This document shows, one piece after another, positions 1 through 64,000 of a stretch of 64,000 bases of DNA. How positions within the stretch are numbered: the stretch's first letter is position 1; every line of letters starts with the position of its first letter. Source of the DNA: Lineus longissimus (Eukaryota; Nemertea; Pilidiophora; Heteronemertea; Lineidae). The translations under genes were made by a program, and so were the position numbers. The stretch covers positions 14,929,501-14,993,500 of the forward strand of contig NC_088323.1 in assembly GCF_910592395.1 (NCBI RefSeq), read 5' to 3'. Under the pieces are notes generated by a model that made no database searches, had not been told where the DNA came from, and was given only the letters and a program-made list of their open reading frames with translations.

Positions 1-146
1 ACCATTTGTTTGTACTTCAGTAGTCAACTTCTTGAAAATGATACGCACTACTGCTGTTCCAGCACCTTAGCAAAATTACCATTTTTGCAGATTAAATGAT
101 ATAATATCAAAAATATGTAAGGCGAGCCAATATATTTTTGATGATA

Positions 147-323
147 CAATAGAACCTGTCTATTAAGGACACCCTCAATGCTGACAAATGCTGTCCTTGT
201 TAGAGAGGTGTCCTTATTAGAGAGGTCAAGTTGAATGGAAGCAACCAATTCGGGACAAAACTAGTGTCCTTAATAGAGAGGGTGTCCTTAATAGAGGGGT
301 GTCCACTAAAGGAGGTTCTACTG
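147..323. mobile_element. Foldback MITE, family M (copy 1)
   Basis: The ends are inverted (caatagaacctgtc and ggttctactg) and flanked by TA on both sides. The interior is built from complementary words related to tctattaaggacacc and ggtgtccttaatagagag. Ten copies lie in this window. The ends resemble those of pogo/Tigger-type Tc1-mariner DNA transposons, which duplicate TA, but no transposase is present, so class assignment is an inference. Confidence 0.75.
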
Positions 324-370
324 TATCTAATGATATTGAGTGTCTAAACCAGTCTCATTTGTATATGCAG

Positions 371-497
371 CACATCAGTCCGGACTTGTTTACACCATGT
401 CTGATTGACTTGTGCAAGGCATTATGGGAAGTCATGAAGAGTTATTATCAGACGATGTTATGGCATGAAAAACATGACTTGGAGCCGACGGATCAAG
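371..497 (+). CDS. VPS50: VPS50 exon a (first in window)
   Basis: This encodes [20 protein letters not shown] and continues to the HEKHD motif typical of syndetin. The acceptor is the CAG at 368-370 and the donor is G|GTTCGT at 498. The exon ends after one base of a codon, which the next exon completes as GAG. The exon could begin slightly upstream, because the frame stays open and the preceding residues (LYMQ) also resemble the family. A foldback element ends only 47 bp before it. Confidence 0.82.
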
Positions 498-3400
498 GTT
501 CGTTGATATGCATTTATTGGACGGGTATTTGTTGATTTTCGAAAAAAAAGATATCCTGTTATATCTGAAGAATAACACCTCCTACAAGTGAAGAGTGAAT
601 GCTGAAGGTGATGAAAAAGAATCATATAGCAAAAAATAACTTGTTGATTGAAAAATTGACAGATCTCTTTGTTAGTTTTTCCTTTTGAAAAAATGTCTGC
701 TAAAACGCTTAACCCGTCTTGGTGGAGAATACTCCCTGGAGAATAAAACCTCCGAGTAGAGACCGAACGCTGGAGAAGAAAAATCATGTTGAAAAAAGCC
801 ATTTTATCAATCAAAACTGATCGTTTTATAAAATGAAATTATCTTTCCACAGAGTCTGGCAGCAGCAATGTTGAAGCTGCGTTCAATCGGCGTTACATCA
901 AGCAGAAGCTGGAACATGGTCTTGGGCGGATATGGCAGGATGTCCAGCAAAAAGTTCGACTATATGTGCTTAAGACTGATCTATCATACTTCAAGTTTGA
1001 CGAGTTTATCAAAGTTTTAGATTTGCTGAATAGGTAAGTAGGGTGGCTACAGACTGGAATCCTGTCCTTGTTGGAGTTTGCGAGTCTTGGATTATGTTTT
1101 CAAAGCTTAGATTAAATTAATTAAATTAAATTACCATATTTTATAGTGCCCTATACAGGTAAAACGAGCTCTAAGGCACTTTACATTGGTAAAACACTGG
1201 TGTAAAACATAAGAAATTTAAAACAATGGTAATAAAGGAAAATATAAAAACAAAAAACAAAAAAAACTAGAGCACTTTACATTAGTAAAACATTGGTGTA
1301 AAACATAAGAAATTTAAAACAATGGTAATAAAGGAAAATATTTTTAAAAAAAACAAAAAAAACTATAGCACTTTACATTAGTAAAACATTGGTGTAAAAC
1401 ATAAGAAATTTAAAACAGTGGTAATAAAGGAAAATATTTAAAAAAAACAAAAAAAAAACTAGAGCACTTTACATTAGTAAAACACTGGTGTAAAACATAA
1501 GAAATTTAAAACAATGGTAATGAAGAGAAATATAAAAACTAAGACTTTACCCATTTAAAAAATATTTGGAAAATAAATGAGTTTTGATGGCCCGCATAAC
1601 ATAACATAACATAACATAATTATGAAATATAAAGTCAGTCAATTTCTGATAAGGAAAACCCAGGTTGTGATTGTTGGCTCGGTCATGTAGCTTGGCTTAT
1701 TGGATGTCCCAAGGTATGTTACTGGAGAACTATACTGCTCGATTGTACGCAACCTATTAAAGGACCACTTGTTTATGAAGACCAGGGTGTCTTGCCCCAG
1801 TCGTATAGTTTAAGGAATTGATACAGAACTACCGGTATTGGGTGTCTCACAAAAACCGCCAGGGTGGAGCTAAAATGTGGATCAATATTTTAGCTCCACC
1901 CGAGCGGTTTGGATGAGACAATCAACACTGACAGTGAGGTATCAATTTCTATTCTAAAACGTTTCAAATTAAATATCGAATAATGTGGTTTGAAATGCTT
2001 TTGAAATGCTTCCACATTTTGCACCAACCCAGGTGTTTATGGTAGCCTAACCATAACCGCTGAATTCAAAACGAGGCTTTGTTTGCGCATAGTGCATTTA
2101 CACTGTAATGTGCGGTTTATTCTATAAAACCCAGGTGTTTTAGAATTATGTGTCATAATCCATCTGTGAGAATTGTATGCCTCTAGAAAAACGAGTTTAA
2201 TTCCAACCAGAAAGAAATTCTGTTTGTAAAAATGTCCAGAGTAGTTTCGGGCAGAGGCGGAGTTTTGTATTGTCTTTAACAGTCACCTTAGAAAATCTTC
2301 AGACGAGCAACCAGTGGAGACTGGCTCCGTGACTGAATTCTGTCACGCCTTAAACTGGTGTAATGTACAAAGCAGTCACCTCAGAAAGTCCTTTAGGTGG
2401 AGCAACCGTTGATTTTGTTGTGAGGTTGCAGCTTGCTTACATTATACTTTAAATTCTCTTTCTTTAGGCTCATAGAAATTGGCGAAGAATTCTGTGGTAG
2501 TAAATCCGAGGCTTTACAGGAATCGATACGAACGCAAAGTCTGAACTATTTCAAGAGTTACCACCGGGCGCGGATGGACGAGCTGCGCATGTTCCTGGAG
2601 AATGAGGGATGGGAACTCTGTCCGGTCAAATCCAGTTTCGCTACGACTCAGTTGCAGGTATTGTTAAATTGTAAACTCCTAATTCACTCCTGTCAGTAAA
2701 TATCTTAAAGGGTCAGTATATAGTATTTAAAATCATTTGAAATACAGTTATCCTATAAGACACCAGAGAGATAACTCAAAAGTGATCGAATTTCTGTGCA
2801 GAAAAATTACCGTGTAGAATATATCTGCCATGTCGTGGCGCTTTATAATGTAGAACATTCTCAAAGTGCTTTATGTCTATTGCCCGGTCTAAGCTGCTTG
2901 AAAAATTTCAGTAGAACTCGGATGACCTGCTAAAACAGCACTTCAACCTGAGCAGGTCTGTCTCTTACCTAAGTGGAGTTAGGCCTATTAGGTAAAGAGA
3001 CGTGTCTAGAGTCTCACACCGACATTGGGGGTTGAACCAGGGACCTCTTGGTCGCTAGTTTAGAGACCCAAGCTACTCCATCACCGTGGATGTATTTGGC
3101 CTGATATCCACTCATGAGTTTCTGGAAAACAAGACCTTTTCACCCCCATATCTCTGTATAGACTCCTCCAAGTAATGCATCAGAAGAGTCCATTTGGGAA
3201 AGTTGGGGTGTATTGGTTGGTCTCTCTGGTAGGGTCATTTCGTGTGATTGTTTTAACTTTTCCGTTCTGATTTTCAGGAGTTTCGTTTCTTGCGACATAA
3301 GTGTAATAAGATGAGTCCGGCTGGTCAAACCATCTCCTCCCAGTCTGTTGACCCTGAGAAACCGGTCCGGCCAAATTACGGCTATTTCCAAAAATATCTC

Positions 3401-6400
3401 GATGTCGGGAATCCTTTTGATGTTCAGATCGAGGATGAGGAGACTGAAGACGTTTTGGCGACCAACGGGGTAGGTAAAAACAAAGCGGACATCTCTCTAT
3501 TAATACAACCTCTCTAGTAAGGACTTTTGATTCATAACTGGTTGTTTCCATTCAATGTGACCTCTCTAATCAGGACATCTCTCTATTAAGGACAACCTCT
3601 CTAGTAAGGACACTAGTTTTGATTCCAAACTGGTTGTTTCCATTCAATGTGACCTCTCTAATCAGGACATCTCTCTATTAAGGACAACCTCTCTAGTAAG
3701 GACACTAGTTTTGATTCATAACTGGTTGTTTCCATTCAATGTGACCTCTCTAATCAGAACATCTCTCTATTAAGGACAACCTCTCTAGTAAGGACACTAG
3801 TTTTGATTCCAAACTGTTTGTTTCCATTCAGTGTGACCTCTGTAATCAGGACACCTCTCTATTAAGGACAGCACTTGTCAGTAACAAGGATGTCCTTAAC
3901 AGAGAGGTTCGACTGTATTGGACATTGGGGGTGTTCACACAAACCAAACTTATCTAGATTAATCTGGACTGGTCCAGATTGGTCTGCTTTGTAAACGTGT
4001 GCCATTGTGATCTGATTTGGTCGGTTTGGTTCACAGTGGTGTAATAGGTGTACCGTACCCTCGCCACTTTTGGTCCACTTTTTTGCATTGTGTTCAAATG
4101 GGGCACATAATTTACTTCTTGCAAATTCATGACATTGCGAGCGATGATATCTGGTCTTGTCTGGTTTGGTTTGTTGTGTTTTCTTCAAGGATTTTGCAAA
4201 TAACCTCGATTTGTAAAAGAAAAGTAAAATTGCAAAACACACTTTTTTGGTCATTTCATGATCCGCCAACATTTTGAAAATATTTTGATTAGAAAACTAT
4301 GACGACGTCTTTTCTTTTTTTTTGTGGGCAATTTTTATTTTACGCAAACGTGATTTTTCACAAATTGTACAAAAACGAAAACACGAACATTTGGTGTTTT
4401 TCACGAATTAAATTTTGATGTAATTTCAGTATGGAGGTGGGCGAGGCCGCCAAAACTCGATGGAAGAGATTGAAAGTGACAGTGATGAGGATGTCCCCGA
4501 CGAACTGAAACAGGACTTCATTGATGAGAATACGGGTGACACGCCGAGTAGGCCAATGTATCGACGACGGAAACTCAGTAATAAATCTGGTGCAAGGCTC
4601 CCTCCAATTATCACCAACACGACTCTCACTCTGCTCAGGCTTTTTGGTTAGTTTGCTGTTGTTTGTTGTTTGTTGTTTGTTTGTTGTAGTTTGTTTTGTT
4701 GTTGTTTGTTTGCTCTTTGCTGTTTTTTGTTTGTTTGTTTGTTTGTTTGTTAAGTATCACCAGAAGTGAAGTATCATCTTTACGATACACATGCCCTCTT
4801 CCCTCCAAATTTTCGAGCAAAATGAGTAGACCTCTCTATGTGATGTTGCCAGTTCTTATCTTGGTCACGATCAGCCTACTGTTGTCTAGCAAGGTCATGT
4901 TCGTCGCCTCTGGCAGTCTCCTTTCACTTAATTTTCAAACTTCTCCTCAGAGCGGGTCGTTGCTGATAGACTCTCATGAAGAGATAACGCCAAAATCTAT
5001 ATCCGTAATAGAAGGAGTGTCCTGCTACAGAGGTGTCTGCTAAGGGAGGTTCCACTGTACTTGTGTAACCAATACCTTATCTATTTCCGTGTTTATTTTC
5101 AGGTAAATACATGCAGATGATGAACGTGTTAAAACCCATTGCATTTGATGTGATGATCTGTATGTCAAAGCTATTCGACTACTATCTATACGCTGTAAGT
5201 AAACAAAAAAACACCCAAACAGACCTGTGCCTTTTATTGTTATGTTTTTTGTATTAAAGGGACAATATAGGCATTGACAAACGACACAAACAAAGTTAGC
5301 TTGCTAAAGTTAGCTCTTTTAAAATGCTAAATGTCACCCCTTCCAGCAAACCCATTTCAAATCTCTGAAACCTCGTACCCATGGCTTGTTCTGATGCAAT
5401 GCTAATGCTCCCATATACGGAATAAACATCATTGCCCGAGGTTACATCACTAGGGTATGTATTGAGAGCTATTTCACAGTGATACATCGCTGTCCTGTTC
5501 GTGATGTGATGTCATGGAATAGGCCCGCTCTGTTCGTGATGTGATGTCATGGAATAGTCCCGCTCTGTTCATGATGTGACGTCATGAAATAGGCCCGCTC
5601 TGTTTGTGATGTGACGTCATGAAATAGGCCCGCTCTCTTCATGATGTGACGTCATGAAATAGGCCCGCTCTGTTTGTGATGTGACGTCATGAAATAGGCC
5701 CGCTCTGTTCGTGATGTGACGTCATGAAATAGGCCCGCTCTGTTCATGATGTGACGTCATGAAATAGGCCCGTTCTGTTCATGATGTGACGTCATGAAAT
5801 AGGCCCGCTCTGTTCATGATGTGACGTCATGAAATAGGCCCGCTCTGTTCGTGATGTGATGTCATGGAATAGGCCCGCTCTGTTCATGATGTGACGTCAT
5901 GGAATAGGCCCGCTCTGTTCATGATGTGACGTCATGAAATAGGCCCGCTCTGTTCATGATGTGCTGCCGTCCCGACCCCGTTACCCATTACATTTCGTTG
6001 ATGAGTGAGTAACGTGATGTAATGTTCTTCTTCAGGTCTACAGCTTCTTTGCCATTGACGCAGTAAGTCATCTCAAATAATATTGATTCGGGGTTAAAGG
6101 GCAAATCCATTCATGTTAATTGTTTTTTCTAGTGGCTCTGGTAAAAAGAAATAAACAATACCGTAGTGCAGTTATCATGCAAGCAAATTTGCTAAAACCT
6201 GGCAGGAACTTTTGTATATAGGTCTACACAATGGCGTTGCTGATTTGTTTTTTCCAGAGCATATATCAATGCAATAAGGAGCACCAGATAAGCTTTCTCA
6301 CAATAGGTGGCTCTGGTGTACTAATGAGTATAGGAAATTGACTTCAAACAAGATCATTGGCAACAACCAACACTGAAAGTGACATAACAATTTCAATTCC

Positions 6401-9400
6401 CAAACAGGGCATTGAAATGCAACTTTGAGAGAGATTTTTGACTTTTTCGACATTTTGGACCAACACAAGCGATTTTGACAAAAAGCGCTGTGGCTAAAAA
6501 CAAGTCGGAGTGTATCAACAAGCAAGCTGTCTAAGATTTCCAGAAGATTATCAAAATGATCCTGAATATTTTTTTAAATTGTCATTTCTTCAATTCAGAG
6601 CGAATCTTCTGGGCGTTCTTTGGGCAGCCGCTTAAGGACGACGTTAAAACGGATCGAGGATAATCTCATTCTGCTGGAGCCGCAGTTTGGGGCGCCCCCA
6701 CCTACGGCTGAGGAGATAAGGGTAAGAGTAGTGGTCCAGCTTCATAGCCGAGTGGTTAACACTGCTGGCTACCACGCAAAAGGGCCCGGGTTCGATCGTG
6801 GGGAGAACCCAGAGCCTAGTGGTTAACACTGCTGGCTACCACGCAATAGGGCCCGGGTTCGATCGTGGGGTGAACCCAGAGCCTAGTGGTTAACACTGCT
6901 GGCTACCACGCAATAGGGCCCGGGTTCGATCGTGGGGAGAACCCAGAGCCTAGTGGTTAACACTGCTGGCTACCACGCAATAGGGCCCGGGTTCGATCGT
7001 GGGGAGAACCCAGAGCCTAGTGGTTAACACTGCTGGCTACCACGCAATAGGGCCCGGGTTCGATCGTGGGGAGAACCCAGAGCCTAGTGGTTAACACTGC
7101 TGGCTACCACCATAGGGCCCGGGTTCGATCGTGGGGAGAACCAAGGATTGTATTTCTGGATGAACCGGCGTGGCTTTCAAGGGACTAAAATTTCTTGCTC
7201 TTTACTGTCCTTGCGAATGAGACTTTAAACCATGGTTCCTTGTATCTGGTGTCCATGCCAGAACCAGTTAAAGACTCCACCAAGTAAGAAACATGAATAG
7301 CTTGCGTTGACTCAACCTCTCGCCGTAGTCGGATTCACTAGGCCATTAAACCCAATTGGCGCATAACTGTAGTGGCATGCATAAACGCTCATCCCTCCTT
7401 GGAGGAGGAATACTCCCTGGAGAAAAGCACCTCCGAGTGCGGAGCGAATGCTGAAGAAGAAGAGGTACTGCTTTGAGTCCCACAGTTTCACAAAACTTTC
7501 GACGTTGTCGTGGTCATAGTCTCTTACCGTGCAACGACAGACCAACCAGGAAGGCATCATAATGCATATAGTGATTTTATTAAATCCAGAAGGCATGAGC
7601 CTCAGTTAAAAATACACAATAAAATTTCAATACAAAACATATGTTTTGTGATACTAATAGATGGCACTACCTGTTGGAGTCAATAAAGTATTGCTAAAAG
7701 AACTTGATGTTTCCACAACTGCTGAAAAAGGTTGGCATAATCCTCTGATTGGATATGTAACCATCTCAAATAAACCAATGTTAGGCTACACCAATTATTA
7801 TATCTGTGTAGCGGGCAGATTTGCCAAAAATCAATTGTACTTGTAGGTGGGAGGAATAAAAATAAAAATAACAACTTGGCCTGAATAAAATTAAAATAAT
7901 AAAAGTTCTCTGTCATCAGAATGAATATTAGGGCGAGAAATATTCCAAATTTTTTTTCTAAAAATGGCAAAACCAATGTAGGAGGGCCCGCTATACAGAT
8001 AAATAATTGGCGTGGCCTCAAATATGACATATAACACTTGTTGTTTCAAAAAATGTGCACACGTCGAACAGAATGACGAAAAAACCTTGTTACACATGAA
8101 TTTGTCTGTCACATGCGGGTGATGAAAAACTGTAAACACTCTTTCAAATTATGAAAAACTACGTGAAAAGTGAAACATTTCCTCTGCTGAGGGCATCATT
8201 GGCAAGCATGTCGGCGACAGATTGCGCATAACCAATAGTTACCTGGTTGTTTTTGACATGACTGCCCGACAGTTCATCACGTGGGGGTGACCCTGAAAAC
8301 ATCTGAAATCATCCTAAAAATGATGTTGTCGTTTATCATCGTCATTTTGTTTGTTGTGTGCGCTTGGTTTAACTGACAGCTAGGTCTCAAAACACACTGC
8401 TCCAACAAATATTGAATGCAATATTATACAGACCAATTTTTTAATTTGAATTAATAAGAATATGACAACCTGATAATGAATTCAAGAAAAATGACATTGT
8501 CATAACTTCTGTATCAACAACTGATTGATGAGAATTTACAACTCGCGGCTAAAACTGCAAAATATTCGCGCCAATTTAGTTTTGCAATTTGCGAACATTT
8601 CTTAGACATTCAAACTTTTCATGAAAATATTTTGGGGGACTGCGCAACTAACTCTTGTTTTTCCACTCAAGAAATACATTTTCTTAATGTTTATTTCCAC
8701 TTATCATTGGTATTTGCAAATCTGCCACCAGCCCATATAATAGGTTTACATTTTATCAACTCAGCTATATCCATACAATAGATTGACTTTTGATCAACTC
8801 TACTATATCCCTTGAATAGGTTTACATTTTATCAACTCAGCTATATCCATACAATAGGTTGACTTTTGATCAACTCTACTATATCCCTTGAATAGGTTTA
8901 CATTTTATCAACTCAGCTATATCCATACAATAGGTTGACTTTTGATCAACTCTACTATATCCATTGAAAAGGTTCACATTTTATCAACTCAGCTATATCC
9001 ATACAATAGATTGACTTTTGATCAACTCTACTATATCCCTTGAAAAGGTTCACATATTATCAACTCAGCTATATCCATACAATAGATTGACTTTTGATCA
9101 ACTCTACTATATCCCTTGAAAAGGTTCAAATTTTATCAACTCAGCTATATCCATACAATAGGTTGACTTTTGATCAACTCTACTATATCCCTTGAAAAGG
9201 TTCAAATTTTATCAACTCAGCTATATCCATACAATAGGTTGACTTTTGATCAACGCTACTATATCCCTTGAATAGGTTTACATTTTATCAACTCAGCTAT
9301 ATCCATACAATAGGTTGACTTTTGATCAACTCTACTATATCCCTTGAATAGGTTTACATTTTATCAACTCAGCTATATCCATACAATAGGTTGACTTTTG

Positions 9401-12400
9401 ATCAACTCTACTATATCCCTTGAAAAGGTTCACATTTTATCAACTCAGCTATATCCCATACAATAGGTTGACTTTTGATCAACTCTACTATATCCCTTGA
9501 ATAGGTTCACATTTTATCAACTCAGCTATATCCCATACAATAGGTTGACTTTGATCAACTCTACTACATCCCTTGAATAGGTTTACATTTCATCAACTCA
9601 GCTATATCCATACAATAGGTTGACTTTTGATCAACTCTACTATATCCCTTGAAAAGGTTCAAATTTTATCAACTCAGCTATATCCATACAATAGGTTGAC
9701 TTTTGATCAACTCTACTATATCCCTTGAATAGGTTTACATTTTATCAACTCAGCTATATCCATACAATAGGTTGACTTTCGATCAACTCTTCTATATCCC
9801 TTGAATAGGTTTACATTTTATCAACTCAGCTATATCCATACAATAGGTTGACATTTTATCAACTCAGCTATATCCATACAATAGGTTGATTATTCAAATT
9901 CAAAGTAAAGACAATAAACGGTCATAAGACATTAAAATCAAGATGCACCCGAGTTGAATGAGGCGTTGTTTACATTATCATAGACTCCTCAGAGCCAATC
10001 TTACAGTGCACAAATAGTGAGAGCTTCGGAATGATATAACATAACTGTAATACATAGAATAATATCATCATCATCATAATCATCATTATCATCATCATGG
10101 GGGACTCATGAAACACCCATGAGTCAATAAATACACATGACAGTGCATTGCAGTCCAGAGTGAGGCAAAGACACTGCAATGCACTGCCTATCATGTGTCA
10201 GCACATGGTTCGGGCCTACTCAAAAACAGAAACACACTTTTGCAGCATTTTTGGGCTCAAAGTTACAAATAAAAGACATTTCAGAGCGATTTTTCAAATT
10301 CAATCAACATATAAAGGAATACATGGTCAGTGTAGTACAGTAGCACCTCGCTGTACTGTCAAGGACATCCTCGCGACTGCCAAGTGCTGTCTTTGATAGA
10401 AAAGTATCCTGATTAGAGAGGTCAAATTATATGGAAACTGCCACTTTGGCACCAAAACTAGTGTCCTTTATAGAGAGGTTGTCGTTTTTACAGAGGTGTC
10501 CGCTGTAAAATAAGGAATAGCAATAAGCCTAGTCACAATTCTCTTTTTGATATTGTTTCAGAGTAAAGTGGCACACCCCCACCTCTCTCCCATTGTTGAC
10601 CTGACAAGTGCTGAAGGAATGCATGGGTTGGGAGAGAGAATCATTGCTGTTGAATCACTGTGAGTATTTTCAAAAAGATTGGCCAAATATCCATAAACTT
10701 TGTTTCCAATTGAAAGTAGGGAGCAAGGGTTGCTGGGAGTATCAAGGCTAAGATTGTATCTGTTATATTACAACTTTTTCCAGGCTTTTACGAGTGTTCA
10801 AATCCTTTTTATCAAGCCATAGCCATTTTATTTTGCAGTTTTTGAAATTGCATCGCAAAGCGTTTCAAAAAACAGTAATTTCAACTAGATTTTCTTTTTC
10901 GGCCCAGATATTTCACAGTTATCTCTAAAACTAAAATACACTTGAACATTTCAGGGGTTACAGTATGTTGGTGATCCTCTGTTACTTTTTTTCAGCGTAT
11001 TTTTGGCGGACCAATTCCAGTTCCTGCAGCCGCACCTCGAGGGGATGATTCCCCAGAACAAGAAGGCGTTCCTACAACAGTTCTATTCGCAGACGGTCGG
11101 CGTCACGCCCGAACTCCGCCAACCGGTTTACACAGCCGTTGCAGCACGGTCGATTGATTATGATCAGCTAATTCAACTGATGGCGAGCGTCCGATGGGAC
11201 ATAAAGGACATCATGTCGCAACACAGTACATATGTCGATCAGGTTTTACGAGTGAGTTGATTCACCTGTGGAATCAGTAACAAGCTCTGCGAGGGTCTTC
11301 CACCTCGCAGAGGCAAGGCTAGCCACCTCACTGAGGAAGTCCACCCATGCCATATTTATATTAGTTAACACTATAAGTGTTCAGTATTTTCGAAGTTTTA
11401 AATTCTCAAATACAGTGGAACCTCCCTTAGCGGACACCTCTCTATTAAGGACACTCTCTCTATTAAGGAGACTTGTTTCGGTCCAAAATTGGTGGTTTCC
11501 CTTCAATTTGACCCCTATAATGATGAAACCTCTCTATCAAGGACAGCAGTTCTCAGTCCTGAGGGTGTCCGTAATAGAGAGGTTCCACTGTAGTTTCAGC
11601 TTTTATCCATTCTCTCTAATTGCGTCAACCACTTACTTCGCAAAAGCAGGTTACATTTGAATGTGTGAACTTTCGTTGGGCTGGTGATAATGTTCCCCAA
11701 TTAGTTTTGCTTAATTTTTGTTCCTTATTCCAGGATTTCCACATTTTTGCCATGAAGTTGGACAACTTGTCGAAAAGGGTACCGATGCCCTTCGTTGTTT
11801 CATGCTGTCTCTGGGAGCTGTGTATCACGCTCGCGAATACCACCTTTGTTGAAGGGTAAGTTATCAAGTGGAGAATATTCAGGCCTTTCAGTTATATTGA
11901 GTTCACAGTATGTGGTAACTACGAATAGAAAATCTGAATGAAATAACTGTTACAAGCTTACATAAACAAATTAAATGCCAAAGTGTGTCATTTTACTTTA
12001 GCGCGCCACAACAATATTGGGCAAACATTTCCAGCTTTATTGTAACTTCACAACTGCAGAGATTAACCCTTTCGCTGTGGAAGTTTCTTTTGACCAGCGC
12101 TGCCATGTGCTGACAGTTGATACCAATAATGAACAGTGGAGCTTACTTTTAGCGAACAGTCAAAACTATTCAAACATTTTTCGCCATCTGTACTATTAGG
12201 ATGAAACTAATCCTCCTCAAATGCGTTGGGAGAGAAAGTGCTGGTGAATTGATATTTTGGTAGGGCATGACGTGCTATGCCTGTCACCTGACTAATATAA
12301 GACCAAGTGTCATGACATGCTGTGCTTGCATCCACGGCAAAAGTAGAGTTCAGCCCTCTTTAAAAAATAAACTTGCAACACTGCACCAAAAACAAAAAGA

Positions 12401-15400
12401 ATCTGGAACCGGAACTTAAACTTAACGTCACAGAAAGCACAGTAAAACAAACAGTTTTCTGTTGCACAACTCAAGTTTCAAATAAATGACTTAACTACCG
12501 CTCATGACAACAAAACTTAGAAATAATACAGGAAGCGTTACGAATATAAACAGTCATTTTGCAAATACATTACATAGAATTCATGAAATAGACAAGCGCA
12601 ACACAAAAAATACCGAGTCAGACAGCACATTCTTATCAAACTAGCACCTCGAGCTTCGAAAAAATTTAAAGCTCAACTCGACTGCGGAAAATCGTGACAT
12701 TTTTGGAGGTGTATTTTTTCTGGAGATTTTAGTGATGCTTAGACAAACGCTGACTTGAAGGCGCAAAACTTTCAACTATAATTCGATCATTACAGGCTTA
12801 CGTTGTTTGTTTTCTTTATTGGTTATTTCCATGAAATCGACACACGCCGCCTGAGAAAATTGGCCTTATTTAGCAGATTTGTGATGGTTGAAACAATACA
12901 CATATCTCTCAGTATTCTCATATGACAAACTGAGGACACACATAATCAACATGCAGCGTTTGGGAAAATTGATACACACACTAATTGCATACAGATGGAT
13001 TGGTGTCACCTGGTGTTAGAAATAGGAAACAGATGCAGTTGGACAAATAGTAAATATAATTGAACAACAGAAACAACGTGATATTTAGTCTATCACCAAG
13101 TGAAATGAGCTAATTTACCGACTTTTTGAAGCGTTTTACTACACCAAGTGGCCCATGCCGCCTCCCCAATGGCTGCATCTCCCAAGTGGCCCATGCCTCC
13201 TCCCCAATGGCTGCATCTCTCAAGTGGCCCATGCCGCCTCCCCAATGGCTGCATCTCCCAAGTGGCCCATGCCGCCTCCCCAATGGCTGCATCTCTCAAG
13301 TGGCCCATGCCTCCTCCCCAATGGCTGCATCCCCCAAGTGGCCCATGCCTCCTCCCCAATGGCTGCATCTCCCAAGCGGCCTATGCCTACACTCAAATGA
13401 CTGCATTTCCCCAATGGCTGCATCTCCCCAATGGCTGCATCTCCCCAATGGCTGCATCTCCCAAGTGGCCCATGCCTCCACTCAAATGACTGCATCCCCC
13501 CAATGGCTGCATCTCCCAAGTGGCCCATGCCTCCACTCAAATGACTGCATCCCCCCAATGGCTGCATCTCCCAAGTGGCCTATGCCTCCACTCAAATGGC
13601 TGCATCTCCCCAATGGCTGCATCTCCCAAGTGGCCTATGCCTCCACTCAAATGGCTGCATCCCCCCAATGGCTGCATCCCCCCAATGGCTGCATCCCCCC
13701 AATGGCTGCATCTCCCAAGTGGCCCATGCCTCCTCCCCAATGGCTGAATCTCTCAAATGGCTGCATCTCCCAAGGTCATGGTGTGAAATTTCTCAGTACA
13801 CTTTTACATACAGAGTTTCTCTTACAGTAAATTGAAACCCTTTCTTCTAGAGGCATGACATTTTCACAGATGAATAAATGATACATAAGTGAAATGATTG
13901 GCAAAAAAAATCATCGCGTCAACGTAAATGAGTGGTCTTGTATTAAAATACATTGTGTTACATGTAGTTCAAGCATTGTACTAGGTCCCAGGTAGTGTAC
14001 TGGGGACTGAAAAAACGTGACGTAGCCGAAAATCACCAACTGAGTGCTGACAAGATTTGTCCAACTTGTTACTTCACCTAGTGACTCTGCCTCCTCACTT
14101 CTCCAATGCCAGTGGCTCCACCGCGCAATTATTAGGACAATACTCAAAACATGCAGCATGTAACCATCATAACTAACTAACAACTTAATCCAGGATTTGG
14201 CTGACAGAGCTAGCATCAGGACAAATGCCCCCCCCCCTCAAGATTGCGTTTTCTGATATTTGGGGCCATTTTAAGAATGCTTGAGTTCTCGGAACTTCCT
14301 TCAACCTTACTGTCCTGGTTTAAAGGCAGCGATAGAATTTCTAATACTGTTGCGTCATTCGGATCCAAATCCAGGCGACATGGTGGTTTGCCGAGGTTTG
14401 CATTCACATTTCTTGGTGGCTCTTGGTTCAGTTCCTCCTTGTAAAGTCCACCAACAAAGGCCTTCATGTGTGCTGCCACCTTGTGAGATTTAGCTGCATT
14501 AATGTTAACCCCTTGTAGCAGGTTGACCTTGGGCATCCAGAATATTGGGATGGATCCGCATGAGAGATAGTACTCTAGCTGAGAGTACAGTATGTAGGCC
14601 ATCTCGACCAGGGGGCGCTCATGGTGAAGGAAGTCTTCCACGTTGTGCATAAAGACAGTTTTCAGAAGATAACTTGTGAGAAATTTGTCGACAAAATGTA
14701 ACATGCCGTCATCTTTCACGACAACTTGACAAACGACCGGATCCCTGAGACATTTTGCCAAGATGTAGGCATTCTTTACCCTGGGTTGTAAGTCCTTGAT
14801 GTGCGCGACCTCAAGCTGAGAAAATGTGACACGGTAGAGTCTCTCACGTTCAGCTTCTTTAAAAGTCTTCCCGAATGAGCTATTTTGATGTGGAGGTCTT
14901 ACAACCAACTGGTAGCCCTGTTTCTTGAGGTCATCATATCCCATCATCCAGGTTTTCTTAATGGCATCATCCGGCCAGTTATTTACTTGAAGCACGGGTA
15001 CAAGGTCTATCGACACCACCAGACTGCGCTGTTCGTCCTCCTTCCATCTCAATTGGATGACCGTGCTTGCACTGCCACCACCAGTAACAGCTGAGGGGAT
15101 TGAAACGATCATGTCATCACTTGAATCAATGCGAGACCAGAAAAAAGAATGACCCAACCTACTGCTATCAAAAAAAGACCATCCGTCACACCTTCTGTAA
15201 CCATGGCCAACTTCTGTAATGTTACTTGTGGGAATATAACCTTTGCTGACTGTGAAGTCAAATTCATCAGGGAATCCCACCTTGGTTAATTCGGCTGAAC
15301 CTCCAGTGAGTGTCACAATCCATGAGAGTTTAGCAAGGATCGCCCTAATTTTGGTGTCAATGGTTTCGTTCAGCTCATTCAGTTTATCCTGATTTAGGCT

Positions 15401-18400
15401 CTGGACCAAACCCAAACCTGGGAATTTGATCAATCTGGAAGTGGAAATTCTTTTCCTCTCTTCTACTTCATGCGGTGAAAGGGCCATCCTGAAGATGTCC
15501 CAGTTAATGTCTTCACTAAAAGAAAGATTGTGGTGATCCCTCAAATCCTCTGCATGTTGGTTTAATCCAGCAATCAGGAGATACTTGTAAATATCAATAG
15601 ATCCACTTTGAGATAAACATTGTGCAAGTTCGACATTGCTTAGGAAAGACAATGTTGCACCCAATGAGTGGAGCATTCGGACACATTCAAAATGACTATG
15701 TGAGATAGCTGTGGCTAAAGGAGACTGTCCGTTTTGACCTACATAGTCTAAACCTGGTGTTTTGTTCATTTTCGCAAGAAAAATTACAACCTCTTTCTGT
15801 CCATATCCCGCTGCCAGCAGTAACCATCTTTCAATGGTTTTCTTAAGGTCGGCTTCATCAGTGATATTTTTCAAAAAGTATTCAATGACATTAATCTGTC
15901 CGTGTATCACACAGTTGTCCCGAGAAGAAAATCCATCATTATCCTTACTCGCGATGTCTGTGCCATGTTCAATTAGAATCTGGACAATTTCTGTTTGACC
16001 TACTGTTGCCGCTTGGTTTAACGGAGATTTCCCCTTGTTATCTTTACTCTCTATATCAGCTCTCTGTTGGTGCAATGTCTCCATCGAGTTTTCACTTGCC
16101 TCGGTCATTTCACCTCTTTCTAAAAGAAGTTTCACAACACCCCCATGTCCATTAGATGATGCAATCCAAAGGGGAGAATACCCACCATCTGTATTACTCT
16201 CTATCAGTGCTCCTCTGTCTAGGAGGAGTTTCACAACACTCTCATGTCCATTACATGATGCAACCAAAAGGGGAGAAACCCCTTCATCTGATTTACTCTC
16301 TATTAGTGCTCCTCTGTCTAGGAGGAGTTTCACAACACTCTCATGTCCATTATGTGATGCAGTCCAAAGGGGAGAATTCCCTTTTTTTGATTTACTCTCT
16401 ATCAGTGCTCCTCTGTCTAGGAGGAGTTTCACAACACTCTCATGTCCATTATATGATGCAGCCCAAAGGGGAGAACACCCATCAACTGATTTACTCTCTA
16501 TCAGTGCTCCTCTGTCTAGGAGGAGTTTCACAACACTCTCATATCCATTAAATGATGCAGCCAAAAGGGGAGATTGCCCATTATCTGATTTACTCTCTAT
16601 TAGTGCTCCTCTGTCTAGGAGGAGTTTCACAACACTCTCATATCCATTAAATGATGCAGCCAAAAGGGGAGATTGCCCATTATCTGATTTACTCTCTATC
16701 AGTGCTCCTCTGTCTAGGAGGAGTTTCACAACACTCTCATATCCATTAAATGATGCAGCCAAAAGGGGAGATTGCCCATTATCTGATTTACTCTCTATTA
16801 GTGCTCCTCTGTCTAGGAGGAGTTTCACAACACTCTCATGTCCATTATATGATGCAGCCCAAAGGGGAGATTGCCCATTATCTGATTTACTCTCTATCAG
16901 TGCTCCTCTGTCTAGGAGGAGTTTCACAACACTCTCATGTCCATTATCTGATGCAGTCCAAAGGGGAGATTGCCCATTATCTGATTTACTCTCTATTAGT
17001 GCTCCTCTGTCTAGGAGGAGTTTCACAACACTCTCATGTCCATTATATGATGCAGCCCAAAGGGGAGATTGCCCATTATCTGATTTACTCTCTATTAGTG
17101 CTCCTCTGTCTAGGAGGAGTTTCACAACACTCTCATGTCCATTACATGATGCAGGCCAAAGGGGAAAAGTCCCTTTATCTGATTTACTCTCTATCAGTGC
17201 TCCTCTGTCTAGGAGCAGTTTCACAACACTCTCATGTCCATTATATGAAGCAGCCCAAAGGGGAGATTTCCATTTATCTGATTTACTCTCTATCAGTGCT
17301 CCTCTGTCTAGGAGGAGTCTCACAACACTCTCCTGTCCATTACGTGATGCAGCCAAAAGGGGAGAAGTCCCATTATTTGATTTACTCTCTATTAGTGCTC
17401 CTCTGTCTAGGAGCAGTTTCGCTACACTCTCATGTCCATTATGTGATGCAACCCAAAGGGGAGAAAACCCATCACCAAATTTAACCTCAAGCGATAGACC
17501 AAATATATAGAGAATTTCTACGACTGTGTGATATCCCGTCGATGATGCAGTATAAAGGATCAAGTACCGGATCAGGTACAGGAACAGGAACAGGTACAGG
17601 AACAAAGTCAAAATGAACCAGATAATGGACAAAAAGGCCAATTTAAAATCAGCCTCCATGAACCAGACCGAGACCGAGACCGCGACCCAGACCACGACCG
17701 AGACCACGGTCAAGACCACGCTCCAGAGCCTAAAACGGACCCTGACCGCCTCCCATCCATCATCATCCATTGCATCAGTCACTGTTTTTCTCCTTCACAT
17801 CTATGACGACATCTCATTCAATGTCCGTAGGCTTTTTATCAAACAGGAATTAATTATCAGTGTCAGAAGCCTTCTTTGGCTTGCGAGTTGTGTAATTCGG
17901 TGCCGGGTAAATGAAATATATATATATATCCTTCTGTGGTTAAAGTGGGCTTTACCAGGTCTTCCTTCACAATCTTGAACTTGAGGCCAGCTCAGCTCTG
18001 TAAATCAAATAATTACAAAACCTAACAAATTTGTTTATTTATTTTTTTCAGGTAAAGATTAGAGATTTAATCCATGCTTGCTTTTTGGCTCGCCGTAGGG
18101 GAGTCTATACAATACCGCAGTGTCCGTCGTCCGTCGTCGTCTGTCGTCGTCCGTCGTCGTCGTCGTATCCTGTTTAAAAAACAGTGGCACGTTTCTTAAC
18201 CGCTAAGCCTATGAAATTGTAACTTTGTACACAGGACTCCCTTGGTCAGATGACCTGTGACACTAAATTTCGGTCCGATCTGATTCTTAATTTGGCCACC
18301 AGGGGGCCGAATGTAGATATCTAAAAAGTGTGATATCTCGCTTATTAATGACTTGTTTGGAATGAAATTTTTGTGGTAGGTACTCATAGCAAGGATACAT

Positions 18401-21400
18401 CATATATCGTACAGGTTTTTAATTTGACCTACTTTTCAAGGTCACAGAGGTCAAATGGCGTAAATTGGCTGTTTCAGTGTAACTATGGCACGTTTCTTAA
18501 CCACTAAAGCTATGAACTTGAAACTTAGTACATATAACCCCCTATATCACATAGCCTCTGGTGCTGAATTTCAGTTTGATCTGATCCTCGACTTTGCCAC
18601 CAGGGGGCCAAAAGTGGAAATCTAAAAAGTGTGATATCTCGCTTATAAGTGACTTGTTTTCGATAAAGTTTTTATGGTAGGTACTCTTAGGAAGAATACA
18701 TCACATGTCTTACGAGTTTTCAATTTGACGTACTTTTCAAGGTCACAGAGGTCAGATGGTGTAAATTGGCCGTTAGAGTGTAAACTATGGCACGTTTCTT
18801 ATCCACTAAAGCTATGAACTTGAAACTTGGTACATATAACCCCCTATATCACATAGCCTTTGGTGCTGAATTTCAGTTCGATCTGATTCTCAACTTTGCC
18901 ACCAGGGGGCCAAAAGTGTGATATCTCGCTTATAAGTGACTTGTTTTCGATAACATTTTTATGGTAGGTACTCTTAGGAAGAATACATCACATGTCTTAC
19001 GAGTTTTCAATTTGACCTACTTTTCAAGGTCACAGACGTCAGATGGCGTAAATTGGCCGTTAGAGTGTAAACTATGGCACGTTTCTTAACCAGTAAAGCT
19101 ATGAACTTGAAATTGGTGCATATAACCCCCTACATCAGATAACCTTTGATGCCGAATTTTGGCCTGATCTGATTCTTTATTCGGCCACCAGGGGGCCATA
19201 ATGGAAAAAGGAAGAAGTGCAATATCTTGCTCATTTGAGTGAATTGTTTTCGATAAAATTTTTATGGCAGGGACTTCTAGCAAGGATACACCACATGTCC
19301 TACGATTTTTGGATTTGACCTCCTTTTCTAGGTCACAGAGGTCAAATGGCATAAATTGGCCATTAGAGTGTAACTATGGCACGTTTCTTAACTGCTGAAG
19401 CTATGAACTTGAAAGTTGGTACATGTAACCCCCTACATCAGATAATCTCTGACACCGAATTTTGGCCTGATCTGATTCTTGATTTGGCCACCAGGGGGTC
19501 AAAACTGAAAAAGTAGGACGTGCAATATCTCGCTTATTAATGACTTTTTTTCGATGAATTTTTTATTGCAGGGACTCATAGCAATCACACGATATTGATC
19601 TTGTTGATGTCATAGACAATTATTGGTTGGATCATAAACTTATATATACTGCCCTGTCTTATTACTTGACATCAATACACATCTAAAAAAAGTCTTCATG
19701 CCTGATTGTGTTCACCATATTCACCTCTAAATTAAGCATGATCCTGCCTACTAAAAGATGTATACGGTGAGCACAATGGCCCCTGGCCGTTTCATTTTTT
19801 AAAAGATCAAACCGTCTTTTTCATCATTTTTTCGGTTGCTCGTTCTGCTACAAATATATATATCTCGATTGCAAAAACCCTTCATCAAATGGTATCATGG
19901 CCCAAGCCTTAGGAGATTATCAAATTTAGATGCAGCAGCAGGCTGTTGTGCAGTGCTATACAGATGTCTTCTGCATTCTGATTGTTTTAGATGCACACCA
20001 AACAGACATTGGCAACAGATTCGGCTGTCCTAGGGAGGTCTCCTTCCGAGCCCCACAGCTTTGTGATCAGGGTGGTGTCCTTTGGTCAGTATTTTGCTCT
20101 ATTCAGCTGCCCTTTGTATGTAATGTGTTGACGTAATTAAGCTGGTTGAGGGGTCCCTGTGCTAAAGCCTATTTTAAGCCCATGTTTGACAGACCGGGCT
20201 CAACCTAATTGCGTCGACACAGTATATGTGTGTTGAAAAGAGTTTGCAAAAATGCTAGAACTAGTTACAAGCGTCATTAAAAAGAATGAGGGTTGTGGAT
20301 TTTAGGGTTCGCATTATGGGGTTAAAGCAAGAACATAGCACTTGACTCTTACCTTTGTGTTCTTTAATGCATCTAGGATTCGTTCTTCTTAAGTTTATGC
20401 TGGCATCTATGTGAATTCGTGGGGGTAAATCTTGTTGACAATCATTTGCAGCCTCTATCAAGGTCAGATATGTGTTCCTTTGACTTCGATTGACTCGCGT
20501 ATTCTGCTTTTATTGATGAGTTATAACTGTTTGAAGAATATAAAATGTGGTGGTTAGCATGATGGTTTGTTTAAGGATAGGTATTTCTGAGGTCGAGGTT
20601 TGTTCTTCTTCTGTTTCATAAGTAAACAATTTTTCGGAAGACCGGGTATATTTTGCAAGCCTCTCGCTGAACAAGCATGATTTTTGCCATGTTTGGAGAG
20701 CCACTTGCCGAACAGCACTGAAAATCAACCCAGTTTGGCAAGCCCCGCTTTAAATATCAATGAGTTCGGCTCTCCATTTAGGGCAAAAAAGGACTTTAGG
20801 ACTTTAGGACTTTCGAACTTTCGGGGTCTTCCTACGTCTAAACATTTTGCAGATTTACGAGATGAGTTTGTAAGTAAAATTCAAAAATATTGTGGCAGAG
20901 TTCGTATCACTGGATTGAGGTTAGTCCTTATGAATAAGGAGTACTTGTCAATCCCACAGCTGTCCACCAAAAATGTAGCGGTAAAAGGGCTTATAATATT
21001 TGTCACCGTATAAACTTCGCAACTCTGAACTCGAACCCAAAGACTAAACCAACTAAGATATTTACATTATTTATTATCCACGTCCCTCTAACCTCATATC
21101 TACAACCGACACTAAAATATTACAAAAATAAGGCGCACAATAAAATATCAACAAGAGATCATATAAAAGAATCTTACCATGCTGTAAGGTCAAGGGTGAA
21201 GTCAATTAGAAATGCTCTGGCGCTTTTCAAGAGAAATATCTTGTTTAGCTACAGAGGGTAAAGGTTGGTTTTCTGGATCTGCCAGGACTTACTAAAAACA
21301 TATGAACATCATCATTTATACCTAATTGCACACACCCCTAATGGGTAAATAGCCTAGCCCAAATATCAGGCTCTGAGCCAACTAGCACTCAGTAATTAAG

Positions 21401-23992
21401 GAAATAACCAATCAGTACACAGCAGCATCAATACAAGATTATCAGACAGGGCCAAGGGCAGGGGCCTAGTAACCAGCTGCTAATCAGGAAGATCATGAAA
21501 GGGGTCAAACAGCTTAAAAGATAGAGATTATAAAACAATGGAAAGGGGCAATTAAGAAGGAAGGTGTTGAAACTTATAATGGTTAACGATCCTGGGTGTC
21601 TGGGTTCACCAGGGCTAGAGAGAAACACAGAAATAATAATTACAGATATAGTAAGCAATTCCTAATATTGTCACATTGATAAATTACCTGTATTTATGAA
21701 ATTCCAAATTAATTGGACCTGTAATAAGACGGATATGATGAAGTCGTCATCCAAGTCGTAGGCACCACCAAAACTTGGAATACGACGTCATAATTTCCTC
21801 CTTATGCACAGGTCCGATCTGGAACTTTAAAATCCTTGTACAGTGGAACCTCCCTTAGTGGACACCTCTCTATTAAGGACAACCTCTCTATTAAAGACAC
21901 TAGTTTTGGTCCCAAGTGGGTTCTTTACCATTCAATTTAACCTCTCTAATCAGGACACCTCTCAATGGACACATTCTGGACTGACAAGATAGTGCTGTCC
22001 TTAATAGAGTGGTGTCCTGATTAGAGAGGTCAAATTGAATTGAAACAGCCAATTCGGGGCCAAAACTAGTGTCCTTAATAGAGAGGTTGTCTTTAATTTA
22101 GAGGTGTCTGCTAAGGGGGGTTCCTTTGTACAGAGTCAAGAATCTACACAGTACACATGCCATAGTTGAAAGGACAGATGGACATCTGATGCCACAACAA
22201 CTTGACCGAAAAGAGGCTGCGTTCAGACGTTCGCGATGAGGGCATATTGAAATGGCCTTATTATGTAAATGTTGAAACGTGTCAAATGAAACAGCCAATA
22301 TAAACAAACCATGCAAATGCCCCACTCATTTAAATTTTCCAATTTCTTCAGATAGGCGAGCGCCAAAACATTTACAACAGAGGGGCGAACATTTGATGCT
22401 GTTAGACTTGGCGCTAGGGCGGATACCTGAAAGTTTGCAACAGATGGATGGGCGGTGATGCTGCGATGATTGTCCCAATGCAAAAATGGTGTCCTCTTTG
22501 AAAACCCATTCATTTGAATCTTTCCTATTTACGACAGTAGATTGGGGCGTATCCCTGAATGTAAATACAGCCCATTCATTCTTTTAAAACCCATTCATTT
22601 TAATTTTTCCAATCTCTTCAGAAATTCGAGCGCCCATAAATTTCCATCAGATGAGCAGGCGGGGATGCTGTGATGCTGGGGTGGATACCTGAATATGAAT
22701 ACAGTGATAATTGTATCACTGCAAAAACGGTATCCTCTCTATAAAAAACCCATTCATTCGAATCTTTCCAATTTCTTCAGATATGCTAGCGCCAAAAAGT
22801 GTACAACAGAAGGTAGGGCGTTGATGTTGTTAGACTTCCAGCAGTTTTTGATGAAGCTTGAGAAGTTGACAGAACTGCGCCCAATCCCAGAACGCGAATA
22901 TGTTGAAACCTACATCAAGGCCTACTACCTTCCCGAGGACCAGTTAGAGACCTGGGTCAAAGACCACAAGGTAATTATAGCTTAGTTCAAACGCTTTAAT
23001 CAATGGAAAAATTCATTCTGAGCGCAACTGCTCTAGAGAAATGATGATTTGGTGCAGAATATTAGCCCGTATGCTAATTGCATATGTAAAACACGTCACA
23101 TCATGACGACGCTATACTTCTGGAGATTTATGCAACGTCATTTTTCGTGACATTTCTTCAATGACGCGAAACCCCTGTTCAAAAAGGTGTCGTAAAATAT
23201 CCTATGCTGTTGTATCGGGTCTTTTTCTCGCGCGGCTGTGGTCGGAATGAACTTTTGAATGTATCAAGTTGCTGGGACTTGATGTAACAATCAATTTGAG
23301 GAAGGTTTGATAACATTTCGAGAGCAATTGTGAAAATGAGAGTGATTTTCAAGATTTCTGAACATCTTGAACTAATCTAAAGTCTCCCTATCTCCCTGTT
23401 GACTCTTTCTTGTTATAAAACTGAAAGATAGACATATAGATGCAAGTTTCAATCTTGGAATAATGGATGACCCATGCTAGACTCTATGGTATTTCTCACA
23501 AATATTAGAATAACTCCTTATAAAAAACAAACTTGGAATCATGGATGATCCATAGTAGACTCTTACAACTCTATTACTCACAAATATAAGAAAAACTATA
23601 AAAAAACAAACTTTGAAGTTTTGGCCAAGTCGCCCAAAAGGAGCTTATGAAAGCGACTATAGGGATATATAGTGGAACCTCCCTTAGCGGACCCCTCTCT
23701 ATTAAGGACACCATTTCTAGTAAGGACACTAGTTTTAGTCAATAAAATTAGTTATTTCCATTCAATTTCACCCCTCTAATCAGGACACCTCTCTATTCAG
23801 GACAGCACTTGTCAGTTCCGAGGGGTGTCCTTAATAGAGAGGTTTTACTGTACATGTAAAGTCATTTCCTCGTTTCTCTGTTTCCAGGAATACACAACAA
23901 AGCAGATCATATCGCTCGTCAATTGTCTACCGCACATCAACAAGAGAGCGCGGCAACGCATCATCGGGGTCATTGAGGAAACACGTCGATAA
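371..23992 (+). CDS. VPS50: VPS50/syndetin (CCDC132), C-terminal 639 residues, 13 exons
   Basis: Syndetin is the subunit that distinguishes the EARP tethering complex (with VPS51, VPS52, VPS53) from GARP. EARP acts on recycling endosomes and, in neurons and endocrine cells, in dense-core vesicle cargo sorting. Thirteen exons can be joined with every splice phase consistent: 371-497, 853-1033, 2468-2657, 3278-3469, 4430-4646, 5103-5194, 6036-6062, 6599-6721, 10562-10659, 10996-11251, 11734-11855, 22781-22970, 23888-23992. They total 1920 nt, or 639 codons plus TAA. Recognisable syndetin stretches are [80 protein letters not shown] and the tail HINKRARQ. The family is about 960 residues long, so about a third (the N-terminal coiled-coil part) lies upstream of the window. 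No frameshift or stop interrupts the exons. The last intron but one is 10.9 kb and hosts an antisense gene. Confidence 0.93.
853..1033 (+). CDS. VPS50: VPS50 exon b
   Basis: The acceptor is TTCCACAG and the donor AG|GTAAGT. The exon encodes [20 protein letters not shown] followed by LGRIWQDVQ and [13 protein letters not shown], all matching the central part of syndetin. It enters with two bases and leaves with two bases of split codons. Confidence 0.9.
1160..1555. repeat. 96-bp tandem repeat, four copies, in VPS50 intron
   Basis: The word gcactttacatt recurs at 1176, 1272, 1368 and 1464, a period of 96 bp. Units differ mainly in the length of an A-rich stretch of the form aaaacaaaaaa. A short run of aacat follows at about 1598-1620. 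Confidence 0.85.
1813..1950. repeat. Imperfect foldback sequence in VPS50 intron
   Basis: A stretch around 1843-1875 (tctcacaaaaaccgcc then gtggagctaaaa) is followed by its imperfect reverse complement at 1888-1920 (ttttagctccac then gcggtttggatgaga). The outer parts ggaattgatac and gtatcaatttc also pair. It could be a second kind of non-autonomous DNA element; no clear target-site duplication is seen. Confidence 0.5.
2468..2657 (+). CDS. VPS50: VPS50 exon c
   Basis: The acceptor is TTCTTTAG and the donor CAG|GTATTG. The exon encodes 63 full codons after one phase base. It includes [38 protein letters not shown] and [10 protein letters not shown], the most conserved block of the family. Confidence 0.95.
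2935..3098 (-). mobile_element. tRNA-derived SINE-like element
   Basis: On the minus strand a tRNA-like stretch carries an A-box-like segment (gatggagtagcttggg) and a B-box-like ggttcaacccc about 45 bases later. This is the layout of an internal RNA polymerase III promoter. A functional tRNA fold was not established, so a SINE head is more likely than a tRNA gene. Confidence 0.45.
3278..3469 (+). CDS. VPS50: VPS50 exon d
   Basis: The acceptor is TTTTCAG and the donor GGG|GTAGGT. The 64 codons run from EFRFLRHK to [13 protein letters not shown]. The DEETEDVLA(S/T)NG motif is diagnostic of syndetin, and the residues before it are variable and probably disordered. Foldback element copy 2 begins about 20 bp after the splice donor. 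Confidence 0.93.
3488..3915. mobile_element. Foldback MITE, family M (copy 2, internally multiplied)
   Basis: This is the same word family as copy 1 but with the sub-unit 'tggttgtttccattcaatg ... tctctctattaaggac' repeated several times. The 3' end ggttcgactg is followed by TA; a matching 5' end is not visible, so it looks 5'-eroded. Confidence 0.7.
4430..4646 (+). CDS. VPS50: VPS50 exon e (acidic linker)
   Basis: The acceptor is TTTCAG and the donor G|GTTAGT. It encodes [19 protein letters not shown], then a [13 protein letters not shown] segment and [16 protein letters not shown]. The acidic serine-rich SDSDEDVP(D/E)ELK stretch and the following TNTTL segment match syndetin. It is likely a flexible linker between the vesicle-tethering core and the C-terminal domain. 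Confidence 0.93.
4650..4752. repeat. GTTT-rich simple repeat just inside the intron donor
   Basis: A run of (G)TTTGTTTGTT units starts a few bases after the donor of VPS50 exon e. It makes spurious open frames on both strands. Confidence 0.8.
5010..5057. mobile_element. Foldback MITE, family M (copy 3, one end only)
   Basis: Only the right end remains, with aggtgtctgctaagggagg followed by ttccactg and TA. It lies 46 bp before the acceptor of the next VPS50 exon. Confidence 0.55.
5103..5194 (+). CDS. VPS50: VPS50 exon f
   Basis: The acceptor is TTTTCAG and the donor GCT|GTAAGT. It encodes [19 protein letters not shown] followed by [10 protein letters not shown], one of the best conserved parts of the syndetin C-terminal domain. 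Confidence 0.95.
5498..5963. repeat. 35-bp tandem array with ten TGACGTCA sites
   Basis: Thirteen full 35-bp units and a partial one lie in the VPS50 intron. Each unit has the form ttcatgatgtgacgtcatga then aataggcccgctctg. Ten units carry the perfect palindrome TGACGTCA, the consensus CRE bound by CREB/ATF factors. Units 1, 2 and 11 carry TGATGTCA instead. Regulatory use is only a possibility. Confidence 0.92.
6036..6062 (+). CDS. VPS50: VPS50 exon g, 27-nt microexon
   Basis: The nine codons VYSFFAIDA lie between TTCTTCAG and GTAAGT. They fit exactly between the neighbouring exons, and syndetin has a similar aromatic stretch (YTFF) here. Without them the DYYLYA to SESS junction would lack that segment. 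Confidence 0.82.
6599..6721 (+). CDS. VPS50: VPS50 exon h
   Basis: The acceptor is AATTCAG and the donor AGG|GTAAGA. The 41 codons include [20 protein letters not shown] and a proline-rich loop, matching the SSRLRTTL segment of syndetin. The SINE array begins about 10 bp after the donor. Confidence 0.92.
6731..7142 (+). mobile_element. SINE head: tRNA-like sequence in 67-bp tandem copies
   Basis: The first unit contains tagccgagtggttaacac, an exact match to the A box of class II-like tRNAs, and gggttcgatc, a B box. Five to six units follow with a period of 67 bp (starts at 6813 and 6880, for example). Later units have cctagtggttaacac in place of the A box and all keep the B box. Downstream (7143-7320) comes a SINE-like body. 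Confidence 0.8.
7143..7320 (+). mobile_element. SINE body with core shared with 54795-54870
   Basis: This follows the tRNA-like head directly. The segment from gaatgagactttaaacc through tggtgtccatgccag to gttaaagactcca reappears in diverged form near 54800 (gatgagactaaaagctgtgg ... gtctatgccagggc), so it is a dispersed conserved core. The element is therefore probably a tRNA-derived SINE with a conserved central domain. Confidence 0.6.
7321..8737. other. VPS50 intron sequence, no gene recognised
   Basis: Open frames here are short and have no recognisable family. A stretch near 7395-7460 (aatactccctggag ... cacctccgag) resembles one at 728-775, suggesting an unnamed dispersed repeat. Confidence 0.5.
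8738..9890. repeat. 76-bp tandem array made of two 38-bp half units
   Basis: About fifteen copies alternate between a half with cattttatcaactcagc then tatatccatacaatagg and a half with ttgacttttgatcaactc then tactatatcccttga. The two halves are themselves related, so a 38-bp unit was duplicated, diverged, and then amplified as a pair. Confidence 0.9.
10061..10097. repeat. (ATC)n microsatellite
   Basis: A run of atc/att trinucleotides in the VPS50 intron. Confidence 0.8.
10338..10505. mobile_element. Foldback MITE, family M (copy 4)
   Basis: It begins with cagtagcacctcgctgta after TA and ends in gtccgctg before TA. The interior contains the family words gtcaaattatatggaaac and actagtgtcc. Its right end has lost the usual 'ggttccactg' form, so it is a diverged copy. 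Confidence 0.65.
10562..10659 (+). CDS. VPS50: VPS50 exon i
   Basis: The acceptor is TGTTTCAG and the donor CT|GTGAGT. It encodes [20 protein letters not shown] and [11 protein letters not shown], matching the PHLS...V.LTS segment of syndetin. The last two bases combine with the first base of the next exon to give Leu. Confidence 0.92.
10996..11251 (+). CDS. VPS50: VPS50 exon j
   Basis: The acceptor is TTTTTTCAG and the donor CGA|GTGAGT. The 85 codons include [32 protein letters not shown] and the [20 protein letters not shown] segment. The last is a strong syndetin signature. Confidence 0.96.
11413..11590. mobile_element. Foldback MITE, family M (copy 5, intact ends)
   Basis: This is the best preserved short copy. 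It runs from cagtggaacctcccttag to gagaggttccactg, flanked by TA on each side, and is about 178 bp. The perfect 10-base terminal match cagtggaacc / ggttccactg defines the family ends. Confidence 0.85.
11734..11855 (+). CDS. VPS50: VPS50 exon k
   Basis: The acceptor is TATTCCAG and the donor GG|GTAAGT. It encodes [19 protein letters not shown], then [17 protein letters not shown], matching the LW(E)xCIxLANxTxVEGY region of syndetin. Confidence 0.94.
11870..13139. other. Intron sequence, no feature recognised
   Basis: This is AT-rich sequence within the 10.9-kb VPS50 intron. No coding region, RNA gene or repeat could be supported. Confidence 0.5.
13140..13775. repeat. 38-bp minisatellite (ccaatggctgcatctccc)
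   Basis: Units combine a segment like aagtggcccatgcc with ccaatggctgcatctccc. The regular period at the left is 38 bp; further right the units are mixed, with shorter 'ccccaatggctgcat' copies interspersed. The array is free of stops in several frames on both strands, so long open frames here are an artefact of repetition. Confidence 0.92.
14216..17782 (-). CDS. Membrane-anchored ankyrin-repeat protein with Mab-21/cGAS-like nucleotidyltransferase domain
   Basis: The gene is 1188 codons in one exon, nested antisense in a VPS50 intron. Residues 1-18 are polar. Residues 19-41 and 48-77 are two strongly hydrophobic segments, predicted as a membrane hairpin. From about 79 come a degenerate ankyrin repeat, then about 14 tight 33-residue repeats (core [13 protein letters not shown]) to about 565, then looser repeats to about 745. 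The C-terminal part has the hallmarks of the Mab-21/cGAS-like family. A GG motif (827-828, [11 protein letters not shown]) is followed by PDEFDF with E840 and D842, and SIDLVPVL supplies the third acidic residue, D926. The helical half has SYLLKTVF and [21 protein letters not shown]. The residues aligned with the cGAS metal ligands are all present, so it may be catalytic. Known relatives sense nucleic acid and make cyclic dinucleotides; ligand and product here are unknown. The residue 1100-1188 tail looks disordered. A TATA-rich stretch (17917-17929) lies about 135 nt upstream of the ATG; its role is unproven. Confidence 0.85.
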   Translation of the reverse strand: MTDAMDDDGWEAVRVRFRLWSVVLTVVSVVVWVAVSVSVWFMEADFKLAFLSIIWFILTLFLYLFLFLYLIRYLILYTASSTGYHTVVEILYIFGLSLEVKFGDGFSPLWVASHNGHESVAKLLLDRGALIESKSNNGTSPLLAASRNGQESVVRLLLDRGALIESKSDKWKSPLWAASYNGHESVVKLLLDRGALIESKSDKGTFPLWPASCNGHESVVKLLLDRGALIESKSDNGQSPLWAASYNGHESVVKLLLDRGALIESKSDNGQSPLWTASDNGHESVVKLLLDRGALIESKSDNGQSPLWAASYNGHESVVKLLLDRGALIESKSDNGQSPLLAASFNGYESVVKLLLDRGALIESKSDNGQSPLLAASFNGYESVVKLLLDRGALIESKSDNGQSPLLAASFNGYESVVKLLLDRGALIESKSVDGCSPLWAASYNGHESVVKLLLDRGALIESKSKKGNSPLWTASHNGHESVVKLLLDRGALIESKSDEGVSPLLVASCNGHESVVKLLLDRGALIESNTDGGYSPLWIASSNGHGGVVKLLLERGEMTEASENSMETLHQQRADIESKDNKGKSPLNQAATVGQTEIVQILIEHGTDIASKDNDGFSSRDNCVIHGQINVIEYFLKNITDEADLKKTIERWLLLAAGYGQKEVVIFLAKMNKTPGLDYVGQNGQSPLATAISHSHFECVRMLHSLGATLSFLSNVELAQCLSQSGSIDIYKYLLIAGLNQHAEDLRDHHNLSFSEDINWDIFRMALSPHEVEERKRISTSRLIKFPGLGLVQSLNQDKLNELNETIDTKIRAILAKLSWIVTLTGGSAELTKVGFPDEFDFTVSKGYIPTSNITEVGHGYRRCDGWSFFDSSRLGHSFFWSRIDSSDDMIVSIPSAVTGGGSASTVIQLRWKEDEQRSLVVSIDLVPVLQVNNWPDDAIKKTWMMGYDDLKKQGYQLVVRPPHQNSSFGKTFKEAERERLYRVTFSQLEVAHIKDLQPRVKNAYILAKCLRDPVVCQVVVKDDGMLHFVDKFLTSYLLKTVFMHNVEDFLHHERPLVEMAYILYSQLEYYLSCGSIPIFWMPKVNLLQGVNINAAKSHKVAAHMKAFVGGLYKEELNQEPPRNVNANLGKPPCRLDLDPNDATVLEILSLPLNQDSKVEGSSENSSILKMAPNIRKRNLEGGGHLS
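16090..17480 (-). repeat. 99-bp coding repeats of the ankyrin array
   Basis: In-frame 99-bp units encode the ankyrin repeats of the antisense gene. Neighbouring units differ at only a few bases. Three consecutive units (about 16530-16800) encode identical protein and differ in DNA essentially by a T/C change. This points to recent unequal crossing-over or gene conversion. Collapsed or extra copies in an assembly are also possible. Confidence 0.93.
18085..19640. repeat. About 300-bp tandem repeat, five copies, with GTC-rich leader
   Basis: Units start with tggcacgtttcttaac at about 18186, 18487, 18787, 19075 and 19378. They share gatctgattct, gccaccagggggcc, gatatctcgcttat and caaggtcacagaggtca. 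A (GTC/CGT)n microsatellite at 18119-18175 precedes the first unit. Copies differ by tens of percent, so this is an old array. The family is not recognised. Confidence 0.85.
19641..21840. other. Intron sequence, no gene recognised
   Basis: An open frame at 20684-21013 (+, 109 codons) has no recognisable domain. Nothing else could be supported in this stretch of the VPS50 intron. Confidence 0.45.
21841..22128. mobile_element. Foldback MITE, family M (copy 6, extended)
   Basis: It runs from cagtggaacctcccttag after TA to a diverged right end (ggggttcctttg before TA). It contains about one and a half internal rounds of the family words in both orientations. Confidence 0.75.
22320..22420 (+). 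pseudogene. Decayed duplicate of VPS50 exon l start (copy 1)
   Basis: The sequence ttccaatttcttcag, identical to the real acceptor region at 22766-22780, is followed by ataggcgagcgccaaaac, tacaacaga and tgatgctgttagactt. This parallels the first about 70 bases of the true exon. Read in the required phase, the first full codon is TAG, so it cannot be used as an alternative exon. Confidence 0.8.
22580..22745 (+). pseudogene. Decayed duplicate of VPS50 exon l start (copy 2)
   Basis: The stretch cccattcattttaattttt then ccaatctcttcag is followed by aaattcgagcgcccataaa, a diverged copy of the exon start. The required frame meets TGA after about 17 codons. The trailing part (ggatacctgaa ... gcaaaaacggtatcctctc) matches the sequence after copy 1, showing that a larger unit was tandemly duplicated. 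Confidence 0.75.
22781..22970 (+). CDS. VPS50: VPS50 exon l
   Basis: The acceptor is TTTCTTCAG and the donor AAG|GTAATT. It encodes [20 protein letters not shown], then [28 protein letters not shown] and WVKDHK. These are hallmark residues near the C terminus of syndetin. It is the only intact member of a small tandem duplication of its acceptor and 5' half. Confidence 0.96.
23670..23850. mobile_element. Foldback MITE, family M (copy 7)
   Basis: It runs from tagtggaacctcccttag to gagaggttttactg with TA on each side. It sits in the last VPS50 intron, about 37 bp before the acceptor of the terminal exon. Confidence 0.78.
23888..23992 (+). CDS. VPS50: VPS50 terminal exon m
   Basis: The acceptor is TTTCCAG. 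It encodes [20 protein letters not shown] then [14 protein letters not shown] and TAA. The EY(S/T)TKQ...HINK(K/R)ARQ motif is the conserved C terminus of syndetin. No poly(A) signal was assigned. Confidence 0.95.
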   Translation, partial: EYTTKQIISLVNCLPHINKRARQRIIGVIEETRR

Positions 23993-26360
23993 CACGTTTA
24001 CATAAACGATATCTTGGCCCTAAATGTATTGATATTTCTGAGCTTTCAGACAACGCGCACGTAAATACCTTGACGGAGAATACAGCATGCAATCAATTTC
24101 AAACTGAAGTTGATCGGGGAATTTCAAAATGTTTTCATACCATTCGTGTACAAACAGCACCCAGCTTCTTCTTCTACACTTTTCTATAGCTACAACGAGG
24201 TTGGCCCCACGCTCACGGAGGTCACGTGTCACGATACCGCGCTCTTAAAACCTTTCTTTCATCAATTCCATCTTATTCAAACGAGGTATTCGTCTCTAAG
24301 GGGAGAGAGATAAAGAACCTATAGGTCTAAACGCGTTTTTTTCTGTTTATCTGTTCTTTTTATTTCGCGCACTGCTAATGCCGCAATGACCACCGCGCGA
24401 GATAAAACGAGATTGCAAGAAACGTCCTCGTCCCTAAGATCCGTAAGCCAGGCAAAAAGAAGCTGGGTGCTGTTTGTCTAGTGTAATGGCACCCAGGGTG
24501 CTTATTGTCCAGTCGATCTCGAACCTGGGTACCATTTGTCGGCACCCAGGACGACATCCACCCTTTCAGCACCAGTAAAGGCCTTTTTTCTGTCCCAAGA
24601 TACGATACCAGAGAATAGCAATGATACACAATGTATCACAAAACCCAAATTCAAATTCAAATTCAAATTTGATTAAAAATCAAACATATCACAGAGTGAC
24701 ACGTATGCGGCAAGATAAGGACTGCATATTAGGTACAAACACAGGAAGTGAAATAAATTACAAAATATTTAATGAAAACTACTAAGATAGGGTCTTCTCC
24801 TTTTTCAAATTAAACATAGTACATGTATTCACAAAGTTAAGAACATGAATCAAAACATCGTTATCGTGACTTCCAAGTATTTTATAAAAAAACAAAGTGG
24901 CTATTCTTCCGGTACCGTAACAATAAAAATTTCAGCGATTTTAGGGATTAAACTGAAGATTAGGGGACAAGGATTAGTGTTAGGGAAGGGTTAAGGAGGG
25001 GTTAGTGTTAGGAGTAAGGGACAGGGTCTAGGTTAGGTTTGGAGTAGGATTAAGGCTCAAAAGTGAAAATGACCGCCGTAAGAATAGCCAGTTGTTCGCA
25101 TGTAAAATGCATTAGAGACTGCCGTAATAATAGCCACAGTCTTATAAAAAACATCAACAGATGTACAAGGGTGAACTCCCGTACAGGAAGAACACACATT
25201 ACCACTCATTTATGAAAACGGATTTTTTTCGTTTATGTGTCTGTAATGTCATGTCTGTATCGCCAGAAGAAAGGGTTAAAAGTGAGCAGACGTTTTGTAT
25301 GTATAAATATACCGTGGACCTACATGTATTTGCCGAGACGGAGTCATGCGATGAGGAAAACTTGGATACATGGCCGACGGTCGCCACCGGAGGGGCAGAG
25401 TACAGTAGGCCGACTGGAGATCATGAGTTTACCAAATAATTGACTTCGTCTTCCTTGTGATATTGTGTATTGTATATTGACCTTGTTTCATGTCAAAAAG
25501 TAATATATGTCATACATCACTGCACGAAATGGGTGGAAATACTGAGTCACTTCTGTTATACTGTGATCAGTATTCTAGCTGTGATATGTGTTATGCTTAC
25601 AATATACTGGGATATACTGAGATGTTGTATATTTCGAATATAATGATCAGTATATCACAGCATATTCTTTACCCCTAGTATACCAAGATGTATATCCCAA
25701 TATACTAGGTTTATTCGTATCAATGTGTTATACTGAAGAAAAATACGCAATTATATGGGAAAAGAAATGCGATAATATAACCCATGATATCATGGAATCT
25801 GTGCTATATAGAATACAAACTTGAGAAATGCCGCGTCAGTATTTCATAGGAAATGTAAGTATATCCTCCCCCATTCCTCCCCTTGTTAATGCGCATTCTG
25901 GGATTGAGTATCAATGTGATATATTCAGTTCTATTTCAAGATATGCTGCATTAAAAGTTGTTGGATGAAGTAGTGTACTGTTAAAATACTGTCTCAGTAT
26001 TACAAATGGAAATCTCTCATCGTTTTTACTTTGATGTTATGGGCGTGTGATCGCCACTGGATGCCAGTGCGATTGCCGAGAGCGTGAAGACAAAGGCACA
26101 ATGACCTGTCCTCAGTTTTGGGGCACTAAACTGGCGAGGTGGACGGGTTAAGGGCGAACTACGAACACTGAAGGCTCGTGATTTTCGACTTACATATTAT
26201 AGGCCTTCTTCCCCAAAACTGGCCTGGGTAGCTTGTAATTATATACTTGTGAATATCAAGAAATACTGGTAAAGAAGTAATAAATATTGTAAAGGAAAAG
26301 TAACTTATTTCTCAAATCAATGGAACTCATGGGACCTCAGCTGTGAGGTCTAGTTTGAGG
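23993..26360. other. Intergenic sequence, no gene recognised
   Basis: No coding region could be supported. Near 24640-24665 there is an (AATTCA)n run like the tail of the LINE at 59314, possibly the end of a short truncated copy. At 24930-25070 there are loose GGTTAG-like words. At 25560-25760 there is AT-rich sequence with repeated 'atatactg'. Confidence 0.45.
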
Positions 26361-26365
26361 TCCAG

Positions 26366-27740
26366 ATTTGTAATTTGTAATTTGTAATTTATTTGGCCAA
26401 CATAATAATTAAAGTACATGTATGAGATTTTTAACAGTGGAAATAACGGCCAGGGACACAGCCAAGATCAACAATTAGATCGCTTACGGCTGTGCCCCTT
26501 CTGAAATAAAATAGATTTAAGAGAAAGGACAAACAAACACAAAAAGTACCTCTGGGTAAGAACCTGCGTGGAACAGCTAGATACACAAAAGGGTTAGTAT
26601 GAAATTGACTCGAATTGTTATGTTTTTGATATTAAAAATCAGGAATGAGCACATACATAACAGTGTGGAATTACACAGCGAGAACTGTATAATACTAATA
26701 AATAATTTTTTAAATAGGTCCTGAAGCCATGAAGACTGTGAGTGTGAATTTTGTCCGAGACCAAGGAAGGGAGGGAATTGAAGATAGCGACAATACTATA
26801 AAGTGGTCTTTTTTGGCTAAATTTAAGTCTGCGTCGTGGAGTTGTCAATTTCTGCCCGTTTCTAGTATTGTGAGTATGTACTTGGTCATTTGTTTTGATA
26901 GTGTTATGCATGAAGTAGCCCGGAAGGTCATTATTGACAAATTTGTATAGGAATTTCATTTGTAGAAGTGAGTGTAAGTCTGTTAATTTCAATACTTTTA
27001 AAGTCTTGAAGAGAGGTTCAGTATGGGCAATAAGCTTTCTGTTTGTGATCACTCGAATAGCCTTTTTTTAAGTTTAAGGATAGAGTCATGTTCGTAGCCC
27101 CAGGACAGTAGCTGATAATTCAGATGTGGAGTAATGAGGGCGTGGTACACAGTAACTAAGGTTTTTTGATTAACATAGGATTTGAGGTGTTTCAAAATTC
27201 CAATTGCTCGTGATACCTTTAAGGCTATCTTACGTGTATGAGGGACCCAACTGAGGTATTTATGGAGTGTGAGGCCAAGAAAATCAAATTGTTCCACTCT
27301 ATCAATCGGGATATCGTTGATTTTTGGAGTGATGTTGATGGCTTTTGAGTTAGACCGTTCGAAGATGATATATTTAGTTTTGGGGAGGTTTAGTGACAGT
27401 TTATTAGCTTTTAGCCAATCTGCCAATTTTGATAATTCTGTGTTAATATTTGCATTCATTTCGTTCAGATTTAGTTCAGACCCAAGGTTGTTTAATTCGC
27501 TCTCTAGAGTGGTGTCATCAGCGAACATGACGCTGTTAAAACTACCACTGGCTTTGTTAATATCGTTAATATATATGATAAATAATAGAGGACCAAAAAT
27601 AGACCCTTGGGGGACCCCTGTTTTGATTTTTGCACGAGTTGATTCTGTACCGCAGTAGTCAACAAATTGTTCCCGATTGAAAAGATAGTTACTCATAAGC
27701 GAAAGAGCTTTAGAATTTAGTCCATAATGTTTCAATTTCA
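26366..27740 (-). pseudogene. 5'-truncated, frameshifted CR1-like LINE reverse transcriptase
   Basis: On the minus strand one open part (27735-27049) has TGVPQGSIFGPLLFIIYIND and FADDTT, the reverse-transcriptase motifs B and C of CR1/jockey-type LINEs. A frame change near 27050 leads to the C-terminal part (27052-26639), ending in HCYVCAHS. The 3' end carries a (TAATTTG)n tail at 26371-26390. The 5' side stops where the 70-bp satellite begins (27741). It is related to, but clearly different from, the LINE at 32598-37112. Confidence 0.88.
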
Positions 27741-30700
27741 GGGTGTCTCAAGGACATGATGTACTGGATGAAGGGCTCACTATTCAGGGTGTCTCAAAGA
27801 CAGTAGGCTGTCCTCCGACAAGGACATGATGTGCTGGATGAAGGGCTCCCTGTTCAGGGTGTTTCGAAGACAGTAGGTTGTCCTCTGACAAGGACATGAT
27901 GTACTGGATGAAGGGCTCACTATTCAGGGTGTCTCAAAGACAGTAGGCTGTCATCCAACAAGGACATGGTGTACTGGATAAAGAACTCCCTATTCAGGGT
28001 GTTTCAAAGACAGTAGGCTGTCCTCCAACAAGGACATGGTGTACTGGATGAAGAACTCCCTATTCAGGGTGTTTCAAAGACAGTAGGCTGTCCTCCAACA
28101 AGGACATGGTGTACTGGATGAAGAACTCCCCATTCAGGGTCTCAAAAGACAGTAGGTTGTCCTCCGACAAGGACATGATGTACTGGATGAAGAACTCCCT
28201 ATTCAGGGTGTCTCAAAAGACAGTAGGTTGTCCTCCAACAAGGACATGATGTGCTGGATGAAGAACTCCCTATTCAGGGTGTCTCAAAGACAGCAGGATG
28301 TCCTCAGACAAGGACATGGTGTACTGGATGAAGGGCTCCCTATTCAGGGTGTCTCAAAGACAGTAGGATGTCTTCAGACAAGGACATGATGTACTGGATG
28401 AAGAACTCCCTATTCAGGGTGTCTCAAAGACAGTAGGTTGTCCTCCAACAAGGACATGATGTGCTGGATGAAGAACTCCCTATTCAGGGTGTCTCAAAGA
28501 CAGTAGGTTGTCCTCCAACAAGGACATGATGTACTGGATGAAGAACTCCCTATTCAGGGTGTCTCGAAAGACAGTAGGTTGTCCTCCAACAAGGACATGA
28601 TGTGCTGGATGAAGAACTCCCTATTCAGAGTGTTTCAAAGACAGTAGGCTGTCCTCCAACAAGGACATGGTGTACTGGATGAAGAACTCCCCATTCAGGG
28701 TCTCAAAAGACAGTAGGTTGTCCTCCGACAAGGACATGATGTACTGGATGAAGAACTCCCTATTCAGGGTGTCTCAAAGACAGTAGGTTGTCCTCTGACA
28801 AGGACATGATGTGCTGGATGAAGAACTCCCTATTCAGGGTGTCTCAAAGAAAGTAGGATGTCCTCAGACAAGGACATGGTGTACTGGATGAAGGGCTCCC
28901 TATTCAGGGTATCTCAAAGACAGTAGGATGTCTTCAGACAAGGACATGATGTACTGGATGAAGAACTCCCTATTCAGGGCATCTCAAAGAAGAAGGTTGT
29001 CCTTCGACAAGGACATGATGTACTGGACGAAGAACTCCCTATTCAGGGCATCTCAAAGAAGAAGGTTGTCCTCCGACAAGGACATGATGTACTGGACGAA
29101 GAACTCCCTATTCAGAGTGTCTCAAAGACATTAGGTTGTCCTCCGACAAGGACATGATGTACTGGATGAAAGAACTCCCTATTCAGGGTGTCTCAAAGAC
29201 AGCAGGTTGTCCTCCGACAAGGACATGATGTACTGGATGAAGAACTCCCTATTCAGGGTGTCTCAAAGACATTAGGTTGTCCTCCGACAAGGACATGATG
29301 TACTGGATGAAGAACTCCCTATTCAGGGTGTCTCAAAAGACAGTAGGTTGTCCTCCGACAAGGACATGATGTACTGGATGAAGAACTCCCTATTCAGAGT
29401 GTCTCAAAGACATTAGGTTGTCCTCCGACAAGGACATGATGTACTAGATGAAGAACTCCCTATTCAGGGTGTCTCAAAAGACATTAGGTTGTCCTCCGAC
29501 AAGGACATGATGTACTGGATGAAGAACTCCCTATTCAGAGTGTCTCAAAGACATTAGGTTGTCCTCCGACAAGGGCATGATGTACTGGATGAAGAACTCC
29601 CTATTCAGGGTGTCTCAAAAGACAGTATGTTGTCCTCCGACAAGGACATGATGTACTGGATGAAGAACTCCCCATTCAGGGTCTCAAAAGACAGTAGGTT
29701 GTCCTCCGACAAGGACATGATGTACTGGATGAAGAACTCCCTATTCAGGGTGTCTCAAAGACAGTAGGTTGTCCTCCAACAAGGACATGATGTGCTGGAT
29801 GAAGAACTCCCTGTTCAGGGTGTCTCAAAGACAGTAGGTTGTCCTCCAACAAGGACATGATGTGCTCGATGAAGAACTCCCTATTTAGGGTGTCTCAAAA
29901 GACAGTAGGTTGTCCTCCAACAAGGACATGATGTGCTTGATGAAGAACTCCCTATTCAGAGTGTTTCAAAGACAGTAGGCTGTCCTCCAACAAGGACATG
30001 GTGTACTGGATGAAGAACTCCCCATTCAGGGTCTCAAAAGACAGTAGGTTGTCCTCCGACAAGGACATGATGTACTGGATGAAGAACTCCCTATTCAGGG
30101 TGTCTCAAAGACAGTAGGTTGTCCTCCAACAAGGACATGATGTACTGGATGAAGAACTCCCTATTCAGGGTGTCTCAAAAGACAGTAGGTTGTCCTCCAA
30201 CAAGGACATGATGTGCTGGATGAAGAACTCCCTATTCAGGGTGTCTCAAAGACAGCAGGTTGTCCTCAGACAAGGACATGGTGTACTGGATGAAGGGCTC
30301 ACTATTCAGGGTGTCTCAAAGACAGTAGGCTGTCATCCAACAAGGACATGGTGTACTGGATAAAGAACTCCCTATTCAGGGTGTTTCAAAGACAGTAGGC
30401 TGTCCTCCAACAAGGACATGGTGTACTGGATGAAGAACTCCCTATTCAGGGTGTTTCAAAGACAGTAGGCTGTCCTCCAACAAGGACATGGTGTACTGGA
30501 TGAAGAACTCCCCATTCAGGGTCTCAAAAGACAGTAGGTTGTCCTCCGACAAGGACATGATGTACTGGATGAAGAACTCCCTATTCAGAGTGTCTCAAAG
30601 ACATTAGGTTGTCCTCCGACAAGGACATGATGTACTGGATGAAGAACTCCCTATTCAGGGTGTCTCAAAAGACATTAGGTTGTCCTCCGACAAGGACATG

Positions 30701-32597
30701 ATGTACTGGATGAAGAACTCCCTATTCAGAGTGTCTCAAAGACATTAGGTTGTCCTCCGACAAGGACATGATGTACTGGATGAAGAACTCCCTATTCAGG
30801 GTGTCTCAAAAGACAGTAGGTTGTCCTCCGACAAGGACATGATGTACTGGATGAAGAACTCCCCATTCAGGGTCTCAAAAGACAGTAGGTTGTCCTCCGA
30901 CAAGGACATGATGTACTGGATGAAGAACTCCCTATTCAGGGTGTCTCAAAGACAGTAAGTTGTCCTCCAACAAGGACATGATGTGCTGGATGAAGAACTC
31001 CCTGTTCAGGGTGTCTCAAAGACAGTAGGTTGTCCTCCAACAAGGACATGATGTGCTGGATGAAGAACTCCCTATTTAGGGTGTCTCAAAAGACAGTAGG
31101 TTGTCCTCCAACAAGGACATGATGTGCTTGATGAAGAACTCCCTATTCAGAGTGTTTCAAAGACAGTAGGCTGTCCTCCAACAAGGACATGGTGTACTGG
31201 ATGAAGAACTCCCCATTCAGGGTCTCAAAAGACAGTAGGTTGTCCTCCGACAAGGACATGATGTACTGGATGAAGAACTCCCTATTCAGGGTGTCTCAAA
31301 GACAGTAGGTTGTCCTCCAACAAGGAGATGATGTACTGGATGAAGAACTCCCTATTCAGGGTGTCTCAAAAGACAGTAGGTTGTCCTCCAACAAGGACAT
31401 GATGTGCTGGATGAAGAACTCCCTATTCAGGGTGTCTCAAAGACAGCAGGTTGTCCTCAGACAAGGACATGGTGTACTGGATGAAGGGCTCACTATTCAG
31501 GGTGTCTCAAAGACAGTAGGCTGTCATCCAACAAGGACATGGTGTACTGGATAAAGAACTCCCTATTCAGGGTGTTTCAAAGACAGTAGGCTGTCCTCCA
31601 ACAAGGACATGGTGTACTGGATGAAGAACTCCCTATTCAGGGTGTTTCAAAGACAGTAGGCTGTCCTCCAACAAGGACATGGTGTACTGGATGAAGAACT
31701 CCCCATTCAGGGTCTCAAAAGACAGTAGGTTGTCCTCCGACAAGGACATGATGTACTGGATGAAGAACTCCCTATTCAGGGTGTCTCAAAAGACAGTAGG
31801 TTGTCCTCCAACAAGGACATGATGTGCTGGATGAAGAACTCCCTATTCAGGGTGTCTCAAAGACAGTAGGATGTCCTCAGACAAGGACATGGTGTACTGG
31901 ATGAAGGGCTCCCTATTCCGGGTGTCTCAAAGACAGTAGGATGTCTTCAGACAAGGACATGATGTACTGGATGAAGAACTCCCTATTCAGGGTGTCTCAA
32001 AGACAGTAGGTTGTCCTCCAACAAGGACATGATGTGCTGGATGAAGAACTCCCTATTCAGGGTGTCTCAAAGACAGTAGGTTGTCCTCCAACAAGGACAT
32101 GATGTACTGGATGAAGAACTCCCTATTCAGGGTGTCTCGAAAGACAGTAGGTTGTCCTCCAACAAGGACATGATGTGCTGGATGAAGAACTCCCTATTCA
32201 GAGTGTTTCAAAGACAGTAGGCTGTCCTCCAACAAGGACATGGTGTACTGGATGAAGAACTCCCCATTCAGGGTCTCAAAAGACAGTAGGTTGTCCTCCG
32301 ACAAGGACATGATGTACTGGATGAAGAACTCCCTATTCAGGGTGTCTCAAAGACAGTAGGTTGTCCTCCAACAAGGACATGATGTGCTGGATGAAGAACT
32401 CCCTATTCAGGGTGTCTCAAAAGACAGTAGGTTGTCCTCCAACAAGGACATGATGTGCTGGATGAAGAACTCCCTATTCAGGGTGTCTCAAAGACAGTAG
32501 GTTGTCCTCTGACAAGGACATGATGTGCTGGATGAAGAACTCCCTATTCAGGGTGTCTCAAAGACAGTAGGATGTCTTCAGACAAGGACATGATGTA
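27741..32597. repeat. 70-bp satellite array, block 1
   Basis: The monomer is 70 bp (71 in units with one extra A). Conserved words are gacaaggacatgatgtactg, gatgaagaactccctattc and agggtgtctcaaa. Many monomers carry diagnostic variants (gtgctgg, ggtgtactgg, aagggctc, ccattcagggtctc) that recur in fixed order. A higher-order unit of 17 monomers (1190 bp) is seen: variant strings at about 30251 recur at about 31441. Short open frames here are artefacts; 70 is not a multiple of three. Confidence 0.96.
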
Positions 32598-32850
32598 TGA
32601 ATATGAATATGAATATGAATATGAATATTTATTCGACCAACAAAATTTACAAGGTGCATTAATGAAATACATGATATTGATTGTGGTCGGGAGCAGAACA
32701 AGACCAGATTGGCCGCTTAATGCCTGCTCCCTTATGAATTACATGTAGTACAATGTTAATTATTATATACAGGATTTACAATTTAATTTACAAGACAGTT
32801 CTATTTTACAGTGAAGGAGTGAGTAATAACAGTTATAAGACGAAAAAAGT

Positions 32851-35145
32851 TTAACGAATGTCGCAAACATAGCAGTTGCGAATTTGGCACTTTTTATTAT
32901 AGGAACCCAAAATTTCATTTTTGTAGTATGTTGAAAAGGATTTTAAGCTAAAATTTGAGTGGAGTTTGTTTAGAGTTTGTTTTGAGAGAGAATTATATAA
33001 TTTAGTTAAACTGTATCGTGGTGTCATTTTGGCATATTCGTGTCTTACATTTGGTATTTTAAATTTATCATTAATTCTTGTGGGATAGTTATGAACATCA
33101 CTGTTAAATGAGAAAAAATTGTGCATGAAGTACACTGGTAAATCCTTTTTTAAAAATCTATAGAGAAATTTTATTTCAATTAATTTGTGTAAGTCCGGTA
33201 GTTTGAGTAGTTTCAGCTTTATGAATAAAGGGTCAGTGTGACTAATAGGATGACTGAGAGTAATGGCACGAATAGCTTTCTTTTGTAATTTTAAAATTTC
33301 GTTGTGATCATAGCCCCAAGATAATATTTGATAGTTGAGATGAGCAGAGATAAGAGAGTGGTAAATCGTTATTAGAATTTTCTGTGGAATAAAATGTTTT
33401 AAGTAATTGATAATGCCGGTTGCCCTTGATATTTTTTTTGAAATATGATTTATATGTGAAGTCCAAGTAAGATCCTTATTTATAAGTAATCCAAGGAAGT
33501 TAAACGATTCAACACATTCGAGTTTCGTGCCTTCAATTTGTAAATCTAGGATGCCATTAAAAATTTTGTGTGTTCGTTCAAAGATCATAAATTTAGTTTT
33601 TGAGATATTTAAAGATAATTTATTTGCTTTTAACCAGTTTGCTATGTTTAATAGCTCGGTGTTTAATATGTGGTTTACCTTGGTAGAGAAAGAATGTAAT
33701 TCGCTAAGTGAAGTTGTATCGTCCGCAAACATTATAAAATTGAAGAATTTACTTGCTTTGTTTAGATCATTGATGTAAATGGTAAAAAGGAGAGGCCCTA
33801 AGATCGACCCTTGGGGTACACCCGTTTTAATGACAGCATGGTCGGAGGTGTAACCAGAGAAATCAACATATTGACGTCTGTTGGATATATAAGTTTTCAT
33901 GAGATTTAGAGCAGAGTCAGTAAGACCGTAAAGGCTAAGTTTATGTAATAAGATATTATGATCCAATGTATCGAAAGCCTTGGACAGATCCATAAATATG
34001 GCAATTGATTTCTTGTTGTTATCCAAGGTTTTAGTTATTCTATCAATTAACTCTGCTGCGGCGAGGTCTGTTGAGTGTTTTTTTCGGAAACCATATTGAC
34101 TTTCAAAGATCATTTTGTTGTCGACGAGATATTTAGTGAGTTGATCATGTATGATTCTTTCATAGATTTTTGAGATTGATGGAAGAAGGGATATTGGCCG
34201 GTAGTTGTTAAATGAATCTTTTTCCCCTTTTTTAAATAACGGAATAACTTTTGCTATTTTAAGATTGTCTGGGAAAATGCCTGATTCAAGAGAGCGGTTT
34301 ACTAAAGCTGTGACAATGTCAAGAATTTCAAATTTGCACATTTTTAAGAGTTTAGTGGATATACCATCCCAGCCACTGCTAGGTTTCGGATTTAGATTGT
34401 CAATTACTTTAGCAATATCCATTCGGTTTATTTTCGTAAATTGAAAGGTCTTATCTCTTTGATTATCAAGGTAATGTTTGAAATCAGTGGTGATAGGCTT
34501 TATGTTTTTTGAAAGTTTAGGACCGATATTTACAAAGAAGTCATTAAAACCATTGGCTATAACTGTTTTATCGGTTGTTTGTACATTATTTACACTGAAC
34601 GAACTTGGTATTTGTTCACCCTTATTGTTTGATTTTTTCTTTATGATCGAGTTTATATTTGACCAGGTTTTTCTGCTGTCATTCGCACATTTGTTGAATT
34701 GCTCAGTGTAGTATGACCTTTTTGCTCCATGAATGAGTCGTCTTAGAATCTTATTATAATTTCTGAGTTGATTATGTCTTGTTTCATAGAGTTGACAGTT
34801 TCTTGGAGTTCCTCCATGAGCGGAGCAGGTTATTTGTTGGTGGACAGCAGTATAACCAGGGATTTTATAAAGGGAATCAGCAAGGGATTTGTCTTTGATC
34901 CAGGTTTCTTGGAGGCAGATAGCGGCGTATTCAAAATTTTCCTTTTTTAAGCGTTCCAAATATAGTAGAATTTCATTAAATTTTGCGTTAAGACTTTGAC
35001 AGTTCATGCTCAAGAATACAAGACTTTTTTGGGTATTAATTTTTAGAAGGTCATCATCTGAGATATAAGGGGAGTCTTTTAGATTTATTAAAGGTTCCTG
35101 TGTGTTGTCTTCTGGGTCTATAAGAAAGTCAAGGAGAGATGTCAT
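32851..35145 (-). CDS. LINE ORF2: reverse transcriptase with most of the endonuclease deleted
   Basis: This is 764 codons. The start of an APE-type endonuclease is visible (SMNCQSLNAKFNEILLYL and LQETW). At about residue 111 (near 34812) the reading frame runs from CSAHGG straight into TPRNCQLYETRHN, which belongs after the nuclease. The GDxN and SDH parts of the nuclease are therefore absent. The reverse transcriptase is intact: NYRPISLLPSISKIYERII, AIFMDLSKAFDTLDH, TGVPQGSILGPLLFTIYIND and FADDTT. The C terminus ends in RNCYVCDIR. The deletion is in frame. Confidence 0.9.
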   Translation of the reverse strand: MTSLLDFLIDPEDNTQEPLINLKDSPYISDDDLLKINTQKSLVFLSMNCQSLNAKFNEILLYLERLKKENFEYAAICLQETWIKDKSLADSLYKIPGYTAVHQQITCSAHGGTPRNCQLYETRHNQLRNYNKILRRLIHGAKRSYYTEQFNKCANDSRKTWSNINSIIKKKSNNKGEQIPSSFSVNNVQTTDKTVIANGFNDFFVNIGPKLSKNIKPITTDFKHYLDNQRDKTFQFTKINRMDIAKVIDNLNPKPSSGWDGISTKLLKMCKFEILDIVTALVNRSLESGIFPDNLKIAKVIPLFKKGEKDSFNNYRPISLLPSISKIYERIIHDQLTKYLVDNKMIFESQYGFRKKHSTDLAAAELIDRITKTLDNNKKSIAIFMDLSKAFDTLDHNILLHKLSLYGLTDSALNLMKTYISNRRQYVDFSGYTSDHAVIKTGVPQGSILGPLLFTIYINDLNKASKFFNFIMFADDTTSLSELHSFSTKVNHILNTELLNIANWLKANKLSLNISKTKFMIFERTHKIFNGILDLQIEGTKLECVESFNFLGLLINKDLTWTSHINHISKKISRATGIINYLKHFIPQKILITIYHSLISAHLNYQILSWGYDHNEILKLQKKAIRAITLSHPISHTDPLFIKLKLLKLPDLHKLIEIKFLYRFLKKDLPVYFMHNFFSFNSDVHNYPTRINDKFKIPNVRHEYAKMTPRYSLTKLYNSLSKQTLNKLHSNFSLKSFSTYYKNEILGSYNKKCQIRNCYVCDIR

Positions 35146-35581
35146 TAAGAGAGAACAAGTAGGTGTGGAGTGAACTGCCTAGAAAAGAAACAATGTATAC
35201 GATTGTGTCAGTCATAAAATGACATAGTGGAGATGAAATAACAATATGTAAATTTATCCTGTACATGTATATGGGCAAAGGAAACAGAATTAAAAGTGCT
35301 GAAAGGTTGGTTAACAATTGTGGAAAATAATGACGTGATAAATATTTACAGTTAAGATTTAAGTGATTGATAAACATCAGTTGCTCGAAGAAGATGAGCC
35401 AGAAAAGGTATATCAAACTCATTGCGATTTGGTGAGATGAGGCTAGTAAGCAATATGGCAATAAAATAAAAGTTCTGTACCTGTCACGTATTACGATCAA
35501 AAGCGTAAAGTCCGAATTATCTAGGTTCATATTTTTTAGAGTCCAATCTAAGAGAGCGAGTAGCTGAGTACAAGTATCATG

Positions 35582-36000
35582 ACATATTGGTTCAGAAAAG
35601 TCCACCGGAACTATGAACCAGAGTTAGAAATGGCTCGCAGTTTTTCACTGTCTTTTTCACAAGAGATCATTACGCTTGAAAGTTCGAAGAACATATTGGT
35701 TCAGAAGAGTCCATCGGAACTATGAGCCAGAGTTAGAGATGGCTCGCAGTTTTTCAATGTCTTTTTCACAAGAGATCATACGCTGAAAGTTCGAAGAACA
35801 TATTGGTTCAGAAGAGTCCATCGGAACTATGAGCCAGAGTTAGAGATGGTTCGCAGTTTTTCAATGTCTTTTTCACAAGAGATCATACGCTGAAAGTTCG
35901 AAGAACATATTGGTTCAGAAGAGTCCATCGGAACTATGAGCCAGAGTTAGAGATGGCTCGCAGTTTTTCAATGTCTTTTTCACAAGATATCATATGCTTC
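35582..36000 (-). repeat. 107-bp tandem repeat overlapping the 3' end of LINE ORF1
   Basis: Nearly four units begin with acatattggttcagaa at about 35689, 35797 and 35904, with a first, more diverged unit at about 35582. Each holds ggaactatgagccagagtta and tggctcgcagtttttca. The last unit contains the end of ORF1 (stop at 35934), so copies of the ORF1 terminal codons are repeated downstream of it. Confidence 0.9.
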
Positions 36001-36809
36001 CCTCCGTTGTAGAGTGCTGTGACCCGACCGTCGTTTGACCAAACGGAAGTCACACCCTGTATCGCCCTGGCAGAATCGATTAATCCTTTCCTGTACGCAG
36101 TCAAGTCCTCCCTGATCACTATACCCGTTCCTTTGAGGCGGCGCCGTGCCCTTATCACCAATGCTTTCATCTCGTGTCTCACGAACTTGAAGATTATCGG
36201 GCGTGGTTTCGCCCCTGTGCGGGGATCCCGGTTAAACCGTCCTACTCTGTGGGCTCTACCTATCTCAGTGATCGGTACCGCGATGTTCAGCTTGTCCTGA
36301 AACAGTTTGACTCCTATATCGATACAGTTCTCACGGTCACGTTCCGGAATTCCAAATATGCGAATCCCATTCCGACGCCCGTACATTTCTAATTCATCAA
36401 TGTCCCGTTCTGCACGGACTAATCGATTTTTCATAGCAATGTTCTCATCACGAAATTTATCAAGTTCCATATGCGCACGCCTGACTTCTTCCTTCGAGGA
36501 GTCGTTTACTTTTTGCAGGTTGAAGATTTCACCTTCTAAGCGATTCACTGAAGTTTCCCAGTTTTTCATAAGCTCGTCTTTTAACAGGGACAACGCATTG
36601 TCTACGAAACCCATTATGAGCGTTTTCATTTTAGGGCCTGATAAAAGATCATGCAGAGCCTGCTCAACGTTTTCACTATTGACTAAGTCCTCGAAAACAG
36701 GAATTTCCTCACCTGTCGTTTCACTTAGCTTTGGCCGCTTGTCCGGAGTATTCATGCCTGTCGAACCGGAGCTCGGCCTCGAGTGCTTATTCCCTTTGTT
36801 CTTGCCCAT
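35934..36809 (-). CDS. LINE ORF1 protein
   Basis: This is 291 codons. Residues 1-35 are basic and disordered (KNKGNKHSRPSSGSTG). A heptad-rich, probably coiled-coil region follows, ending at about residue 140. It is followed by an RRM-like nucleic-acid-binding domain with ELEMYGRRNGIRIFGIPE and IGRAHRVGRF, a motif set shared by ORF1 proteins of L1- and CR1-type elements (Transposase_22-like). The role is RNA packaging for retrotransposition. There is no interruption. Confidence 0.88.
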   Translation of the reverse strand: MGKNKGNKHSRPSSGSTGMNTPDKRPKLSETTGEEIPVFEDLVNSENVEQALHDLLSGPKMKTLIMGFVDNALSLLKDELMKNWETSVNRLEGEIFNLQKVNDSSKEEVRRAHMELDKFRDENIAMKNRLVRAERDIDELEMYGRRNGIRIFGIPERDRENCIDIGVKLFQDKLNIAVPITEIGRAHRVGRFNRDPRTGAKPRPIIFKFVRHEMKALVIRARRRLKGTGIVIREDLTAYRKGLIDSARAIQGVTSVWSNDGRVTALYNGGKHMISCEKDIEKLRAISNSGS

Positions 36810-37112
36810 GGTTGCGTTTTTTTAACGAATTAATCCGTCCTAGTTGTGGGCGAGTGTACAAAATGCACTGTACATATTAAAGGTATAAACCGAAGAAAGA
36901 TATACCTGTGGACAAATGGCTCACAAAACCGCCTGAATCATCACTATTTCATATATCCGACGACTAACACCAACTTCTGGCAATCTCCTGGTACTAACAC
37001 ATTTTCAGAGCAAAGGTCCATTGGCCATTTTAAAGAATTAAGTCCATGTAATTGTTGAAAAAGTCAGAGCCGATGTGAGACACGTCTGGCTGTCATGACA
37101 AGCAATTTTTAT

Positions 37113-38215
37113 ATGTACTGGATGAAGAACTCCCTATTCAGGGCATCTCAAAGAAGAAGGTTGTCCTTCGACAAGGACATGATGTACTGGACGAAGAACT
37201 CCCTATTCAGGGCATCTCAAAGAAGAAGGTTGTCCTCCGACAAGGACATGATGTACTGGACGAAGAACTCCCTATTCAGAGTGTCTCAAAGACATTAGGT
37301 TGTCCTCCGACAAGGACATGATGTACTGGATGAAAGAACTCCCTATTCAGAGTGTTTCAAAGACATTAGGTTGTCCTCCGACAAGGACATGATGTACTGG
37401 ATGAAGAACTCCCTATTCAGGGTGTCTCAAAAGACAGTAGGTTGTCCTCCGACAAGGACATGATGTACTGGATGAAGAACTCCCCATTCAGGGTCTCAAA
37501 AGACAGTAGGTTGTCCTCCGACAAGGACATGATGTACTGGATGAAGAACTCCCTATTCAGGGTGTCTCAAAGACAGTAGGTTGTCCTCCAACAAGGACAT
37601 GATGTGCTGGATGAAGAACTCCCTGTTCAGGGTGTCTCAAAGACAGTAGGTTGTCCTCCAACAAGGACATGATGTGCTGGATGAAGAACTCCCTATTTAG
37701 GGTGTCTCAAAAGACAGTAGGTTGTCCTCCAACAAGGACATGATGTGCTTGATGAAGAACTCCCTATTCAGGGTGTCTCAAAAGACAGTAGGTTGTCCTC
37801 CAACAAGGACATGATGTGCTGGATGAAGAACTCCCTATTCAGAGTGTTTCAAAGACAGTAGGCTGTCCTCCAACAAGGACATGGTGTACTGGATGAAGAA
37901 CTCCCCATTCAGGGTCTCAAAAGACAGTAGGTTGTCCTCCGACAAGGACATGATGTACTGGATGAAGAACTCCCTATTCAGGGTGTCTCAAAGACAGTAG
38001 GTTGTCCTCCAACAAGGACATGATGTACTGGATGAAGAACTCCCTATTCAGGGTGTCTCAAAAGACAGTAGGTTGTCCTCCAACAAGGACATGATGTGCT
38101 GGATGAAGAACTCCCTATTCAGGGTGTCTCAAAGACAGCAGGTTGTCCTCAGACAAAGACATGGTGTACTGGATGGAGAACTCCCTATTCAGGGTGTCTC
38201 AAAAGACTGTAGGTT
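37113..38215. repeat. 70-bp satellite array, block 2
   Basis: The array resumes at the same monomer position at which the LINE interrupted it. The first units carry the variant 'gggcatctcaaagaagaagg', also seen at 28978-29060. The last unit carries 'ggatggagaactcc ... agactgtaggtt', the variant that precedes every LTR in the array. Confidence 0.95.
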
Positions 38216-39330
38216 TGTGATGAATCCCATGTTTTGTTTTATTTCTTCCTTATATTAATTGCTGAGTTTATTGTGAGTCAATTGAGCTATGTAATCTAAG
38301 ATCAGAATCATGTAACCATAACCATGGTCATAATGTTATCCAAGATCATAGTCATGTAATATGGAATCAGTTAGAATCAGGAATGAACATTCATGTAGGA
38401 CTGGACAATAGTGCTGATCAATGACTTAACAATTGTTCCGTCTTGAGACAGTCTTGAGGACAACTTTTCATTTAGTTCTAATGTATAATGCCAGGTGGCT
38501 CCCCTCATCCCTTTTGGGAAAAAACCGCTTTATGTAGAGAATGTGTTGTGACATTTTTATAGCGAATAAACGGCCAAAAGCCACGTGAGATCAAATCGCA
38601 TCTTCGTCTAATGTTCAATGGAACAACAATGACTTGACAATGGCGAGTGGTTGGGTGATCTGAGGCAAAGGCTTAGGCCTACTGAGTCATGGTTGTTGGT
38701 GTGTGCTTTTGGCGAGGACTCAGAAAGACTCCAAGGAAAGCAGTTGGTTATGCTTGCCTTGTGATTTGAATTGATTGGAGCTCCAGAATCCCTTTTCGGG
38801 GAAGCTGTTTATCGAATCCGGACTTTTCGGTTCGGGAATTATGATCGCCTGGCGTTGGTGCCGAATGTGTCGAATGGAGTCGTCGCTGCAGCTGTGAAAC
38901 GCACACATATACGTATTCGAATCGGAACGCCTAAATTCTGTATTCTTATTGGGAACGGATAGCCTAATTCCGTATTCTCATAATTGCCTCTTAACCCTTT
39001 ACACCTCTGTGTCACCATATCTGGGCCCTTACTCGGAACTGGACATTTTCTCAGTTATACTTGGAATTCATCTTTGGAACTGGACCTTTTTCTCAGTTAC
39101 CCTGTGAACATTGCCGTGTGAACTTTGCCCTTGTGAACTGAAGGGACTGAACTGAACATTGCTACATTTTGCTACACGAACTCTCATAACTAATATATGC
39201 TTTATTTCAGCAGCTGGCTATATAAATATTGTACATAATTTTCTCTCATAATAAACTCTTTGTTATTTTGATATAGGTGTTCAGCTGTTCTACAGAGTGG
39301 TACCAGTGCCTTAAAAGCCGCTACGTCACA
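38216..39330 (+). mobile_element. Solo LTR, copy 1 (1115 bp)
   Basis: It starts TGTGA and ends TCACA, perfect 5-bp inverted ends of TG..CA type. The flanks are aggtt and aggta, consistent with a 5-bp target duplication with one change. Near the right end are TATATAA (about 39220) and AATAAA (about 39250), the order of promoter and poly(A) signal expected in an LTR. No gag-pol is present. The superfamily is not determined. Short open frames inside are not conserved coding regions. Confidence 0.85.
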
Positions 39331-41853
39331 AGGTAGTCCCCTGACAAGGACATGATGTACTGGATGAAGAACACCCTATTCAGGGTGTCTCAAAAGACAG
39401 TAGGTTGTCCCCTGACAAGGACATGATGTACTGAATGAAGAACTCCCTATTCCAGGGTGTCTCTAAAGACAGTAGGTTGACAAGGACATGATGTACTGGA
39501 TAAAGAACTCCCTATTCAGGGTGTTTCGAAAGACAGTAGGATGTCCTCTGACAAGGACATGATGTACTGGATGTGGAACTCCCTATTCAGGGTGTCTCAA
39601 AAGACAGTAGGTTGTCCTCCGACAAGGACATGATGTACTGGATGAAGAACTCCCTATTCAGGGTGTCTCAAAAGACAGTAGGTTGTCCTCCGACAAGGAC
39701 ATGATGTACTGGATGAAGAACTCCCCATTCAGGGTCTCAAAAGACAGTAGGTTGTCCTCCGACAAGGACATGATGTACTGGATGAAGAACTCCCTATTCA
39801 GGGTGTCTCAAAGACAGTAGGTTGTCCTCCAACAAGGACATGATGTGCTGGATGACGAACTCCATATTCAGGGTGTCTCAAAGACAGTAGGTTGTCCTCC
39901 AACAAGGACATGATGTGCTGGATGAAGAACTCCCTATTCAGGGTGTCTCAAAAGACAGTAGGTTGTCCTCCAACAAGGACATGATGTGCTGGATGAAAAA
40001 CTCCCTATTCAGAGTGTTTCAAAGACAGTAGGCTGTCCTCCAACAAGGACATGGTGTACTGGATGAAGAACTCCCCGTTCAGGGTCTCAAAAGACAGTAG
40101 GTTGTCCTCCGACAAGGACATGATGTACTGGATGAAGAACTCCCTATTCAGAGTGTCTCAAAGACATTAGGTTGTCCTCCGACAAGGACATGATGTACTG
40201 GATGAAGAACTCCCTATTCAGAGTGTCTCAAAGACATTAGGTAGTCCCCTGACAAGGACATGATGTACTGGATGAAGAACTCCCTATTCAGGGTGTCTCA
40301 AAAGACAGTAGGTTGTCCCCTGACAAGGACATGATGTACTGAATGAAGAACTCCCTATTCCAGGGTGTCTCTAAAGACAGTAGGTTGACAAGGACATGAT
40401 GTACTGGATAAAGAACTCCCTATTCAGGGTGTTTCGAAAGACAGTAGGATGTCCTCTGACAAGGACATGATGTACTGGATGTGGAACTCCCTATTCAGGG
40501 TGTCTCAAAAGACAGTAGGTTGTCCTCCGACAAGGACATGATGTACTGGATGAAGAACTCCCTATTCAGGGTGTCTCAAAAGACAGTAGGTTGTCCTCCG
40601 ACAAGGACATGATGTACTGGATAAAGAACTCCCCATTCAGGGTCTCAAAAGACAGTAGGTTGTCCTCCGACAAGGACATGATGTACTGGATGAAGAACTC
40701 CCTATTCAGGGTGTCTCAAAGACAGTAGGTTGTCCTCCAACAAGGACATGATGTGCTGGATGACGAACTCCATATTCAGGGTGTCTCAAAGACAGTAGGT
40801 TGTCCTCCAACAAGGACATGATGTGCTGGATGAAGAACTCCCTATTCAGGGTGTCTCAAAAGACAGTAGGTTGTCCTCCAACAAGGACATGATGTGCTGG
40901 ATGAAAAACTCCCTATTCAGAGTGTTTCAAAGACAGTAGGCTGTCCTCCAACAAGGACATGGTGTACTGGATGAAGAACTCCCCGTTCAGGGTCTCAAAA
41001 GACAGTAGGTTGTCCTCCGACAAGGACATGATGTACTGGATGAAGAACTCCCTATTCAGAGTGTCTCAAAGACATTAGGTTGTCCTCCGACAAGGACATG
41101 ATGTACTGGATGAAGAACTCCCTATTCAGGGTGTCTCAAAAGACAGTAGGTTGACCTCCGACAAGGACATGATGTACTGGATGAAGAACTCCCCATTCAG
41201 GGTCTCAAAAGACAGTAGGTTGTCCTCCGACAAGGACATGATGTACTGGATGAAGAACTCCCTATTCAGGGTGTCTCAAAGACAGTAGGTTGTCCTCCAA
41301 CAAGGACATGATGTGCTGGATGAAGAACTCCCTATTCAGGGTGTCTCAAAGACAGTAGGTTGTCCTCCAACAAGGACATGATGTGCTGGATGAAGAACTC
41401 CCTATTCAGGGTGTCTCAAAAGACAGTAGGTTGTCCTCCAACAAGGACATGATGTGCTGGATGAAGAACTCCCTATTCAGAGTGTTTCAAAGACAGTAGG
41501 CTGTCCTCCAACAAGGACATGGTGTACTAGATGAAAAACTCCCCATTCAGGGTCTCAAAAGACAGTAGGTTGTCCTCCGACAAGGACATGATGTACTGGA
41601 TGAAGAACTCCCTATTCAGGGTGTCTCAAAGACAGTAGGTTGTCCTCCAACAAGGACATGATGTACTGGATGAAGAACTCCCTATTCAGGGTGTCTCAAA
41701 AGACAGTAGGTTGTCCTCCAACAAGGACATGATGTGCTGGATGAAGAACTCCCTATTCAGGGTGTCTCAAAGACAGCAGGTTGTCCTCAGACAAGGACAT
41801 GGTGTACTGGATGGAGAACTCCCTATTCAGGGTGTCTCAAAAGACTGTAGGTT
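39331..41853. repeat. 70-bp satellite array, block 3
   Basis: This contains a duplication of 13 monomers. The string beginning aggtagtcccctgacaagg at 39331 recurs at 40239 (about 908 bp later), followed by the same variants (tattccagggtgtctctaaag, ggatgtggaactcc, atgacgaactccat). Confidence 0.95.
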
Positions 41854-42969
41854 TGTGATGAATCCCATGTTTTGTTTTATTTCTTCCCTATATTAATTGC
41901 TGAGTTTATTGTGAGTCAATTGAGCTATGTAATCTAAGATCAGAATCATGTAACCATAACCATGGTCATAATGTTATCCAAGATCATAGTCATGTAATAT
42001 GGAATCAGTTAGAATCAGGAATGAACATTCATGTAGGACTGGACAATAGTGCTGATCAATGACTTAACAATTGTTCCGTCTTGAGACAGTCTTGAGGACA
42101 ACTTTTCATTTAGTTCTAATGTATAATGCCAGGTGGCTCCCCTCATCCCTTTTGGGAAAAACCCGCTTTATGTAGAGAATGTGTTGTGACATTTTTATAG
42201 CGAATAAACGGCCAAAAGCCACGTGAGATCAAATCGTATCTTCGTCTAATGTTCAATGGAACAACAATGACTTGACAATGGCGAGTGGTTGGGTGATCTG
42301 AGGCAAAGGCTTAGGCCTACTGAGTCATGGTTGTTGGTGTGTGCTTTTGGCGAGGACTCAGAAAGACTCCAAGGAAAGCAGTTGGTTATGCTTGCCTTGT
42401 GATTTGAATTGATTGGAGCTCCAGAATCCCTTTTCGGGGAAGCTGTTTATCGAATCCGGACTTTTCGGTTCGGGAATTATGATCGCCTGGCGTTGGTGCC
42501 GAATGTGTCGAATGGAGTCGTCGCTGCAGCTGTGAAACGCACACATATACGTATTCGAATCGGAGCGCCTAAATTCTGTATTCTTATTGGGAACGGATAG
42601 CCTAATTCCGTATTCTCATAATTGCCTCTTAACCCTTTACACCTCTGTGTCGCCATATCTGGGCCCTTACTCGGAACTGGACATTTTCTCAGTTATACTT
42701 GGAATTCATCTTTGGAACTGGACCTTTTTCTCAGTTACCCTGTGAACATTGCCGTGTGAACTTTGCCCTTGTGAACTGAAGGGACTGAACTGAACATTGC
42801 TACATTTTGCTACACGAACTCTCATAACTAATATATGCTTTATTTAAGCAGCTGGCTATATAAATATTGTACATAATTTTCTCTGATAATAAACACTTTG
42901 TTATTTTGATATAGGTGTTCAGCTGTTTTTACAGAGTGGTACCAGTGCCTTCAAAGCCGCTACTTCACA
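41854..42969 (+). mobile_element. Solo LTR, copy 2 (1116 bp)
   Basis: It is nearly identical to copy 1, with the same flanking satellite variants (agactgtaggtt on the left, aggtagtcccc on the right). It ends cttcaca instead of cgtcaca. Confidence 0.88.
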
Positions 42970-43606
42970 AGGTAGTCCCCTGACAAGGACATGATGTACT
43001 GGATGAAGAACTCCCTATTCAGGGAGTCTCAAAAGACAGTAGGTTGTCCTCTGACAAGGACATGATGTACTGGATGAAGAACTCCCCATTCAGGGCATCT
43101 CAAAGACAGTAGGTTGTCCTCTGACAAGGACATGATGTACTGGATGAAGAACTCCCTATTCAGGGTGTCTCAAAAGACAGTAGGTTGTCCTCCGACAAGG
43201 ACATGATGTACTGGATGAAGAACTCCCCATTCAGGGTCTCAAAAGACAGTAGGTTGTCCTCCGACAAGGACATGATGTACTGGATGAAGAACTCCCTATT
43301 CAGGGTGTCTCAAAGACAGTAGGTTGTCCTCCAACAAGGACATGATGTGCTGGATGAAGAACTCCCTATTCAGGGTGTCTCAAAGACAGTAGGTTGTCCT
43401 CCAACAAGGACATGATGTGCTGGATGAAGAACTCCCTATTCAGGGTGTCTCAAAGACAGTAGGTTGTCCTCCAACAAGGACATGATGTGCTGGATGAAGA
43501 ACTCCCTATTCAGGGTGTCTCAAAGACAGCAGGTTGTCCTCAGACAAGGACATGGTGTACTGGATGGAGAACTCCCTATTCAGGGTGTCTCAAAAGACTG
43601 TAGGTT
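42970..43606. repeat. 70-bp satellite array, block 4
   Basis: About nine monomers lie between LTR copies 2 and 3. Together with one LTR they form a repeating unit of about 1.75 kb. Confidence 0.95.
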
Positions 43607-44722
43607 TGTGATGAATCCCATGTTTTGTTTTATTTCTTCCCTATATTAATTGCTGAGTTTATTGTGAGTCAATTGAGCTATGTAATCTAAGATCAGAATC
43701 ATGTAACCATAACCATGGTCATAATGTTATCCAAGATCATAGTCATGTAATATGGAATCAGTTAGAATCAGGAATGAACATTCATGTAGGACTGGACAAT
43801 AGTGCTGATCAATGACTTAACAATTGTTCCGTCTTGAGACAGTCTTGAGGACAACTTTTCATTTAGTTCTAATGTATAATGCCAGGTGGCTCCCCTCATC
43901 CCTTTTGGGAAAAACCCGCTTTATGTAGAGAATGTGTTGTGACATTTTTATAGCGAATAAACGGCCAAAAGCCACGTGAGATCAAATCGTATCTTCGTCT
44001 AATGTTCAATGGAACAACAATGACTTGACAATGGCGAGTGGTTGGGTGATCTGAGGCAAAGGCTTAGGCCTACTGAGTCATGGTTGTTGGTGTGTGCTTT
44101 TGGCGAGGACTCAGAAAGACTCCAAGGAAAGCAGTTGGTTATGCTTGCCTTGTGATTTGAATTGATTGGAGCTCCAGAATCCCTTTTCGGGGAAGCTGTT
44201 TATCGAATCCGGACTTTTCGGTTCGGGAATTATGATCGCCTGGCGTTGGTGCCGAATGTGTCGAATGGAGTCGTCGCTGCAGCTGTGAAACGCACACATA
44301 TACCTATTCGAATCGGAGCGCCTAAATTCTGTATTCTTATTGGGAACGGATAGCCTAATTCCGTATTCTCATAATTGCCTCTTAACCCTTTACACCTCTG
44401 TGTCGCCATATCTGGGCCCTTACTCGGAACTGGACATTTTCTCAGTTATACTTGGAATTCATCTTTGGAACTGGACCTTTTTCTCAGTTACCCTGTGAAC
44501 ATTGCCGTGTGAACTTTGCCCTTGTGAACTGAAGGGACTGAACTGAACATTGCTACATTTTGCTACACGAACTCTCATAACTAATATATGCTTTATTTCA
44601 GCAGCTGGCTATATAAATATTGTACATAATTTTCTCTGATAATAAACACTTTGTTATTTTGATATAGGTGTTCAGCTGTTTTTACAGAGTGGTACCAGTG
44701 CCTTCAAAGCCGCTACTTCACA
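43607..44722 (+). mobile_element. Solo LTR, copy 3 (1116 bp)
   Basis: It is nearly identical to copy 2, sharing its terminal cttcaca and other differences from copy 1. It differs at a few bases, such as acctattcg for acgtattcg. Confidence 0.88.
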
Positions 44723-45710
44723 AGGTAGTCCCCTGACAAGGACATGATGTACTGGATGAAGAACTCCCTATTCAGGGAGTCTCAAAAGACAGTAGGTTGT
44801 CCTCTGACAAGGACATGATGTACTGGATGAAGAACTCCCCATTCAGGGCATCTCAAAGACAGTAGGTTGTCCTCTGACAAGGACATGATGTACTGGATGA
44901 AGAACTCCCTATTCAGGGTGTCTCAAAAGACAGTAGGTTGTCCTCCGACAAGGACATGATGTACTGGATGAAGAACTCCCCATTCAGGGTCTCAAAAGAC
45001 AGTAGGTTGTCCTCCGACAAGGACATGATGTACTGGATGAAGAACTCCCTATTCAGGGTGTCTCAAAGACAGTAGGTTGTCCTCCAACAAGGACATGATG
45101 TGCTGGATGAAGAACTCCCTATTCAGGGTGTCTCAAAGACAGTAGGTTGTCCTCCAACAAGGACATGATGTGCTGGATGAAGAACTCCCTATTCAGGGTG
45201 TCTCAAAGACAGTAGGTTGTCCTCCAACAAGGACATGATGTGCTGGATGAAGAACTCCCTATTCAGGGTGTCTCAAAAGACAGTAGGTTGTCCTCCAACA
45301 AGGACATGATGTGCTGGATGAAGAACTCCCTATTCAGAGTGTTTCGAAGACAGTAGGCTGTCCTCCAACAAGGGCATGGTGTACTGGATGAAGAACTCCC
45401 CATTCAGGGTCTCAAAAGACAGTAGGTTGTCCTCCGACAAGGACATGATGTACTGGATGAAGAACTCCCTATTCAGGGTGTCTCAAAGACAGTAGGTTGT
45501 CCTCCAACAAGGACATGATGTGCTGGATGAAGAACTCCCTATTCAGGGTGTCTCAAAAGACAGTAGGTTGTCCTCCAACAAGGACATGATGTGCTTGATG
45601 AAGAACTCCCTATTCAGGGTGTCTCAAAGACAGCAGGTTGTCCTCAGACAAGGACATGGTGTACTGGATGGAGAACTCCCTATTCAGGGTGTCTCAAAAG
45701 ACTGTAGGTT
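44723..45710. repeat. 70-bp satellite array, block 5
   Basis: About fourteen monomers. The first part repeats block 4 almost exactly and is then extended by extra monomers before the next LTR. Confidence 0.95.
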
Positions 45711-46818
45711 TGTGATGAATCCCATGTTTTGTTTTATTTCTTCCCTATATTAATTGCTGAGTTTATTGTGAGTCAATTGAGCTATGTAATCTAAGATCAG
45801 AATCATGTAACCATAACCATGGTCATAATGTTATCCAAGATCATAGTCATGTAATATGGAATCAGTTAGAATCAGGAATGAACATTCATGTAGGACTGGA
45901 CAATAGTGCTGATCAATGACTTAACAATTGTTCCGTCTTGAGACAGTCTTGAGGACAACTTTTCATTTAGTTCTAATGTATAATGCCAGGTGGCTCCCCT
46001 CATCCCTTTTGGGAAAAACCCGCTTTATGTAGAGAATGTGTTGTGACATTTTTATAGCGAATAAACGGCCAAAAGCCACGTGAGATCAAATCGTATCTTC
46101 GTCTAATGTTCAACGGAACAACAATGACTTGACAATGGCGAGTGGTTGGGTGATCTGAGGCAAAGGCTTAGGCCTACTGAGTCATGGTTGTTGGTGTGTG
46201 CTTTTGGGGAGGACTCAGAAAGACTCCAAGGAAAGCAGTTGGTTATGCTTGCCTTGTGATTTGAATTGATTGGAGCTCCAGAATCCCTTTTCGGGAAGCT
46301 GTTTATCGAATCCGGACTTTTCGGTTCGGGAATTATGATCGCCTGGCGTTGGTGCCGAATGTGTCGAATGGAGTCGTCGCTGCAGCTGTGAAACGCACAC
46401 ATATACCTATTCGAATCGGAGCGCCTAAATTCTGTATTCTTATTGGGAACGGATAGCCTAATTCCGTATTCTCATAATTGCCTCTTAACCCTTTTACACC
46501 TCTGTGTCGCCATATCTGGGCCCTTACTCGGAACTGGACATTTTCTCAGTTATACTTGGAATTCATCTTTGGAACTGGACCTTTTTCTCAGTTACCCTGT
46601 GAACATTGCCGTGTGAACTTTGCCCTTGTGAACTGAAGGGACTGAACTGAACATTGCTACATTTTGCTACACGAACTAATATATGCTTTATTTCAGCAGC
46701 TGGCTATAAAAAATATTGTACATAATTTTCTCTGATAATAAACACTTTGTTATTTTGATATAGGTGTTCAGCTGTTTTTACAGAGAGGTACCAGTGCCTT
46801 AAAAGCCGCTACGTCACA
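45711..46818 (+). mobile_element. Solo LTR, copy 4 (1108 bp)
   Basis: It is similar to copies 2-3, shares acctattcg with copy 3, and has a small deletion near 46675 (the 'ctcataa' motif). Its TATA motif is altered to tataaaaaa. The right flank is aggtaatcccc. Confidence 0.88.
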
Positions 46819-47770
46819 AGGTAATCCCCTGACAAGGACATGATGTACTGGATGAAGAACTCCCTATTCAGGGTGTCTCTAAAGACAGTAGGTTGACAAG
46901 GACATGATGAACTGGATAAAGAACTCCCTATTCAGCGTGTTTCGAAAGACCGTAGGTTGTCCTCTGACAAGGACATGATGTACTGGATGAAGAACTCCCT
47001 ATTCCAGGGTGTCTCTAAAGACAGTAGGTTGACAAGGACATGATGTACTGGATAAAGAACTCCCTATTCAGGGTGTTTCGAAAGACCGTAGGTTGTCCTC
47101 TGACAAGGACATGATGTACTGGATAAAGAACTCCCTATTCAGGGTGTTTCGAAAGACCGTAGGTTGTCCTCTGACAAGGACATGATGTACTGGATAAAGA
47201 ACACCCTATTCAGGGTGTTTCGAAAGACCGTAGGTTGTCCTCTGACAAGGACATGATGTACTGGATGAAGAACTCCCTATTCCAGGGTGTCTCTAAAGAC
47301 AGTAGGTTGACAAGGACATGATGTACTGGATAAAGAACTCCCTATTCAGGGTGTTTCGAAAGACCGTAGGTTGTCCTCTGACAAGGACATGATGTACTGG
47401 ATAAAGAACTCCCTATTCAGGGTGTCTCAAAAGACAGTAGGTTGTCCTCTGACAAGGACATGATGTACTGGATAAAGAAGTCCCTATTCAGGGTGTTTCG
47501 AAAAACAGTAGGTTGTCCTCCGACAAGGACATGATGTACTGGATGTAGAACTCCCTATTCAGGGTGTCTCAAAAGACAGTAGGTTGTCCTCCGACAAGGA
47601 CATGATGTACTGGATAAAGAAGTCCCTATTCAGGGTGTTTCGAAAAACAGTAGGTTGTCCTCCGACAAGGACATGATGTACTGGATGTAGAACTCCCTAT
47701 TCAGGCTGTCACAAAAGACAATAGGTTGTCCTCTAGCAAGGACAAGATTCACTGGATGAAAAACTTCACT
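46819..47770. repeat. 70-bp satellite array, block 6 (right end)
   Basis: Monomers here are more diverged, with repeated variants ggataaagaactcc, gtgtttcgaaagaccgtagg and short units lacking 'gtcctctg'. The last recognisable unit fades out at about 47770. Confidence 0.93.
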
Positions 47771-49120
47771 CATGAAACGAAGGTCTTAGAATCCAAATAT
47801 TGTATGCATTCGATCGACCACACTGATAACACCGTGAAATCGAAGAATCTGATGATAAAAACAGATAACTGAGGAGTGTTATCTTGTTTCAGAAATTTGG
47901 TTTAGTAAGGTTGTTACCTCCGCAATTACTCAACTCGTGGCTTGTTGGGAAATGTTGACAGTATCACCAGTAACCTGTTGGAATGATCCGCAAGCGTAAA
48001 AATTGTAAACCTGAGAGTCGCAAGCAGTTTTAACTCAGGAGGCAGCGCGTAATTCCTCCTAGTTTCCGATTCGAGGTCATCCCTCACAAGAATAATATTT
48101 CCCCATCAAACCGATATCACTGATATAATTATAAGTCGTTTTTGAAGTCTTGTGGATGGAGGCGATCACGAAAACCCCTTTCCCTGCGAATTGCATGCCT
48201 GTGCAGTTTCATGTTGCCAAGCCAACATCAACAAACTCCATCTCCGATGAGAGCTGTGCTCAAAATGAACTGAAAGAACCAGTCCACTTAGAGTTAAGAC
48301 TGCCCCGGAGGTGTCTCAAATCTAAGATTCGATTTGAGTGGGCCACCTGACTTAAGCATTGAATGTATATGACTTATTTTAAGTAAGTACCCCACCTAAA
48401 CTTAAGATGCATTTTAGGTGCCCCACTTTGACGTAAGTAGGCCAATACTCTCTCTACACTTGTCATTGAGAGAGACACCCCAGATCTATGCTCTCTCTAC
48501 ACGAGGAATAGAGTTAGATCTACCTTACTCATGTAATGTGGTTAGACATGAAACTAGCTTGAACATAACTTACTTTAGCTATTCAGTCCCTTTACTTTCC
48601 ATCGGTAACTTGTAAAAATTGGGAACTTGTCAAGCTGCTGTTGACAAGCTAGCCCACCATGTATTATTCTGCTGAAGAATGTGTGGGGTCGATTCTGAAA
48701 TCGTTACTAAAACTAGGCGTCGCATTGAAATAGTCTGGCATTCCCCTATATCATATTTTTTGCATTCTGGTCACGCTTGGTTATATATAAAGGATTCTAC
48801 AAAGATTTGTAAGGCTTTGCTGACTTCGGCTCGTGAATATATTACTCTTGACCTAATTCACCATTAAACTTTTTTTGTGTCTTGTCTGTGGTGAATATTC
48901 TGGATTTTCTATTTAAGGCCATGCTACACAACCAGGCCAATTGCTAATATATTTTATAAAGACTAGTAAATGCTTTACTACAGTTTTCTACAGAGATGGC
49001 TAGTGTAAATGTACATGAAGTTTAAAGTAAAGCTAGCATTTACCAGTCTTTTATAAATATCAGCCATTGTCTCTAATAAACCTGTCATCTCTTGTTCCTC
49101 CCTTGATCCCCAGAGCTTAG
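47771..49120. other. Intergenic or intron sequence, no gene recognised
   Basis: The open frames are short and without recognisable family. Earlier exons of the ALDH9-like gene were looked for here and not found. Confidence 0.45.
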
Positions 49121-49124
49121 TCTC

Positions 49125-49336
49125 CACTGATAATCTCCGCTGATAGTCTCCACTGATAGTCTCCACTGATAGTCTCCACTGATATTCTCCACTGATAGTC
49201 TCCACTGATAGTCTCCACTGATAGTCTCCACTGATAGTCTCCACTGATAGTCTCCACTGATAGTCTCCACTGATAGTCTCCACTGATAGTCTCCACTGAT
49301 AGTCTCCACTGATAGTCTCCACTGATAGTCTCCACT
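49125..49336. repeat. 13-bp minisatellite
   Basis: About sixteen units of ctgatagtctcca, all nearly identical. The long open frames on the minus strand (repeating WRLSVETISGDYQ) result from the 13-bp period. Confidence 0.93.
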
Positions 49337-49610
49337 GGGCATGTGGCCAGTCTCTCGGTGTCCCAGAGAGGACAGTTCTGGAGCACATACTCTGGTGTTT
49401 GATCAGATGTATTGTGGTGGATGATAATGATAATAATAGAGAGGTTCAGATTTTGTTTTGAAAAGAAGAGCATGGGGATTTTTTTCTGGCTGATGTCTTC
49501 ACGTGAAATTTATTGTTTTGTATCAATGTTTCTAGGCTGACCAGTCATAAAAGAAAAATGGAAAGATGATTTTATGACTTTTCTGAGTTATCTAAACCTG
49601 TTTTCTTCAG

Positions 49611-49787
49611 GTTTGCTCCAATGGGACCAGAGTATTCGTCGAGCGCAGCATCCGGGACCAATTCTTAGAGAAACTTGGTCGACGTATGAAAGCCATGAAG
49701 GTCGGGGACCCGATGGAGGAAGACACGTTTGTAGGTGCTATGATTTCAAAAGAACAGATGGAGAAGACGTCATCTTATATTGCCGAT
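49611..49787 (+). CDS. ALDH9A1: Single exon of an ALDH9-type aldehyde dehydrogenase
   Basis: The 59 codons lie between TTCTTCAG and [29 protein letters not shown] contains the conserved Cys-Ser-Asn-Gly-Thr-Arg segment. In this family (human ALDH9A1, which oxidises trimethylaminobutyraldehyde in carnitine synthesis) that segment starts one residue after the catalytic-cysteine region G-Q-V-C. It continues with [17 protein letters not shown], matching the GDP(L/M).EDT..G..I motif. The donor is weak, so the exon end is less certain. Upstream and downstream exons were not found within the window, although a functional gene needs about ten more. It may be one exon between very large introns, or a stranded fragment. 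Confidence 0.75.
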
Positions 49788-50134
49788 GTAACATCTGTGG
49801 TTGTTCCCCATGTGTCAGTGTTTCCAAACAATAGGCAGCTAGAGAGACCACGACTTTTCAATAGGGGGATACACAGAAAAACTTGTCAATCAATTTTTGA
49901 GCGTTCCCAAACAATGAGGGGAAACACTCAAAAACAGAAACACTCAAAAACATTACACCGGTGCTAAAGAAGAGGTGAGAATCATAACAACATCTTAAAG
50001 AGGGCGCTGTTCGTAATTACCGGTGGTCCAGGAAAATAGAAATGCAGTTATGCACAATGCTGTAGTGCAGTTATTATGAATTGGTGTTTGCTGTAACTTG
50101 GTTATGTAGTATTTGTATATATATTTAGGACGTA

Positions 50135-50499
50135 CAGTGGAACCTCTGTTAGCGGACACCTCTCTATTAGGGACATCCTCTCTATTAAGGACACTAGTTT
50201 TGGTCCCCAAGTTGGTTGTTTCCATTCAATTTGACCTCTCTAATCAGGACGCCTCTCTATTAAGGACATCCTCTCTATTAAGGACACTAGTTTTGGTCCC
50301 CAAGTTGGTTGTTTCCATTCAATTTGACCTCTCTAATCAGGACGCCTCTCTATTAAGGACAACCTCTCTATTAAGGACACTAGTTTTGGTCCCCAAGTTG
50401 GTTGTTTCCATTCTATTTGACCTCTCTAATCAGGACACCTCTCTATTAAGGACATCACTTGTCAGTCCCGAGGGTGTCCTTAATAGAGAGGTTCTGCTG
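50135..50499. mobile_element. Foldback MITE, family M (copy 8, internally tripled)
   Basis: It runs from cagtggaacctctgttag to gagaggttctgctg, flanked by TA. The 110-bp sub-unit (tctattaaggacactag ... tgacctctctaatcagg) is present about three times. Confidence 0.85.
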
Positions 50500-50589
50500 T
50501 ATTGACACAATTGGAGATTATTATTTTCAATTAAAAATTTCGAATTTTTGAACGAATGGAACTAGGTGGTCTTCGGGTGACTGCTGTGA

Positions 50590-50960
50590 ACCGTGAGGTG
50601 CTGTCCGAATGGTGTAGTGGAAACGTCAGGGCTTGTCACCTCTGAGGTTGTGGGTTTGAGTCCCAGTGGGTCCCAGTACATTCATGTGATAGAGGGAGTG
50701 ACTCTCTTCTTTGGCGTAGCTTTCCTCTCTAGGTAATTGAACACTTCCGTCAGAATCTTGAACTCGATCCGGGCTCCTACATGGTACTGCAAGTTGTTAT
50801 TTTTCTACATGTGTAATCTTTCTCGGGGGCTAAAGTCTATTGCGGAGGGGAAATTGTTCAGCCCTCGCCATTGTTGAAGGGGAACTTCATCACGCCGAGT
50901 CTATAGCCTGGTACGGCTATCTGTCCCTGATGCTCAGATCATAGACTTCGGCGGACATTA
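50590..50960 (+). mobile_element. tRNA-derived SINE-like element
   Basis: A tRNA-like head has gaatggtgtagtggaaacg (A-box-like) and gtgggtttgagtccc (B box). It is followed by about 250 bases without repeats or coding capacity, ending near the 59-bp array. Confidence 0.5.
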
Positions 50961-50964
50961 TTAG

Positions 50965-52975
50965 AGTAGGGTGTCTTCAAGAAGGATTCTCGCCCTGGAG
51001 GAGACTGTCCTCCCATATATTAGAGCCAGGTGTCTTCAAGAAGGATTCCCGAATTGAAGGAAACTGTCCTCCCCTATATTAGAGCCGGGTGTCTTCAAGA
51101 AGGATTCCCGAATTGAAGGAAACTGTCCTCCCCTATATTAGAGCAGGGTGTCTTCAAGAAGGATTCTCATCCGGTTGGAGACTGTCCTCCCCTATATTAG
51201 AGCCGGGTGTCTTCAAGAAGGATTCCCACCTTGAAGGAAACTGTCCTCCCATATATTAGAGCAGGGTGTCTTCAAGAAGGATTACCGCCCTGGAGGAGAC
51301 TGTCCTCGCATATTTTAGAGCCGGGTGTCTTCAGGAAGGTTTCTCATCCTGGAGGAGACTGTCCTCCCATATATCAGAGCCAGGTGTCTTCAAGAAGGAT
51401 TCTCATCTTGGAGGAGACTGTCCTCCCATATATCAGAGCCGGGTGTCTTCAAGAAGGATTCTCATCCTGGAGGAGACTGTCCTCCCATATATCAGAGCCG
51501 GGTGTCTTCAAGAAGGATTCTAATCCTGGAGGAGACTGTCCTCCCATATATCAGAGCCGGGTGTCTTCAGGAAGGTTTCTCATCCTGGAGGAGACTGTCC
51601 TCCCATATATCAGAGCCAGGTGTCTTCAAGAAGGATTCTCATCTTGGAGGAGACTGTCCTACCATATATCAGAGCCGGGTGTCTTCAAAAAGGATTCTCA
51701 TCCTGGAGGAGACTGTCCTCCCATATATCAGAGCCAGGTGTCTTCAAGAAGGATTCCCACCTTGAAGGAGACTGTCCTTCCATATATCAGAGCCGGGTGT
51801 CTTCAGGAAGGATTCTCATCCTGGAGGAGACTGTCCTCCCATATATCAGAGCTGGGTGTCTTCAGGAAGGTTTCTCATCCTGGAGGAGACTGTCCTCCCA
51901 TATATCAGAGCTGGGTGTCTTCAGGAAGGTTTCTCATCCTGGAGGAGACTGTCCTCCCATATATCAGAGCCGGGTGTCTTCAGGAAGGATTCTCATCCTG
52001 GAGGAGACTGTCCTCTCATATATTAGAGCAGGGTGTGTTCAAGAAGGATTCCCGCCCTGGAGGAGACTGTCCTCCCATATTTTAGAGCAGGGAGTCTTCA
52101 AGAAGGATTCTAATCCTGGAGGAGACTGTCCTCTCATATATTTGAGCCAGGCGTCTTCAGAAAGGATGCCCACCTTGGAGGAAACTGTCCTCCCATATAT
52201 CAGAGCAGGGTGTCTTCATGAAGGATTCCCACCTTGAAAGAAAATGTCCTCCAAAATATTAGAGTAGAATGTCTTCAAGAAGGATTCTCGAACTGGAGGA
52301 GACTGTCCTCCCATATTTTAGAGCCGGGAGTTTTCAAGAAGGATTCTAATCCTTGAGAAGACCGTCGTCCCATATATTAGAGACTGGTGTCTTCAAGAAT
52401 GACTCCTGGAGGAGTCTGTCCTCTCATATATTAGAGGCAGGTCTCTTCAAGAAGGATTCCCACCTTGAAGGAAACTGTCCTCCCATATATCAGAGCTGGG
52501 TGTCTTCAAGAAGGATTCTCATCCTGTAGGAGACTGTCCTCCCATATATTAGAGCCGGGTGACTTCAAGAAGGATTCTCATTTTGGAGAAGACTGTCCTC
52601 CCATATATCAGAGCAGGGTGTCTTCAAGAAGGATTCCCACCTTGAGGGAAACTGTCCTTCCATATATTAGAGTAGGGTGTCTTCAAGAAGGATTCTTATC
52701 CTGGAGGAGACTGTCCTCCCATATATTTGAGCCGGGTGTCTTCAAGAAGGATTCTCATCCTGTAGGAGACTGTCCTCCCATATATCAGAGCAGGGTGTCT
52801 TCAAGAAGGATTCTTATCCTGGAGGAGACTGTCCTCGCATATCTCAGAGCCGGGTGTCTTCAAGAAGGATTCTCATCCTGGAGGAGACTGTCCTCCCATA
52901 TATCAGAGCAGGGTGTCATCAAGAAGGATTCTCATTTTGGAGGAGACTGTCCTCCCATATATTAGAGCAGCGATA
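50965..52975. repeat. 59-bp tandem array
   Basis: About 33-34 units contain ggtgtcttcaagaaggattc, tggaggagactgtcctccc and atatatcagagc. The periodicity is nearly constant at 59 bp. Open frames of up to 292 codons on the plus strand arise from the repeat and are not regarded as genes. Confidence 0.94.
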
Positions 52976-53192
52976 ATCATCGCAGGATTCAGCAATAAAA
53001 ATCTCATTTTTTATTTGCAGGGTGCTACCGAGATGGACACATGGTACAGAAGGGTCATTTTCATAACCTTTCCATTAGATAAACTGGCAATGAAATGAGC
53101 AGAAGAATTTTGTCAAACAATCATGTCACTTATTATCTCACTCCTCCCCAAACAACTGTACAAAGTAATGGTCAAAAGTAACATTCACAGTG

Positions 53193-53377
53193 CAATGGAA
53201 CTTGTCTTAGCGGATGTCTCTACTAGGCACTCCCTCTCTAGTTTTGCTCCCAAAGTGGTCGTTTCCATTCAATTTGACATCTCTATGCAGGACACCTCTC
53301 TAATCAGGACACCTCTCTATTAAGGAGAGCATATGCCAGTCCCGAGGGTGTCCTTAGTAGAGAGGTTCTTTTTACTG
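53193..53377. mobile_element. Foldback MITE, family M (copy 9, diverged)
   Basis: It contains caatggaacttgtcttagcg at the left and gtccttagtagagaggttc at the right, with a decayed right terminus (tttactgg). Confidence 0.65.
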
Positions 53378-53829
53378 GCACATAAAGTCGATTTTCAATA
53401 CTGTAAACCATGAAAATTTCACAACGCTATAATTTGGCGCATTTTCTCATTTTGCATTTTGGCGAGAGACTGAATATTGTGATTGCTGCCAAAATGTTAT
53501 TGTTAATGCATTCGAGGTGAAATTTGTGCATATCAACAGCAAAAATTCATAAAAAGCTTGCAAAATACACAGTTTTACGGCAAACCGCCGAAGATTGACG
53601 GTACAGGTTTTTTAGCTAGAAGGTTTTTAAACCACTTTGGGTGATTCAATTGACATCAGGTCTGACAAAAGGGACATTTGAAGCCGACAGAAGTCAGGTA
53701 ATGATTGACACATGAAGATATTTACAATATACGACAGCAAGCGGTCTCGCCGCTCATCTTATCCTATCAATACTCTAGTCGCACTATCAATGTTAGCAGA
53801 TACATTGATGTTCAGTGTTCCCACAAGGC

Positions 53830-54200
53830 CTTTGTCAGGGTGGCCCACCCTACCTAGGTAGAGCCACCCTACCTTGGCAGCTTACCTACCCACCTAGGTA
53901 GAGCCACCCTACCTTGGTAGCTTACCACCCTACCTAGGTAGAGCCACCCTACCTTGGTAGCTTACCACCCTACCTAGGTAGAGCCACCCTACCTTGGCAG
54001 CTTACCTACCCACCTAGGTAGAGCCACCCTACCTTGGTAGCTTTCCACCCTACCTAGGTAGAGCCACCCTACCTTGGTAGCTTACCACCCTACCCACCTA
54101 GGTAGAGCCACCCTACCTTGGTAGCTTACCACCCTACCTAGGTAGAGCCACCCTACCTTGGCAGCTTACCACCCTACCTAGATAGAGCCACCCAACCTTG
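53830..54200. repeat. 40-bp tandem array (cctaggtagagccaccctac)
   Basis: About nine units of roughly 40 bp contain cctaggtagagccaccctac and cttggtagcttaccac. Some units are 4 bp longer or shorter. Confidence 0.9.
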
Positions 54201-54460
54201 CTCTAGAACTTTGTGGACAGTTCCTATAGGGCCGTGGTACCTCAAATTGCTGGCCACTCTACCTAGCGTGGCACACTGGCTAAACGTCGAAAGCTTTTAT
54301 ACACAACTCATAATCACCAGTACAACTTGTCGGACAAAAAAAGATTATCACTAATCCGTGCTTTAATCTGTCTCCTATCCTTCATAAAAGTGTTGCTTAC
54401 ATCACAAACTGAAAGCCTCATTGAAAACTAATGGTGTCCATGCACAATTATGAACCCTGT

Positions 54461-54607
54461 CTATCCCGAGCCTTCTTCTGCTAAAGTCGCCTTCACGCAC
54501 TTGGCCATCGTCTGTGACGCTCGGGTTATAGAGTCCGTGATGAAGAAATCTTTCAGAGTTATCTGTTCTGGTTTCAGGGGTGTAGGACTCAATTTGGCAG
54601 AGACGGT
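54461..54607 (-). CDS. NDUFS1: NDUFS1 terminal exon
   Basis: The acceptor is CATTGCAG. The 48 codons end at TAG (54461-54463). It encodes [20 protein letters not shown], the conserved C-terminal motif of the subunit. Confidence 0.93.
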
Positions 54608-56293
54608 CTGCAATGAAAAGAGGAAGGATTGCAAGGAATGGGAAGGGAAGAAATGGAGGAGACAAAAAGCCCTGTTGCGTTGCGGTCCGCTGATTGTAAC
54701 TTTGCTAATAAATTCCAAACTTGTTTTAGAATAACATACGGATGTATACCAAGGGCCAACCTGTAGGCTACAACGTATGAAATACTTGAGGGTCTGTCGG
54801 ATGAGACTAAAAGCTGTGGTCCCTTGTACCTGAGTGTCTATGCCAGGGCAAGTAAAAGATCCCACATAGGTGGACAGTAGCCTAGTGGACTCCATACCTC
54901 TGACAAAGATTCAATAGGGTTATGACGTCAGTAGTGATATGATATGATGAAGGGTGATCTCACTAAAATGTCCATAGCATGGTCGAACGTCGATAATATT
55001 ACCAACATGACGAACAATGAGGCATCAATTGCTAAATGCTACTTTCACTTACATCAGCTAACTCCTTAGCCTGTTGGAAGTAGTTAGCTTCTTGTGCCTC
55101 ATCATAGCAAGTCAGAGTGGGCGAGATATCCTCCATCCGATCGCGGACGTCGTCTGATTTTTCATAGGGCAGCGTTACACCCGCGATCTGAAAATCAAGA
55201 TCAGTCATTTAAAAATGTGTTTTCCTTGTACTTTTTTGCCAATAACGCTAAGAAGATGGGTCTTGTCCCACAAAAAAAGCTGGATAGGACTCTGAGCTTT
55301 AAGATTATTTTGACTATGTGATATAATGTCAATCCATCACTTGACCAGCGGAATTCTTCGTGGCATGGACAAGACAAGTCACCATCATCCCCCTTCTTCA
55401 AAGTCAGAGTGTAGCTGGAAGAAAGCGGTCACAGACGCAAACCTCCACCCTTGGAGAGTAAGCAGCTCTAGCACATGGCTGGGAATGTAATCATTTTGAC
55501 TGATCAGAAAGCCTAAACTTGGACTGAATACGTCGACCCAGAGCTCAATCTAAGCCACCCTCAGTCATTTCAAGGTTGGCGCTCAGAGCTTCAGCTGAAG
55601 AATGCACACGAACATCAATGAATGTCGTTGTCAAATCAGCAGCCAAGAGTGACACAATTCTAGCAGAACATAAGTACCAACAGAGTCTGCACTTCGGCTA
55701 GGACACCAAATGATAACATCACACTTTGATGTACAGTAGAACCTCCCTTAATGGACACCTCTCTATTAGGGACACACTCTCTATTAAGGACATCCTCTCT
55801 ATTAAGGACACTAGTTTTGATCCCAAATTGGTTGTTTCCATTGAATTTGACTTCTCTAATCAGGACACCTCTCTATTAAGGACAGCACTTGTCAGTCCCG
55901 AGGGGTGTCCCGATTAGAGAGGTCACATTGAATGGAAACAACCAGTTTGGAATCAAAACTAGTGTCCTTACTAGAGAGGTTGTCCTTAATAGAGCGATGT
56001 CCTGATTAGAGAGGTCACATTGAATGGAAACAACCAATTTGGAACCAAAACTAGTGTCCTTAATAGAGAGGTGTCTACTGAAGGAGGTTCCACTATATTG
56101 AAAATGATAAAACGTACTTCAGAGAGAGCTCGGAGAATTTTCCAATCTTCCCGTGCCATTCCCGGAGGGGTGACGGCCTGGCGACCCTCCTGGGCACGCC
56201 CTTCCGTGTTCACGTACGTTCCCGACTTCTCCGTATAGGCGGCGCCGGGGAGGATGACATCGGCAGATGAGGCGCCGAGGTCTCCATGGTGAC
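54461..56293 (-). CDS. NDUFS1: NDUFS1 (complex I 75-kDa subunit), last three exons
   Basis: NDUFS1 is the largest iron-sulfur subunit of mitochondrial NADH:ubiquinone oxidoreductase. Three minus-strand exons (56293-56118, 55187-55053, 54607-54461) join in phase and give about 152 C-terminal residues. Signatures are [20 protein letters not shown] with [14 protein letters not shown], the ISPTL...EANYFQQA segment, and [20 protein letters not shown]. These belong to the molybdopterin-oxidoreductase-like C-terminal domain. The N-terminal ferredoxin-like cluster domain and the remaining exons were not found between 56294 and 64000. They may lie beyond the window, or this may be a 3' fragment. No stops or frameshifts are seen. 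Confidence 0.92.
54750..54880. mobile_element. SINE core fragment
   Basis: The segment from gatgagactaaaagctgtgg to gtctatgccagggc and agtaaaagatccca is a diverged match to the SINE body at 7212-7285, in the same orientation. It lies in an NDUFS1 intron. Confidence 0.55.
55053..55187 (-). CDS. NDUFS1: NDUFS1 penultimate exon
   Basis: The acceptor is TTTTCAG and the donor GAT|GTAAGT. The 45 codons run from [20 protein letters not shown] through [13 protein letters not shown] and match the region just before the C-terminal motif. Confidence 0.93.
55734..56095. mobile_element. Foldback MITE, family M (copy 10, compound)
   Basis: It runs from cagtagaacctcccttaatg to ggaggttccacta, near TA on each side. 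The interior has the family sub-units in both directions, as if one copy had inserted into or recombined with another. Its right end lies about 20 bp beyond the splice donor of the NDUFS1 exon at 56118-56293. Confidence 0.82.
56118..56293 (-). CDS. NDUFS1: NDUFS1 antepenultimate exon
   Basis: The acceptor is TTATCTAG and the donor GAA|GTACGT. After two phase bases it encodes [34 protein letters not shown] and [14 protein letters not shown]. It is among the most conserved parts of the subunit. Confidence 0.95.
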
Positions 56294-58900
56294 CTAGATA
56301 AAAAAGCAGAGAAAAGCAACGTTTATGAAAAGGAATCCCTTTGTTCTATAATACAGTGATTTGCACTCATTCCAGACTTTTAGTTAGTAATTTTCGGAAC
56401 GATCAACATCTTTGATAACCAGCTGGCAGAGTCATCCTCAGCAGAAAGCATGACACCTCTCTTCCAGCTGGTTATCAATTTCCAACGTCACCATTTTAAC
56501 TCATCCAGCTGGTTAGCAAATCTCAAATATCTACTAATGATGTGCAAGTGTTAAAAATATCATAAAATTGATTTTTGTTTTCAATAGTACAACTAGAACT
56601 GAGATTTCACAGGAGCACCTGTGAATTCATGACTCCAGGGTTGTTTTGAGGGCGATATCGTAAGAGTTGGTCTTGAGTATGGGAACCTGAAGGTCCGTGA
56701 GGCACCTGGGGAGAGAAGACTAGTTGAAGTTGAACGATGGGATCTGTTCATGGAGAAGAAGTGTTGAGTGGCTTTGTATCGTGTACTCTTGCTGGTGGTT
56801 GAAGGAACACTACTATTGATCTCATTATATGTATACCATTTAATTACAAACAGGTGAAAACAGATCACATCATATTCCTGGGCATAAATTAAAATAGGAG
56901 TGCGGGAACAAGGTTTTTTTAGCAGGAGGAAAGCGAGAACACTTTGCGCCGTCGTATTCCGATTTGACTGGTTAGTGGTGAAATCTGCTTTTACTTTTGC
57001 AAACTAACATATTCGTTTTCTAGTTCTAACGTTGTCTGAATTAAAGATGCTTTCCCAATGCTTGACTGGTCTGGCAAGAGGCATTGCCAGGAAAACGTGA
57101 CGTCATTTTGGTCATTCTTCTTACCGCACGCCCTCCCTCTCCATAAAACTTCCTGAGATGGTGTGAAGTGGGAGGGCGCACAATGGGAACCACACTGCCG
57201 CGATGTTAATAGTTTCTATTTATAGAATTCAGCGGGAGAGATTTTAAGCACGGAAAGTAGATTAACTCGGCTAATCTCAATGGATTTTACCCAGGAATGT
57301 TTTCAAGGCGAGAGAAACATCTGATTTAAGTACTGCGCTTATTAGGGAGCTCTAGCGAGCTTTATGGTTAGAGAGTGTGTGTATACCATCAACGAAAAAA
57401 ACTTGACCCGGAACCAGAAAACCTCCACACCCAGGTGACATTTTTGCACGCGAATCGTATACGCTAATGCACAGCAATTTACCTGGGGAGAGATTTTCTT
57501 TTTCCAAACAATTCAGCGGGACGCTACGATGTTCACGCAGAGAAGCCGCTGTTCGGTTGAAGATTTCGTCAAAACAGGGCCGAATCAAAGTGTAACGATA
57601 CCCTGGGGCGAATCGAAATGCATTAAACAACAAGCTGCATCGCTGCCAGAGATCATTTTTCTCTTTCCGCGACGAAATCGTGCTTTGAACTGGCAAAATT
57701 CCGCAAAAGATTTTCCGTCTGCTAACTTTTCCGTAGTTTCAAGCGCACCAACATGATCGGTCCGGGGCTGCCCGTTTCCGACGACGATTTCGTCAATATC
57801 ATGGGGTGTGACAATATGTCAACGGTCTGGTTCCATTAATAATGCAATAATCTTGAAAGTACATTGGTCTCAATGTCTATTTCCCCGTTTCCATGTCAAA
57901 ATCCTACCGTGAAACCTGAAACCACTCGTCCACAACACTGGCCATTTTAATTTTCCGTAGAAAGCGCATGCGCACTTAACTCAAACGCACGCGCTACCCT
58001 CAGGTCTCACAAGCCGGTGCGGAGGCCAGGCCTACCTGCCTCCAAAAATGACGCGACGTCATTTCATGCATACCCCTGTTCCAGCGGCTGTAGACTTGGC
58101 AGTACGTTACTCTCACACAAACCAATACATTTCTGAATAGCATGTCTCTTGTATTGTAGAATACATCTGACCAAGTTTGACCAAGTGATCAGGTGTTAAT
58201 CTTGAAGTTATAAGGCATAGAGGTGAAATTTTTTCAAATTTGCGTTATACAGGGTGTCTCATGCATTGTGCTACATCAGTCTATGCATGACTGTATGTCT
58301 AGGCGACGTTGGTCTTTTTGAATTAGAATATAAATCTTAATTACACTTGGGTCTTGGGATCATTATGCTTATCTCCGGGCAAAAATACCTATCCTTCTCC
58401 TGTTGTGTTTAGTTTCCCACATTCTCCCCACTTATTTTCTATACTGCGACAGCGTCTCTTGGGTCAACTGCCATGATGGCATCATCCTAACTATATCCCC
58501 CCTCTCCCACCCACCAACTACTCGCCATCAATCATTGACATTGTGTGCTAGCCAACTGCTTCTTCGGTAAACTGCCATGATGGCATCATCCTAACTATAT
58601 AACCCCCCCCCCCCCCCCCCACCGAGTCTTCTCGCTCACCAGCCCTATTAACGGAGAGCTCCCTATCAAGGCCTGAGCCTTCCTCATATTAGATTCATGT
58701 TCATGCCGAAAATTGGTCTAAAACGTGGACGAAAAGAGTGCATTATCGAGTGTTGGAGAGGTCACGTGATGATTGGAGGAGAAACCTGAGCGAAAACAAT
58801 ACTAACTCCAGCTCCCAGAGGGAGGAGCTGGAGTCATAAAAAGAAAAAAATACTTCAACGAAGCTTCTTTTACCGTCTTAACTCTCTCAACAGCGGCCAT
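56294..58900. other. No gene recognised; probably NDUFS1 intron or intergenic
   Basis: The next upstream NDUFS1 exon was looked for on the minus strand and not seen. An open frame at 57352-57696 (-) has no recognisable family. A run of about 18 C lies at 58603-58621. The remainder is unremarkable. Confidence 0.45.
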
Positions 58901-58910
58901 TAGTCAGACC

Positions 58911-59011
58911 ATAAGCCCCTGAATGCTAATTAGCGGGATTATCGGGCTAGAAAATCCCAATGTTTAGCCCGATAATCCCGCTAATTAGCATTCAGATTTC
59001 AGGGGCCTATG
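58911..59011. mobile_element. Tiny palindromic DNA element with 8-bp target duplication
   Basis: The arms 58920-58949 and 58965-58994 are perfect 30-bp reverse complements separated by 15 bases. The palindrome extends imperfectly to agcccc / ggggc at the ends. The direct repeat gtcagacc flanks it exactly (58903-58910 and 59012-59019). An 8-bp duplication and CAGGGG-like ends are typical of hAT transposons, so this looks like a non-autonomous foldback hAT derivative. Confidence 0.72.
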
Positions 59012-59313
59012 GTCAGACCCGTCAGAATGAGAAAAGACGTAGTCGAACCGAGTACGTAATAAACACACTGCATGCCCTTAAACCATAACATGAATTGCTT
59101 TTAAAACACTACCATGATAACAAGTACCCTTTGCGGTTGATGAAAAACATATTTTAAAGCCAAATCCATCGACGGAAATTGGTTAAAATCTCAAATGAAT
59201 TTGGAGGCCGTTTCGAAACCAACTTGATTTCGAAGACGGTTTAAAAATAGGTTTAGAGATTACATCCTCGCGAAAACATGTCATTGCATGTTACATATGC
59301 AAACCTCTGACAA

Positions 59314-62300
59314 AAAAATTCAAATTCAAATTAGTTTATTAATCAAAAGGCCCGGAGGGCAAAGGTACACATGGTACAATAGAAATACAATGATTTTGAT
59401 TGAAAGTACATAAGACATACAAAGGATACATGACAAAAGTAACAATATAAAGTCTACTACCGGGGTCAAACCTGGAGTAGATACTAGTAGGTGGGAGAGA
59501 GGAGGTCCTTATTTTATGCGATCAGAAAAGCATTTCTGTAAAAATGATGATAGCTTCTGACAAATTCCAGGGTCCTCATTTGAAAGAAGCCAGATAAACT
59601 TATTTCCTGGTGAGAGACCTGAAAAGTTGATGTTGTTCTCATTGATAACTGAGAAAAAATCGTTCCTTGAAGCATCATATTTTGGGCAGGCAGTTAGAAA
59701 GTGAACCTCGTCTTCTATTGAAGTCCCATCACAAGAACACACCCTCTCTTCAACTTTAAGTTTTTTGTATCTACCTCTTTCAATGGCTAGATCGTGACAG
59801 CTAATGCGGAAACAACAAAGGGATCTTCTTAAAGAAAAACTTGAAATTGAAGTCAGATATTTCTCACAGCAGAGTTGCGTTTTGAAGGACCTATAAGTGC
59901 GTAATTTGTTTTTAGCATTTGGATTCCGAGAATCATCCCAAATTTCTAGCTTCCACTTTCTGTAAAATTCTTCCCCTAATTTATGAACAAGACTGGAGGT
60001 TGAAACACTTTCAGCATTGTTTGCATCCAGATTCAGACAACCACAAATAAATTTTATACAAGAAAACCAAGACTGTTTTCCTTTGTTGTCTAGATCCTTA
60101 CTAACTTGTAAGGCACTGGTTAAAATAGACTTCGAACTAATTTCCCCATCCACTGTGTTGAGAGACAAGGATTCAAGCCTTAGCCAGAAAGAGAACATAG
60201 ATTTGGCTATCATTAAATACAGTGGATGTCTGCCCAACTCGCCATACACGGCCAGATTTGTGGCATTTGTGTTAACACCCAGTACATATTTACAGAACTT
60301 CATGTGAAGGTTCTCACAGGGGAGATTTTCGAATCCCTTATCAATCTTAAATTCTCTCTCTCTTTTAACTTTTGAGGACATAGGGTTAAAACATCCCCAA
60401 ATATCACTGCCATATAAAAGTATTGGCTGTATAGTGTGGTCAAATATATGGAGTAAGGTTGAGACATTTGGAAGCTGAGAGCTAAAGATACGCCTTAATT
60501 TAAAAAAAGCTTTAAGGGCTTTGTTATGAAGATCACGCTTTGCCTCAGCAAAAACGCCGGAGGCTTGAAAAGTAATACCAAGATATTTGTATTTACCAAC
60601 ATTTTCCAGCTGGTGTTGACCAATCATGAAGACAGATTTATCAATTCTTCCTGCCTTATTAAATATGAGAACTTTTGTCTTCTTAACATTTATAGTCATA
60701 CCCCAAGAGGAGCAGAAATTATTCAAGCCATTCAAAGCTTTTTGGAGACCGCTGGCAGTTTCTGAGAGTATAACAATATCGTCAGCATACATAAGGCAGT
60801 GCAGCTTGAGATCTTTTAAGGAGACAGGATCACTAGAGTCATCAAGTAGACTTTCTAGGTCATTTATGAAAATCTTAAAAAGATTTGGACTAAGGACATC
60901 TCCTTGGTGTACCCCTATAGCAGAAGGGAAAGAGTTAGATAACTTGTTTGAGGATTTGGCACACAGATTGACTTTTTTATACATTGATTTTATGCTATCA
61001 TAAAATTTACCATTTACCCCACTTTGCTTTAGTTTTAAGAAAAGTGCCGGATGGAGAACAGAGTCAAAAGCTTGTTTAAAATCGACGAAACAGGTGTATA
61101 GTTTACCCTTGTTAGAATTAGTATACTTCTCAATCAGGGTTTTTAACACAAACATATGGTCAGAAGTACGCGACTTCTTGGAGAAGCCAATTTGAGCTGG
61201 GTTTATAATTCTATTTACAGACAAGAATTCTGTTAGCCTATTATTTAATATGGTGTTATACATTTTTCCTAAGGTATTCATAACAGTAATCCCTCTAAAA
61301 TTAGAGGGGTCTACTACACTTCCACTCTTATGAATTGCAGTAATATATCCTTCACCCCATTGTTTTGGGTAGTGAGAGCTAGAGAAAACTAAGTTAAAGA
61401 TTTTCTGATAGCAAGGTAACATGTTTGTCGCGCTATGCTTTAGCATTTCGTTGGAGATACAGTCCAGACCGTGAGCTTTATTGTTTTTGAGAGACTTTAG
61501 GCAGGACAGAATTTCATCAGTGCCGATTTCCTTGTCCAGAATATCACTTCCAGTATCAGGATTCGACTTGAGAAGTGATAGTTTGTCAGCTAAGGACTTA
61601 TTTAGATTAATAAGGTCAGCTGGTACTTCATTCAATTTACGGAGATAATCTTCCCATTCATTTAGAGGAATTTTTGACATTTTATTTTTGCCTTCCCCGC
61701 CATTCTCACTTTCGCCCTTCAGTTTATTAAGAAGACCCCAATACTGAGAAGGGTTATTTTCAAATAGGTTATCAAGTTGCGACATAAGTTTATTGTAGTG
61801 AGACCGTTTTTGTTTTTTGATAGCTGTTTTGTAGTCTCTCATAGATTTAAACAATGAGCAGCGCAACCTATGGTTTTTTGGAGAGAGGGCAAACGCGGAG
61901 CTTAGCTCGTCAATACGTTCCCTCTGCACCATTAAAGAAGCATTGTACCAAGATTTACCTTGCTTTTTACCAGATGAAGACCCTTTCCTTTTCAAACACA
62001 GGTCGGCTGTTTTTTTCAAGATATCACTAGTTTGCGAAGCGAGGGACTCCACCTGGTCAGCAGAGCAATCAGAACTCTGATCAGAGCTCAAAAAGTTTTG
62101 AATTTTGTCTTTTATTAAGGGGTGATTGAAATGCGATGCGTAATTTGCAATACAAGCATTACTAAACTTGAACCCGGGTTTTGCAGATTTATAAGTTTTC
62201 ACAGAGTCTACAGGGAGCTCCACTGACCAGTTAGCAACGATTCTTGAAACAATCATACAATGATCAGAATTGACACTTGAAAAGTCCATTACTGAAAAAT

Positions 62301-63130
62301 ATAGAACAGACTGCAGCAACTCCTCAGAACAAATGGCATAATCAATAACACTACTGCCCAAGGGGCCATGATAGGTGAATTTACCCTGATAGTCTCCAAG
62401 AGTTCGGCCATTAAGAATCCTAAGTTGCGAGGAAATACAGAAGTCCAATAGAAGTTTACCCCTACTACAGGACTTGTGTAAGTCCTCTGACCACCGTTTT
62501 GGTAAATCAGCATTGTCAGCCACATAATTTAGATCATCAACTGGGACATGAGCCAGATCATCATCCAATATAAAATCAAGTTCAATATTTGTTCGTGCAT
62601 TGATATCACCTTTCAACAGAATGTGTCCTCTTTTGGAAAAACTACAGCAATCGTTTTGAATGAGCTGTAATATATCGTAATTTAACCCAAGTGAGTATGA
62701 AGTTGATGCAGGAGGGTTATGAATGAAGCAGACAAAAGTGTCCTCTCCCAAATTGAAAAACCTTTTGTCAAGGAGGACCCATTGAAAGTTTGGATTCGTG
62801 TTTTTCAAAAAGGTGACACCGTTTTGACATCCATTCCTAACATAAACAATTATTCCACCATGATCTCTGGTGGCTTTTGCAGCCCTTTTCCTAAAGACAT
62901 GCTGGTGAATATAGCCAGGCAAGTCAACAGCTGATTCAGAGTTTGTGTGAGTCTCGAGAAGACCACAGATGTCAACGCTAGTAAAGGTTTTTAAGAATGA
63001 GGGGTCCTTCAATTTATCATAATTCTTAGATTGTAGGCCATTGACATTCCAGCATCCAATGGAAAGACCCCGTTTAGTAGAGACTTTAGAGATCGATTTC
63101 TGGTTTAAAACCATAAGTTACATGTATTTC
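59314..63130 (-). mobile_element. LINE with intact endonuclease/reverse-transcriptase ORF
   Basis: The minus-strand element has ORF2 at 63114-59509, a 3' UTR of about 175 bases, and an (AATTTG)n tail at 59314-59332. The 5' limit is not visible. A GC-box-like motif repeated twice (ccgcctgagggcttga and ccgcccgagggcttga at about 63200 and 63250) lies just upstream of ORF2. A possible ORF1 end is at 63686. Confidence 0.88.
59509..63114 (-). CDS. LINE ORF2: APE endonuclease, reverse transcriptase, zinc-finger-like C terminus
   Basis: The 1201 codons are uninterrupted. The apurinic-type endonuclease has GCWNVNGLQS, LLETH, GDINART, SVIDYAIC and SDHCMI, so Asn, Glu, Asp and His of the active site are all present (residues about 20-290). 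The reverse transcriptase (about 560-830) has FRGITVMNTLGKMYNTILNN, FVDFKQAFDSV, GVHQGDVLSPNLFKIFIND and the catalytic YADD (CLMYADDIVIL). Near the C terminus Cys/His residues (CSCDGTS ... HFLTACPKY) suggest a zinc-binding finger. It is YADD rather than FADD, unlike the LINEs at 26 and 33 kb, so it belongs to a different clade, which I cannot name with confidence. The intact motifs suggest a young copy. Confidence 0.93.
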   Translation of the reverse strand: MVLNQKSISKVSTKRGLSIGCWNVNGLQSKNYDKLKDPSFLKTFTSVDICGLLETHTNSESAVDLPGYIHQHVFRKRAAKATRDHGGIIVYVRNGCQNGVTFLKNTNPNFQWVLLDKRFFNLGEDTFVCFIHNPPASTSYSLGLNYDILQLIQNDCCSFSKRGHILLKGDINARTNIELDFILDDDLAHVPVDDLNYVADNADLPKRWSEDLHKSCSRGKLLLDFCISSQLRILNGRTLGDYQGKFTYHGPLGSSVIDYAICSEELLQSVLYFSVMDFSSVNSDHCMIVSRIVANWSVELPVDSVKTYKSAKPGFKFSNACIANYASHFNHPLIKDKIQNFLSSDQSSDCSADQVESLASQTSDILKKTADLCLKRKGSSSGKKQGKSWYNASLMVQRERIDELSSAFALSPKNHRLRCSLFKSMRDYKTAIKKQKRSHYNKLMSQLDNLFENNPSQYWGLLNKLKGESENGGEGKNKMSKIPLNEWEDYLRKLNEVPADLINLNKSLADKLSLLKSNPDTGSDILDKEIGTDEILSCLKSLKNNKAHGLDCISNEMLKHSATNMLPCYQKIFNLVFSSSHYPKQWGEGYITAIHKSGSVVDPSNFRGITVMNTLGKMYNTILNNRLTEFLSVNRIINPAQIGFSKKSRTSDHMFVLKTLIEKYTNSNKGKLYTCFVDFKQAFDSVLHPALFLKLKQSGVNGKFYDSIKSMYKKVNLCAKSSNKLSNSFPSAIGVHQGDVLSPNLFKIFINDLESLLDDSSDPVSLKDLKLHCLMYADDIVILSETASGLQKALNGLNNFCSSWGMTINVKKTKVLIFNKAGRIDKSVFMIGQHQLENVGKYKYLGITFQASGVFAEAKRDLHNKALKAFFKLRRIFSSQLPNVSTLLHIFDHTIQPILLYGSDIWGCFNPMSSKVKREREFKIDKGFENLPCENLHMKFCKYVLGVNTNATNLAVYGELGRHPLYLMIAKSMFSFWLRLESLSLNTVDGEISSKSILTSALQVSKDLDNKGKQSWFSCIKFICGCLNLDANNAESVSTSSLVHKLGEEFYRKWKLEIWDDSRNPNAKNKLRTYRSFKTQLCCEKYLTSISSFSLRRSLCCFRISCHDLAIERGRYKKLKVEERVCSCDGTSIEDEVHFLTACPKYDASRNDFFSVINENNINFSGLSPGNKFIWLLSNEDPGICQKLSSFLQKCFSDRIK

Positions 63131-64000
63131 AAAGTATCCGAATATAAACACAAGAAGCACTACTTAAAATACCAATTAAAATTTTTAAAAGAAAACCACA
63201 CCGCCTGAGGGCTTGAGCACCAATTTTGTGCTGTTGTTTTTCTAAACACACCGCCCGAGGGCTTGAATAAAAACACTCACATATATAATATGATACCCGA
63301 GTTATGAAATACAAATAAACACATGCCTAAAAATATTTTAAGTACATGAACATGGTAGTATACAGGGCACCAAGGTGACATCAACAGTAAGGCCTTGATA
63401 GTTGAACTGCTACATACATGTAGTTTATGAACTCTGTGGGGTTGATTGATGTATAGTTCTACAACTATGCTATCAGCTAAGTCAGGAGAGGAGGCCTGTA
63501 TACTACAAATTGACAGGGTAAAAATTTGATAAAACTACTAATAAATGTGTACATAAAAGTAATACCAAGTATTAATAAAATGCATCAATCGAGTAGCTTG
63601 CATACAAAACCCACTACTTGGTTTAGATATACTGAAGTCTACCACCAAATACATGTAGTATCAGGTAAAAGCGAGTCATACTGCACTACCAGTTACCATT
63701 GCGACCGTAGTTGTACATGTGATCACGGTTCCTGTTTTGCTTGAAACTGACAGATTGATTGGCATACTGGCTATACTGCGATTGGGAACGATTGTTATTG
63801 TCACTGTCACTATTATAGCGGTAATGATTGACAACGACGGCGCCATTTTGTGCAAAAGGGCGCACATTTTAACATCATCAAAATTGCCGTGACGAAAAAA
63901 GAGCATCAGGATATATTTTTTTATCTTTCTGAAATTACAAAAGAATCTTATCAATCACCAATGGAATGACCCTATTGAGAAATTTGATGTAATTTTTGTT
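63131..64000. other. Possible LINE 5' region; short Asn/Gln/Tyr-rich frame
   Basis: On the minus strand a 60-codon frame (63868-63686) ends NYGRNGNW and TAG. It is rich in Asn, Ser, Gln and Tyr (SQSQYSQYANQS). It lies 570 bases upstream of the LINE ORF2 and could be the end of its ORF1 or an unrelated exon; there is a TAATTTCAG acceptor-like sequence upstream. Nothing else is supported. Confidence 0.3.

Follow-up and report, generated by a model that had tools for sequence, protein, structure and literature searches.

The window, i.e., the whole stretch of 64,000 nucleotides of Lineus longissimus DNA that was analysed (C16:14929501-14993500; the genome comprises 391 Mb in 30 contigs), carries on its minus strand an uninterrupted open frame in which a hydrophobic N terminus, an ankyrin array and a cGAS-like domain are joined (Table 1), an architecture that is plain in the sequence. 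The initial annotation had given this frame without its strand and had let it begin at 17782. The frame is real but this codon is a GTG, a start by bacterial convention only; the first in-frame ATG (context GCAATGG, with an in-frame stop upstream) lies at 17770, and our residue numbers, counted from there, are four lower than those given before. Since four other open frames on C16 hold the domain at 90-93% identity and its fold model is confident, the frame represents more than chance.

Table 1. Features of the open frame and its surroundings, in positions of the window; residues are counted from the ATG at 17770.
Feature	Position	Strand	Remark
Open frame: hydrophobic N terminus, ankyrin array and cGAS-like domain	14216..17770	-	1184 aa, ATG to stop
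Hydrophobic segment 1, residues 11-29	17684..17740	-	mean hydropathy 1.85 (Kyte-Doolittle, 19 residues)
Hydrophobic segment 2, residues 49-67	17570..17626	-	mean hydropathy 2.72 (Kyte-Doolittle, 19 residues); within model helix 42-78
14 similar 33-residue ankyrin units, residues 102-563	16082..17467	-	99-base tandem units
Diverged ankyrin units, residues ~577-735	15566..16042	-	Pfam and model
cGAS-like NTase domain and Mab-21_C helix bundle, residues 774-1111	14438..15451	-	span superposing on cGAS
G823-G824, where cGAS has its GS motif	15299..15304	-	alignment
E836, predicted metal ligand 1	15263..15265	-	alignment
D838, predicted metal ligand 2	15257..15259	-	alignment
D922, predicted metal ligand 3	15005..15007	-	alignment
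Block of 60 codons around the catalytic loop, residues 812-871	15158..15337	-	excess of amino-acid change vs L037
Run of ten G near frame end	14228..14237	-	sequence
Part of tandem segmental duplication	10788..22249	.	matches C16:15010500-15020400 (L037)

A protein search of the species' own genome yielded 88 matches from 93 candidates, which correspond to 73 loci spread over 16 contigs; open frames of at least 600 residues are present in 68 of them, and 39 lie within 150 kb of another locus. Ankyrin repeats were detected by Pfam in all 13 family proteins examined (including those of the window, L041, L042 and P0009). On C16, copies occur at 14883443, 14943812 (the window), 15014702, 15088318 and 15654303, the first four being spaced 60, 71 and 74 kb apart. 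The duplicated part of the window matches the neighbouring copy L037 piecewise, at 88-100% identity and with unmatched gaps between the pieces, and the first 3.2 kb of the window match L046 at 98%; the duplication unit therefore measures approximately 70 kb. No identical entry was present among the 11 proteins returned by a database protein search with the window protein, so that the window copy seems to have no database entry of its own; two of its neighbours do have one (P0001, P0002).

Both hydrophobic segments proposed in the initial annotation are present and, judged by their hydropathy, are predicted to be long enough to span a membrane. The full-length model places helices at residues 16-34 and 42-78, at a confidence that ranges from low to intermediate (10-residue means from 29 to 83). 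Hydrophobic N termini also occur in related copies: the four tandem C16 copies share the context of the ATG, and their N termini are all hydrophobic yet different, with an ATG-to-ankyrin distance of 216 bases in the window, 105 in L037, 486 in L048 (of which only the N-terminal stretch was read, its frame length of 1104 aa coming from the genome search) and 198 in L050. The single segment of L037 is preceded by acidic and followed by basic residues, a charge pattern that suggests a cytosolic C terminus; for the two segments of the window protein a hairpin would equally place the C terminus in the cytosol. The prediction is one or two membrane helices, flanked by basic residues on the side of the array, with both array and enzyme in the cytosol. 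Membrane anchoring of the window protein is likely.

The alternative that survives best, although we consider it somewhat unlikely, is a soluble, cytosolic ankyrin cGAS-like receptor (cGLR) without an anchor, in which the N terminus is a by-product of simple repeats growing near the start, or else is spliced out or bypassed by a start further downstream. Segment 1 indeed overlaps a simple repeat of 12/24 bases at 17656-17720, the N termini vary among the copies, and the NCBI model of P0001 begins at an internal Met. In the fifth C16 copy (L049), the N terminus has no hydrophobic stretch, and the scan of further ankyrin-family frames and proteins revealed no N-terminal hydrophobic segment. The hydrophobic N termini arise from simple repeats and could be tolerated instead of used. 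However, four of the five copies of the C16 clade keep the frame open from the same ATG context, and in each of these four the frame used exceeds the other two in hydrophobicity and is the sole one without stops; moreover, the database model of P0002 starts at that very ATG. A borderline hydrophobic segment was also noted in P0014, where it lies inside the repeats.

The fusion of an expanded ankyrin array to a Mab-21/cGAS-type domain, as initially annotated, is borne out by Pfam-A, which assigned to the window protein many ankyrin models (best Ank_2, E 1.4e-109), Mab-21_C (E 2.6e-7, residues 1027-1093) and, over its C-terminal half, the Mab-21 nucleotidyltransferase model (E 3.7e-5; 24.3 bits vs a cut-off of 24.1). 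Positions 68-376 (of 407) of our A1 profile match pig cGAS, and the homology takes in the NTase core as well as the C-terminal helix bundle. The confident fold model predicts a cGAS-type fold throughout the domain, with structural homology to cGLR/CD-NTase enzymes, and profile and model together lend good support to its cGAS-like nature. The acidic triad reported before as E840, D842 and D926 (E836, D838 and D922 here) is in register with cGAS; its convergence is predicted from the alignment with the cGAS sequence and from the superposition as a whole. In agreement with the earlier statement that developmental Mab-21 proteins generally lack a full catalytic set, the Mab21L-type gene of this genome (L001; Pfam 1.3e-44) reads EFE at the first two ligands, whereas the window has EFD and the third D. 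The annotated GG pair (827-828 before, 823-824 here) is present as well but unusual, since pig cGAS and 25 of the 28 family rows read GS and GG is confined to the window, L037/P0002 and P0001. The cGLR active-site motif, as given in the accessible part of PMC9980059, consists of h[QT]GS, [DE]h[DE]h and h[DE]h with spacings of 8-20 and 50-90. The window reads TGG, EFDF and IDL with spacings of 11 and 81, matching it except for the S of GS; our literal rendering of it, however, excluded pig cGAS too, together with all other rows compared, and consequently does not discriminate. A PDB sequence search with L035 gave no match.

Vertebrate cGAS carries a zinc thumb of the form H-x5-CC-x6-C. In the profile alignment, no zinc-thumb cysteines face the TCC of pig cGAS and the window protein has no CC there; because this thumb is absent, the protein is not a vertebrate-type cGAS, from which it also differs in having GG for GS, in lacking a basic spine helix (the charge of domain and spine helix is near-neutral), and in adding the ankyrin array and the hydrophobic N terminus. 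We class it as a variant cGLR in which one motif position is doubtful, and not as a vertebrate-type cGAS, Mab21L or MID51.

Catalysis by the domain is likely. A pseudoenzyme, whose cGAS-like fold would bind a nucleotide or partners yet make no second messenger, has a precedent in MiD51 and would fit the GG of this clade, which may weaken phosphate binding, as well as an NTase match that is confined to the C-terminal half of the Pfam model and barely over the cut-off. It is nevertheless an unlikely explanation: the three acidic ligands and an SY..K motif are retained in sequences down to 28% identity with the window, a retention not required of a dead fold, and the MID51-type gene of this genome (L030) reads DFD and belongs to a separate Pfam family (PF21297, E 1.7e-30), of which the window protein contains no match at E 0.001.

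The 14 similar ankyrin units have a mean identity of 0.79 (0.86 over the 11 in strict register). As contact positions we used 2, 3, 5, 13, 14 and 33 of the unit, which we take to be those varied in designed ankyrin proteins. For the 11 units of the window, pN is 0.270 vs a pS of 0.087 at these positions, and 0.033 vs 0.042 elsewhere (permutation p 0.001 from 5000 random position sets; unit pairs are not independent). The same pattern was observed for L037 (4 of 9 units), with 0.253 vs 0.033 at contact positions and 0.017 vs 0.047 elsewhere (p 0.005). Counted as distinct changes over all 14 units, contact positions show 23 amino-acid and 1 silent change (15.6 and 2.4 sites, so that the ratio rests on few silent sites) vs 21 and 8 at the remaining 27 (59.6 and 21.4 sites; p 0.026 by Fisher's test). 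Change is approximately four times denser at the contact face, yet not limited to it. Position 13 is occupied by H, R, Y, C, D, F or S, with T as third base in all 14 units. Other arrays, i.e., those of L038 (6 units) and L043 (5 units), are also more variable at contact positions, and a protein-level bias is seen in P0003, P0004, P0007 and P0008; 12 of the 16 frames had fewer than four regular units by the pattern used. Contact-position variation is common to any ankyrin protein and the bias is not peculiar to the window.

The cGAS-like part has diverged from its neighbour L037 in an uneven manner. Over residues 578-1150, dN is 0.046 and dS 0.054, with the block 812-871 reaching a dN of 0.264 (dS 0.064) vs 0.024 (dS 0.053) for the remainder. 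Fisher's test gives p 0.009 for the block, which is optimistic since it was picked for its high count; the clustering was matched in none of 2000 shuffles. The 17 residues of the catalytic motif within it are unchanged. Gene conversion is not favoured as an explanation for the block, as its dS is similar to that of the rest. Some conversion could, however, explain why coding dS exceeds the divergence of the longer flanking pieces (1.1 to 3.8%, i.e., 96.2 to 98.9% identity). Lying beside the catalytic loop, the block could form a ligand surface.

We propose that the window protein may be a membrane-tethered immune receptor: the hydrophobic N terminus would act as anchor, the ankyrin array would capture a protein, and this capture would switch on cyclic dinucleotide synthesis by the cGAS-like domain, so that contact with a foreign protein would likely be turned by the cell into a cyclic-nucleotide alarm. 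We assign a probability of about 0.5 to this reading; the explanations weighed here are not exclusive and their confidences need not sum to one. The cyclic dinucleotide would then be read by STING, and protein sensing is plausible, as is signalling through STING. One STING exon was found in the genome (C11:2.036 Mb; 35 model positions, 27.4 bits vs a cut-off of 27), the translation of which holds GNGLAWSYFFGYLSPMLPGKIQ, resembling the start of the STING ligand-binding domain. The observation in the initial annotation is confirmed, and its interpretation as a tethered synthase with a protein-binding array is partly supported.

That a protein is sensed, and not nucleic acid, we infer from the near-neutral domain, the absence of a zinc thumb and the diversified ankyrin face. 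The activating ligands named for cGLRs in the part of PMC9980059 available to us are dsDNA and dsRNA, and the window protein might be a nucleic-acid sensor of this kind with the ankyrins as a mere partner-docking arm, in which case the block 812-871 would also fit as ligand surface. The neutral charge of domain and spine helix, the CC missing from the alignment and the concentration of change at the ankyrin face all argue against it, and it appears improbable to us. The notion of an unexpressed recent duplicate on its way to becoming a pseudogene, to which the missing identical protein among the database entries returned, the frame difference at the C-terminal G run and the shorter open frames of the C6 and C7 copies (614 and 424 aa) might point, is very unlikely given 1184 open codons, an unchanged catalytic motif and a dN/dS vs L037 of 0.45 outside the 60-codon block.

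An N-terminal membrane segment combined with an NTase fold is known from the Mab-21-fold membrane proteins MiD49/MiD51 and the ITPRIP type, which resemble the window protein in this respect; these are not known to make cyclic dinucleotides or to have an ankyrin array. Ankyrin-fused cGLRs were already described in 2023, and more than 200 cGLRs were reported in two bivalves and 42 in Stylophora (PMC9980059, as far as accessible); therefore, neither the count nor the fusion is new in kind. The Lineus family shares with them the combination of ankyrin repeats and a cGAS-like domain and the large number per species. The accessible part of that paper contains no membrane-anchored cGLR, and its main text does not name nemerteans. 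The fusion was present in 13 out of 13 Lineus members put through Pfam vs some of the cGLRs in that part, which also mentions one active cGLR enzyme whose ligand is not known. The ankyrin repeats of fungal NLRs, according to the portion of PMC4986451 (2014) at hand, likewise show high internal conservation, closely similar units in varying numbers and, on their concave face, sites under selection; that paper puts the metazoan fraction of repeats conserved to this degree at 0.8%. In fungi, however, the repeats follow a NOD domain with varied effectors, whereas the window protein is of animal origin with a cGAS-like output module.

Extended to the whole family, the proposed receptor would be one branch, held at membranes by N termini that change fast, of a variable ankyrin receptor system of Lineus, with dozens of tandem genes and a diversified binding face, in which the recognition of proteins instead of nucleic acid is coupled within a single polypeptide to cyclic dinucleotide synthesis and thereby to STING; this we regard as doubtful. 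With a receptor that unites a diversified protein-binding array and the synthase in one molecule, protein sensing by cGLRs would become directly testable, an animal lineage would have evolved an NLR-like repertoire on the cGAS fold, and nemertean immunity would be opened up.

Three protein searches returned Lineus proteins, four metagenome proteins (P0011, P0013-P0015), two ENA proteins (P0017, P0018) and a Nematostella Mab-21 (P0019); as this type of search depends on 5-residue words in common and restricts length, relatives elsewhere could be missed. A scan of viral contigs with the A1 profile for a viral origin gave 4 pattern matches and 0 relatives. In a tree of 35 rows, which left out P0002, P0005, P0010 and P0012 (duplicates of loci), L041 and L044 (near-identical), L036 and P0014 (poor or partial) and L035 (removed by the program), P0011 groups with L034 and L039, and P0013 with L027 and L031; the placements of the cGAS and Mab21L rows are weakly supported (44/19). 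Because metagenome proteins nest within Lineus subclades, part of the radiation of the family is, on the tree, likely to be older than this species. After the G run, the window copy ends in LEGGGHLS and P0001 reads otherwise (18 residues), so that the last residues vary between copies.

A separate Mab-21/cGLR-like nucleotidyltransferase (NTase) frame was found at locus L035, outside the window, and carries GSVAEGTKVGGADEFDF. Mab-21 is the sole Pfam match of this locus, and a sequence search against PDB sequences returned zero matches for it. A hydropathy scan placed four hydrophobic segments downstream of the NTase and in frame with it, and L035 is possibly a cGLR joined to a multi-pass membrane module.

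The N terminus of L048, the copy of the window gene at C16:15088318, is hydrophobic over approximately 160 residues and is made of repetitive sequence. For the copy P0001/L050, the database model (P0001) begins at an internal Met; an upstream in-frame ATG (MDDDG...) gives a longer N terminus, covering more of the hydrophobic stretch.

Features located in the window and elsewhere in the genome
Feature	Position	Strand	Basis
Retroelement frames, four (reverse transcriptase, three; L1 RBD-like protein, one)	window 32854-35145, 35937-36809, 59512-63114, 27052-27735		Pfam
70-base satellite, several large blocks	window 27749-32597, further blocks as far as 47765		repeat scan
L047, exon of STING ligand-binding domain	C11:2036599-2036703		
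Family tandem array	C17 0.22-1.31 Mb		own-genome protein search
Family tandem array	C12 1.75-2.11 Mb		own-genome protein search
Family tandem array	C15 13.95-14.04 Mb		own-genome protein search
L035, Mab-21/cGLR-like NTase frame	C5:10113500-10123400, 2643-4757	minus	Pfam Mab-21 match

The longest open frames of the C17 array reach 2561 aa (own-genome protein search). In the family members P0006-P0009, the alignment places an insertion between metal ligands 2 and 3, which breaks the NTase match into two.
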